From Rhodospirillaceae bacterium (lineage in GTDB: Bacteria > Pseudomonadota > Alphaproteobacteria > TMED109): a DNA stretch of 46,894 nucleotides. This document shows, one piece after another, positions 1 to 46,894 of this stretch. The notes below the pieces were generated by a model, which was not told where the DNA came from, ran no database searches, and was given only the letters and a program-made list of their open reading frames with translations. Both the position numbers and the translations under genes were made by a program. How positions within the stretch are numbered: position 1 is the stretch's first letter; every line of letters begins with the position of its first letter. The stretch is from the NCBI GenBank assembly GCA_902557845.1, contig CACEBX010000006.1, positions 1-46,894 on the forward strand, in the 5' to 3' direction.

Positions 1-2
1 GG

Positions 3-509
3 TTAGCTGGGATAAGTAAAGTTGCTAAAGTAAATTGGAAGTTTTTAAAAAGTAATATAGATAAATTTAATCTTAGAAATAATTTATTTTTACTAATTAT
101 AGGTGGAGCAAAGCATAGGCCTAAAAAAAGATGGAGTATTGAAAGCTATATAACTTTAATAAGGCTCTTAAACCAAAAAAAAATATTTCCGATAGTAATA
201 GGTGGAATTGCTGAAATGCAATATTTTAATGAAAAAAATATTCCTGATATTAGGTGTAAAAACTTAATAGGAAAGACTAATTATTTAGATTTAGCTGAAA
301 TTGCTAGAAAGTCTAAATGGGTTGTAGGAAATGATACAGGGCCTATGCACTTAATTTCTCAATGTAGTAAAAAAAGCACTAAAAAAATAGTATTATTTGG
401 TTCCGATTCTGATCCTAAATTATGTGCGCCAATAGGAGAAAATATTTCTATTATTAAAAAAAATAATATTAATGATATTTTACCTGAAGATATATTAAAA
501 TTGATATAG
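3..509 (+). CDS. Glycosyltransferase family 9 (heptosyltransferase-like), 3' part
   Basis: The reading frame is open from the left edge, so the start lies outside the window; about 168 residues are visible. The C-terminal half carries the family signature VVGNDTGPMHLI (residues about 110-121 of the fragment), and an earlier LLIIGGAKHRPKKRW matches the first strand-loop of the donor-binding domain. GT9 enzymes transfer heptose or related sugars from nucleotide donors to the lipopolysaccharide core at the inner face of the cytoplasmic membrane. This suits a Gram-negative cell, but acceptor and sugar cannot be told from the fragment. It ends about 60 bases before infC on the same strand, and nothing suggests a functional link. 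Confidence 0.85.
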   Translation, partial: LAGISKVAKVNWKFLKSNIDKFNLRNNLFLLIIGGAKHRPKKRWSIESYITLIRLLNQKKIFPIVIGGIAEMQYFNEKNIPDIRCKNLIGKTNYLDLAEIARKSKWVVGNDTGPMHLISQCSKKSTKKIVLFGSDSDPKLCAPIGENISIIKKNNINDILPEDILKLI

Positions 510-576
510 CAAAAAAAAGATAGCAATCTTAATTATTTTTAGTTATAAGTAAATTTATTTATAGAAAGGTATTGTT

Positions 577-1113
577 ATAGTAAGACATAATTCTCCAACT
601 AATGCGGGCCCACGCATAAATAATGAAATTTTTATAGATCCAGTAAGATTAATTGATAACAAAGGCAAGATGATTGGTGTTGTCAAACTACAGAAAGCTC
701 TAGATATGGCAGAAGATATAGGGTTGGATTTAGTTGAAGTTTCTCCTAATGCCAAACCACCTGTTTGCAAAATACTTGATCATGGAAAATTTAAATTTGA
801 GGCTCAAAAGAAAGCTGCAAAAGCAAAGAAAAAGCAAAAAGTTATAGATATAAAGGAACTTAAATTTAGACCAAATATTGATATAAATGATTTTAACATA
901 AAAATTAAAAGTATTAAAAAGTTTCTGGGGGCAGGAGATAAAGTTAAAATTTCTCTCAGATACAGGGGAAGAGAGATGGCTCATAGGGAGCTTGGAATTA
1001 ATGTATTGGAGAGAATTAAAGATGAAACAAAGGATATTTCTAAGGTAGAGTTAGCCCCCAAACTTGAAGGAAGACAAGCGGTTATGATATTGACTCCAGA
1101 AGAAAAAAAATAA
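577..1113 (+). CDS. infC: Translation initiation factor IF-3, non-canonical start codon
   Basis: IF-3 binds the 30S subunit, prevents premature 50S joining and rejects non-canonical start codons. The protein is clear: N-domain NAGPRINNEIF, VEVSPNAKPPVCKI, the lysine-rich linker, then C-domain IKEIKF-like IKELKFRP and RYRGREMAH. Its frame runs back to a stop at 562-564, and the only ATG (670) lies inside the conserved N-domain, so a start there would remove an essential segment. Between the stop and that ATG there is no NTG codon. The likely starts are ATA at 577, seven bases after AAAGG (565-569), or ATT at 571, which is only one base after it. From 577 the product is about 178 aa, normal for the family. 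It heads the infC-rpmI-rplT-pheST cluster. Start position is inferred; identity is certain. Confidence 0.93.
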   Translation: MVRHNSPTNAGPRINNEIFIDPVRLIDNKGKMIGVVKLQKALDMAEDIGLDLVEVSPNAKPPVCKILDHGKFKFEAQKKAAKAKKKQKVIDIKELKFRPNIDINDFNIKIKSIKKFLGAGDKVKISLRYRGREMAHRELGINVLERIKDETKDISKVELAPKLEGRQAVMILTPEEKK

Positions 1114-1189
1114 AGTTATATTAATTTTGCAAATAAAACTTGATTAGAAAAGTAAATAGAAATATATTTAATAATTTTAAATTATTGAT

Positions 1190-1387
1190 ATGCCAAAAAT
1201 TAAAAACAAAAGCGGTGCAAAAAAAAGATTTTCTTTTACTGGGTCTGGTAAGGTTAAAATGAACCAAGCTGGCAAAAGGCATGGTATGATTAAAAGAACG
1301 AATAAATTTATCAGAAATGCAAGAGGAACTAGTATACTTGCAAAGTCTGATGAAAAAATTATAAAAAGAAATTTTTTAAGAACATAG
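1190..1387 (+). CDS. rpmI: Large ribosomal subunit protein bL35
   Basis: Small basic 65-residue protein with the typical bL35 opening [14 protein letters not shown] and the conserved core [20 protein letters not shown]. It is a structural protein of the 50S subunit. It follows infC by 76 bases and precedes rplT by 15 bases, the standard bacterial infC-rpmI-rplT order. In enterobacteria L20 represses rpmI-rplT through an RNA pseudoknot; I see no obvious equivalent in the short AT-rich infC-rpmI gap. There is no Shine-Dalgarno sequence ahead of the ATG (AATTATTGAT precedes it). Confidence 0.97.
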
Positions 1388-1402
1388 CTAAGTAGGAAAA
1401 CA

Positions 1403-1750
1403 ATGGCCAGAGTAAAAAGAGGTGTAACTAAGCACGCAAGACATAAGAAAGTATTATCTGAAGCTAAAGGATCTAGAGGAAGACAAAAAAATACATTCAG
1501 AGCGGCTATGCAAAGAGTTGAAAAGAATAGACAATATGCCTACAGAGATAGAAAAAATAAAAAAAGAGAACTCAGGAAACTATGGATTATTAGGATCAAT
1601 GCAGCATGTAGAGAAATGGGCATGAAGTATTCTGAGTTTATTTCAAAGCTAAACAAGAAAAACCTTCAATTAGATAGAAAGGTCTTGGCTAACATAGCTT
1701 ATGAAGATCCAGCAGCATTTAAAGCTATAATGGAAAAAATAAAGAATTAA
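1403..1750 (+). CDS. rplT: Large ribosomal subunit protein bL20
   Basis: 115-residue basic protein, the usual bL20 length. Recognisable segments are [16 protein letters not shown] at the N terminus, [17 protein letters not shown], and [15 protein letters not shown] in the globular half. It binds 23S rRNA early in 50S assembly. AGGA at about 1393 lies before the ATG. Only 23 bases separate its stop from the proposed pheS start, so it is probably cotranscribed with pheST. Confidence 0.97.
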
Positions 1751-1773
1751 CTTCAACATTTCGAGGTGTTTAA

Positions 1774-2847
1774 ATCGAAGAAACTATTAAAAAAGCAGAT
1801 GAATTAAAATTTTCAGTTTTCAAAAAACTCTCTGCTGATCTTCCTTTAGAAAAGTTAGATGAATTAAAGGTCTATTATACTGGTAAAAATGGACAACTCA
1901 CTGTTCTACTAAAGTCCTTACAAAAGTTAAATAAAAGCGAAAAAATTATAGCCGGAAAAACATTAAATATTATAAAAAAAGATATTGAAATCCTTTTTTT
2001 CAACAAAAGGAAAGAAATAATTGACAGAGAATTAAATTCAAAGCTAGTTAATGAAAAAATTGATATTTCTTTACCTGTTAGACCTATCAATAACGGTAGC
2101 ATACACCCAATTACTAAAACATTAGATGAATTAACGAGTATATTAGTAAATATGGGTTTTGAAATAAAAGAAGGACCCCATATTGAAAACGAATATAATA
2201 ATTTTACTGCTTTAAATATTTCAGAAAATCATCCTGCTAGGCAAGACCATGATACTTTTTATTTGAATAAGAAAAGCATGCTATTGAGAACTCATACATC
2301 TCCCGTACAGATAAGAGTTATGTCACAGAAAAAGCTACCAATTAAAATCATTGCTCCAGGAACTACATACAGATGTGATGATGATTCTACTCATTCTCCA
2401 ATGTTTCATCAAGTTGAGGGACTAGTAGTAGATAAAAATGTAAATATGGCACAACTTAAAAGTGTAATTAAGGTGTTATTAGAAAAGTTTTTTCAAATTC
2501 AGGATATGCCGGTAAGGTTTAGACCATCTTATTTCCCTTTTACGGAACCTTCAGCGGAAGTGGATATAGGATGTTCTAAAAAAAATAAAACCTTAGAAAT
2601 AGGAAAAGATGATGATTGGCTTGAAGTACTAGGTTGTGGAATTGTAAATGTAAAGGTTCTAGAAAATTGTGGTATAGATACCAACCAATATAGGGGGTTT
2701 GCATTTGGTTTAGGCGTAGAGAGGTTTGCCATGTTAAAGTATGGCATAAATGACTTAAGAATGTTCTATGATAATGATTTAAAGTGGTTAAATAATTATA
2801 GCTTTAGCCCTAAGGGTTTCCCTAATATAATTAGAGGGTTAAGATGA
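1774..2847 (+). CDS. pheS: Phenylalanine-tRNA ligase alpha subunit, apparent AUC start
   Basis: Class II synthetase catalytic subunit that charges tRNA-Phe as an alpha2-beta2 complex with PheT. Motif 2 region FHQVEGLVVDK, FRPSYFPFTEPSAEVDI, and motif 3 FAFGLGVERFAMLKYGI are all present. The ATG at 2152 would delete the whole N-terminal coiled-coil tRNA-binding arm (roughly 125 residues), yet the frame upstream reads as a good PheS N terminus back to the stop at 1771-1773. No ATG, GTG, TTG or CTG occurs in frame between that stop and 2152. The first codon, ATC at 1774, stands five bases after a strong GAGGTG (1763-1768). Starting there gives 357 aa, a normal alphaproteobacterial length. It overlaps pheT by four bases (ATGA). 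Confidence 0.92.
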   Translation: MEETIKKADELKFSVFKKLSADLPLEKLDELKVYYTGKNGQLTVLLKSLQKLNKSEKIIAGKTLNIIKKDIEILFFNKRKEIIDRELNSKLVNEKIDISLPVRPINNGSIHPITKTLDELTSILVNMGFEIKEGPHIENEYNNFTALNISENHPARQDHDTFYLNKKSMLLRTHTSPVQIRVMSQKKLPIKIIAPGTTYRCDDDSTHSPMFHQVEGLVVDKNVNMAQLKSVIKVLLEKFFQIQDMPVRFRPSYFPFTEPSAEVDIGCSKKNKTLEIGKDDDWLEVLGCGIVNVKVLENCGIDTNQYRGFAFGLGVERFAMLKYGINDLRMFYDNDLKWLNNYSFSPKGFPNIIRGLR

Positions 2848-5231
2848 AGTTTACTTTTTCTTGGCTAAAAGAGCACATAAAAATTAATAGTGACCCTGAA
2901 GAAATAGCTAACATTTTAACTGATCTAGGTTTAGAGGTAGAAAGTTTTAAATTAATAAACCCTAGCCTAATGGATATGTTAGTTTGCGAGCTAAAAAAAA
3001 TTAAAAAGCATCCTAATGCAGATAGATTGAGTTTGTGCGAAGTTACATCTGGAGAAAAAATATATAATGTTGTGTGTGGAGCTAGTAATTTATACGAAGG
3101 TATGAGGACTGTCTTTGCTCCAAATGGAACCTTTATCCCAGGAAAAATGTTTAAATTAGAAAAAAAAAGTATAAGAGGAGTCGAGGGTGATGGCATGCTC
3201 TGCTCTGAAGAAGAACTTTGCTTATCTAATAGGTCAGAAGGAATAATAGAATTAGGAGACACTTATGAAGTTGGACATAGTTATGGTAGTTACTTAGAAA
3301 AAGATTATAATTATGAAATAGGACTTACGCCTAATAGAGGCGATTGCGCTTCTGTAAGAGGTATTGCAAGAGAATTAGCAGCCAAATTATCAAAAAAGTT
3401 AATAAAAAAAGAATATTTTCATGAAGAGAACAGTTTTAAAAGCAATGTGATTTGGGATCTTTCTGATTTAAAAAATAAAAAAGACTGTCCATTAATTTTA
3501 GGTAGAGAGTTTATAGTAGAAAATAACCCTAATAGCCCTTCAAATCTTAAAAAAAAACTAACACAAGTAGGAGTTAAACCTAACAGCGCTTTAGTAGATA
3601 TTACCAATTATATATTATTTGATTTAGGCCGTCCTCTTCATGTTTTTGACTTAGATAAAATTGAAGGAAATTTAAAAGTAAGAAGAGCAAATAATGGAGA
3701 AAGTTTTATAGGATTAGATAACAAGACCTATCATTTAACTGAAAAAGATCTAGTTATTGCAGATAATAAAAAAATATTAAGTTTAGCTGGTGTTATGGGA
3801 GGTGCAAATAGTTGTGTAGACAATAATACAAAAAAAGTGTTTCTTGAAGTTGCTTATTTTGATCCAGACCTGATATCAAATACGGGAAGAAGACACAATA
3901 TAATTACTGATGCTAGATATAGGTTTGAAAGAGGTATAGACAAGAATGGTTTGTTAGAGGGCTTGAGTTATGCTACTGAAATGATAGTAAAATACTGTGG
4001 TGGTAGTTTCAGTAAAGCAGTTTCAGCAGGAAAATCTTTAGAAAAGAATTGTTCGATAGATTATAAAGTAGATACCTTTAAAACCATAATAGGATATAGT
4101 ATAAGCGCTGACTCACAAATTAAGTATCTAGAAAGCCTAGGTTTTGAAATAAAAAAGGAAAAATCTGGTCTTGCATTGATAGCTCCATCTTGGAGACATG
4201 ATATATTTAATGAAAACGATATTGTAGAAGAAATTGCTAGAATGGATGGCTATGACAAAATACCATATGAAAATTTTCTAGATAATAATCATTTGGTTTA
4301 TAAAAATATGCCTTTTTCTAAAAATATAGAGAGTGATTTAAGAGATAAATTAGCAAATCTTGGTTTAGATGAAATAAAGTCTTATACTTTTATATCACCT
4401 AAAAAAATTATCCCTGAGTCAGACTACAATGAACAGCTGAGATTAACTAACCCTATATCAAATGAATTAAGTATAATGAGAAATTCATTGTATCCAAATT
4501 TATTAGATGCTGTCTCAAAAAATTATGTAAAAGGGTGCGATACTTTTTCTATGTTTGAGATAGGAGATATTTTTAAAGGAATAGAATATTCTAACCAAGA
4601 AAAATTTATAGGGTTAGTTCTAAGCGGTTATCAAACAGAAAAAAATTTGTATTATAATAGACGATATTATGACTTTTTTGATATGAAGGGAATTTTATTG
4701 GAAATTATAAAAGTATTTTCAACTAAAATCTCTGTTGACTTTGTAAGAAGTAAAAGTGAGTATTATCATCCTGGTAAATCAGCTGATATTATTATTAATA
4801 ATGAATATGTAGGAAGTTTAGGGGAATTACATCCTAAATTAATGAAAAAATTTTTGGTTAAACAGCAGACGGTATTAGGAAACCTAGCATTTAAAATGGT
4901 ATTTAAAAATTTTTCACATAAGATAAAGTCTAAGGAATTTAGCCCATCGCCTTTTCTTACTTTAAAAAAAGATTTTTCTTTTATTCTACCAAATAATACA
5001 AACGTAGGTGCCTTAATTAATTCTATCAAATCTAGCAATGACATTATCGGAGAAGTCTTAGTATTTGATATCTACAAAAATCCAGAAAAAGAAGATAAAG
5101 AATTTTCCGTTGGAGTAGAAGTAGAAATTTTACAAAGAGATAAAGTTTTTAATGCTAAAGAAATAAATGAGATAATGCAAAATATTATTTTGAAAGTAAA
5201 AAAAGAAGTAAATGGTGAATTAAGGGCCTAG
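2844..5231 (+). CDS. pheT: Phenylalanine-tRNA ligase beta subunit
   Basis: 795-residue partner of PheS, full length for the bacterial long form. Domains in order: N-terminal segment [18 protein letters not shown]-type tRNA-binding OB fold with [14 protein letters not shown] (about 53-66) and VVCGASN; the B3/B4 editing region with [16 protein letters not shown]; the B5 domain; a catalytic-like core; and a C-terminal anticodon-binding FDX-ACB domain beginning [14 protein letters not shown]. The start codon overlaps the pheS stop, indicating translational coupling. Its 3' end overlaps the stop of the opposing small membrane gene by 12 bases. Confidence 0.97.
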
Positions 5232-5507
5232 AAAAAGAAACAAAATTAGAGATACTAAAATGCTAAATACACCACTTAAAAAAAACAAGTTTAAACTTAA
5301 TAATATCATTACAAGATCATAAAAAAAAATACCATATTTATAGGAGTCTGATGCTGATTCTGAAAAAGATTGAATTCCTACCAAGCTATTAGCATTTATA
5401 TAAAACCATAATTTTCCAAAGGATATGTCTTCAACTATGATCCCTAAAAACATAAAAAAAGAAGCTAAAAGTACTAAATAAATTTGCAATTTTACTTTTA
5501 TAGACAT
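5220..5507 (-). CDS. Small membrane protein, two to three helices
   Basis: I do not recognise a named family with confidence. The 95-residue protein starts [20 protein letters not shown], has a first hydrophobic helix at about residues 8-27, a short loop with [18 protein letters not shown], and a long C-terminal hydrophobic stretch (about 62-93). The central NSLVG-Q motif recalls small alphaproteobacterial inner-membrane proteins of unknown role, from memory only. A longer frame reaching 5654 runs through tRNA-Ser on the other strand and encodes only antisense-tRNA peptide there, so I use the ATG at 5507. It is convergent with pheT and overlaps its last 12 bases. Confidence 0.6.
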
Positions 5508-5541
5508 ATAAAAATTATATATTAATTTTTTTAATTTGAAA

Positions 5542-5631
5542 GGAGAGGTGGCCGAGTGGTTGAAGGCGCACGCCTGGAACGCGTGTATGCGAGCAATCGT
5601 ATCGAGGGTTCGAATCCCTCTCTCTCCGCCA
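5542..5631 (+). tRNA. tRNA-Ser (anticodon GGA)
   Basis: A 90-base class II tRNA including the encoded CCA. The acceptor stem GGAGAGG pairs with TCTCTCC (5621-5627, G-U at the seventh pair); the discriminator is G and CCA is at 5629-5631. The anticodon stem is CACGC/GCGTG around loop CTGGAAC, anticodon GGA at 5576-5578. A long variable arm and GGTTCGAATCC T loop follow. It reads UCC and UCU. Its 3' end is the attachment site of the genomic island and is regenerated intact as attL. Confidence 0.97.
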
Positions 5632-5633
5632 TC
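5621..5633 (+). repeat. attL core in tRNA-Ser 3' end
   Basis: TCTCTCCGCCATC covers the 3' acceptor strand, discriminator, CCA and two more bases. The same 13 bases recur at 13027-13039. Bases on either side differ (C versus T before, T versus G after), so the identity stops at the core. Integration here leaves the tRNA functional, as usual for tyrosine integrases. Confidence 0.92.
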
Positions 5634-5646
5634 TAGAGTGCTATGG

Positions 5647-5665
5647 TATGTCATACTATGTCATA
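5647..5665 (+). repeat. Tandem nonamer TATGTCATA x2 near attL
   Basis: TATGTCATA occurs at 5647-5655 and again at 5657-5665, a ten-base period that puts both copies on the same DNA face. It lies 14 bases inside the attL core and before the integrase. This would suit binding of an excisionase or integrase arm domain, but the protein bound is a guess. Confidence 0.5.
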
Positions 5666-5743
5666 ACCTTAGGGTGAGTCTAGATTCTCTTGACGAAGGT
5701 TCTCCAAGCTATTTCACTATAAATCATCATAAATCACGTCCCT

Positions 5744-5764
5744 TTGTGGACTAAGTTGTGGACT
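5744..5764 (+). repeat. Left arm-type repeat pair TTGTGGACT
   Basis: TTGTGGACT occurs at 5744-5752 and 5756-5764, spaced 12 bases start to start. The same pair with one change recurs with identical spacing just inside the right end (12943-12963). Paired repeats at both ends of a tRNA-integrated element are the expected form of integrase arm-binding sites. The left pair abuts the ribosome site of the integrase, so integrase binding could also repress its own gene. Confidence 0.65.
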
Positions 5765-5773
5765 GGAGGAAAA

Positions 5774-6955
5774 ATGTACAAGCTTAAAAATAAGGAGTTA
5801 ATCCATTTAACGAAAGGAAAGCATCATGATGGAGGAGGACTATATATACGTATTACAAGACAAGGAAAGGGACTATGGACGTATCGCTTTAGACTTAATA
5901 AAAAATCTCATGAAATGTCATTAGGAACGTTTCCTGAGGTTAAAATATCTGAAGCAAGAGAAAAACTAGCTGAGCAAAAAAGACTTCGATTAAAAAAAAT
6001 AAATCCACTTCATGAAAAGAGAAAACATGAAATTTTAAAAGAACAACAAAATAAGAAATTTTCAGAAATTGCTGATTTATATATTACAACAAAAAAAAAA
6101 GACGAATGGACTAATCCTAAAAGTGAACAACAATGGCGAAGTACTATTGAGACTTATGCCAAGCCTGTGTTAGATAGAAAACCTTTTATTGATATAAACC
6201 ATAATGACATTGTGGAGGTTTTGCACCCCATATGGAAAACGAAGACAGAGACGGCTAGAAGGCTTCAACAAAGACTCTTTAGAATCATATCATTTGCAAA
6301 GATTAAGAAATGGTACGATAAAGAAAACCCTGCTTCTTGGCAAGAACATCTAAGCCATGTGCTTGCAGACCCTTATAAAATTCAAAGAGTAAAACATCAT
6401 TCTTATTTGAAACATAGTGAAATAAAAATTTTTTATAATCAGTTGTGTCAATTAGACTTATTCTCAGCTTATGCACTTAGAATGGTCATTCTTACTGTTA
6501 CAAGAACCAGTGAAGTGCTTAAGTCAAAATTTGATGAGTTTGATTTGGACAATCGAATATGGACGATACCTTATCAAAACATGAAAGCAAGAAAAGAGCA
6601 TAAAATACCTTTATCCAATGAAGCTATTAAAATTATAAATTTTATGAAAAGAAAACATAATCATGCAATCGTATTCCCAAATACTTATTTAGCAAAACCA
6701 TTATCAAATGGTGCTATGCTTAATCTATTGAGGTCAAAATTTTCAGAATTGAAGATTACTGTTCATGGGTTTCGTTCAACTTTTAGAACTTGGGCAGAAG
6801 AAGAAGGTAAATATCAACATTATGCTATTAAGTTTTCACAAGCACATCAATTACCCAATAAAATAGAAAAAGCTTATTTGCGGTCTGATTTATTTCATCA
6901 AAGAAAAAAAATTATGAATGATTGGGAAGAATTTCTCATTATTAAAGAAGGTTAA
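5774..6955 (+). CDS. int: Tyrosine integrase, P4 family with DUF4102 N-domain
   Basis: 393 residues, full length. The N-terminal arm-binding DUF4102 domain shows GGLYIRITRQGKGLWTYRFR and SLGTFPEVKISEAREK. The core-binding domain follows, then the catalytic domain with Arg in TVTRTSEVLKSKFDEFDLD, Lys/His region KARKEHKIPLS, HGFR (His-x-x-Arg), a second His in QAHQLPNKIEKAY, and the nucleophile Tyr in EKAYLRSDL. All expected catalytic residues appear present, so the enzyme looks active. I choose ATG 5774, preceded by GGAGG at 5765-5769; the upstream TTG at 5744 would translate the arm-type repeats. It integrates and excises the element at tRNA-Ser. Confidence 0.95.
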   Translation: MYKLKNKELIHLTKGKHHDGGGLYIRITRQGKGLWTYRFRLNKKSHEMSLGTFPEVKISEAREKLAEQKRLRLKKINPLHEKRKHEILKEQQNKKFSEIADLYITTKKKDEWTNPKSEQQWRSTIETYAKPVLDRKPFIDINHNDIVEVLHPIWKTKTETARRLQQRLFRIISFAKIKKWYDKENPASWQEHLSHVLADPYKIQRVKHHSYLKHSEIKIFYNQLCQLDLFSAYALRMVILTVTRTSEVLKSKFDEFDLDNRIWTIPYQNMKARKEHKIPLSNEAIKIINFMKRKHNHAIVFPNTYLAKPLSNGAMLNLLRSKFSELKITVHGFRSTFRTWAEEEGKYQHYAIKFSQAHQLPNKIEKAYLRSDLFHQRKKIMNDWEEFLIIKEG

Positions 6956-7011
6956 ACTTGTTCAATGTAAAAGAAAATGTTAAAATTAAAGTACTTCATA
7001 ATTTATTTATG

Positions 7012-7096
7012 GGCCAAAATCACGGCCAGGTGTAGACCTAAGGAGTGATTACACGCATGCAAACATGCTAATACTTCGAAATAGATTTAAAAATCT
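7012..7096 (+). other. Cluster of four short hairpins before the AlpA gene
   Basis: Four inverted repeats lie in an 85-base run in the 190-base gap between int and the AlpA gene: GGCC (7012-7015 and 7024-7027), AGGT/ACCT (7028-7039), GCATG/CATGC around CAAA (7055-7068), and AGATTT/AAATCT (7083-7096). AAGGAGTG at 7040-7047 lies between the second and third and is followed by a start codon with only three further sense codons. The block is less AT-rich than the surroundings. It could be a structured leader RNA or a protein-binding region; function unknown. Confidence 0.4.
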
Positions 7097-7148
7097 AGTG
7101 GCGATGGTTTCAAAATTTAAAAATTAACTTTTAATGGAGACTAAGCCA

Positions 7149-7358
7149 ATGAAATCAATTTATTTAAGTAAAAAAGAAGTTGCTAGAAAGCTAAATATTA
7201 GTTCATCTACAGTAGTAAGATGGGCCAAAAATAATATTATTCCAAAACCATTTCGTTTAGGACCTAACAAAATCATTTGGGATGAAAATGAAATTAATAA
7301 AGCAATAGAAGAAAAGAAAAAACAAAGAGGATTTCTTGGACATAAGCCAGAGAAATAA
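7149..7358 (+). CDS. AlpA-like excisionase / HTH regulator
   Basis: 69 residues from the ATG at 7149, which has GGAG at 7136-7139; the ATG at 7134 has no ribosome site. The fold is a MerR-like winged helix of the AlpA type: YLSKKEVARKLNISSSTVVRWAKNNIIPKP, then RLGPNKIIWDENEINKAIEEKKKQ, with the conserved W and the C-terminal helix typical of phage AlpA. In P4 AlpA activates integrase expression; related proteins act as directionality factors. Four bases separate it from the following terminase-like gene, so they form one unit. Confidence 0.85.
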   Translation: MKSIYLSKKEVARKLNISSSTVVRWAKNNIIPKPFRLGPNKIIWDENEINKAIEEKKKQRGFLGHKPEK

Positions 7359-7361
7359 TTA

Positions 7362-7757
7362 ATGTCAACAAAACTCAATGAAAGTCAAAAAATTGCATGT
7401 CACCTAATTGCTTGTGGGGTTAAGGCTAAAGCTATTGCTAAAAAGCTAGGAATAAGAGAAGAAACTTTATCTCGTTGGAGGCAAACCGATGAATTTAAAG
7501 AGGCATTAGAATTTGCCACTAGGATTATCTTAAAAGAAATTGTTGAAACACATAAAAACCTTTTAATTTCTTCTCAGAATATAATTTTAGATGCATTGAG
7601 CAATAATGATTTGGATATATTTAAAAAAGCTAGCTTAGCACTTAGGTATTTAAGTTTAATCAAAGGAAAAGATGATATAGCTGAAAAGTCTGAGAACAAA
7701 CTTTTTAAATATTCCGAATTAGGAAATTTTGGAATCAGAAACCTAAATGGTTTTTGA
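7362..7757 (+). CDS. HTH protein resembling phage small terminase
   Basis: 131 residues. An N-terminal trihelical DNA-binding domain (about 6-55) contains the helix-turn-helix AKAIAKKLGIREETLSRWRQ followed by TDEFKEALEFATR, a pattern seen in phage small terminase subunits of the phBC6A51 type. The C-terminal half is helical with no further signature. Small terminase recognises pac or cos sites; satellites use their own version to redirect phage packaging. It could instead be a general phage HTH regulator. It follows the AlpA gene directly, and a short frame with a terminase-like overlap starts at 7747. Confidence 0.6.
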   Translation: MSTKLNESQKIACHLIACGVKAKAIAKKLGIREETLSRWRQTDEFKEALEFATRIILKEIVETHKNLLISSQNIILDALSNNDLDIFKKASLALRYLSLIKGKDDIAEKSENKLFKYSELGNFGIRNLNGF

Positions 7758-7812
7758 TAGACCTCTATTTCAACATGACCTTTATGAACAGATAATTGAT
7801 AGGACTAATTAA
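7747..7812 (+). pseudogene. 21-codon frame, possible remnant of a following gene
   Basis: ATG at 7747 overlaps the stop of the HTH gene and encodes MVFDRPLFQHDLYEQIIDRT plus one residue before TAA. The overlapping start is typical of terS-terL junctions in phages, so it may be the stump of a large terminase gene. It is cut off where the promoter repeat begins. Equally, it may be chance. No homology can be shown at this length. Confidence 0.25.
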
Positions 7813-7824
7813 TTAAGTTATAAT
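7783..7824 (+). promoter_or_regulatory. Promoter repeat copy 1 (TTGATA-17-TATAAT)
   Basis: First of four copies of a roughly 40-58-base repeat confined to the island. It contains TTGATA (7796-7801), a 17-base spacer, and a perfect TATAAT (7819-7824). The start of transcription would fall near 7831, twelve bases before the lipoprotein ATG at 7843. Spacer sequence is largely conserved with the other copies. Confidence 0.75.
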
Positions 7825-7842
7825 TTTATTTAATAAAGTATT

Positions 7843-8019
7843 ATGATGAATGTAAAAAATTTAATAAAAATTATATCAGTGTTTAGTTTATTTTTAATTA
7901 GCTGTAGTGATGAAAGTCAAAATAAAAGTAATTATAAAAAAAAGACTGGTATACCTTTAACAGGACAATCAATAGATAAAAAAGTTAACCCTAGCAAAAA
8001 AGTAAGCGACTTTTATTAA
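7843..8019 (+). CDS. Small lipoprotein
   Basis: 58 residues beginning MMNVKNLIKIISVFSLFLIS followed by the lipobox Cys (LISC, Cys21) and a short polar tail ending SKKVSDFY. Signal peptidase II processing would leave a 38-residue mature lipoprotein in the envelope. No family is recognised. It is placed just after promoter repeat copy 1. Small lipoproteins near phage-type genes are sometimes entry-exclusion factors, but nothing in the sequence shows that here. Confidence 0.7.
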   Translation: MMNVKNLIKIISVFSLFLISCSDESQNKSNYKKKTGIPLTGQSIDKKVNPSKKVSDFY

Positions 8020-8021
8020 TT

Positions 8022-8114
8022 ATGAAATACTTACTCATCTTGTTATTCCTTTTTTCTACTCAAGGTTTTTCAGGTGATGCAGATGATAAAAGTTTAACTT
8101 GCATATCAACTTAA
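8022..8114 (+). CDS. 30-residue putative exported peptide
   Basis: Starts two bases after the lipoprotein stop. MKYLLILLFLFSTQGFSG looks like a complete signal peptide, leaving DADDKSLTCIST. Either a secreted micropeptide or the stump of a longer exported protein cut by a stop. Coding status is supported only by the signal-peptide-like composition and the tight spacing. Confidence 0.4.
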   Translation: MKYLLILLFLFSTQGFSGDADDKSLTCIST

Positions 8115-8124
8115 TCAAAAAATA

Positions 8125-8152
8125 AAGACATAATGGAATTTTATCATATAAT
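8125..8152 (+). promoter_or_regulatory. Promoter of the first four-Cys paralog
   Basis: AAGACA (8125-8130), a 16-base spacer, and a perfect TATAAT (8147-8152). Only six bases separate the -10 box from the ATG at 8159, so transcription would start at or within a base of the start codon, giving a leaderless mRNA. It is not a copy of the promoter repeat. Confidence 0.55.
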
Positions 8153-8158
8153 TTAATC

Positions 8159-8605
8159 ATGAAATTTTTTCTTATTGCTACGTTGCATTTTTTATTTGTT
8201 TTTACGCTGAAGGCTGAAAAATATACATATGAGTCATCTTCTAGTGTAATATCTGACCACATTAAAATTTCAAAGGATTTGACTTCGACCACTGTTAATA
8301 TAGAAAGTAGATGGACAGACTCCTTTGGAGAATATGGCACAAATAAATGTAATGGACATATCTTAGAGGAAAGTGAAGCAATTTCATTAATTGTATTTTG
8401 TGAAAATACAGCTTCAAATGGTGATAAATTTTGGACACAACTTTTTAGAGATAAAGATATGGATGCAGGTATTGGAAGATTAAAATATCTTAACGCTACT
8501 GGAAAATACAAAAAATTCATAGGTACTGAATGTCCATATGCAGTAAACTATTTGAATAAAAAAATAAATTTTTTTAAACAAATATGCAATCTAAATAATG
8601 ATTAA
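8159..8605 (+). CDS. Exported four-Cys paralog 1
   Basis: 148 residues; signal peptide to about Ala19 (FVFTLKA/EKY). It belongs to a family of four island paralogs sharing ESRWTDSFGEYGTNKCNGH, a second Cys in IVFCENT, then DAGIGRLKYLNATGKYKKFI, a third Cys in TECPYAV, and a C-terminal Cys. The beta-rich pattern with a Gly-Thr-Gly-Lys-Tyr-like turn suggests an allene-oxide-cyclase or dirigent-like small barrel, an inference from composition only. Four conserved cysteines predict two disulfides in the periplasm. Function unknown. Confidence 0.75.
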   Translation: MKFFLIATLHFLFVFTLKAEKYTYESSSSVISDHIKISKDLTSTTVNIESRWTDSFGEYGTNKCNGHILEESEAISLIVFCENTASNGDKFWTQLFRDKDMDAGIGRLKYLNATGKYKKFIGTECPYAVNYLNKKINFFKQICNLNND

Positions 8606-8630
8606 TAAAATTAGACCTGATGTATCAGAT

Positions 8631-8674
8631 TCTATAAACAGATAATTGATAGAGCTAGTTAATTAAGTTATTAT
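8631..8674 (+). promoter_or_regulatory. Promoter repeat copy 2 (TTGATA-17-TATTAT)
   Basis: TTGATA 8646-8651, 17-base spacer, TATTAT 8669-8674. Six bases later stands the ATG of the second paralog (8681), so a leaderless transcript is predicted. It differs from copies 3 and 4 at a few positions (TATAAACA for TATGAACA, AGAGCT for AGGATT). Confidence 0.75.
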
Positions 8675-8680
8675 GTTTTT

Positions 8681-9121
8681 ATGAAAATAATATCTGCTTT
8701 AATAATTTTCTTTGCTTTTACTAAATTGAGTTTTGCAGACACATACGAGTTTGAAGCAAGTGGTAAAGTTATATCTAATGAGTCAATAGAATTGAAAAAA
8801 GGTATTGAGAAATCAATTATTGTTAATGAATCTACATGGACAGATAGCAATGGTGATTATGGTATTGTTATATGTTTAGGAACTATAGATAAATTTTTAG
8901 ATAAAAGTGTAGTGTTAAATTTAGGTTGTTCAGGAAGAAATCAAGATGATGAAAAGTTTACAGGAAATATAGTTCGAAAAAGTGATGCACTAGATGCTGG
9001 TGTTGGAGTATTTACTTATTTGGATGGTACAGGAAAATTTGAAAGATTGATTGGAAGAAAATGTAATTTAGCAATTAGATATATTGACGAATTTAATTTC
9101 TATCGACACAGGTGTAAATAA
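8681..9121 (+). CDS. Exported four-Cys paralog 2
   Basis: 146 residues; signal peptide to about Ala19 (FTKLSFA/DTY). Family motifs: ESTWTDSNGDYGIVICLGT, second Cys in LNLGCSG, DAGVGVFTYLDGTGKFERLI, third Cys in GRKCNLAI, and HRCK at the C terminus. It is the closest relative of paralog 1, with the clearest GTGKF turn. It is driven by promoter repeat copy 2 and has no Shine-Dalgarno sequence. It runs into the opposing paralog 3 with one base between stops. Function unknown. Confidence 0.8.
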   Translation: MKIISALIIFFAFTKLSFADTYEFEASGKVISNESIELKKGIEKSIIVNESTWTDSNGDYGIVICLGTIDKFLDKSVVLNLGCSGRNQDDEKFTGNIVRKSDALDAGVGVFTYLDGTGKFERLIGRKCNLAIRYIDEFNFYRHRCK

Positions 9122-9122
9122 T

Positions 9123-9629
9123 TTAATTAACTTTATTACTTAAACTTTCTGCTTGGTTTCTAGTAATTTTGCATTTTGTAATAGAGTATGAATATTCTTC
9201 ACCATGTTTTATGGCATAATTACAATTTGCACCATTTAAAACACTCCAGTAACCTTCTGCAGCAAGTTGAACAGATTTGCCAACTCCGAGTTCTGTAACT
9301 CCTACATTTCTCTCTATAGTCCACCACTTTTTTAGTTTTTTTTCATCCTTAATTTGACAGACTCCATAAATAGATAAGTCCTTTTTTTTTGAACGCTGCG
9401 CTTGACCAACACAATTTACACTACCAAAGTTACTGAAATTATCTGTCCAGGACCCTTTCATGCTCCATGTGTTATAATTACTACCATCTGATAGGTTAAA
9501 CATAGTTTGAGTGGTTTTATAATGACTATTAAGGATATAAATGTCTTTTTCTGCAAAGACTGTTGTACTTAATATCGAAGCAAAAAATACAAATGAGAGC
9601 TTAATGATAAATATATGTTTGAACATCAT
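9123..9629 (-). CDS. Exported four-Cys paralog 3
   Basis: 168 residues, the longest of the family, with signal peptide to about Ala26 (LSTTVFA/EKD). Motifs: KGSWTDNFSNFGSVNCVGQA, Cys in YGVCQIK, ELGVGKSVQLAAEGYW, NCNYAI, and TKCK; a C-terminal extension NQAESLSNKVN follows. The last barrel motif has lost the GTGK turn. On the minus strand TATAAG lies five bases before the first ATG, so it may also be leaderless. It is divergent from paralog 4 across a 102-base gap. Confidence 0.75.
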   Translation of the reverse strand: MMFKHIFIIKLSFVFFASILSTTVFAEKDIYILNSHYKTTQTMFNLSDGSNYNTWSMKGSWTDNFSNFGSVNCVGQAQRSKKKDLSIYGVCQIKDEKKLKKWWTIERNVGVTELGVGKSVQLAAEGYWSVLNGANCNYAIKHGEEYSYSITKCKITRNQAESLSNKVN

Positions 9630-9697
9630 TATAACTTATATTTAAAAGCTTAAAAAGCAATATCAATTTTTTATTAAACTAATTTTAATATTGAAAG

Positions 9698-9725
9698 TTG
9701 TGAAATCTAAGTAAGAATATATAAT
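9698..9725 (+). promoter_or_regulatory. Promoter of paralog 4
   Basis: TTGTGA (9698-9703), 16-base spacer, perfect TATAAT (9720-9725), then six bases to the ATG at 9732. The geometry is the same as for paralogs 1 and 2 and again predicts a leaderless mRNA. Confidence 0.55.
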
Positions 9726-9731
9726 TATTTT

Positions 9732-10163
9732 ATGCGATACTTTATTTTATTATTTTTTTTTTACTCACTTAAGCTTTTATCATCAGACTATATTTTTGAC
9801 TCACGTGGTGGTAGTGAGCAGAAAACACTAAAATTTCAAGATAATAGTAAATTTATTCACATTACTACTAATGGATATTGGGTAGATTCTAAAGGCAATT
9901 ATGGTAACGAAGTATGTTATGGTAGTATGGAAATAGCTGGTGACAATCAAAAGCTTGATATCTTATGTGAAATGATAGACCAGGAAGGAATAGTTTTTAA
10001 AGTTTCTAGAAAAAGAAATTCTTTAGTTGGTGGTGGCGTAGGTATAAATACCTATATTGAAGTACCAGAAAAATATAAATTTCTTAAAGAAAAAAAATGT
10101 ACATATGCTGTAACCCAATTAAATACAGATTTCTTTTATAAACAAAAATGTAAGCTTGATTAA
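9732..10163 (+). CDS. Exported four-Cys paralog 4
   Basis: 143 residues; hydrophobic N terminus to about residue 17 (YSLKLLS/SDY). Motifs: NGYWVDSKGNYGNEVCYGS, Cys in LDILCEM, GGGVGINTYIEVPEKY, KKCTYAV, and QKCK. Most divergent in the first motif (WVD for WTD) but with all four cysteines kept, suggesting they are structurally required. Function unknown. Confidence 0.75.
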   Translation: MRYFILLFFFYSLKLLSSDYIFDSRGGSEQKTLKFQDNSKFIHITTNGYWVDSKGNYGNEVCYGSMEIAGDNQKLDILCEMIDQEGIVFKVSRKRNSLVGGGVGINTYIEVPEKYKFLKEKKCTYAVTQLNTDFFYKQKCKLD

Positions 10164-10196
10164 TTAAATAGAAAAAAAAGTTACATATTTTCTATC

Positions 10197-10254
10197 CTCT
10201 TTTACTAGTCAGCTTCTATGAACAGATAATTGATAGGATTAGTTAATTAAGTTA
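10197..10254 (+). repeat. Promoter repeat copy 3 (orphan)
   Basis: 58 bases from CTCTTTT to AAGTTA that match copy 4 (12647-12704) at nearly every position and share their last 38-40 bases with copies 1 and 2. The -35-like TTGATA is kept, but the -10 position reads TAAAGA. No plus-strand gene follows within 1.7 kb, so it appears to be an orphaned module or a recombination scar. Confidence 0.75.
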
Positions 10255-10274
10255 AAGAATAGAATTAAAAGACA

Positions 10275-10301
10275 AGGTAAATATCATAATAACATTTACC
10301 T
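10275..10301. repeat. Perfect 8-bp inverted repeat
   Basis: AGGTAAAT (10275-10282) and ATTTACCT (10294-10301) are separated by 11 bases. No T-run follows on the plus strand, so it is not a normal terminator; it could be an operator or an end marker for the minus-strand gene at 10356-10859. Confidence 0.45.
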
Positions 10302-10355
10302 AGACTAAATATTTTAGTACTTTTTGACTTCTAAAATCTAATTATGCTTAAATAA

Positions 10356-10859
10356 TTATTTTGTGATTTTATAAAATATAGTATTTGTGTTAGAGGTATA
10401 ACCAGTTCCTGGGTTAAATTCTCCTTTACTCATTCCATATCCTTTTACATTAAAATAAACACCAGTTCCTCCAGTTATTTTACTACTAGAAATAATCATA
10501 CTGTTTTTATTTTGGTCTACAGGTGATTGAGCTGAGCCAGACCAAGTTCCATACATTGTGCTTCCATCATCATATACTCGCGTCCAGTAACCAGTAACAA
10601 CTCCATTTTTATATGTATAATCACTATATCCCCATAACTCTGCACTTATAGCAGATAAACCCTCACAATTTTTCTTAAAGTCTTTAAAATTACTTTCTAA
10701 TTTAAATATTCTGATTGTATGCCCTTCTATGTTAGTTTTTATTGAATATTGCTCAGTATATTTGCTATCTTCTGGTTTGTTTTTCCAAGTAAATTCACAA
10801 GGTTTTGCAAATAAAGAAATACTTAAATTGGATAGTAATAATATAATTATATATTTCAT
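10356..10859 (-). CDS. Exported protein, distant relative of the island paralogs
   Basis: 167 residues; signal peptide to about Ala18 (SISLFA/KPCEF). The centre holds TGYWTRVYDDGSTMYGTWSG and later KITGGTGVYFNVKGYG, a beta pattern like that of the four-Cys family (W-T-x-x-x-D-G and GTG turns), but with only two cysteines and no C-terminal Cys. I see it as the same fold type without claiming homology. Translation starts after GGAG five bases upstream, behind hairpin leader copy 1. Function unknown. Confidence 0.7.
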   Translation of the reverse strand: MKYIIILLLSNLSISLFAKPCEFTWKNKPEDSKYTEQYSIKTNIEGHTIRIFKLESNFKDFKKNCEGLSAISAELWGYSDYTYKNGVVTGYWTRVYDDGSTMYGTWSGSAQSPVDQNKNSMIISSSKITGGTGVYFNVKGYGMSKGEFNPGTGYTSNTNTIFYKITK

Positions 10860-10871
10860 ATTTTCTCCATT

Positions 10872-11000
10872 TTATGTGAAATAAAGAGTTGCTAAGAACT
10901 AGGGAGTAGAAATCAACAACTCTAAGTATGTTTATAATTATTACTATACATCATTATTATATTAGTAATATACCAAGTAAAGTAGCATTTCTAAAAAGAA
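10872..11000 (-). promoter_or_regulatory. Hairpin leader, copy 1
   Basis: First of three copies of a 130-140-base block lying directly upstream of minus-strand island genes. On the minus strand it has a conserved AT-rich distal part (near 10951-11000), then a hairpin AGAGTTG/CAACTCT (10885-10891 with 10917-10923) whose loop carries CTCCC, then the GGAG ribosome site of the gene at 10859. Loop CUCC is complementary to GGAG. The gene-free interval 10860-11161 holds nothing else I can identify. Confidence 0.6.
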
Positions 11001-11161
11001 AAACTAGGTAGACCCACATTAGCAAATCACCCTAGCACTTTAGTTTTAACCAGAAGTATTACCTCCCTCTTTTGCTAAAAGGTTTAGTTATAAAAATTAG
11101 AAGAGGCACCTTAAAATTATAGTAAGTGAATTAAAGTGCCCACAAAGTGTTCTCTTTTTAT

Positions 11162-11713
11162 TTAATTTTCAAAAATATATAAGTCATAAAAAGCCCTACC
11201 CATGCCTTTTCCAGTAGTATCTCCTTTAAGTTCAATAGATTTACCTAAAAATATATGTTCATTTACCCAAGCATATTTCTCACTAGTAGTTTTCATTTTA
11301 AATTCAGCAAACCAATATTTAAGTCCATTATCTGGAGCAGAGGAGGCCTTATTATTGGCAAGATTATTCAGAAAATTTTCATCTGGTGTAAGTTTAGCTG
11401 AATATTCTAAATAAATTTTTGATTCATCTGACATAGTTATAGAGCATTTTAATTCTACCCATATAAGACCATTAGGTTCACCGTAAAGATGTCCATCTTC
11501 AATGCAGACCTGAATTTCTCCTTTATCTTTTCCTAAAGTTAATGTTCCACCTTCCATAACATCAACGTGCCAAGTCTTAGAGGTCATTGCAAAGTTATTT
11601 CTGCCCATTTTTAAGTCCCATTGTCCAATTTTTTTATAATTAAGTTCTGCGTTTAGATTTGTTATAGAAAATATAGTTAAAAAAAAGATATAAATTATTT
11701 TTTTTCTTAGCAT
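11162..11713 (-). CDS. Exported DUF3237-like protein
   Basis: 183 residues with signal peptide to about Ala22 (ITNLNA/ELN). The C-terminal third, FAEFKMKTTSEKYAWVNEHI then FLGKSIELKG and AFYDLYIFE, follows the DUF3237 pattern (a Thr-containing strand, Y-x-W-x-N, glycine turn, final Y-x-x-Y). DUF3237 proteins are small barrels of unknown function. Two cysteines. GGAGGT lies eight bases before the ATG, behind hairpin leader copy 2. Family assignment is from pattern memory. Confidence 0.6.
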   Translation of the reverse strand: MLRKKIIYIFFLTIFSITNLNAELNYKKIGQWDLKMGRNNFAMTSKTWHVDVMEGGTLTLGKDKGEIQVCIEDGHLYGEPNGLIWVELKCSITMSDESKIYLEYSAKLTPDENFLNNLANNKASSAPDNGLKYWFAEFKMKTTSEKYAWVNEHIFLGKSIELKGDTTGKGMGRAFYDLYIFEN

Positions 11714-11721
11714 TTGTATTT

Positions 11722-11866
11722 ACCTCCATGTGAATTTAAAAAATAGAGTTATCAATATAACTTAGGGAGGAAAAATTAATAACTCTATAAATGGCTATAA
11801 TCTTTAAAATATAGCATTAATATATTAGTAATAGACCAAGTGAAGTAGCATTTCTTAAAAAAGAAT
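11722..11866 (-). promoter_or_regulatory. Hairpin leader, copy 2
   Basis: On the minus strand: conserved distal segment (ending near 11866), a ten-base perfect stem ATAGAGTTAT/ATAACTCTAT (11743-11752 with 11779-11788) with CCTCCC in the loop (11765-11770), a run of T after the stem, and the ribosome site GGAGGT (11722-11727). The T-run makes the hairpin look like an attenuator, and loop CCUCC can pair with GGAGG. Either could regulate the gene starting at 11713. Confidence 0.6.
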
Positions 11867-11970
11867 AATATATCTGTCTTCTGAAACTGCTTATTTAAAA
11901 TCTTATATAAATAAATATTATGTAAGTTAAACTGTAATGTTATTCTGCTGAAAGTTAATTATTATTAAGT

Positions 11971-12471
11971 ATGACTTATTTTAAAAAAAAAAATTCTCTG
12001 GAAATTGAGTATGCTAAAAGAGTAGCTATGGCTGAAGTACTAGACTTCAAACAAGGAATAGTTAAAAGAAAAGTCTCAGATTATAAGTTATATAATAATG
12101 ATTTAGACTTAATGCAAAAACATAAAAGGTTTTTGAGCTATATTTATTCTACTATTGAAAGATATACTGTTCATAGAAATATTATTCTTTATCATTATGA
12201 TAACATACCTTGCACAGCATCAGTTTTAGTAGAAACACTTGGAATTTCAAGAACTTCCCTTAATCAAATTATTCAGGACTCTGTAGGTGAAGATTGGATA
12301 TTAAAAAAAATAAATAGCAAAAATAAAAGAGAGTTTTTAATTATCCCTACTAAACTAAGGCTTGAGTTTTGGTCTATTTATTGTAAGAGAAGATACCAAA
12401 AAGCTAAGTCTGTGGGTTTAGCTAGAGCAATTCTTAATCTAGAAGAACATGAAGATAAGAAAAAACCTTAA
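11971..12471 (+). CDS. Winged-helix (MarR-like) DNA-binding protein
   Basis: 166 residues, no signal peptide, basic. The middle, CTASVLVETLGISRTSLNQI (about 76-95), is a helix-turn-helix, followed by a wing-like DWILKKINSKNKREFLIIP and LRLEFWSIYCKRRY, as in MarR-type regulators. The N-terminal 60 residues are helical with no family signature. It is the only regulator-like protein in the cargo part of the island and a candidate controller of the exported genes or of the leaders. A TATTAT stands five bases before the ATG. Confidence 0.6.
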   Translation: MTYFKKKNSLEIEYAKRVAMAEVLDFKQGIVKRKVSDYKLYNNDLDLMQKHKRFLSYIYSTIERYTVHRNIILYHYDNIPCTASVLVETLGISRTSLNQIIQDSVGEDWILKKINSKNKREFLIIPTKLRLEFWSIYCKRRYQKAKSVGLARAILNLEEHEDKKKP

Positions 12472-12578
12472 GTACTGATTAAAATATTTTAATATAGAAA
12501 TTAATTTAAATTATAATAGTTTAACTCTAATTTTTTAATTAATTAATTCATCTATAATCAAATTTTTGGTTGTAATGA

Positions 12579-12612
12579 GTTGCTATTTGAAATCTCCCTT
12601 ACGAATAGCAAC
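12579..12612 (+). terminator. Hairpin after the winged-helix gene
   Basis: GTTGCTATT (12579-12587) and AATAGCAAC (12604-12612) form a perfect nine-base stem, followed by TTTTC. It lies about 110 bases after the winged-helix gene and could be a weak intrinsic terminator. The loop holds CTCCC, as do the loops of the minus-strand leaders, so it may be a further inverted and degenerate leader copy. Confidence 0.5.
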
Positions 12613-12646
12613 TTTTCAATATTGCTAGTCTTCTCTATAACCAATT

Positions 12647-12704
12647 CTCTTTTGCCAGTCAGCTTCTATGAACAGATAATTGATAGGATTAGTTAATTAA
12701 GTTA
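12647..12704 (+). repeat. Promoter repeat copy 4 (orphan)
   Basis: Near-identical 58-base match to copy 3, including AGTCAGCTTCTATGAACAG and TTGATA (12680-12685). The -10 position reads TATTAA. No gene follows on the plus strand; it runs directly into leader copy 3. Recombination between copies 3 and 4 would excise or duplicate the 2.45-kb segment with the two minus-strand exported genes and the winged-helix gene. Confidence 0.75.
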
Positions 12705-12708
12705 TTAA

Positions 12709-12846
12709 TGTGAATTTAAAAAAATAGAGTTATTATATAACCTAGGGGAGGAAAAAATTAATAACTCTATAAATGACTATAAATTTAATATATAGCATTA
12801 ATATATTAGTAATATACCAAGTAAAGTAGCATTTCTTAAAAAAGAA
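12709..12846 (-). promoter_or_regulatory. Hairpin leader, copy 3 (orphan)
   Basis: Closely matches copy 2: stem ATAGAGTTAT/ATAACTCTAT (12724-12733 with 12761-12770), loop with CCTCCCC, seven T after the stem, and the distal segment ending near 12846. The ribosome site and gene are missing; the sequence after the hairpin on the minus strand turns into promoter repeat copy 4. Its original gene was probably lost. It shares with copy 1, but not copy 2, a further ACTAGGT and AGCAAAT-containing stretch. Confidence 0.65.
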
Positions 12847-12942
12847 TAAAATCTAATGAAACTAAAAATAATACTAGGTTAAGCTACATAAGCAAATTAC
12901 TCAGTGTTCTGAATAAGCAGAAACCTAATTTAAGAATCTAAA

Positions 12943-12963
12943 TTGTAGACTACATTGTGGACT
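12943..12963 (+). repeat. Right arm-type repeat pair
   Basis: TTGTAGACT (12943-12951) and TTGTGGACT (12955-12963), the same 12-base spacing as the left pair at 5744. It stands 63 bases inside the attR core. Probable integrase arm-binding sites. Confidence 0.65.
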
Positions 12964-13026
12964 GAAAAATTATAATGCTATATTATCTAATAAAATCAGA
13001 TGATTATAATGGAATAGCGAGGAGGT

Positions 13027-13039
13027 TCTCTCCGCCATC
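13027..13039 (+). repeat. attR core
   Basis: TCTCTCCGCCATC, identical to the tRNA-Ser 3' end at 5621-5633. It lies eight bases from the stop of the adenylate cyclase gene. Joining 5633 to 13040 predicts the empty site: tRNA-Ser followed at once by the convergent cyclase gene. Confidence 0.92.
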
Positions 13040-13046
13040 GAAAAAA

Positions 13047-14198
13047 TTATTTTAGTACATCCTTTTTAAATAAGGAAAAGAAGTTGATTGCCTCATTGTA
13101 ATCATCAGAGTTATCTAATTTTATTTTCTTGCTAGCAATCATTGATCCTCGTTTGGCCTCATAAATTTTTATTGTTAGAAAGCTTTCATTACTCTCAGAA
13201 AAAACTAATCCATTAATTACAAACGATGAGTTAGCTTCCGTAGCTATTAACATAACTTCAGGAGGATTAAGATTTTCTGAACCTTCAGGAGAGATTACTG
13301 TAGCCAACGTATCTTTTTCTGTAAGTGTTGACTTGATATTTTCCATTAGAATATTAAGTTTATCTGAAGAAAAGGTACTAGACTGATTTTTGAAGTTCAT
13401 TAAGGAAATCTTAAGTATATTATCTTCAGCTAGAGAGCCGCTTGGTTTTCTATCCTCAGAAGCTTTGAAGTCCTCTAAATTACTAACACTACTTTGATTA
13501 TAAGCTATTTTATCGGGGGAAAAATACTTATATATGAAAAAAATTGAAATAAATAGAGTAGCTGTTAATAATAAACCAATTAACATCTTTTTTTTAAGAA
13601 AACTTTTTTTGAAATTACTACTTTCTATACTTGTCAGATTTGACGAATAAACATTTATTTTTTCACTTATATTTTTTAGTTTTTTTGTTCCGAGAAAGTT
13701 AAAGTTAACATTAACTTTATTTTTAATTTCTTGATAGACTTTTTCAGAGATACATATTTCACTTGGTTTGGATATAGCTTCTAATCTAGCTGCAATATTA
13801 ACATTATCTCCATATAAATTATTATCTTGAACCATTATATCGCCTAAATTAATACCTATCCTAAATTCAATTGTAATACCGTCATTAATTTCTAATGAGG
13901 TTTTAGTTACCTTATTCTGTATTTCTATAGCTGCCTCAACTGCGTCAACGGGACTTGCAAATTCCGCCATTATCGAATCACCAGCTGTAGAGAAAATTCT
14001 TCCACCTAAATTTTGGATGATCGGGTCAGTAGTTTTTCTAGTTTCTTTTAATCTGAATAATGTCAGTTTTTCATTTTGAGCCATTAATTTACTATAACCT
14101 ACAACATCAGCCGCAAATATTGCTGCCATTTTTCTTTGTGCTCCAGCAGTATTTTTTTCTAGTGTAAATAAGTTTTTATTATCTTTAATAATAGTCAT
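13047..14198 (-). CDS. Class III adenylate/guanylate cyclase, membrane-anchored
   Basis: 383 residues. Cyclase homology domain at about 22-165: RKMAAIFAADVVGYSKLM with the first metal Asp, TAGDSIMAEF with the second, GINLGDIMV, and YGDNVNIAARLE with the transition-state Asn and Arg. Both metal ligands and the Asn/Arg pair are present, so activity is likely. A transmembrane helix follows (about 207-227), then a TolB-like domain beginning LKISLMNFKNQSS. In relatives TPR repeats often follow; here the protein ends first. The catalytic domain would be cytoplasmic. Substrate (ATP or GTP) is not decided. The stop lies in native chromosome beyond attR, so the island did not truncate it. Confidence 0.88.
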   Translation of the reverse strand: MTIIKDNKNLFTLEKNTAGAQRKMAAIFAADVVGYSKLMAQNEKLTLFRLKETRKTTDPIIQNLGGRIFSTAGDSIMAEFASPVDAVEAAIEIQNKVTKTSLEINDGITIEFRIGINLGDIMVQDNNLYGDNVNIAARLEAISKPSEICISEKVYQEIKNKVNVNFNFLGTKKLKNISEKINVYSSNLTSIESSNFKKSFLKKKMLIGLLLTATLFISIFFIYKYFSPDKIAYNQSSVSNLEDFKASEDRKPSGSLAEDNILKISLMNFKNQSSTFSSDKLNILMENIKSTLTEKDTLATVISPEGSENLNPPEVMLIATEANSSFVINGLVFSESNESFLTIKIYEAKRGSMIASKKIKLDNSDDYNEAINFFSLFKKDVLK

Positions 14199-14258
14199 AA
14201 TTAAATATTACTTAAAAATATTTTTATTAAAAGCAATTTTATTTATATATTTCAATAA

Positions 14259-14723
14259 ATGATAACTTTAGTATTGTATAAACCTCAAATACCTCCAAAT
14301 ACAGGAAACATTATGAGACTGTGTTCTAATACTGGTTTTCAATTACATTTAATTAAACCACTTGGTTTTCGTTTAGATGATAAAAGTTTAAAGAGAGCTA
14401 AGTTAGATTATTTTTCTAACACTGAACCAATAGTTTTTGAGGACTTAGACATGTATGTCAAAAATACAAATATACAAAACCTTATAATAATAACAAAGTT
14501 TGGAAAAAAAAAATATACTGAGGCAAGATTTTCCAATAATTCAGTTATTATCTTTGGATCTGAAACAGAAGGTTTGCCTAAAAATTTTATCAAAAATTAT
14601 GAAAACAAAACATTTAGAATTCCTATGAAGAACAACAGTAGAAGCTTGAACCTAAGCAACGCAGCTGCAATAATATCTTATGAAGCATGGAAAAATTTAA
14701 ATTTTAGTGGCGAAGGTTACTAA
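14259..14723 (+). CDS. trmL: tRNA (cytidine/uridine-34-2'-O)-methyltransferase TrmL
   Basis: 154 residues, the normal TrmL length. SPOUT-family knot motifs are VLYKPQIPPNTGNIMRLCSN at the N terminus, FGSETEGLP in motif 2, and IPMKNNSRSLNLSNAAAI in motif 3. It methylates the wobble ribose of tRNA-Leu using S-adenosylmethionine. A tRNA-Leu(CAA), one of the expected substrates, is encoded at 43851. TATATT lies seven bases before the ATG, so it may be leaderless. Confidence 0.95.
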   Translation: MITLVLYKPQIPPNTGNIMRLCSNTGFQLHLIKPLGFRLDDKSLKRAKLDYFSNTEPIVFEDLDMYVKNTNIQNLIIITKFGKKKYTEARFSNNSVIIFGSETEGLPKNFIKNYENKTFRIPMKNNSRSLNLSNAAAIISYEAWKNLNFSGEGY

Positions 14724-14758
14724 TATGAGATAATATTTAATTTTATATAGGGGGAAAA

Positions 14759-15838
14759 GTGATTAAATTAGCAAAAATTCTTTTGTTTTCATTGTCATTA
14801 ATTTTAGTAGCATGCTCTGGTAATAATGATCAATCTTCAGAAGGTAAACAATCTGAACAATCAAGTAAAAAGGTGAGATGGAAAATGGCTAGTACTTTTC
14901 CTGGGTCTTTAACTCAATTAGGTACAATGGGCATAAGGTTTCAAGATCAAATTTTAAAAGTATCTGGTAAAAATATTCAAATTAAGTTTTTTGAGCCAGG
15001 AGCACTAGTTCCAGCATTAGAAGTTTTTGATGCTGTTTCATCAGGGTCAGTAGACGCAGGTTGGTCTACTCCAGGATATTGGGCAGGTAAAGTTCCGGCC
15101 TTACCTCTATTTGCCGCTGTTCCATTTGGCCCATCTGCTAGTGAATACATGGCTTGGATTTACTATGGAGGAGGAAAAGAGTTATTTGAAAAAATTTATG
15201 AGAAACATAATATAAAAGGTATATTTTGTGGGGTAATTGCTCCAGAAGCTTCAGGTTGGTTTAGAAAAGAAATTAAATCTTTAGAAGATATGAAAGGTAT
15301 GAAAATGCGCTTTTTTGGACTTGGGGCTAAAGTAATGGAAAAGATAGGTGTTTCAACGCAATTAATTGCAGGGGGTGATATATTTCCAGCTTTGGAATTG
15401 GGAACTATTGATGCTACAGAATTTTCAATGCCAGCAGTTGACCTTAACTTAGGTTTTTATCAAGTAGCTAAACATTATTACTTTCCTGGGTGGCATCAAC
15501 AATCGACTTTATTTGAGCTTATGATAAATATGGATAAATGGAATAATCTATCTGTAACGCAGCAAGCACAAATTGAAAGTGTTTGTGGAGATAATATGAG
15601 GCATGGAGTAGCTGAAGGAGAAGCTATTCAAATAGAAGCGTTAGTTTCATTAAAAGATAAAGGAGTTAAAATTCATAAATGGAACGAAGAAATTTTAGAT
15701 ACATTAAAAAAAGCTTGGCTAGAGGTTGTAAAGGAGGAAAGTGATAAAAATGAAGATTTTAAAGAAGCTTGGAACTCTCTTGAAACTTTTAGAGAAAATT
15801 ACAAAACTTGGAAGTCCTTAGGTTATTTAGATAATTAG
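14759..15838 (+). CDS. TRAP-type solute-binding lipoprotein (DctP/TakP-like)
   Basis: 359 residues from a GTG with GGGGG five bases upstream. The N terminus ends in a lipobox LILVAC (Cys19), then a Ser/Gln-rich linker. The body is a DctP-family binding protein: WKMASTFPGS, LEVFDAVSSGSVDAGWSTPG, a conserved carboxylate-binding Arg in MKMRFFGLGAKVMEKIG, and ATEFSMPAVD. The closest family I recall is the TakP-like alpha-keto-acid branch; the substrate is inferred only. TRAP receptors usually pair with DctQ and DctM, but neither is here. The next gene, 11 bases on, is a DASS symporter. Confidence 0.9.
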   Translation: MIKLAKILLFSLSLILVACSGNNDQSSEGKQSEQSSKKVRWKMASTFPGSLTQLGTMGIRFQDQILKVSGKNIQIKFFEPGALVPALEVFDAVSSGSVDAGWSTPGYWAGKVPALPLFAAVPFGPSASEYMAWIYYGGGKELFEKIYEKHNIKGIFCGVIAPEASGWFRKEIKSLEDMKGMKMRFFGLGAKVMEKIGVSTQLIAGGDIFPALELGTIDATEFSMPAVDLNLGFYQVAKHYYFPGWHQQSTLFELMINMDKWNNLSVTQQAQIESVCGDNMRHGVAEGEAIQIEALVSLKDKGVKIHKWNEEILDTLKKAWLEVVKEESDKNEDFKEAWNSLETFRENYKTWKSLGYLDN

Positions 15839-15849
15839 ATTAATTAAAA

Positions 15850-17319
15850 TTGGTTAATAAAAAGAATATTTCTTTATTAGGGTTAATATTTGGAATTATA
15901 GTCTTTTTATTTATTTACTTCTCTCCTCCACCACAGGGATTAGATAGAATAGCTTGGTTTACCGCTGGCGTAGCTATCTTAATGACAATATGGTGGGTAA
16001 CAGAAGCGATTCCTATTTATGCGACTGGTTTAGTCCCTCTTTTGCTTTTCCCCTTATTAGGCTTATTTGAATTGAAAACAGTATCGGCATCTTATGCACA
16101 CCCCCTTGTACTTTTATTTTTAGGAGGTTTTATTATAGCTTCTGCTATGGAAGAGTGTGGACTACATAAAAGAATAGCTTTAAAAATTCTTAGTTTTTCT
16201 GGAACTAGTCCAAGTAAAATTATAGCTGGATTCATGATTGCCACTTCAGTTTTAAGTATGTGGGTTAGTAATACGGCATCAACTATAATGATGCTACCAA
16301 TTGCTACTTCAGTTATAGTACTTTTTACTATCCAGCAGAATGTAGAGGATAAGAATTTTGCTGTGCCCCTATTGCTGTCAATAGCTTACGCTGCATCCAT
16401 AGGAGGAACTGCAACTTTAATTGGCACACCAACAAATATAATGTTGGCAAGTATACTTAGTGATAATTATGGTTATAAAATAAGTTTTATTGATTGGTTT
16501 ATGATAGGCCTACCTGTAGTAGCTATTTTAATGCCAATTGTCTGGTTTTTTCTAACTAAAGTTGTATTTAAGGTATCTTCTCAAAAATCAGATGCTTTGG
16601 ATAATACACTTGTGAAAATGAAAAAAGAAATTGGAAAACCAAGTATAACTGAAAAAGTTGTAGCGACTGTATTTTTTTTGACAGCTTCGCTTTGGATTTT
16701 TAGAAAAACACTAAATGAAAAATTTAGCTTAAATCTAAATGATACATCAATTGGTATACTCGGAGCATTGCTTTTATTTATAATTCCCTACGGATCTAAT
16801 AAAAGAGCTTGTAATTGGGAAACTGCAAATAAGATTCCATGGGGTGTGTTATTTCTGGTTGGTGGTGGAATAGCACTTTCACGAGGAATTAAAAACTCAG
16901 GTTTAGCTGAGTGGATAGGATCTTTTTCTAATTATTTGTATGGATTAGATATTTACTTGTTGATACTTATTGCTGTAGGCTTAATTATATTTTTAACAGA
17001 ACTTAATTCCAATACTGCAACAGTAGCAACATTTACTCCTATATTAATTATATTTGCTGTAGGACTTGAAGTTAACCCACTTATTTTTGTAATACCTACT
17101 ACTATAGCGGCAAGTTGCGCATTTATGCTTCCTATTGCAACTCCTCCAAATGCAGTTGTTTTTGGTAGCGGAAAGTTAAAAATTAATAATATGATAAGAG
17201 CAGGATTCCCACTTAATATTCTTTCTATTTTTATAGTTACTGCAGTATGCCAAATAATCTTAAATCAGGTTTTTGACTTTAATTTGATGATCCTACCAGA
17301 ATGGGTGCTTGAAAATTAA
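15850..17319 (+). CDS. DASS/SLC13-type sodium:dicarboxylate symporter
   Basis: 489 residues, about a dozen hydrophobic segments. DASS signatures are complete: first SNT motif in MWVSNTASTIMMLPIATSV, the hairpin GGTATLIGTPTNIMLA, second SNT motif in LTELNSNTATVATFTPI, and PIATPPNAVVFGSGK. Such proteins take up C4 dicarboxylates, citrate or sulfate with sodium by an elevator mechanism. The start is TTG at 15850, the only NTG near the stop at 15841, with no clear ribosome site, so it is probably coupled to the binding-protein gene. It ends in a four-base convergent overlap with the DUF6580-like gene. Confidence 0.92.
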   Translation: MVNKKNISLLGLIFGIIVFLFIYFSPPPQGLDRIAWFTAGVAILMTIWWVTEAIPIYATGLVPLLLFPLLGLFELKTVSASYAHPLVLLFLGGFIIASAMEECGLHKRIALKILSFSGTSPSKIIAGFMIATSVLSMWVSNTASTIMMLPIATSVIVLFTIQQNVEDKNFAVPLLLSIAYAASIGGTATLIGTPTNIMLASILSDNYGYKISFIDWFMIGLPVVAILMPIVWFFLTKVVFKVSSQKSDALDNTLVKMKKEIGKPSITEKVVATVFFLTASLWIFRKTLNEKFSLNLNDTSIGILGALLLFIIPYGSNKRACNWETANKIPWGVLFLVGGGIALSRGIKNSGLAEWIGSFSNYLYGLDIYLLILIAVGLIIFLTELNSNTATVATFTPILIIFAVGLEVNPLIFVIPTTIAASCAFMLPIATPPNAVVFGSGKLKINNMIRAGFPLNILSIFIVTAVCQIILNQVFDFNLMILPEWVLEN

Positions 17320-17846
17320 TACAAAAACTTAGTATTTATTTTAGAAATATAAACTTTAGAAAACTTTATTGTTATTAAAAGCTCTATAAAAATAGCAATT
17401 ACTATACTACTGAAAAAACTATTTTGTAGAAAAGGCAATCCCATTACATAGCAGGTTATAAGACCAGATAAATCACTACTATAAGTATTGCTTAAAAACC
17501 AAACACCAAAATTTGATATTATAAAGAATATTAAACAACTACCTATAATGCCAATAAGTCTAGAATAAAAACTCTTAAAATATTTTGAAAATAAGCCTAT
17601 AAATACAATGCTTCCCCAGGTAAATAATAATAAATTATGCATTCCTATTATTAAATCACTAAATATGAATGCAGTTAAAGTCAAAAATATATATTTGATT
17701 CCAAAAAGTGCAGGAAGATAAAATGCTACTGCAATTGCTGTGCTAAAGTTTGGAGGGTGAGGTATTAATCTACTTATAAGTATTGACATAAAACTTATAA
17801 GTATAAAATTCCTAATTTTATTATTAGCCATACTATATGTTAGCAT
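17316..17846 (-). CDS. DUF6580-like integral membrane protein, candidate B12 permease
   Basis: 176 residues, about five hydrophobic helices. LIPHPPNFSTAIAVAFYLPA and FSDLIIGMHNLLLFTWGS match the DUF6580 pattern, a family resembling ECF-transporter S components. It begins 20 bases after the BtuB-like gene on the same strand and shares its cobalamin riboswitch. No btuCDF genes lie in the window. I infer a role in moving cobalamin or a precursor across the inner membrane. The start may be ATG 17846 or ATG 17831; neither has a ribosome site. Confidence 0.7.
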   Translation of the reverse strand: MLTYSMANNKIRNFILISFMSILISRLIPHPPNFSTAIAVAFYLPALFGIKYIFLTLTAFIFSDLIIGMHNLLLFTWGSIVFIGLFSKYFKSFYSRLIGIIGSCLIFFIISNFGVWFLSNTYSSDLSGLITCYVMGLPFLQNSFFSSIVIAIFIELLITIKFSKVYISKINTKFLY

Positions 17847-17866
17847 AGTTTAATTAAATTTTAATT

Positions 17867-19696
17867 CTAATTTTCAAACTTTAATCCTAAATACATAGAG
17901 AGTCCAGGACTTCTATATCCTAAATTTTCTGATGTTCCACCACCTCTATTTACTATGTTATCTCTGTCTAAAATATTTTCAAATTTTACAAAAGCTTTTG
18001 AGTTTTTTTGAAATGAATAGCTCGCATTCAAATTCAATGATCTATAAACAGGTAATTCATTATATTTAGTATCTTTAGATTTATTTTGAAATAAGTAATA
18101 AGTATTAATATTTATATTTTCTCTTGGCTCATAGTTCAAAGAAAAAACAATTTTATCTTTAGGAACTAAAGTTATACTATCACCATCATTTTCTTTTCCA
18201 TGAGTTTTTGTGTAATCTATGCTTGTAGTTAAAAAGTCATAAATTGAAGTTTTAAAACTTATTTCAGATCCATGTGTTTTAAGATTTGCTGTTGATTGTC
18301 TGTATTTAGATGCAGCATACTTTATTATATCTTCTACTTTAGTTTCAAAAACACCAAAATATAATTTACCAGAATTTTTCTTAAAGCTTATTTCACTTCC
18401 TAAATCATAGGTAATAGATTTCTCAGGTGTCAAGTTAGTATTTCCGTATGAACTATATAGCTCGTATGGTGTAGGCGTTCTATATCCTGTTCCAAGACTT
18501 CCTCTTAAAATAACATTTTTAAATATATTATTGTTAAACTGTATTCTTCCTGTATCAAAAGTATCATACTGACTGTCGTATTCTCTTCTAATAGAAGCAT
18601 CAACATTTGTAGAATTTAATAGTTTAAATCTAAATTCGGAAAAAATAGAATGTATTTCTTTATCTGCTAAATCTCCATTCATATCAGCACTTTTCTTAAG
18701 ATATTCCAAACCTGATAGTGTATTTATGCCAAAAAAATTACCTGATAAAATATATTCCAATTTATTTTTTCTACCATCATACTCATAGACCCCACCAATT
18801 GTATTTATGCGTGTTGTGTAAGTAGGCTGATAAGTAATTTTATGACTTATTTCATTATGACTAAAAATTAAATCAAATAGTAAAGCATACACTTTATCAT
18901 CTCTGTAGTGCACTAAACTATCACCCGGATAAGAATAAGCATCATCGTACTCGTTGTGTTGCTTATAAAACCTACCATTAAAGTTAGCTTCTACATCATC
19001 TGTAATTATAAAATTTGATAAAAAATTTGACCCATATAAGTAATAGCCATCTTTTTCTGTAGGGGCTAATTCCGTTTCAATAAAACTACTATAGCCAGTA
19101 GACCTCTCACCCTCTAAATTAACAACTAGCTGTAATTTTTCATTTGAATAATTGAAAGAGTTAGAGTTTTTTATAGATCCATATGATCCTGCTTCTAAAT
19201 AGTTAATTTCTTTAAATCCAAATTCATCAGGAAATGAGGAGTTTATACTTATTACACCTCCTATTGCGTTTCCTCCATACAGAGTTCCTTGTGAGCCATT
19301 TAAAATTTCAATATTATCAATAGTAATTAGATTCAAATTGTCAATATATGTTGGCTCTTCTTGAGTTGAAGTGATATCTGATAAGTCCATACCATCTACC
19401 AAAACTTTTATATATTTTCTTGATAAGCCTCTATTAAAATAACTTGGGTCAGTTCCTTTATTTCCCTTAGTAGAGACAGTAAATCCTCCAAATTCTTGTA
19501 ATATACCACTAGTAGTTGTGGCAGCAGAACTTTCAATTTGTTTTTTATTAATCTTTAGTACAGATGATCCTACCTTATTTAATTCAACTAGAGACCTATT
19601 AGGAGTTACTACTATATTTCCCAAGCTTTCTTGAGATATAGCGTTTTTAGTAATTGAAAAAATAATTATACAATATATTACTTTTAAAAATTTCAT
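17867..19696 (-). CDS. btuB: BtuB-like TonB-dependent cobalamin receptor
   Basis: 609 residues. Signal peptide to about residue 21 (NAISQ), TonB box GNIVVTPNR (about 26-34), plug domain with KVLVDGMDL and GSQGTLYGGNAIGGVISI, then a beta barrel ending in YLGLKFEN. Length matches BtuB (about 600). The cobalamin riboswitch immediately upstream identifies the ligand more firmly than the protein sequence does. GAAAGG and AAAGG precede the ATG. It would import vitamin B12 across the outer membrane with TonB energy; a tonB gene lies nearby on the same strand. Confidence 0.9.
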   Translation of the reverse strand: MKFLKVIYCIIIFSITKNAISQESLGNIVVTPNRSLVELNKVGSSVLKINKKQIESSAATTTSGILQEFGGFTVSTKGNKGTDPSYFNRGLSRKYIKVLVDGMDLSDITSTQEEPTYIDNLNLITIDNIEILNGSQGTLYGGNAIGGVISINSSFPDEFGFKEINYLEAGSYGSIKNSNSFNYSNEKLQLVVNLEGERSTGYSSFIETELAPTEKDGYYLYGSNFLSNFIITDDVEANFNGRFYKQHNEYDDAYSYPGDSLVHYRDDKVYALLFDLIFSHNEISHKITYQPTYTTRINTIGGVYEYDGRKNKLEYILSGNFFGINTLSGLEYLKKSADMNGDLADKEIHSIFSEFRFKLLNSTNVDASIRREYDSQYDTFDTGRIQFNNNIFKNVILRGSLGTGYRTPTPYELYSSYGNTNLTPEKSITYDLGSEISFKKNSGKLYFGVFETKVEDIIKYAASKYRQSTANLKTHGSEISFKTSIYDFLTTSIDYTKTHGKENDGDSITLVPKDKIVFSLNYEPRENININTYYLFQNKSKDTKYNELPVYRSLNLNASYSFQKNSKAFVKFENILDRDNIVNRGGGTSENLGYRSPGLSMYLGLKFEN

Positions 19697-19782
19697 GGAC
19701 CTTTCCTTTCAAATAGTTTTAAAATTGGCCATGAACGAAGTAATCGCGCTTTAAACGTAACCTCCGACGTAAGCTAGACCAT

Positions 19783-19935
19783 ATTTGGCAGGTTTCCTGA
19801 CTTACGACTAGTATTTCTTCCTTCCCAGAAAATTATCCAGTGGACTTTAGAAAAACTTTTCGTCGTTTACAGTTGCGGAGACAGTTATGGCTTTAAACCA
19901 TATTCCCTTTTACTTCTTTTTACAGAACACCAAAC
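19783..19935 (-). promoter_or_regulatory. Cobalamin riboswitch
   Basis: On the minus strand the aptamer reads, in order: AAGGGAATATGGT, CATAACTGTCTCCGCAACTGTAA, CCACTGG (the B12 box region), TGGGAAGG, and AGTCAGGAAACCTGCC. These are the conserved blocks of the AdoCbl class in the correct order. It ends about 85 bases before the btuB ATG. CGTAAG in the 3' part (near 19797-19804) can pair with CTTACG after the aptamer (near 19767-19774), a plausible expression platform. It should reduce btuB and DUF6580 expression when cobalamin is plentiful. Confidence 0.95.
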
Positions 19936-19980
19936 ATATTTATATTATATAAAAATAAAAATAAAATGATATGAATATTA

Positions 19981-20271
19981 TTATTTTTTAAATCTTTTCC
20001 AGAATCTTTTTTCAAAGTCCCAAAAATATTGAAACTCTCCAAAAATAGCCCCTACTCCTAATAAAATAATTTGATAAACAGGAAAAATAATAAGTAGTCT
20101 TAAAAAGATTTGAATTATTTTATTAGGTACATATTCTTTATAATTTAAAAGGTTAAGAACTGGTTCTGAGACATATACAGATAAGCTTCCACTAATAGCA
20201 AAAACTAAGAAAACAATTATTAGTTGGTAAACTGAATTAGTCTTAAAAATTTTTTGTAAAAATATAAGCAA
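19981..20271 (-). CDS. DUF6787-like small membrane protein
   Basis: 96 residues with two hydrophobic helices (about 15-35 and 62-82) and a charged C-terminal tail EFQYFWDFEKRFWKRFKK. The aromatic FW-x-FEK tail is my reason for naming DUF6787; function unknown. It follows sufE by three bases at the end of the receptor-tonB-sufE operon. Confidence 0.6.
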   Translation of the reverse strand: MLIFLQKIFKTNSVYQLIIVFLVFAISGSLSVYVSEPVLNLLNYKEYVPNKIIQIFLRLLIIFPVYQIILLGVGAIFGEFQYFWDFEKRFWKRFKK

Positions 20272-20274
20272 TTA

Positions 20275-20685
20275 TTATTTTGCCTTAGAAATGATTTTTA
20301 TATGGTCAATCATAGCCATCATTCCAACTTGTCTTCTAGCAGATAAACTAGGTCCTAATCCCAATTGATTAACTATATCGTGTCTAACATTTTTAATTTC
20401 TTCAGTACTTAGCCCTGAGAAGGCTTCCGCTATTATTTTTACTAATCCTTTTACAATTAAAGCGTCACTATCTCCTTCAAAGTAATTTTTATCATTTTTT
20501 TTATAGCTTCTAAGCCAAACTTTTGCCAAGCATCCAGACATTAGATTTTTTTCATTTCTGGCGCTTTCCAAAAAGCAACTAGCTTTTTTCCCATAATCAA
20601 TTAAATATTCAAATTGTCCTTCTTCACCTTCAATTTCTAAAATCTGATTAAGGTTATCTGCATGGTTTTTTATTTCATTAAGCAT
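20275..20685 (-). CDS. sufE: Cysteine desulfuration protein SufE
   Basis: 136 residues, normal length. The persulfide-accepting Cys is in LMSGCLAKVWL (about residue 51); ESARNEKNLMSGC and the C-terminal GLGPSLSARRQVGMMAMI are typical. SufE takes sulfur from SufS and passes it to the SufB scaffold. It sits apart from the suf operon at 36-42 kb, inside a tonB operon: its ATG overlaps the tonB stop by one base. Confidence 0.95.
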   Translation of the reverse strand: MLNEIKNHADNLNQILEIEGEEGQFEYLIDYGKKASCFLESARNEKNLMSGCLAKVWLRSYKKNDKNYFEGDSDALIVKGLVKIIAEAFSGLSTEEIKNVRHDIVNQLGLGPSLSARRQVGMMAMIDHIKIISKAK

Positions 20686-21473
20686 TATTTTAACTTATAT
20701 ACGATTATAATTGAAAAAGTATTAATTTTTTTTAGTATTTCGTGTTTTTCAAATTTAACAATCTTATTTTTTAATACTTTAGTCAAGGAATCTATTATTC
20801 TTTTTGAAGCATTAGTATTATCTCCTACAGTAACTTCTTTAATTATTCCTTCTTTATCAAGAGAGAATAATATTTCTACATTACCCTCTTCTCGCTTTCT
20901 GATAGAAACTTTAGGGTAGTATAAGGATGCCTCGTTCTGAATTTTATTTTTTAAGTAGGCTTTGTAATCTTCTACTAACTTTAAATAATTATCCTTTTTT
21001 ATTTTTGGTGCTAATGAACTCTTAGTTTCTTCGCTAAGTTCTTTACTTATATTATTTAAGCTAGGATTTTTAGATATACTTTCTATCCTTGACTGTTTAT
21101 CTTTGCTTATAAAATTATCTTTCTTATCTTCTTTCTTTTTATTTTCAATTAAATTTTTAGATTGTTTTGTATTAGTATTAGTATTATTATTTTTTTTTTT
21201 TTCATTTGGAGAATCTAAATTTTTTGAAGTAATTCCAGGTTTTACAATTTTTTTGGGAGTAAAAGACTTTTTCTCATCATTTATATCTTCTCTATTTTTA
21301 TTACTCTGATTGAAAAGTTGTACAGCTATTAATTTATTATTTTGTAAAGGTAAATTAGGTTTATAACTAATATAATTTATCCCATAGATTAAGAGTACAC
21401 TATGAATTATAAGTGAAGTAAAAAAACTATTTTTTTGAAAAAGAAAAGTTGATATAGATCTATAAAAAATCAT
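20685..21473 (-). CDS. tonB: TonB family energy-transducing protein
   Basis: 262 residues: a single N-terminal membrane helix (about 16-36), a long Lys/Ser/Asn-rich periplasmic spacer (about 60-165) in place of the usual proline-rich one, and a C-terminal TonB domain with ASLYYPKVSIRKREEGNVEI and LDKEGIIKEVTV. It couples inner-membrane proton motive force to outer-membrane receptors. The exbB and exbD genes are not in the window. It follows the large receptor gene by 37 bases, so the two are probably made together. Confidence 0.9.
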   Translation of the reverse strand: MIFYRSISTFLFQKNSFFTSLIIHSVLLIYGINYISYKPNLPLQNNKLIAVQLFNQSNKNREDINDEKKSFTPKKIVKPGITSKNLDSPNEKKKNNNTNTNTKQSKNLIENKKKEDKKDNFISKDKQSRIESISKNPSLNNISKELSEETKSSLAPKIKKDNYLKLVEDYKAYLKNKIQNEASLYYPKVSIRKREEGNVEILFSLDKEGIIKEVTVGDNTNASKRIIDSLTKVLKNKIVKFEKHEILKKINTFSIIIVYKLK

Positions 21474-21510
21474 AGCTCTAACTTCTTTATTTCACAAAAA
21501 ATTATTTTAA

Positions 21511-23988
21511 TTACCACTTAATATTTATGCCTAAAAAAAAGCTTCTTGGTTGTCCAGGAGATAAGAAGTTTGGGTCTAATGGTCCTACTGCAGTATCTCC
21601 ATTTCCTGTATCTCCTAACTCTGCTATAGGTACATTTACTTCATCTGAAGCTGCTTCACCTAAAACTCCCATAGTTTCATATTTACTATTGAGTACATTT
21701 TCAAGTCTTGCGAAAAAATTTATATTTTTTTTGGGCGAGTATTCTGATTGTAAGTTGAAAACAGCATATGGAGCAGTTTTATTTAATTGATTTGACTCAT
21801 CACCTCTTAAAAAAACTCCAGTAGCTCCAGTAAGTCCGCCAATTATATTCAAATCTTCGTGTAAACCATATGTAACATTAGCATTAATCTTGTGTTTAGG
21901 CATCCCAGGAATTATGTCACCTGCTTCTACATCATTTGTTGAGTTAGGGTGGTTAGCTGCTGGTAATGTATGTGCTGACTGAAATGAAGCTTGCATGAAA
22001 GAGTAACTTAATCTGAAACCCTTAAACCAATTTTTTCTATTTTTATGAGAAGCATTTAAGCTGAAATCTAATCCTAATCTTTGAGTTTCTCCAAAGTTTT
22101 TAAAGTAGCCTGATGATAATCCTGTACCAGAACTTACAAAGATAATATCATCATAGTTTTTTGTTAAATATCCTATAGAGCTCCAGTTAATGTTAAATTT
22201 ATTAAAATTATAAACACCTCTTAAGCCCGTTTCTACTGCCCTAGTTATTACTTGTTCCAAAGGCGGATCAGCTACGAATGCATTAGGAAGTCTACATGGG
22301 GCTCCGGGATCAGCACATGCTAATTCTACTGGAGATGGTGCTCTATTAGCTTCCCTATAATTTACAAGTAATGAAGTGCTATCAGATAACTCTCGAACAA
22401 AACCTACTGAAGGGTTAAATCTAAAATATCTATGGTCACCATTAACAAATGCAGTTCTAGTATAAATATTTGTTTTAAAATTATCTATAAGTTCTACAAA
22501 TGCAATGTTTGCTCTAGCAGATGCAGATAAGGTAGTTTGTTCATCATATTTAAAAGTATTACTAATATATGCTCCATACAAATTTAACTTTCCAGTAACT
22601 TCAGCTGGCCCTATGTCTCCTCTTTCTTTTTCATCTGGATCACCACCATTGCCCGTATGCTCTTGTTCAGCTAATAGCTCAATAGGCTGGTCAAAGCTAT
22701 TAAAAAGGGGTTCAACAGTTCTTTCGTTAGTTAGCTTACCTAAAAATCCTCCTGACCTATAATAAGACTTTGCCTGGTCATAAGAAAATCCGATAGATAT
22801 TTGATTTTCTCTGTTATATAGATTCTTGAAGGTATCATATTGTAAGGTTCCACCTATTGTTGTGGTAGTAGTAAATGTTTTATTTAATAAACCATACTTT
22901 CTAATATTATCATTTGACTCAATAGCATTTCCATTTTGGTCCAAAATAACACCGTAATCTCCAGTAGAATTATCTTCTCCACATAAAGGAGAGTCATCAA
23001 ATCCATAATCACTCTGAAGTTCGTTAGCATCAGCTGCCACATCCTCTGCGCATTCCTCTGCATCTACTTCATCAGCATTAAAAGTATTCCTAAATAATCT
23101 TCTCACATAAATATTCGAAGTTAGTATTGAGTCATTTTCAGTATAGTAATTTACTGTTCCCGTCAACATCAATACTTTATTAGTAGTATTATCAGGCCAA
23201 GTAAAAACAGATGCTCTATCAACATGTAATAGTTCTACCGGAGTAACTCCATTACCATTTAAGTCAGTATCTCCTCCCAAAATAGAAAAATTAATACTAT
23301 AATTTTCTTTTTCATGGTCAAGGTTACTATAAAATCTTGCAATTTTTCCTTTACTATGGTCTCTCCACCCTCCATCACTTGCTTTTTCTAATGAAGTGTA
23401 AAGTCCTGTATCTTCAGTTCCTGTAGCAAATTCAAAGGTTTCAGAGTGGTAAGCATATGAACCTACCCTTACTGTATTGTTTAAATAAAGTTCTTCATTT
23501 TTATAATCTAGGCCCTTTTTTGTTGTTAAAGCAATTGATCCTCCTAATGCATTAAGGCCAAAAGCGGGATTAGAACTCATTAAATCAACTCTTTTTATTG
23601 CATATTCTGGAATAAGTTCCCACTGAACGGTATCTCCAAAACTTTCATTTATACGTACCCCATCTAAATATACTGTGATACCTTGTGACTCACCCAAAAG
23701 AGGGGATGCAGTAAAACCTCTGTAATCAAGGTTTTTTTGAAAACTTCCATTTTGTACATCTTTTACAGTTACACCTGAAAGGTTTTCATTCATAATATCC
23801 GCTAAGGTTTTAGCTAGGTTTTTTTTAATTTCATTTTGATCTATAGATTGAGAGGAGCTTGGATGTTTATTTTTTTCAATTAAAATACCTGGCAAAGGAG
23901 ATATACCTATTACTTCTACTGTTCCGAGCTTTTCTTCTGAAATAGCTAAAGAGTAAATAAAGTAAAAAAACAAAATAAAATACTTCAT
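21511..23988 (-). CDS. TonB-dependent outer-membrane receptor, substrate unknown
   Basis: 825 residues. Signal peptide to about residue 17, TonB box LGTVEVIGISP (about 21-31), plug domain with LDYRGFTASPLLGESQGITV, YLDGVRINESFGD and FGLNALGGSIALTTKKG, then a 22-strand-type barrel ending FFLGINIKW with the usual terminal aromatic. Asp/Glu-rich extracellular loops (for example DEVDAEECAEDVAADAN) could bind metals or cations; this is inference. No riboswitch or Fur-like site was recognised upstream. First gene of the tonB-sufE operon. Confidence 0.93.
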   Translation of the reverse strand: MKYFILFFYFIYSLAISEEKLGTVEVIGISPLPGILIEKNKHPSSSQSIDQNEIKKNLAKTLADIMNENLSGVTVKDVQNGSFQKNLDYRGFTASPLLGESQGITVYLDGVRINESFGDTVQWELIPEYAIKRVDLMSSNPAFGLNALGGSIALTTKKGLDYKNEELYLNNTVRVGSYAYHSETFEFATGTEDTGLYTSLEKASDGGWRDHSKGKIARFYSNLDHEKENYSINFSILGGDTDLNGNGVTPVELLHVDRASVFTWPDNTTNKVLMLTGTVNYYTENDSILTSNIYVRRLFRNTFNADEVDAEECAEDVAADANELQSDYGFDDSPLCGEDNSTGDYGVILDQNGNAIESNDNIRKYGLLNKTFTTTTTIGGTLQYDTFKNLYNRENQISIGFSYDQAKSYYRSGGFLGKLTNERTVEPLFNSFDQPIELLAEQEHTGNGGDPDEKERGDIGPAEVTGKLNLYGAYISNTFKYDEQTTLSASARANIAFVELIDNFKTNIYTRTAFVNGDHRYFRFNPSVGFVRELSDSTSLLVNYREANRAPSPVELACADPGAPCRLPNAFVADPPLEQVITRAVETGLRGVYNFNKFNINWSSIGYLTKNYDDIIFVSSGTGLSSGYFKNFGETQRLGLDFSLNASHKNRKNWFKGFRLSYSFMQASFQSAHTLPAANHPNSTNDVEAGDIIPGMPKHKINANVTYGLHEDLNIIGGLTGATGVFLRGDESNQLNKTAPYAVFNLQSEYSPKKNINFFARLENVLNSKYETMGVLGEAASDEVNVPIAELGDTGNGDTAVGPLDPNFLSPGQPRSFFLGINIKW

Positions 23989-24063
23989 TATTAGTTTCTC
24001 CTATAAAGAATATTGTAAAAAACTATAATTAATTAAGTTTATTATTTTGTCAATTTAAAATAA

Positions 24064-24552
24064 TTATATTTTTGTAGGATTAGCAATTCCCTTATAAACT
24101 ATATTAGGATCAAATGATTTTTTTTTCTCTGTAAACTTAAGTGAAACGTTACCATCTATTATTTGAATTTTTCTATAAAAACAACTTTTATAACCTACAT
24201 GACAGGATGCCTCCTTTCCTCCTTTTTTAGGTTTGGTAAGCTTTACTTCAAAAATTATACAGTCTTGATCATCATCAATTAAAATATTTTTAATATTGTG
24301 GTACATTCCAGAAGTCTCTCCTTTAAGCCATATAGACGATCTGCTTCTGGAATAATAATGTGCTTTTTTTGTTTCTAAAGACTTTTGAAAAGCTAATTTG
24401 TTTACATATGAGAACATTAGTATTTCTTTAGTTTTATATTCAGTTGTAATACAAGGTAGAAGTTTTGCTTTATTAAATTTAGGACAAAGCTTGTTTCCCT
24501 CTTCGATTTCAAATATTGAAGTTCTTTTTGAAAATTTTATTTTTTTATTCAT
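24064..24552 (-). CDS. hisI: Phosphoribosyl-AMP cyclohydrolase
   Basis: 162 residues, the monofunctional HisI type without a HisE fusion. It opens the adenine ring of PR-AMP in histidine synthesis. Visible motifs: MFSYVNKLAFQKSLETKKAH, YYSRSRSSIWLKGETSG, the metal-binding DDDQDCIIFEV, and CHVGYKSCFYR with the zinc cysteines. An unusual N-terminal stretch of about 30 residues and a C-terminal tail extend the core. Divergent from folE across 59 bases. No other his gene is nearby. Confidence 0.95.
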   Translation of the reverse strand: MNKKIKFSKRTSIFEIEEGNKLCPKFNKAKLLPCITTEYKTKEILMFSYVNKLAFQKSLETKKAHYYSRSRSSIWLKGETSGMYHNIKNILIDDDQDCIIFEVKLTKPKKGGKEASCHVGYKSCFYRKIQIIDGNVSLKFTEKKKSFDPNIVYKGIANPTKI

Positions 24553-24611
24553 TTAACAATAAATTTAGTAGAAAATTTGAAATTATCAAATAAAAGTGAT
24601 AAATAAGTATT

Positions 24612-25220
24612 ATGAAACAAACTAACATACTTAAGAAAAAAGAAAATATTAAAAAACAGCCTACCGAAGAACAAGCAAAAGAAGCTGTAAGAACTTTAAT
24701 ATCTTGGGCTGGTGATGACCCTGAAAGAGAGGGGTTAATAGAGACCCCGAAAAGAGTAATAAAAGCCTACAAAGAATTTTTTGCAGGATATTTTGAGGAT
24801 CCTCATGCAATTTTGTCAAAAACTTTTGAAGAAGTTGCAGGGTATGATGAGATGGTAATAGTAAAAAATATTAAACTTGAGTCACACTGCGAACATCACA
24901 TGGTACCTATCTTGGGTATAGCTCATGTAGCATATATTCCCAATAAAAGAGTCGTGGGAATAAGTAAATTGGCTAGGGTTATAGATGTATATGGTAAAAG
25001 GTTACAAACACAAGAAACCATGACCGCACAAGTTGCATCATGTATACAAAATGCACTATTACCAAGAGGAGTAGCTGTGGTAATTGATGCACAGCATCAG
25101 TGTATGACTACCAGAGGTATAAAAAAGACTGAGTCATCTACAGTAACAAGTAGAATGTTAGGCGTCTTTAGGACTGATGCTAGAACTAGATCAGAGTTTT
25201 TAAACTTTATATCTAAATAA
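24612..25220 (+). CDS. folE: GTP cyclohydrolase I, FolE type
   Basis: 202 residues, the usual length. It converts GTP to dihydroneopterin triphosphate, the first step of folate synthesis. Motifs: [16 protein letters not shown], zinc site [36 protein letters not shown], and QHQCMTTRG with the second zinc Cys. Followed at 14 bases by maf and then cysS on the same strand. Confidence 0.97.
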
Positions 25221-25234
25221 GATTAAAAAAAATA

Positions 25235-25858
25235 TTGTTGGAAAAAAAAAAAAAATTTTCTATAAAAACTAAATTGCCTTTTATCCTAGCCAGTGGCTCT
25301 CAAGTTAGAAAAAGAATACTAGAAGATGCTGGCTTGCATTTTAAAACTATAACATCAAAATTAGACGAAGATTTTATAAAAAGAAAATTTAAAGATAAGT
25401 CCTACACATTTATATGCAAAAAACTAGCACAAGCTAAGGCTATCGCCGTAAGCAGAAAATATAATAATCATCATGTGATAGGTGCTGATCAGATTTGTGT
25501 TTATGAAAAAAAAATATTAAATAAACCTATAAATAAAAATAATGCAATTATTCAATTAAGCATGTTAGCTGGTAATGAGCATAAACAAATAAGTGGAGTC
25601 AGTGTTTGTTTGAATGGGAAGATTATTTATTCATTTAGTAGTACAGCAAAATTAAAAATGAGAAAAATAACAAAAAAGCAAATCAGTAATTATGTTGACA
25701 CTGATAATCCCATAAATTCTTGTGGTTCCTATAAATATGAATCTAAAGGGTATCTTTTATTTTCTAAGGTAATAGGAGACCAGTTTACAATACAGGGGAT
25801 GCCTATATTTGATTTGTTCAATTTTTTAATTAAAAGAAATATAATAAAATATGAATGA
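25235..25858 (+). CDS. Maf family nucleotide pyrophosphatase
   Basis: 207 residues from TTG 25235 (or TTG 25238; there is no ATG near and no clear ribosome site). The Maf signature ILASGSQVRKRILEDAGL contains the phosphate-binding SGS-x-x-R, and HHVIGADQICVY holds the catalytic Asp. Maf enzymes hydrolyse dTTP/UTP or modified nucleotides such as m7GTP to monophosphates. The subtype is not decided. Its stop overlaps the cysS start by eight bases. Confidence 0.9.
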   Translation: MLEKKKKFSIKTKLPFILASGSQVRKRILEDAGLHFKTITSKLDEDFIKRKFKDKSYTFICKKLAQAKAIAVSRKYNNHHVIGADQICVYEKKILNKPINKNNAIIQLSMLAGNEHKQISGVSVCLNGKIIYSFSSTAKLKMRKITKKQISNYVDTDNPINSCGSYKYESKGYLLFSKVIGDQFTIQGMPIFDLFNFLIKRNIIKYE

Positions 25859-27251
25859 TTTAAAAATATATAACTCTATCTCTAACAAAAAAGAAATATT
25901 TATACCAGTAGATAAAAATAACATTAGAGTTTATGCTTGTGGTCCTACTGTTTACAACTATGCTCACATAGGAAATGCAAGAATGGCAGTCGTTTTTGAT
26001 ACTGTAGTAAAATTACTACGTTATGCCTTTCCCAATGTAACTTATGTTTCAAATATAACTGATATTGATGATAAAATAATACAAAGGAGTTTAGAAGAAA
26101 AAAAAACATGTAAACAAATTAGTGAAACATATCTTGAAATATATAATTCTGAAATGAAAAAGCTAAATGTTGATTTACCTGACTATCAACCTAAGGCTAC
26201 TGATTATGTTGAAAGTATGATAAATAAAATTAAGCATTTAGAAAATGAAGGTTTTGCTTACTGCAAAGATAGACATATCTTGTTCTCTGTTTCGTCTTTT
26301 CCAAAATATGGAATGCTTTCAAAAAGAAGCAAAGAAAAACAAATTGCAGGAAGCAGAGTAGCGATAGAGAGTTATAAAAAAAATCCAGAAGATTTTGTTT
26401 TATGGAAACCATCAAAAAAAAATGAACCAGGTTGGAACTCTCCATGGGGCTTTGGTAGACCTGGTTGGCATACGGAGTGTTTTGCTATGGCGTCAGATAT
26501 TTTAAAAACTCCATTTGATATTCATGGCGGAGGGTTAGATTTAAAGTTTCCTCATCATGATAATGAGATTGCTCAAAGTTGTTGCTTTCAAAACACAAAA
26601 GATGATTTTAGTAGTTATGCCAGATATTGGATGCATAATGGTTTTGTGACAATAGAGGAAAAAAAAATGTCAAAGTCACTAGGAAATATAGTTCTTTTAA
26701 AAGATTATTTAAATGTTTACAACGGAGAAGTTATAAGACTTGCTTTGTTAAGTGCTCATTACAGAAGTCCTTTAGTATGGACAGAAAGTTTAATAACACA
26801 ATCAAAAAAAATATTAGATAAATTCTACGATGTTTTAAGTAGATTGGAAGGTATTGAAGTTCAAAATGATAATTTAACATTACCAAGCGAATTACAGAGG
26901 TGCTTATTTGATGATCTAAATATTTCTAAAGCATTTGCATATTTGAATAAAATAGTTAGAAATAAAGAAAGTTTTGAAACAGACAAAAACAAAAAAAATC
27001 TTAAAAGAATTTTAATGACAGTTAGCAATATTTTAGGGATATTTAAACAGAGTCCAAAAAACTGGTTTAAAAACAAAATAAAAATTGACAATATGGATAT
27101 CAAAAATATTGAAGAATTAATACAAAAAAGAAACTTAGCGAGAAAAAATAAAGATTATAATTTGGCAGATGACCTAAGAAAAAAACTTATTAATTTAGGT
27201 GTTGAAATACAAGATAGTCCTGATGGTGTAAAATGGAAATGGGTAAATTAG
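25851..27251 (+). CDS. cysS: Cysteine-tRNA ligase
   Basis: 466 residues, the normal length. Class I synthetase with HIGH-equivalent in YACGPTVYNYAHIGNARMAV, zinc ligands Cys30, FGRPGWHTECFAMA and GGGLDLKFPHHDNEIAQS, and the KMSKSLGN signature. The C-terminal region IQKRNLARKNKDYNLADDLR is the typical anticodon-stem domain. It overlaps maf at its start and thrS at its end. Confidence 0.97.
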   Translation: MNDLKIYNSISNKKEIFIPVDKNNIRVYACGPTVYNYAHIGNARMAVVFDTVVKLLRYAFPNVTYVSNITDIDDKIIQRSLEEKKTCKQISETYLEIYNSEMKKLNVDLPDYQPKATDYVESMINKIKHLENEGFAYCKDRHILFSVSSFPKYGMLSKRSKEKQIAGSRVAIESYKKNPEDFVLWKPSKKNEPGWNSPWGFGRPGWHTECFAMASDILKTPFDIHGGGLDLKFPHHDNEIAQSCCFQNTKDDFSSYARYWMHNGFVTIEEKKMSKSLGNIVLLKDYLNVYNGEVIRLALLSAHYRSPLVWTESLITQSKKILDKFYDVLSRLEGIEVQNDNLTLPSELQRCLFDDLNISKAFAYLNKIVRNKESFETDKNKKNLKRILMTVSNILGIFKQSPKNWFKNKIKIDNMDIKNIEELIQKRNLARKNKDYNLADDLRKKLINLGVEIQDSPDGVKWKWVN

Positions 27252-29194
27252 AAATGAATGTACAGGAAGAGAAAAAAAATATTTTTATTACCTTTCTAGA
27301 TGGAAAAAAAGTAAAGTTCAATAGAGGAATTAAAGGTATAGAGATAGCAGCAAGTATTTCAAAATCCTTAGAAAAAAAATCTATAGCTGTGAAGGTTAAT
27401 GGCGAGTACAAAGATTTAACTGATACAATTAATAACGATGCAACAATTGAGATATTAACTGTTGATTCAGAAAGTGGCTTAGAAATTATGAGGCATACGT
27501 TGACAGCTCAGGTGCTTGCTAAAGCGATAAAAAATTTATATCCAGGATCAAAGCTTGCAATAGGACCCACTATAGAGAATGGCTTTTATTATGATGTTTT
27601 ATTTGAAAAACCTATATCTAATGAAGACCTACCTAAGATAGAAAAAGAAATGAAAAAAATAGCTTTAGCTGGAAGTAAAATTAACAAAATATTTGTGAAT
27701 AAAGAAGAGGCTTTGAAGTTATTCTTTGATAAAGGAGAGTCTTACAAAGTAGATATTATCAAAGAATCTCCACAAGAGGATAATTTTCAAATTTATTGTC
27801 AAGAAGATACAGACTTTTTTGATTTATGCTATGGCCCGCACTTGCCCAATTTAAAGCATATAGGTTCTTTTAAATTAACTAAAGTAGCTGGTGCATATTG
27901 GAAAGGTGATTCTAATAATGAAATGCTGCAAAGAATATACGGAACAGCTTGGAAAACTCAAGAAGATCTAGAACACCATATTAACATGTTAAAAGAAGCA
28001 GAAAAAAGAGACCATCGCCTTTTAGGGAATAGTATGAATTTATTTCATTTTCAAGAAGAAGCGCCAGGTTCTGTTTTTTGGCATCCAGATGGTTGGAAGT
28101 TATTTCTAACTTTATTAAACTATATGAGAAAAAAACAAAACGAAGCCGGGTATTTAGAAATTAATACACCTGACATTATGGATCGTTCATTATGGGAAAA
28201 GTCAGGACACTGGGAAAAATTTGGTGAAAATATGTTTACAACAACTACTAAAGAAGAGAAGACTTATGCTATAAAACCAATGAATTGCCCAGGTGGAATA
28301 CAAGTATTTAATCAAGGAATTAAAAGTTATAGAGATCTACCTGTTAAAATATCAGAATTTGGGAAGGTTCATCGTTATGAGCCTTCAGGAGCTTTACATG
28401 GGCTTATGAGAGTTAGAGCTTTCACGCAAGATGACGCTCATATTTTTTGTACAGAGGAGCAGTTGGAAGAAGAATGTCAAATAGTATGTAACTTAATAAT
28501 TTCAATTTATAAAGATTTTGGTTTCAGTGATATTACTGTAAAATACTCAGATAGACCTAAAAAAAGAGTAGGCAGTGATAGTGTATGGGATCAATCTGAA
28601 AAAGCATTGCTATCTACAATTAATAAGTTAGGTATACCTTATAAAGTTAATCCAGGAGAGGGGGCATTCTATGGTCCAAAGTTAGAATTTGTTCTAAGAG
28701 ATGCTATAGGAAGAGACTGGCAATGTGGTACAGTTCAAATTGACTTAAACTTACCAGAAAGACTTTCTTGTAACTATATAAATAAAGAAGGAGAAAAGGT
28801 AAGGCCTGTGCTAATTCATCGTGCATTATTTGGTTCTTTAGAGAGGTTTATTGGTATTTTAATAGAACATTATGCAGGAAGATTGCCTTTATGGCTAAGC
28901 CCAGTAAATTTAGTAATAGTAACAATCAATAATAAATTTGATGAGTATGCAACTAATTTACATAATAAATTTCTAAAAGAGGGAATAGCTAGTAAGATAG
29001 ATTTACGAAATGAAAAAGTAGGGTATAAAATTAGAGAACATAGTAATACAAAAATACCTTTAATCTTAGTAATAGGAGAAAAAGAAGTAGAAAGTAATAC
29101 AGTGGCTTTAAGAAAACTAGGAAGCACTGATGTAGAGAGTTATTCGATTGAAAAAATTATTAGCCTTATTAAAAATGAAAAAAATAAATTTTAA
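27233..29194 (+). CDS. thrS: Threonine-tRNA ligase
   Basis: 653 residues. TGS domain at the N terminus (FITFLDGKKVKFNRGIKGIE), editing domain with the second-domain motif and TALAGAYWKGDSNNEMLQRI-like VAGAYWKGDSNNEMLQRIYG, catalytic core GNSMNLFHFQEEAPGSVFWH, motif 2 VHRYEPSGALHGLMRVRAFT, motif 3 IHRALFGSLERFIGILIEHY, and a C-terminal anticodon domain. The start may be 27233 (19-base overlap with cysS) or ATG 27254. In enterobacteria thrS precedes infC; here it is 26 kb from it. Confidence 0.96.
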   Translation: MEMGKLEMNVQEEKKNIFITFLDGKKVKFNRGIKGIEIAASISKSLEKKSIAVKVNGEYKDLTDTINNDATIEILTVDSESGLEIMRHTLTAQVLAKAIKNLYPGSKLAIGPTIENGFYYDVLFEKPISNEDLPKIEKEMKKIALAGSKINKIFVNKEEALKLFFDKGESYKVDIIKESPQEDNFQIYCQEDTDFFDLCYGPHLPNLKHIGSFKLTKVAGAYWKGDSNNEMLQRIYGTAWKTQEDLEHHINMLKEAEKRDHRLLGNSMNLFHFQEEAPGSVFWHPDGWKLFLTLLNYMRKKQNEAGYLEINTPDIMDRSLWEKSGHWEKFGENMFTTTTKEEKTYAIKPMNCPGGIQVFNQGIKSYRDLPVKISEFGKVHRYEPSGALHGLMRVRAFTQDDAHIFCTEEQLEEECQIVCNLIISIYKDFGFSDITVKYSDRPKKRVGSDSVWDQSEKALLSTINKLGIPYKVNPGEGAFYGPKLEFVLRDAIGRDWQCGTVQIDLNLPERLSCNYINKEGEKVRPVLIHRALFGSLERFIGILIEHYAGRLPLWLSPVNLVIVTINNKFDEYATNLHNKFLKEGIASKIDLRNEKVGYKIREHSNTKIPLILVIGEKEVESNTVALRKLGSTDVESYSIEKIISLIKNEKNKF

Positions 29195-29423
29195 AACACT
29201 AGTAAAGTATCTTATTAGATTATATCAATTAGTATTATCACCTTATTTAGGAAATAATTGTAGATTTTATCCTACATGCTCCAATTATGCTTTAGAAGCA
29301 ATTGAAAAAAAAGGACTGATTGTGGGTACAAGAATGGCTGTGGTAAGAATTTTAAGATGTAACCCTTGGGGAGGAAGTGGTATTGATATGGTTTGCAAAA
29401 AAGATGCTAAAGATAAAAACTAA
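29175..29423 (+). CDS. yidD: Membrane protein insertion efficiency factor YidD
   Basis: 82 residues from ATG 29175 (a TTG at 29148 would add nine residues); both overlap the thrS 3' end. The family signature CRFYPTCSNYALEAI (about 29-43) and RILRCNPWGGSGID are intact, with an amphipathic N-terminal helix. It assists YidC-dependent insertion at the inner membrane. yidC itself is not here. Confidence 0.93.
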   Translation: MKKINFKTLVKYLIRLYQLVLSPYLGNNCRFYPTCSNYALEAIEKKGLIVGTRMAVVRILRCNPWGGSGIDMVCKKDAKDKN

Positions 29424-29518
29424 ATGTGGCCTAGAGAAGAAAAGGTATTTAGAAAAGAAAACAGGACTCTTTGCAAGAATTAGGCTATATTGGTTTTTAT
29501 TTATAGGAGGATTAAGAG

Positions 29519-29938
29519 ATTTTCTTAAATAGATATTTGATAAATAAAATATTAATAATAATTTTTTTAATAGCTATAAAAACTAAAATTAGTTTAGCGC
29601 AAGAATATTCGGCATATGACCTTTTGAAAAGCTGCAATAATTATACAAGTTGGATAGAAAATGAATTCGAGTCACCTGTTGACCAGCAGGTGCTATTTAA
29701 TATGGGTAAATGTCAAGGTATAGTAGAAACCACAGGAAAAATTATGTCTACTTTATGTGCAGAAAGAAAAAGGAATGTAAATATAAATAAGCAAATCGCA
29801 GCAAACCTTGAAGGCATTAGGACTGTATCTTTAATTAAAGAATATGTATTTATTGCATCTTCTGTAGGGAATATACAGAAATATAGCGCTCAAAACCTAT
29901 TAACAAAAATACTAAGTAAGAAATGGCCATGTAGATGA
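29519..29938 (+). CDS. Exported Rap1a/Tai-like protein, start ATT or TTG
   Basis: Signal peptide ending at about ISLAQ, then LLKSCNNYTSW, FNMGKCQGIVE, a further Cys in STLCAERK, and the C-terminal KILSKKWPC. This spacing (Cys, G-x-C-x-G, Cys, final WPC) matches the Rap1a/Tai family, which includes T6SS amidase immunity proteins but is mostly uncharacterised in other bacteria. There is no ATG. TTG 29537 has no ribosome site; ATT 29519 stands eight bases after a perfect AGGAGG (29505-29510) and is in frame after the stop at 29513. I report the longer form (139 aa); from TTG it is 133 aa. Confidence 0.65.
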   Translation: MFLNRYLINKILIIIFLIAIKTKISLAQEYSAYDLLKSCNNYTSWIENEFESPVDQQVLFNMGKCQGIVETTGKIMSTLCAERKRNVNINKQIAANLEGIRTVSLIKEYVFIASSVGNIQKYSAQNLLTKILSKKWPCR

Positions 29939-30124
29939 CTATATTTTTAGTGGTTAAAATTTAATCTTATTTCTATTGTTACTTCTAACTTGATTATTTT
30001 TTAATCATTTATTGAGTTATTAAAAATTGATTTTTTTTTTTCATAAACTTATAATCTGATTTCGCGTTAGTTCTGGTTTTATTGTGATTTAGCACTAATT
30101 TATAAAAGTATAAATAAAAATGAT

Positions 30125-33100
30125 ATGAAAAAAAGAACAACATATAGATATAGGCCTGGAAAGCAAGGATTATACAATCCTAAAAATGAGCACGATGCTT
30201 GTGGAATAGGTTTTGTAGCCAATATTAAAGGTAATAAAAATCATTCTGTAGTCCAGAATGGTTTAGAAATGTTGGAAAACTTAGAACATAGAGGAGCTGT
30301 TGGTGCTGATAAAACTGTAGGAGATGGTGCAGGCATGCTGACTAATCTCCCAGACAAATTGTTCAGAAATGAATTTAAAAAAGCTTCTAAGGAGTTACCA
30401 AGAGAAAATCATTATGGTGTAGGCATGATTTTTCTTCCTACCTCAAAAAAGGAACAAGATAAATCAAAACAGGTTATAAGTAAGTTTTTAGAAGAAAATA
30501 ATTTACAATTATTCCATATCAGGAATGTTCCTGTAAAAAGTTCTATTTTGTCTGTTGAAATGAAAAAAAGTGAACCTGCAATAAAGCAATTTTTTGTTAA
30601 GATAAAAGGAAAATTAAATTCTTCAATACTAGAAAAAAAGCTTTTTATAGCAAGTAAACAAATTTCGAATGAAATTACTAGACTATCTAAAAATAACAAG
30701 GTTTTTGATAATTTTTACATTAGCTCATTTTCTAATAAAATTATTACTTACAAGGGGATGTTATTATCTAATTTAGTCAGAAAGTATTTTATTGATCTTA
30801 GAAATAAAGCATACGTTAGTAATTTCTCTCTTATACACCAAAGATTTTCTACTAATACTTTTCCATCTTGGGACTTAGCACAACCGTTTAGAATGATCTG
30901 CCACAATGGTGAGATAAATACTGTAAGAGGAAATGTAAATTGGATGAATGCTAGAAAGTTAATTTTAGAAAGTAAAGTTTTAGGAAAAGATTTAAAAAAA
31001 ATTTGGCCTTTAATTGTTTACGGGCAATCTGATTCTGCTTGTTTTGATAATGCGTTAGAACTTTTAACTGCAGGTGGATATTCAATAGAGCATGCTATGA
31101 TGCTTTTAATACCAGAGGCGTGGCAAAATGCAACAAATATGAATAAGAGAAAAAAAGACTTTTATAAATATTACTCCCAGTTTAGCGAGGCATGGGATGG
31201 TCCAGCAGCAGTAGCTTTTACAGATGGAAAAAAAATTGGAGCAACTTTAGATAGAAATGGCCTCAGACCAGCAAGATATTTTATTACTTCAGATGACAGA
31301 ATAGTCTTGTCTTCTGAGATGGGAGTTTTAAGAGTAGCAGAAAACTTAATCATAAAAAAAGATAGACTAAGGCCAGGCAAGATGCTTTTGGTTGACTTAG
31401 ACAAAGGTAAGATTGTTCAAGATAATGACCTCAAAAAGCAAATGTATAGTAAGTTGGATTATAGTAAAATAATAAAAGAAAATATAGTCACTTTAAAGGA
31501 AGAAGTTTCATCAAAAAATTTTCAATTAGAAAAAGAGAAAAATATCAAAATAAAACAAAATTTTTTTGGGTATACTGAAGAAGATATTAAATTTTTAATG
31601 AAACCTATGGTGGCAAATAAGGCAGAGGCTACTGGTTCGATGGGAACGGATACTCCTATTGCCGTTCTATCTAGACAAAATAAACTTTTATTTAATTACT
31701 TCAAACAGAATTTTGCTCAGGTAACAAACCCAGCAATAGATCCCATAAGAGAAGAAACAGTTATGAGTCTAATTAGTTACTTAGGTGAAAGAGCAAATTT
31801 ATTAAATCTTGGAATAGACAATAAAAAAAGGATAATGTTAACACAGCCAATTTTATCAACTTTAGAAATTAGAAAAGTCGAACAAATATCAAAAAATCAA
31901 AAAAGTAATTTTAAAGTAAAAAGGTTTGACACAATTTTTGACATTAAAGATAGTCTTGTCAATGTAGAAAAAAAATTAGAAAAAATTTGCAAACAAGTAG
32001 AGCAAGAAGTAAAAAATAAAGGTTGTAAAATTGTAATACTTTCAGACAGACACACTTCTAAAAAAAATATAGCTTTTCCTTCATTGCTAGCTTTATCTGC
32101 AGTTCATCAATCCCTTATTACAAAAGGATTGAGAACTAAATGTAGTATAGTTGTGGAGACAGGAGAAGCAAGAGAGGTTCATCACTTTTCTGTTTTAGCA
32201 GGATATGGGGCTGAGGCAATTCATCCCTATTTGGCATTAGAGAGTTTAAGAGAAATAATAGGTCCTCAAAAGGATTTTAAAAATATTAATGAAAATGAAA
32301 AAAAATATATCAAAGCAATAGGAAAAGGCATTTTAAAGGTTATGTCAAAGATGGGTATTTCTACCTATCAATCATATAATGGAGCTCAAATTTTTGATGC
32401 AGTTGGTCTAAATTCAATTTTTATTGATAAATATTTTACGGGAACCTCTAGCTTAATAGAAGGAGTCGGTTTTGAAGAAGTAATCAATGAAACTAGAAGA
32501 AGGCACATAGAAGGAATCAGTGCCGTAGAAAAAAAGTTATTTAGACTAAATATTGGAGGGGAATATGCTTATAGATTAAATGGAGAAAAGCATGTTTGGG
32601 ACCCTGATACTATCTCAGACCTACAGCTATCTGTGAGATCGCAAGACGAAAATAAGTATGAAGATTACGCTAAAAATATAAACGGAACTAAGAACGGAAA
32701 CTTAAATCCTAGATCGTTATTTGAGATAAAGTATTCAAAAAAACCAATTAATATTAAAAAAGTTGAAAGTGCTTCTGAAATAGTAAAAAGGTTTTCAACT
32801 GGAGCAATGTCTTTTGGTTCTATAAGTAGAGAAGCTCATACTACCCTTGCTGCAGCCATGAATGCTATAGGAGGAAGGTCCAACACTGGAGAGGGAGGAG
32901 AGGAAAGATTTAGATTTAAAAAACAAAAAAATGGACAGAACTTAAAAAGTGCTATTAAACAAGTCGCTTCTGGAAGATTTGGAGTTACCACAGAATATTT
33001 AGTAAATAGTACAGATATACAAATTAAAATTGCCCAAGGTGCAAAACCGGGTGAGGGAGGGCAACTACCAGGACACAAAGTCGACAATGTAATTGCAGAA

Positions 33101-34741
33101 GTTAGATTTTCAACTCCAGGTGTAGGTTTAATATCTCCACCTCCACATCATGACATATATTCAATAGAAGATTTAGCCCAGCTAATTTTTGACTTAAAAA
33201 ATGTTAATCCCAAAGCTAGAATTTCTGTAAAGCTGGTATCAGAGGTAGGAGTTGGTACTGTTGCTGCTGGAGTTGCAAAATCTAAGGCTGACCATATTAC
33301 TATTTCTGGCTTTGAAGGAGGAACTGGTGCGAGTCCATTAACTTCTATAAAACACGCTGGCTCTCCTTGGGAACTTGGGCTAGCAGAAACTCAGCAAACT
33401 CTGGTTTTAAATAACTTAAGAAGTAGAATATCTCTTCAGGTAGATGGAGGGTTAAGAACTGGCAGAGACGTTGTTATAGGAGCTTTATTAGGAGCTGATG
33501 AATTTGGGTTTTCTACAGCACCATTGATAGCAATGGGTTGTATAATGATGAGAAAGTGTCATTTAAATACATGTCCCGTTGGTATAGCTACTCAAAATCC
33601 AGTGCTCAGAAAAAAATTTGCAGGCAAACCAGAGCACGTTATAAAATACTTTTTTTATGTAGCAGAAGAAATAAGACAAATCATGGCAAAGATGGGTATA
33701 AAAAAATTTAGTGACTTAATAGGTAGAACAGAAAAATTATCATTTAATAAAAGCTTAACTTCTTGGAAAACTAAAGGTTTAAATTTTAAAAATATATTTT
33801 ATTCACCTAATACTAAAAATAGAAAACAGGTTTATAACACTAAAAACCAAGAACATGCACTAATAGACATATTAGATACTAAATTTATTAAAGAATTTAA
33901 GAGTAAATTTTCAAAAAATAAAAAACTTGTAATGAATTATAATATTTATAATACCGATAGGTCAGCAGGAGCAATGTTTTCTGGATATCTTGCAAAAATT
34001 TATGGACATGAAGGATTGAAAGAAAATAGTATCACTATAAATTTAAAAGGTACTGCTGGACAATCTTTTGCAGCTTTTAGTAGTTATGGTATAACGTTTA
34101 ATCTTGCTGGAGAAGCTAATGATTATGTTGGAAAAGGTCTATGTGGTGGACAAATTAATATATTTCCCACAGAAGACTCTAAGATAATTCCAGAAGATAG
34201 TATAATTATTGGAAATACTGTACTATATGGTGCTATTGCTGGTCAGTGTTATTTTAGGGGTATAGGTGGTGAAAGGTTTGCAGTAAGAAATTCTGGAGCT
34301 TGGGCTGTAGTAGAAGGTTTAGGAGACCATGGTTGTGAGTACATGACAGGAGGAGTAGTTGTGTGTTTGGGAAAAACAGGAAAAAATTTTGGAGCAGGCA
34401 TGTCTGGAGGAATTGCTTATGTTTATGATAAAGATAACGTTTTTGAAAAGCAATGTAACCTAAGTTTAATAGACTTGTCTAAAGTAAAGAAATCAAAAAA
34501 TAATACTAGAAAATATACCTTTGATTTTTTAAAAAATAATATGTTGGAGTTTCATGAAGATAGAATTCATTTTTTGTTAAAAAATCACTTTAAATTTACC
34601 AAAAGTTCTTTAGCTAAAACGTTACTAAACAATTGGGATAATGAAAAAGAAAATTTTACTATAGTATTTCCAAAAGACTATAGAATAGCTTTAGAAAATA
34701 TGAATAAAAAAAATTATAATTTAAAAAAACTAGGAGAGTAG
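30125..34741 (+). CDS. gltB: Glutamate synthase (NADPH) large subunit
   Basis: 1538 residues. Domains in order: N-terminal class II glutamine amidotransferase, whose nucleophile Cys lies in HDACGIGFVANIKG after a short propeptide; central domain; FMN/2-oxoglutarate synthase domain with FSTGAMSFGSISREAHTTLA and GFEGGTGASPLTSIKHAG; 3Fe-4S ligands in CIMMRKCHLNTCPVGIATQN; and the C-terminal GXGXG beta-helix (GLCGGQINIFP, GERFAVRNSGAWAVVEG). It makes glutamate from glutamine and 2-oxoglutarate with GltD. The 187-base upstream gap holds an AT-rich promoter region with no recognised operator. Confidence 0.97.
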   Translation: MKKRTTYRYRPGKQGLYNPKNEHDACGIGFVANIKGNKNHSVVQNGLEMLENLEHRGAVGADKTVGDGAGMLTNLPDKLFRNEFKKASKELPRENHYGVGMIFLPTSKKEQDKSKQVISKFLEENNLQLFHIRNVPVKSSILSVEMKKSEPAIKQFFVKIKGKLNSSILEKKLFIASKQISNEITRLSKNNKVFDNFYISSFSNKIITYKGMLLSNLVRKYFIDLRNKAYVSNFSLIHQRFSTNTFPSWDLAQPFRMICHNGEINTVRGNVNWMNARKLILESKVLGKDLKKIWPLIVYGQSDSACFDNALELLTAGGYSIEHAMMLLIPEAWQNATNMNKRKKDFYKYYSQFSEAWDGPAAVAFTDGKKIGATLDRNGLRPARYFITSDDRIVLSSEMGVLRVAENLIIKKDRLRPGKMLLVDLDKGKIVQDNDLKKQMYSKLDYSKIIKENIVTLKEEVSSKNFQLEKEKNIKIKQNFFGYTEEDIKFLMKPMVANKAEATGSMGTDTPIAVLSRQNKLLFNYFKQNFAQVTNPAIDPIREETVMSLISYLGERANLLNLGIDNKKRIMLTQPILSTLEIRKVEQISKNQKSNFKVKRFDTIFDIKDSLVNVEKKLEKICKQVEQEVKNKGCKIVILSDRHTSKKNIAFPSLLALSAVHQSLITKGLRTKCSIVVETGEAREVHHFSVLAGYGAEAIHPYLALESLREIIGPQKDFKNINENEKKYIKAIGKGILKVMSKMGISTYQSYNGAQIFDAVGLNSIFIDKYFTGTSSLIEGVGFEEVINETRRRHIEGISAVEKKLFRLNIGGEYAYRLNGEKHVWDPDTISDLQLSVRSQDENKYEDYAKNINGTKNGNLNPRSLFEIKYSKKPINIKKVESASEIVKRFSTGAMSFGSISREAHTTLAAAMNAIGGRSNTGEGGEERFRFKKQKNGQNLKSAIKQVASGRFGVTTEYLVNSTDIQIKIAQGAKPGEGGQLPGHKVDNVIAEVRFSTPGVGLISPPPHHDIYSIEDLAQLIFDLKNVNPKARISVKLVSEVGVGTVAAGVAKSKADHITISGFEGGTGASPLTSIKHAGSPWELGLAETQQTLVLNNLRSRISLQVDGGLRTGRDVVIGALLGADEFGFSTAPLIAMGCIMMRKCHLNTCPVGIATQNPVLRKKFAGKPEHVIKYFFYVAEEIRQIMAKMGIKKFSDLIGRTEKLSFNKSLTSWKTKGLNFKNIFYSPNTKNRKQVYNTKNQEHALIDILDTKFIKEFKSKFSKNKKLVMNYNIYNTDRSAGAMFSGYLAKIYGHEGLKENSITINLKGTAGQSFAAFSSYGITFNLAGEANDYVGKGLCGGQINIFPTEDSKIIPEDSIIIGNTVLYGAIAGQCYFRGIGGERFAVRNSGAWAVVEGLGDHGCEYMTGGVVVCLGKTGKNFGAGMSGGIAYVYDKDNVFEKQCNLSLIDLSKVKKSKNNTRKYTFDFLKNNMLEFHEDRIHFLLKNHFKFTKSSLAKTLLNNWDNEKENFTIVFPKDYRIALENMNKKNYNLKKLGE

Positions 34742-34744
34742 AAA

Positions 34745-36142
34745 GTGGGTAAGGTTACAGGTTTTTTAGATCATGATAGAAAAGATAGAGATTACTTTTC
34801 TGTAAAAAATAGAATTAAAAGTTTCAAAGAATTTTTAGTTCCACTGAGTGAAAAAGATTTAAAAATTCAGGCTTCTAGATGTATGGACTGTGGAATACCT
34901 TACTGTCACTCTGGTTGTCCTGTAAATAATATTATACCTGATTGGAATGACATGGTTTATAATGATGATATTGAGAATGCATTAAAGACATTACATTCTA
35001 CAAATAATTTTCCTGAGTTTACAGGAAGAATTTGCCCGGCTCCATGTGAAGCAGCATGTACTCTAAATATAGAGGACAGCCCAGTTACAATTAAAACTAT
35101 TGAATGTGCAATAATAGATAAAGGTTGGAAATTAGGTCTAGTAAAACCACAAAAGCCACTAAAAAAGCTTTCTAAATCTGTAGCTGTAATTGGATCTGGC
35201 CCAGCAGGCATGGCAGCTGCACAGCAGTTGGCTAGGAAGGGGTACAATGTAGTCGTATTTGAGAAAAATAAGCTTATAGGAGGGTTGTTGAGGTATGGAA
35301 TTCCTGACTTTAAAATGGAAAAACATCTAATTGATAGACGAGTTGAGCAAATGAAAAAAGAAGGTGTTTTATTTAAAACTTCTACAGACATAGGCAATGA
35401 TTTAAGTGTTAGTGAACTTAAAAAAAATTATGATGCAGTTTTAATCTGTTCAGGGTCTGAGCATGCTAGAGATTTAAATATTCCTGGAAGAGAAGCTAGC
35501 GGAGTTAATTTTGCTATGGATTTTTTGCCTATGCAAAATAAGATGGTTTCTGGGGAAATAAATCAAGAAGAGTTAAAAATTTCAGCTAAAAATAAGAATG
35601 TTGTAGTTATCGGAGGAGGTGATACAGGTTCCGATTGTATAGGTACTTCAATTAGGCAAGGAGCAAAAAGCGTCAAACAAATAGAGATTATGCCGATGCC
35701 TCCAAAGAATGAAAATAAAGAATTAACTTGGCCAAATTGGCCTTTAAAATTAAGAACGTCTTCTTCTCAGCAGGAAGGAGTAAAAAGAGATTGGTCTGTT
35801 CTTACTAAATCATTTGAAGTTAAATCTAACAAGGTGACAGGTCTAAATTGTGTTAAAATTGATAAAAATTTTAAGGAAATAAAAAATAGTAACTTTAAAA
35901 TTAAAGCTGACTTAGTACTTTTAGCTATGGGATTTGTGCATCCTTTAAAAAAAGGACCAATAGAAGAATTAAAACTAAAGCTTGATGATAAAGGTAATAT
36001 ATCTGCGTCCCAAAAAAACTATTTAACCTCAGATAAGAAGGTATTTGCTGCAGGAGACTCAAGAAGAGGACAGTCATTGGTAGTCTGGGCTATTAAAGAA
36101 GGAAGAGATGCAGCTGACTCTATTCATAAATTTTTATCCTGA
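34745..36142 (+). CDS. gltD: Glutamate synthase small subunit
   Basis: 465 residues from a GTG start with GGAGA nearby, three bases after gltB. Two [4Fe-4S] cysteine groups: CMDCGIPYCHSGCPVNN and FTGRICPAPCEAACT. FAD-binding GSGPAGMAAAQQLARKGYNV and NADPH-binding VVIGGGDTGSDCIG follow. It carries electrons from NADPH to GltB. The Fe-S-rich pair lies directly before the SUF operon on the same strand. Confidence 0.97.
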   Translation: MGKVTGFLDHDRKDRDYFSVKNRIKSFKEFLVPLSEKDLKIQASRCMDCGIPYCHSGCPVNNIIPDWNDMVYNDDIENALKTLHSTNNFPEFTGRICPAPCEAACTLNIEDSPVTIKTIECAIIDKGWKLGLVKPQKPLKKLSKSVAVIGSGPAGMAAAQQLARKGYNVVVFEKNKLIGGLLRYGIPDFKMEKHLIDRRVEQMKKEGVLFKTSTDIGNDLSVSELKKNYDAVLICSGSEHARDLNIPGREASGVNFAMDFLPMQNKMVSGEINQEELKISAKNKNVVVIGGGDTGSDCIGTSIRQGAKSVKQIEIMPMPPKNENKELTWPNWPLKLRTSSSQQEGVKRDWSVLTKSFEVKSNKVTGLNCVKIDKNFKEIKNSNFKIKADLVLLAMGFVHPLKKGPIEELKLKLDDKGNISASQKNYLTSDKKVFAAGDSRRGQSLVVWAIKEGRDAADSIHKFLS

Positions 36143-36146
36143 AAGC

Positions 36147-36174
36147 TTGATACTTTACCAAATTAGTATATATT
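36147..36174 (+). promoter_or_regulatory. Promoter of the suf operon
   Basis: TTGATA (36147-36152), 16-base spacer, TATATT (36169-36174), then six bases to the ATG at 36181, so the mRNA is predicted to be leaderless. The region between the boxes (CTTTACCAAATTAGTA) would be where an Rrf2 regulator could bind, but no exact site is recognised. Confidence 0.6.
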
Positions 36175-36180
36175 ACTGTC

Positions 36181-36597
36181 ATGTTAAAAATTACAAGATT
36201 AGCTGATTATTCTGTATTAATACTTTGCTGTTTCCAAGATAAAAAACTAACTGCTAGGAGTATTTCTAATAAAGTTGGTATAGGTATAGCTACAGTAAAT
36301 AAAATATTATCCCTTTTAGTTAAAGCAAAAATATTAAAGCCAGTGAGAGGTGCAAATGGTGGGTATTGCCCATCAAAAAGTCTAAAAGAAGTATCAATAA
36401 AGGATATTATAGAAGCTATTGAAGGCCCTGTAGCTTTAACTAAATGTGTAGAGGTAAGTGACGAAAAAAGTTGTAACTTATATTGTACATGCATTACTAA
36501 AAATGTTTGGAATAAAGTTAACAATTCTGTGCAAGCTACTTTACATAAAATAAAAATTAATGATATTACCGGTCAAAGTAGATCCTTCATAGACTAA
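36181..36597 (+). CDS. Rrf2-family regulator of the SUF operon
   Basis: 138 residues. An N-terminal winged helix begins MLKITRLADYSVLILCCF; RSISNKVGIGIATVNKILSL is the recognition region and GANGGYCPSKSLKEVSIKDI the wing. Cysteines in TKCVEVSDEKSCNLYCTC are the likely Fe-S ligands used to sense cluster status, as in IscR and the SUF-associated Rrf2 regulators. First gene of the operon, 25 bases before sufB. Confidence 0.92.
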   Translation: MLKITRLADYSVLILCCFQDKKLTARSISNKVGIGIATVNKILSLLVKAKILKPVRGANGGYCPSKSLKEVSIKDIIEAIEGPVALTKCVEVSDEKSCNLYCTCITKNVWNKVNNSVQATLHKIKINDITGQSRSFID

Positions 36598-36622
36598 TAT
36601 TAGTATAAACAGTAGGTAAATT

Positions 36623-38098
36623 ATGAGAACAAGTGATGATACAACAAAATTAGTAGAGGAAGCTTCTAGATATAAGTATGGTTTTACTACTAATATAGAA
36701 CAAGATTTAGCTCCGAAGGGATTAAATAAGGATATAGTAAGGTTTATTTCACAAAAAAAAAATGAACCTAAGTGGTTATTAGAATGGAGATTGAAAGCAT
36801 TTGAGACACTAGAAAAAAGAAAAGATAATCTTCCTACCTGGGCAAATCTTAAATATGATAAAATTGACTTTCAAGATATTCATTATTATGCTGCGCCTAA
36901 ATCGGAAGATGATAAGCCTAAGTCTTTAGATGAAGTAGATCCTGAGTTGTTGAGAGCATATGACAAATTAGGAATACCTCTTAAGGAACAAGAGTTTTTA
37001 GCTGGGGTAAAAAACAGTCACAAAGTAGCAGTTGATGCAGTATTTGATAGTGTGTCTGTGGCAACCACTTTTAAAAGTGAATTAAGTAAGCTAGGGATTA
37101 TTTTCTGCTCATTCTCTGAAGCAGTTGCAACTCATCCTGATTTAGTAAAAAAGTATTTAGGTACAGTTGTGCCGGTTAACGACAATTATTTTTCTACTTT
37201 AAATTCAGCAGTTTTTAGCGACGGTTCTTTTGTTTACATTCCACCGGGGGTAAGGTGCCCTATGGAATTAAGTACTTACTTTAGAATTAATGCTGCAAAT
37301 ACAGGGCAATTTGAAAGAACTCTAATAATAGCAGATAAAAACTCATATGTTTCTTATTTAGAAGGTTGTACAGCTCCTATGAGAGACGAAAACCAACTTC
37401 ACGCTGCTGTTGTAGAGTTAGTCGCTTTAGAGAATGCTGAAATCAAGTATTCTACAGTTCAAAATTGGTATCCTGGAGATAAGAATGGAAAAGGGGGAAT
37501 ATATAATTTTGTTACTAAAAGAGGTATTTGCCAAGAAGCACATTCTAAAATTTCATGGACTCAAGTAGAAACTGGATCAGCAGTTACCTGGAAATATCCT
37601 AGTGTAATATTAAAGGGAGATTACTCTTCAGGAGAGTTTTATTCAGTTGCTTTATCGCATAACTGTCAGCAAGCAGATACAGGAACCAAAATGATACATA
37701 TAGGAAAAAATACATCCTCAAGAATTGTTTCTAAAGGAATTTCTGCTGGAAGAGGACAACAAACTTATAGAGGATTAGTGAGTATTTTACCCAAGGCAGA
37801 TAATACAAAAAACTTTACACAGTGTGATTCACTTTTAATTGGAAATGATTGTGGAGCACATACAGTTCCTTACATAGATGTTAGAAATAAATCTTCTGAT
37901 GTAGCGCATGAAGCATCTACTTCAAAGATTAGTGAAGAACAATTATTTTTTTGTTTGCAGAGAGGTATTACGGAAGAGGATGCTACAGCATTGATTGTTA
38001 ATGGGTTTTGTAGAGAAGTCTTTAAAAGCCTTCCAATGGAGTTTGCCGTTGAAGCAAAAAAACTATTAGAACTTAGCTTAGAGGGAGCAGTCGGATAA
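36623..38098 (+). CDS. sufB: Fe-S assembly scaffold SufB
   Basis: 491 residues. Scaffold subunit of the SufBC2D complex on which clusters form. Typical segments: [19 protein letters not shown] at the N terminus, [40 protein letters not shown], and the C-terminal [20 protein letters not shown] with the conserved beta-helix exit. Its stop overlaps the sufC ATG by one base (TAATG). Confidence 0.97.
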
Positions 38099-38835
38099 TG
38101 TTAAAAATATCAAACTTATCTGTTTCTGTAGAAAATAAGTTAATAATAAATAACTTAGACTTAGAAATCGATGAGGGTAAAAAAGTCGCTGTAATGGGCC
38201 CCAATGGATCAGGAAAGTCAACACTTTCTAACGTAATATCTGGTAAACCAGGATATGATATAAAAGAAGGTAGCATAGAATTTGAAGATACAGATATTCT
38301 TAAGGTTGATCCTGAAGAGAGGGCCACTATGGGAATTTTCATGGCGTTTCAATATCCTGTTGAAATCCCAGGAATAGCTAATTCATCTTTTTTAAGAACA
38401 GCTATTAATTCCATTAGAAAAAAAAATAATATTGACCCTGTTAACACAAGAATTTTTTTAGAAGAAATAAACCAGATTGCCAGCAAACTTGGGCTTGATA
38501 AATCTTTTCTTTCAAGAGACATGAATGCAGGCTTTTCAGGAGGAGAAAAGAAGAAAAATGAAATTCTACAACTACTTTTATTAAAACCAAAATTATGTGT
38601 TTTAGATGAAATTGATTCAGGACTTGATATTGATTCTCTTAAAGTTATTTCTAAGGGTATCTCAGAGTATAGCAACAAAAAGAATTCTATGTTAATTATT
38701 ACTCATTATCAAAGGTTATTGGACCACGTAATTCCTGATGAGGTTCATATTTTTAATAATGGTAAAATAGTTGAGTCTGGTGATCATAATTTAGTAAAAA
38801 TATTAGAAGAAAAGGGATACAAGGAGTTCTCTTAA
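38098..38835 (+). CDS. sufC: SufC ATPase of the SufBCD complex
   Basis: 245 residues, ABC-type soluble ATPase. Walker A GPNGSGKST, Q-loop in FMAFQYPVEIPG, signature FSGGEKKKNEILQLL, Walker B LCVLDEIDSGLD, and switch His in IITHYQRLL. ATP-driven changes in SufBC2D expose cluster-building sites. Sandwiched between sufB and sufD with no gaps. Confidence 0.97.
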   Translation: MLKISNLSVSVENKLIINNLDLEIDEGKKVAVMGPNGSGKSTLSNVISGKPGYDIKEGSIEFEDTDILKVDPEERATMGIFMAFQYPVEIPGIANSSFLRTAINSIRKKNNIDPVNTRIFLEEINQIASKLGLDKSFLSRDMNAGFSGGEKKKNEILQLLLLKPKLCVLDEIDSGLDIDSLKVISKGISEYSNKKNSMLIITHYQRLLDHVIPDEVHIFNNGKIVESGDHNLVKILEEKGYKEFS

Positions 38836-40125
38836 ATGCTATTAAATGATTATTTAAATAAATTAAAAAAAACTAATATAAAAGAATTAAATAAGCCTTG
38901 GTTAAATAACGATCTTCTTAACAAAGAATTTCTAGATAATATTTTTCCTGACAACAAGATAGAGGAGTGGAAAAACTTTAATGTAAAGGCCTTTAATAAA
39001 AAAAAGTGGAAGCTATTAGTTTCAGAAAATAGTACTCTTTTTAAAAAAGAAAATATTTCATTCAAGAATTTAATAGTTTTTAATAACGGAGTGTTAGACA
39101 AAAAGCTAACAGAAATTAATACTGAAGATAAAGTAAAGATACATAGTCTCCATGAGTATTATAATAAAGATAAAACTATAGTTGATAAATTATATTCCAA
39201 TAGTAAGAAATATTCAGAAGACAGAATATCTGGTATAGTTGATAAAAAAACTACAAGCTTATTGTCGCTTAATTCGCTTCTTAATCAAGGAGTAGTGATA
39301 GAGGTAGCTGCGGACTTCAAAGTTGAAAATGAAATTTGCCTTTACAATCAAATTTCAGCTAATGAAACTATAATTAATCCATATATTCTCTTAGTTGCTA
39401 ACAAAAATGCAGAAGTAAATTTTTTAGATTTGACATCTTACATTGAAGAAAATAATTGGACTAATGTTTTTTATGAGGTTTACTTAGAAAAAAATTCAAA
39501 GGTAAGAATGTCAAACTTTAGTCTTAATCAATCTATGAATTTAAATACTTCCTCATACAATTTTCATTTAGAAAAAGAGGCGCTTTTAGAATTTGCATCT
39601 ATTAACAAAGGCAATTCTAAGAAAGATATTAGAGTTTTTTTGAATGGAGAAAACTCTAAGGTAGACATCAAAGGAATGTTATTATCAAGACTTATTGAAA
39701 ACAGCGATGTATTCTGCAAAGTAACGCATAATGCATTTAGTTCTGATAGCAAACAAGACTGGAGAATGATATCTAATGATACTTCAAAAACTTCACTGAA
39801 TGGAAAAATAAAAATACTGAAGGGGGCTAAGAATAGTTCGGGTAATTTCTTTTCTAAGGCGTTATTACTAAATGATAAAGCTAAGGCTTTTTCTAAACCA
39901 GAGCTAGAAATTTTTGAAGATGATGTTTCTTGTTCCCATGGGTCCTCATTTGGTGAATTAGAAAAAGATAAGGTATTTTATTTGCAAAGCCGAGGTCTTT
40001 CAAAAAAGGAAGCTATAGGAATGTTAGTTTCAGCATTTATAAATGAACTAAATTTTAAAGATAATAATTTATCTGAAAACTTGAAAAGTGAAGTTGAAAA
40101 AATGTTTATTGGGAAAGATATATAA
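38836..40125 (+). CDS. sufD: Fe-S assembly protein SufD
   Basis: 429 residues. Diverged N-terminal half and the conserved SufB/D beta-helix, ending in DDVSCSHGSSFGELEKDKVF and YLQSRGLSKKEAIGMLVSAF. The His in CSHG corresponds to the residue used for iron acquisition in SufD. It starts on the base after the sufC stop, implying coupled translation. Confidence 0.95.
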   Translation: MLLNDYLNKLKKTNIKELNKPWLNNDLLNKEFLDNIFPDNKIEEWKNFNVKAFNKKKWKLLVSENSTLFKKENISFKNLIVFNNGVLDKKLTEINTEDKVKIHSLHEYYNKDKTIVDKLYSNSKKYSEDRISGIVDKKTTSLLSLNSLLNQGVVIEVAADFKVENEICLYNQISANETIINPYILLVANKNAEVNFLDLTSYIEENNWTNVFYEVYLEKNSKVRMSNFSLNQSMNLNTSSYNFHLEKEALLEFASINKGNSKKDIRVFLNGENSKVDIKGMLLSRLIENSDVFCKVTHNAFSSDSKQDWRMISNDTSKTSLNGKIKILKGAKNSSGNFFSKALLLNDKAKAFSKPELEIFEDDVSCSHGSSFGELEKDKVFYLQSRGLSKKEAIGMLVSAFINELNFKDNNLSENLKSEVEKMFIGKDI

Positions 40126-41364
40126 ATGAAATTAGATAAATTTAAACCATGTAAATCTTTTGAGCAGATAAAAAAACAATTTCCTATATTCAAAACTAAA
40201 GTTAATGGAAAGAATCTAGTATACTTAGACTCAGCTGCAAGTGCACAAAAACCTGATGTTGTTATAGAGAGTATGAAACAAGTGTATGAAAATAAATACG
40301 CTAATGTACACAGAGGAATATACTATCTTAGTCAGGTAGCTACTGATGCATATGAGAGTTCTAGAGAAAAAGTAAAATCCTTTTTGAATGCAAACTATAC
40401 AGAAGAAATAATATTTACAAGAGGTGCTACTGAAGGTATTAATTTAGTTGCTAACTGCTTAATGAAAAAATTTATTTCTGAAGAAGATGAAGTTATAATC
40501 AGCACTCTTGAACATCATTCTAATATCATACCTTGGCAAATAGTATGTGAACAAAAAAACGCAAATCTTCTTGAGATAAAACCTAATGCAAACGGAGATA
40601 TAACCTTAGAGGATGTAAAAAAACTAATTACTAAAAATACTAAAGTAATTGCACTTCCGCACATTACTAACTCTTTAGGATCTTTGTTGCCCATTAAAGA
40701 AATTTGTGCTGAGGCAAACAAACATAATATTATTACAGTTATAGATGGATGTCAGGCTGCTCCTCATATACCAGTAGATGTACAAGATTTAGGCTGTGAT
40801 TTTTATGTGTTTTCAGGACATAAATTATATGGACCTTCAGGTATAGGGGTTTTATTTGGAAAAAGAAGTATCTTAGAAGATTTAGACCCATACCAGACGG
40901 GAGGGGAGATGATTGATTTTGTTTCTATACAAAAATCGACTTTTGCACCGATTCCTCACAAATTTGAAGCTGGTACTCCCAATATAGTTGGAGCAATTTC
41001 ATTAGGGTATGCTATAGACTTCGTACAAAAGATAGGAATGTCTAAAATTAAGAATCATAGTATAATGATAACTAACTATTTACTGGAAAAACTTAAAAAT
41101 GATGGTGATATACAGTTAATAGGTGATCCTAAAGAGAGAATAAGTATAGTATCATTTTTATATAAAGGTGCTCACCCTCATGATTTAGCATTGCTATTAG
41201 ATAAAAGAGGTATAGCGCTAAGGGCAGGGCATCATTGTGCTCAGCCTGCAATGAGGTATTTTAAAGTAGATACTACTTTAAGGGCATCAGTGGGTATCTA
41301 TAATGATTTTGATGATGTAAACTATTTTTTAGAAAACTTAAATGATATAAAAAAGTATTTTTGA
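40126..41364 (+). CDS. sufS: Cysteine desulfurase SufS
   Basis: 412 residues, group II class V aminotransferase fold. VYLDSAASAQKPDVVIESM at the N terminus, PLP Lys in FSGHKLYGPSGIGVLFG, and the catalytic Cys in RAGHHCAQPAM. It strips sulfur from cysteine and passes it to SufE, whose gene is at 20275-20685. It begins directly after sufD. Confidence 0.97.
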   Translation: MKLDKFKPCKSFEQIKKQFPIFKTKVNGKNLVYLDSAASAQKPDVVIESMKQVYENKYANVHRGIYYLSQVATDAYESSREKVKSFLNANYTEEIIFTRGATEGINLVANCLMKKFISEEDEVIISTLEHHSNIIPWQIVCEQKNANLLEIKPNANGDITLEDVKKLITKNTKVIALPHITNSLGSLLPIKEICAEANKHNIITVIDGCQAAPHIPVDVQDLGCDFYVFSGHKLYGPSGIGVLFGKRSILEDLDPYQTGGEMIDFVSIQKSTFAPIPHKFEAGTPNIVGAISLGYAIDFVQKIGMSKIKNHSIMITNYLLEKLKNDGDIQLIGDPKERISIVSFLYKGAHPHDLALLLDKRGIALRAGHHCAQPAMRYFKVDTTLRASVGIYNDFDDVNYFLENLNDIKKYF

Positions 41365-41687
41365 ATAATATGACTAATGAAAAAGAAAATTTAAAAACAA
41401 AAATTATAGAAGCTTTGCAAACAGTATTTGATCCTGAAATTCCAGTTTCAGTATATGAGCTAGGTTTGATATATGATATTGATATTAGTAATGATAATGA
41501 TGTGCAAATAACTATGACCTTGACAACTCCTCACTGTCCAGAAGCCCAAAGTATACCAGAAAAAATAGCAGATACTGTGTTGCTGGTTAATGGAGTTAGG
41601 GATGTAAAAGTACAGATAACTTGGGAGCCTCCGTGGGATCAAGACAAAATGACGGAAGCTGCAAAATTAGAGTTAGGTTTAATATGA
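41361..41687 (+). CDS. sufT: SufT / DUF59 (MIP18) Fe-S assembly factor
   Basis: 108 residues. The DUF59 motif is clear: TVFDPEIPVSVYELGLIYDI, then TLTTPHCPEAQSIPEKI and VQITWEPPWDQDKMTEAAK. It helps mature Fe-S proteins. The start may be TTG 41361, overlapping the sufS stop, or ATG 41370. Its stop overlaps the sufA ATG (ATGA). Confidence 0.93.
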   Translation: MNNMTNEKENLKTKIIEALQTVFDPEIPVSVYELGLIYDIDISNDNDVQITMTLTTPHCPEAQSIPEKIADTVLLVNGVRDVKVQITWEPPWDQDKMTEAAKLELGLI

Positions 41688-42022
41688 AAAATAATACGCT
41701 AGTAAGCATTACTGATAATGCTGTAAGTAGAGCAAAATACCTTTTAAATGAGAATAAGAATATTGTTGGTCTTCGTGTAAGTGTTTCCCAGGGAGGTTGT
41801 TCAGGTATGACATATGAAGTATCTATGTCTGAAAAAATTAATGAAGGTGACGAAGTTATTAAAAAAGACGGAGTTATCTTTATAATTGATCCAAGTGCTA
41901 TTATGTTTTTACTAGGTTCTACTATTGATTGGAAGCAAGAAAAATTTAAACAAGGATTCACATTTCAAAACCCTAACGAAACCGCTCGTTGTGGTTGTGG
42001 AGAATCTTTTTCAACAAGTTAA
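41684..42022 (+). CDS. sufA: A-type Fe-S carrier (SufA/IscA family)
   Basis: 112 residues from ATG 41684; a longer frame from 41621 lies inside sufT. Conserved cysteines in VSQGGCSGMTYEV and CGCGESFS near the C terminus hold the carried cluster. Last gene of the suf operon; its end overlaps the coq7 stop by four bases on the opposite strand. Confidence 0.93.
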   Translation: MKNNTLVSITDNAVSRAKYLLNENKNIVGLRVSVSQGGCSGMTYEVSMSEKINEGDEVIKKDGVIFIIDPSAIMFLLGSTIDWKQEKFKQGFTFQNPNETARCGCGESFSTS

Positions 42023-42534
42023 ATTTTTTCTGAGAGTTTAATAGCAAGTCTTGAAAGAGACTTTACGCCAATCTTAAAAGCTTTATGAAAAAAATCATTT
42101 CCCGTATCATAATTTTTTGCTTGGTGCATGTGATCTTTTTCATCATCAGCAAACTGTCTAGTGACTTTAGCTAAACTATTATCTTTTCCTTTAAGGTATT
42201 TCGCTTGATTTTGATAATGTTCAATTATTACTTCTTCTACCGCCTCTGTACAGGCCATTGTTGTTTTTTTTCCTAAGGCTGCAGACAATAATCCAAGCCC
42301 AAATGCACCCTTATCCCATAAAGGATCTAAAACAGTAGGTCTCACTCTATACTTAATTAGCAATTCGCTAAATTTTTTAAAGTGTTCTTCTTCTTTTTTT
42401 AACATTTTACTAATTTCTTCAGAGAATGATTTATCTTTAATAACTGCAAGTTGTCCCTTATAAATCCCTATTGCCCCTTTTTCACCTGCAAGGTCAACAC
42501 GGATTATTTCATCTATTTTTTTTTTATGCTTCAT
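42019..42534 (-). CDS. coq7: Demethoxyubiquinone hydroxylase Coq7
   Basis: 171 residues from ATG 42534; the longer frame from 42597 would run through dsbB. It is a ferritin-like di-iron membrane enzyme for the last hydroxylation in ubiquinone synthesis. Ligand motifs: LKKEEEHFKKF (E-x-x-H), TEAVEEVIIEHYQNQ, and FADDEKDHMHQAKNY. Its start overlaps the end of dsbB by 11 bases. Ubiquinone is also the electron acceptor of DsbB. Confidence 0.94.
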   Translation of the reverse strand: MKHKKKIDEIIRVDLAGEKGAIGIYKGQLAVIKDKSFSEEISKMLKKEEEHFKKFSELLIKYRVRPTVLDPLWDKGAFGLGLLSAALGKKTTMACTEAVEEVIIEHYQNQAKYLKGKDNSLAKVTRQFADDEKDHMHQAKNYDTGNDFFHKAFKIGVKSLSRLAIKLSEKI

Positions 42535-43018
42535 AGTTGTTACATAATATTTTTTTTGTAACTTGCAAGTTAAAAATAAGTAGAATAGTGCTTGCAATAA
42601 AACTTAAATTGGAAAAAGTAATACCAAAAAAAGAAAATTTTGGAAAAGCACAATCATTATTTTCTGTATTCATTATAATGTCACTGAGTTGTTCTATACT
42701 AGTAGCTTCTAAACCTGAAGTTGTTGTACACGAAAATATATTATTAATAAATCCTAATTCAATAGCAGTATGATAGAGAGCTATTAATGATAATAAAAAA
42801 TAAGCAATCAAAGTTATTAAAGAAATCATTTTTTTGCTAGCAACCCTAAATAAAACTATAAAAGAAATAACTGAAATTAATATCCACATGTATCTTTGTA
42901 CTAAACATATTTTGCAAGGAGTTAAGTTATAATAATATTCAAAAAAAAAGGATGTGGCTACACTTAATGAGCTGATAATTAAGCTGAAATAAAAAAAGTT
43001 TTTATAACTTAAATCCAT
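42524..43018 (-). CDS. dsbB: Disulfide bond formation protein DsbB
   Basis: 164 residues, four membrane helices. First periplasmic pair in TPCKICLVQRYMWI (C-x-x-C), second pair split between NNIFSCTTTSG and NNDCAFPKFSFFGIT. It reoxidises DsbA and passes electrons to quinone. Nested between yqaA and coq7 with two-base and overlapping junctions. Relevant to the Cys-rich exported proteins of the island. Confidence 0.93.
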   Translation of the reverse strand: MDLSYKNFFYFSLIISSLSVATSFFFEYYYNLTPCKICLVQRYMWILISVISFIVLFRVASKKMISLITLIAYFLLSLIALYHTAIELGFINNIFSCTTTSGLEATSIEQLSDIIMNTENNDCAFPKFSFFGITFSNLSFIASTILLIFNLQVTKKILCNNYEA

Positions 43019-43020
43019 AG

Positions 43021-43602
43021 CTAAAATATTAAAAACACAAATATAATAATCATAAAACTAAGTATAATAGTAAATTTTAAAAAATGTTTTTCTGCAAGCT
43101 TTATACTTTTTTCACCATACTTATTTACTAAAAAGGTTAAGCTTATGAATCTTAAGCCTCTTGAAATTAAAGAGCAAAGTAAAAAAACTATAAAACTATA
43201 CCCCATCATTCCACTACTCACTGTAAATATCTTATAAGGAATAGGAGAAAACCCTGCTATTAATATAACTACCCAGCCATACTTATTAAAAAGATTCCTT
43301 ATATAATCAATATGATGGTGCGCATCATAAAAATTAACAATTTTCATACCAATTAAATCCCAAAAATACATTCCTATTACATATCCCAAGATCCCCCCTA
43401 AAATTGAAAAAAAAGTAGTGAAAATTCCTAAATAAAACCACTTATACCTTTTAGTTAAAGTAATAGGAATTAAAAAAATATCCGGAGGTATAGGTATAAT
43501 AATTGACTCCAGAAATGAAAATATAGCTAAAAAATTAAGAGACTTTTTATTATCAGAGATTTTTATTATTTTACTTATTATATTAAAAATTAGTTTTTTC
43601 AT
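43021..43602 (-). CDS. YqaA/DedA family membrane protein
   Basis: 193 residues with several hydrophobic segments. LESIIIPIPPDIFLIPITL and the re-entrant motif AGFSPIPYKIFTVSSGMMGY are typical of the YqaA branch of the SNARE-associated/DedA family. Members are linked to envelope maintenance and lipid scrambling; the precise role here is unknown. First gene of the yqaA-dsbB-coq7 operon. The 248-base gap to tRNA-Leu is AT-rich with no feature that I can name. Confidence 0.88.
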   Translation of the reverse strand: MKKLIFNIISKIIKISDNKKSLNFLAIFSFLESIIIPIPPDIFLIPITLTKRYKWFYLGIFTTFFSILGGILGYVIGMYFWDLIGMKIVNFYDAHHHIDYIRNLFNKYGWVVILIAGFSPIPYKIFTVSSGMMGYSFIVFLLCSLISRGLRFISLTFLVNKYGEKSIKLAEKHFLKFTIILSFMIIIFVFLIF

Positions 43603-43850
43603 GGGTCATTTGTATTGTTTATTAATTTTCTTTCTTTTTTGAATATTGTTCTATAATAAAAAGCTAACTTTATAAATTAAGTAGAAAGAATAAATAATAA
43701 CATTCATATACTAGAGTAAGCTAATATTAAAAATCAAGGTATAATTTAGCTATAAAAATGAGAAGGTGATTAGATCTTTTAATATAATAAAAAAATATTG
43801 TATATTTCTTAAAAAAGTTTATTAATTTATCTTAATATTTTTTTAAAAAA

Positions 43851-43936
43851 GGGGCTGTGGCGGAATTGGTAGACGCAGGGGATTCAAAATCCCCCGGAGT
43901 AAATCCTTGAGAGTTCGAGTCTCTCCAGCCCTACCA
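43851..43936 (+). tRNA. tRNA-Leu (anticodon CAA)
   Basis: 86-base class II tRNA with encoded CCA. Acceptor GGGGCTG pairs with CAGCCCT (first pair G-U); TGGCGGAATTGGTAGACGC D-arm; anticodon stem GGGGA/TCCCC around TTCAAAA, anticodon CAA at 43885-43887; long variable arm; GTTCGAGTC T loop. It decodes UUG and is a TrmL-type substrate. Only 18 bases separate it from speD. Confidence 0.96.
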
Positions 43937-43954
43937 TAATTAGGGGATTATCTT

Positions 43955-44401
43955 ATGGAGTATTTTGTAAAAGAGAGTATTACATCTCAAAAAAAACTAA
44001 TTTCTAGAAAAAATATATCTGCTGATCATTTTATAGTAGAAAAGAAACAGTTGTATGCTGGAAATCATCTTTTATTAGATATTTGGGGAGTTAGATTTGA
44101 TAACTCTGTAAGAACCTTAAAAAAGACTTTAAAAAATGCTATTAATTTGGCGGGAGCTACTTTATTACATATTCATTTACATAGGTTTGGAAAAGAGCAG
44201 GGAATATCAGGTGTTGCAATATTGGCTGAATCCCATATTAGTGTTCATACATGGCCAGAAAGAGATTATATTGCTTTTGATATATTCATGTGCGGTGATA
44301 CTAATCCTGAGGCTGCTGCAGCATATCTAATTAAAACCCTTAAACCAAAAAAGAAAATTTTAAAAAAGATTAAAAGAGGGGTTATAAAAATTGACAAATA
44401 G
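43955..44401 (+). CDS. speD: S-adenosylmethionine decarboxylase proenzyme
   Basis: 148 residues, the short SpeH-like prokaryotic class but slightly extended at the N terminus. Self-cleavage at the Ser of LAESHISVHTWPE generates the pyruvoyl group; CGDTNPEAAAAYLIKTLKP is also typical. It supplies the aminopropyl donor for spermidine. It starts 18 bases after tRNA-Leu, so its mRNA may arise by tRNA processing. The end overlaps the decarboxylase gene by 11 bases. Confidence 0.94.
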   Translation: MEYFVKESITSQKKLISRKNISADHFIVEKKQLYAGNHLLLDIWGVRFDNSVRTLKKTLKNAINLAGATLLHIHLHRFGKEQGISGVAILAESHISVHTWPERDYIAFDIFMCGDTNPEAAAAYLIKTLKPKKKILKKIKRGVIKIDK

Positions 44402-45527
44402 ATGTCTTAATTGGCTAGAACAAAAAAAACCAGAGTCTCCTGCTCTAATTTTTGATTTATCTAAAGTAAAAAAAAACTATTTATATACAAAAAATCTATA
44501 CAAGAGTATAGAGATTTATTACGCAGTTAAAGCTAATCCAAATACAAAAATTATAAAGTTATTAAATAGATTAGGAAGTTCATTTGATTGTGCAAGTATT
44601 GAGGAGATTAAAACTTGTATAAAAGCTAGAGTTAGTGCGAAAAAAATATCTTTTGGAAGTACTATTAAAAAAGAGATAGATATCGAGAAAGCATATAAAA
44701 TTGGAGTAAATCTCTTTGCATTTGACTCTTACGAAGAATTAATAAAAATAGCTAAAAAAGCTCCTGGGGTGAATGTTTTTTGTAGATTAATGGTTCCTAA
44801 TGGGGGATCAGAGTGGCCGCTTTCAAAAAAATTTGGTTGCTCTAATATAACTGCAGAAAAACTAATCTTAAAAGCAAAGGAAATTGGACTAAGGCCTATA
44901 GGAGTTTCGTTTCATGTAGGGTCACAACAACTATCTTTAAAAACTTGGCAAAAGGCAATAGCTTATGCATCAAATATTTTTAAATCTCTCTCCAAAAAAA
45001 AAGTTATACTTAGTTTCCTAAATTTAGGGGGAGGTATGCCCACTACTTATAAAAATAAGGTTTATAATTGTAAAATTTATTCTTCTAATATTCTTAAGTC
45101 TATAAATACTAATTTTGGAAACTTAAAACCAATAAGAATTATAATTGAGCCAGGAAGGTTTTTAGTAGCTGACGCTGGCGTAATAGAAACAGAAGTTATT
45201 TTAGTCTCTTCTAGAGGTCAATACAATAAAAAAAGATGGGTTTATATTGATGTAGGAAGGTATAATGGACTAGCTGAGACAGAAGGAGAGGCTATTCATT
45301 ATGAAATAAAGGCAAAAGCATCAAAAAAAGTAAAAAAAGAAAACTTTATTCTAGCTGGACCAACATGTGATGGACATGATGTTATTTATAAGAAAAAAGA
45401 ATGTATACTTCCTAGTAATTTAAAGAGTGGTGATAAATTAAGAATAATATCTGCTGGCGCTTATACAACAGTATATAGCTCTAATTTTAATGGTATAAAA
45501 AATATTTCTGAATACTTTATTGAATAA
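44391..45527 (+). CDS. Ornithine/lysine decarboxylase, alanine-racemase fold
   Basis: 378 residues from TTG 44391. Group IV PLP decarboxylase: PLP Lys in YYAVKANPNTKIIKLL, SFDCASIEEIK, FHVGSQQ, GGGMP, EPGRFLVADAG, and the active Cys in LAGPTCDGHDV. It makes putrescine (or cadaverine) from ornithine (or lysine). Operon position with speD and next to speE supports ornithine. It is convergent with speE, three bases apart. Confidence 0.92.
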   Translation: MTNRCLNWLEQKKPESPALIFDLSKVKKNYLYTKNLYKSIEIYYAVKANPNTKIIKLLNRLGSSFDCASIEEIKTCIKARVSAKKISFGSTIKKEIDIEKAYKIGVNLFAFDSYEELIKIAKKAPGVNVFCRLMVPNGGSEWPLSKKFGCSNITAEKLILKAKEIGLRPIGVSFHVGSQQLSLKTWQKAIAYASNIFKSLSKKKVILSFLNLGGGMPTTYKNKVYNCKIYSSNILKSINTNFGNLKPIRIIIEPGRFLVADAGVIETEVILVSSRGQYNKKRWVYIDVGRYNGLAETEGEAIHYEIKAKASKKVKKENFILAGPTCDGHDVIYKKKECILPSNLKSGDKLRIISAGAYTTVYSSNFNGIKNISEYFIE

Positions 45528-45530
45528 AAC

Positions 45531-46358
45531 TCATACAAACTTTAGAAAGTTTGGACAATAAAATGCACCTTTTCTTATTTCTTCATTGTAATAAAATGTT
45601 TTAATTTTTACTTTTCTATTTATTAATTTATTTTTTTTCAAATCGACTTTATTAGAGCTCCAAACTAATGCCATAAAACCACCAATATAGGAGGGTACAA
45701 CGGTAAAAAAAACTCCATTTTTTTTAAAAATTTTATTTACATGCTTAAGAACTTCTTTAGTTTCTGATTTTTGTAAGAAGGGAACACCGCTTTGAAATAT
45801 AGCCATTCCTTCATCTATTAAAATATTATTAACATTTTTATAAAACTTCTCCTTGAATAAACTTATACCTGCCCCTATAGGGTCAGGTCTGTCGGCTATT
45901 ATTAAATCATATTTGTTTTTAGTAGTAGCTATAAAGTCAAAAGCGTCTTGAAAAAATATATTAACTTTTTTATTATTTAAGGCATTTTTATTTATTTTTT
46001 TAAAATATTTAGAACTTAGTTTAACAACTTCTTTATCTATATCAACTAGATCTATTTTTTTTACAAAATTATATTTTAGTATTTCCTCCGCAACTGCTCC
46101 ATCACCTCCGCCTATAATCAAAATATTTTGAGGATTTTTTAAAACCTGTATAGCTGGATGAACTAACATTTCTGAATATGCAGCTTCATCTTTTTCTGTA
46201 ATTTGTATAATTCCATCTAAAACTAAAATTCTCCCATAAACTGGAGTATCTAATATTTGTATTCTTTGGTGCTTAGATTTTTTATCTATAAGAACTTTAT
46301 TAATTGTGACTTCTTGTGTCAGACCTTTATGTAAAACTTCTTTAAAAATAGTATTCAT
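45531..46358 (-). CDS. speE: Spermidine synthase (aminopropyltransferase)
   Basis: 275 residues from ATG 46358 with GGAG six bases upstream; a longer frame to 46388 has no ribosome site. QRIQILDTPVYGRILVLDG, the SAM-site ILIIGGGDGAVAEEIL, DLVDIDKEVV, and the catalytic DRPDPIGAG loop. The canonical D-x-T-DP-GP reads D-R-P-DP-I-G-A, and the late YPGG/W block reads PSYIGGFMALVW, so substrate choice may be shifted from putrescine. It probably follows the NUDIX gene on the same strand. Confidence 0.9.
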   Translation of the reverse strand: MNTIFKEVLHKGLTQEVTINKVLIDKKSKHQRIQILDTPVYGRILVLDGIIQITEKDEAAYSEMLVHPAIQVLKNPQNILIIGGGDGAVAEEILKYNFVKKIDLVDIDKEVVKLSSKYFKKINKNALNNKKVNIFFQDAFDFIATTKNKYDLIIADRPDPIGAGISLFKEKFYKNVNNILIDEGMAIFQSGVPFLQKSETKEVLKHVNKIFKKNGVFFTVVPSYIGGFMALVWSSNKVDLKKNKLINRKVKIKTFYYNEEIRKGAFYCPNFLKFV

Positions 46359-46378
46359 TTGTTTCTCCAAAAAATTTA

Positions 46379-46894
46379 TTAATCCCACTTAACCCATTCT
46401 TTATTATTTTTTCTAGTAAACATAGGGTAAGAATTTTTTTTATCAAATAATTTTTTATTTTCTTTTAGATTAATTAACCTATCTATTAAGAACTCTGTCA
46501 CATCAGCAATAGGAAGTAATTTTGCTTTTTTAATTTCTATCCAACCTAGGTCATCAAGTTCTCCATTAGATTTAATTCTTCCTATAAAATTTTCATAGTT
46601 AGCTATAAAAAATCTTGCATGGAATCTAATTCTTAAATAAGTAGGAGTTATAGCTCTGCCAAAATAAAATAGATTGTCAAAACACGGAGATAGAGAATTC
46701 TTTAAAAATTTGTCCCAGCTATTATTTAAAACAAGATTTTTTTTTTTATATTCTATATTTTTTTTTGCTAAGAATAAATTACACTCTTCGGCTGTTTCCC
46801 TAACTCCGGCAAACATAATTGCCCTTGTATGATTATCAGATCTAGTTTTAATTTTATTTTTATTAATATTTATAGGTAAATTAAAAAGGTTTTT
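46379..46894 (-). CDS. NUDIX hydrolase, 3' part
   Basis: The frame is open to the right edge, so the start lies outside. The Nudix box is recognisable as AGVRETAEECNLF (R-E-x-x-E-E). Before it the frame reads KTRSDNHTRAIMF. The C-terminal region with YLRIRFHARFFIAN and LDDLGWIEIKKA fits alphaproteobacterial NUDIX proteins of the coenzyme-A-diphosphatase-like group. Substrate unknown. The ATG at 46816 lies inside the Nudix helix and is not the start. It precedes speE by 20 bases. Confidence 0.85.
   Translation of the reverse strand, partial: KNLFNLPININKNKIKTRSDNHTRAIMFAGVRETAEECNLFLAKKNIEYKKKNLVLNNSWDKFLKNSLSPCFDNLFYFGRAITPTYLRIRFHARFFIANYENFIGRIKSNGELDDLGWIEIKKAKLLPIADVTEFLIDRLINLKENKKLFDKKNSYPMFTRKNNKEWVKWD

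Follow-up and report, generated by a model that had tools for sequence, protein, structure and literature searches.

What might a short element do that occurs three times on one strand of a bacterial island, each time with a hairpin presenting an anti-Shine-Dalgarno (aSD) loop? Within the window analysed here (46,894 nucleotides of contig CACEBX010000006.1 from a Rhodospirillaceae bacterium), minus-strand repeats at 10900-11003, 11728-11871 and 12708-12852 share 80-91% pairwise identity, and each comprises a conserved distal segment followed by a hairpin with a C-rich loop on a stem of 11-14 bp. This bears out much of what an initial annotation had read from the DNA, namely a distal segment and hairpin common to three copies, loops with CTCCC or CCTCCC (CTCCC, CCTCCC and CCTCCCC for copies 1, 2 and 3) and T-runs after the stem, which are clean in copies 2 and 3 and interrupted in copy 1. 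The copies fold better than dinucleotide shuffles (z -2.2 to -3.6), their distal segments are at least as conserved as their hairpins, and the full element has these three copies and none elsewhere in its own 1.31 Mb assembly (72% complete). The three copies and their hairpins are real and beyond chance; since they arose by duplication of a single segment, finding three of them does not in itself amount to independent evidence of selection or function. The features concerned are as follows.

5744-6955, plus strand: tyrosine integrase of the island
10356-10859, minus strand: 167-aa small protein led by copy 1, signal-peptide-like N terminus, no Pfam family
10885-10923, minus strand: copy 1 hairpin, 11-bp stem AGAGTTGTTGA/TTAGCAACTCT, loop TTTCTACTCCCTAGTTC
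10926-11003, minus strand: copy 1 distal promoter-like segment
11162-11713, minus strand: 183-aa small protein led by copy 2, signal-peptide-like N terminus, DUF3237
11743-11788, minus strand: copy 2 hairpin, 14-bp stem, loop TTTTCCTCCCTAAGTTAT, T-run after
11789-11871, minus strand: copy 2 distal promoter-like segment
11971-12471, plus strand: MarR-like HTH gene (weak Pfam match), divergent from copy 2, candidate regulator
12577-12614, plus strand: extra hairpin with TCTCCCTT loop directly after the HTH gene, also in genome G013, weak with hairpin model R3 (16 bits)
12724-12770, minus strand: copy 3 hairpin, 12-bp stem, CCTCCCC in loop, T-run after
12771-12852, minus strand: copy 3 distal promoter-like segment

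The copies sit within an integrative island of 7.4 kb (5621-13039) whose ends are exact 13-bp att repeats, one at the 3' end of a tRNA-Ser gene (5621-5633) and the other at 13027-13039, with none expected in shuffles; a terminase-small-subunit-like protein is also encoded there. The one other genome found to have the full element is G013 (record CACHHO010000021.1, Rhodospirillaceae isolate AG-430-C17), where it adjoins an integrase next to tRNA-Tyr. In G013 the copy-1 cargo gene is joined instead to a leader like that of copy 2 and to an HTH gene of 98% identity, so leaders and cargo have been rearranged as units. Both homologous blocks in G013 stop at the hairpin edge, beside 16 nt common to an integrase 3' end.

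Several further features of this DNA were observed. At the G013 hairpin edge (locus L009, 14860-14900) the string TCTGCTAACTTAAAAA is identical to part of the integrase 3' end, as would be expected at a recombination junction. Copy 3 abuts a second repeat (12644-12720), which recurs in the window at 7783-7826, 8625-8689 and 10194-10270 and in L009 at 14046-14186 and 15812-15952. This second repeat is identical to a tyrosine integrase gene's 3' end (coding ...AVSFYEQIIDRIS-stop) and contains a TTGATA-17-TATAAT promoter match. It turns up in many cargo arrays among the fetched loci of relatives, with several copies just upstream of a cargo gene, and is possibly a cassette or attachment-site system. 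Paralogous small exported-looking proteins (WTDSxGxYG..C) are encoded at 8159-8605, 8681-9121, 9123-9629 and 9732-10163, and are matched 17 times in the own assembly and 50 times in genome G022, an extreme expansion for proteins with no Pfam family. Farther along the window a cobalamin riboswitch (19770-19949) lies upstream of a TonB-receptor-like gene (17867-19696).

The element had been described as a hairpin directly upstream of a gene, with loop and ribosome site complementary in each case. For copies 1 and 2 this holds, the start codon lying 25 nt past the hairpin with GGAG and 29 nt past it with GGAGG, respectively, whereas copy 3 has neither a gene nor an SD downstream, so the general statement fails. 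The loop matches its own SD over 4 bp in copy 1 and 5 bp in copy 2, and when ranked among the upstream regions of the 37 window genes these matches come 12th and 6th; with 11 and 5 other window genes pairing better, loop/own-site pairing is not tuned. The best non-self window site for the copy 1 loop is that of a gltD-like gene (at 34745, -22 kcal/mol), whose ribosome site (34726-34747) is nearly fully complementary to the loop; we treat it as no more than a lead, since a comparison of this sort favours SD sites by construction. SD-sequestering leaders and RNA thermometers hold the SD within a hairpin of the 5' leader. Copies 1 and 2 resemble them in having a 5'-leader hairpin close to the SD, but folding places the SD outside the main stem, engaged just in short weak pairs and over 4-5 bp with the loop, and reveals no thermometer signature. 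Compensatory stem change between copy 1 and the other two amounts to one main-stem pair (A-U to G-C); the two outer pairs are simply lost in copy 1.

With the full-element model R1, nothing was found beyond the own genome and G013 among 28 genomes of the order and 385 of the class, whereas the hairpin alone is present at more places. One weak R1 match (L028) was retained as a hairpin, and four (L026, L027, L029 and L031) were judged to be chance. In all, six more family sites and one tentative own-genome site have the hairpin by itself, its loop being CTCCC/CTCCTCCC and its stem changes compensating. A scan of the fetched loci for long stems enclosing CTCC, which took its cue from one weak model match, placed the same loop on different stems at G010:C6:39914, where the layout is as in the island (divergent HTH, hairpin with T-run, cargo) and the cargo lacks GGAG, and at G022:C8 and G025:C21, where no sense gene follows directly. 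A model built from seven hairpins (R2) then matched two sites outside the model with a CUCCUCCC loop, G022:C20:3998 (E 6.6e-6) and G025:C18:4245 (E 5.6e-5), and weakly a third, G010:C2:62501. The G025:C18 (L107, 4245-4303) and G010:C2 (L109, 62501-62556) hairpins have a common stem, loop core and TTGACT promoter with the palindrome GAGAATGAT...ATTCTC, which agrees at 15 of 19 positions with the Fur box, a level at which two chance matches per whole window occur; they are candidates for an iron-controlled small RNA. The G025:C18 hairpin ends in T10, 84 nt ahead of a TenA-like gene without GGAG. Model R3 pointed to the tentative own-genome hairpin (C8:21703-21759, E 0.0097), which is identical to that of G010:C6 at 44 of 56 positions without gaps and is divergent from a urea-transporter-like gene. 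Taken over the eleven hairpins, a sense ORF lies within 90 nt of five and none is found within 400 nt of six, these being copy 3 and five relatives.

Under strict filters, R2 and R3 searches of the 385 class genomes gave no convincing member outside the family, the R2 matches in G035, G266 and G346 having the stem and lacking the CTCC loop. BLAST matches in G004, G005, G008 and G057 resemble coding sequence, and the element is absent from them by eye. The element had no match in the phages and viral contigs searched, and the contig search returned only G013's own record. An integron attC site was considered, and no attC-like motif was seen by eye.

Is the hairpin maintained as a structure? Over ten hairpins, six of the 12 stem pairs are altered on both sides with pairing kept, a covariation score reached by none of 500 shuffles, although the count leans towards structure because three model members were selected for stems around CTCC and four loop bases were taken out of one row. 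Covariation is substantial once the hairpins of related genomes are added. Among 100 long-stem hairpins from 388 kb, moreover, no loop 5-mer is more enriched than CTCCC (7 versus 0.83 expected), an enrichment that comes partly from homologous copies.

The best reading of these observations, which we put forward tentatively and at slightly below an even chance, is a single-hairpin aSD RNA that acts in trans and doubles as the 5' leader of two island cargo genes. The hairpin and aSD loop are common to all members and a downstream SD or gene is not, which fits trans-acting aSD RNAs, and because relatives often carry the hairpin with no gene behind it, a small regulatory RNA is more likely than a switch of the adjacent gene only. 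The module would comprise a promoter segment and then one hairpin presenting the aSD loop (CUCCC to CUCCUCCC). Transcription would start within the module and be released at the U-run, and the loop of the resulting short RNA would base-pair to the SDs of other mRNAs, blocking their translation, in the style of alpha-r14/NfeR1. On the island the module was duplicated along with cargo genes, copy 3 having no gene left, and the divergent MarR-like gene is its likely regulator. Read-through past the hairpins of copies 1 and 2 would also yield mRNA for an exported-looking protein. These two copies leave no space for a second promoter, and their cargo mRNA must therefore traverse the hairpin, so an additional leader or attenuator role is likely for them, and attenuation is possible in copies 2 and 3. 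Counted against the small RNA are the five hairpins with a sense gene within 90 nt, the U-run-less hairpins of G022 and G025:C21, and the lack of any member outside the family in 385 class genomes.

Of what the initial annotation proposed, a riboregulator with an aSD loop is the favoured reading; the narrower form, an own-SD leader or a thermosensor serving exported cargo, lacks support as the general role, because six of the eleven are not followed by any sense gene over 400 nt and the genes behind two others (G010:C6 and G025:C18) carry no GGAG. A cis riboregulator, in which an H-type pseudoknot between the loop and the SD of its own gene keeps exported cargo from being translated until some signal melts the pairing, we consider unlikely. 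Its spacing would allow the pseudoknot, genes do lie close to five hairpins, and both led genes have a strong SD (GGAG, GGAGG), which most of the 37 window genes lack and which is compatible with a cis role; the brevity of the pairing, the better pairing of other window SDs, the genes without GGAG and the geneless state of copy 3 and five relatives weigh against it.

It is still less probable that the hairpin and U-run form a transcription attenuator or terminator that halts most transcripts ahead of the cargo gene, the loop sequence being incidental. Copies 2 and 3, G013, G010:C6 and G025:C18 do have a T-run immediately behind the stem, but copy 1 and the hairpins of G022 and G025:C21 have no clean U-run, the stems of copies 2 and 3 are A+T-rich, unlike the G+C-rich stem of an intrinsic terminator, and bear long loops, a terminator scan found none, and conservation of the loop across differing stems would be left unexplained. 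We give similarly little weight to a role at the level of DNA, whether as a duplicated promoter/operator for the MarR-like regulator or as a recombination end of island cassettes, with no RNA role for the hairpin. The near-identity of the copies throughout, distal segment included, the adjoining divergent HTH gene and the G013 blocks ending at the hairpin edge beside the 16 nt shared with an integrase would all suit it, yet in relatives the hairpin and loop are present where the distal segment is missing and the HTH gene is not close by, with compensating stem changes.

The trans-acting aSD RNA that we favour has known counterparts. The alpha-r14/NfeR1 and SmelA075/SmelA099 (cuckoo) RNAs of the Rhizobiales present aSD loops (CCUCCUCCC) on variable stems, have several copies per genome in alphaproteobacteria and contain two to four hairpins per RNA, and for NfeR1 silencing at the ribosome site has been demonstrated (PMC10746234, PMC3927594). 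The island hairpins likewise hold an aSD motif in the loop on stems that vary with pairing kept; unlike those RNAs, they have one aSD hairpin per unit, lack the full CCUCCUCCC motif (the loop is often just CUCCC), are island-borne with two copies fused to gene leaders, and match no sRNA family in Rfam above cut-off. Since they have neither several hairpins per RNA nor an Rfam match, we do not file them under alpha-r14/cuckoo. In Rhodobacter, RS0680a has aSD stem-loops and CcsR is an RNA from the ccaF1 3' UTR, RNAs of this kind having two stem-loops processed from a 3' UTR (PMC3927594, PMC8625941). The aSD stem-loops of RS0680a and derivation of an RNA from a UTR are shared traits, but here the hairpin is a 5' leader or stands alone rather than being one of a 3' UTR-processed pair. 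A caiA RNA (RF02934) likeness, with a hairpin, then CACA..GGAGG and a start codon, was rejected: its 24.4 bits fall far under the gathering cut-off of 55.5, and the SD and start codon drive the match.

A wider claim, which we regard as possible but on the doubtful side, is that these hairpins belong to a lineage-specific family of single-hairpin aSD RNAs in this A+T-rich family of alphaproteobacteria, some of them under iron control and some borne on integrative islands, where a copied RNA gene doubles as promoter-leader for exported cargo. If this is true, an island could adjust the translation of its host at the same time as it expresses its genes. Anti-SD small RNAs are already known from rhizobia and Rhodobacter, and the compact version here would be new. 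In a streamlined lineage where most examined genes have no SD, a compact aSD RNA would imply a small regulon consisting of the SD-led minority, and would point to mobile islands as carriers of translation regulators.
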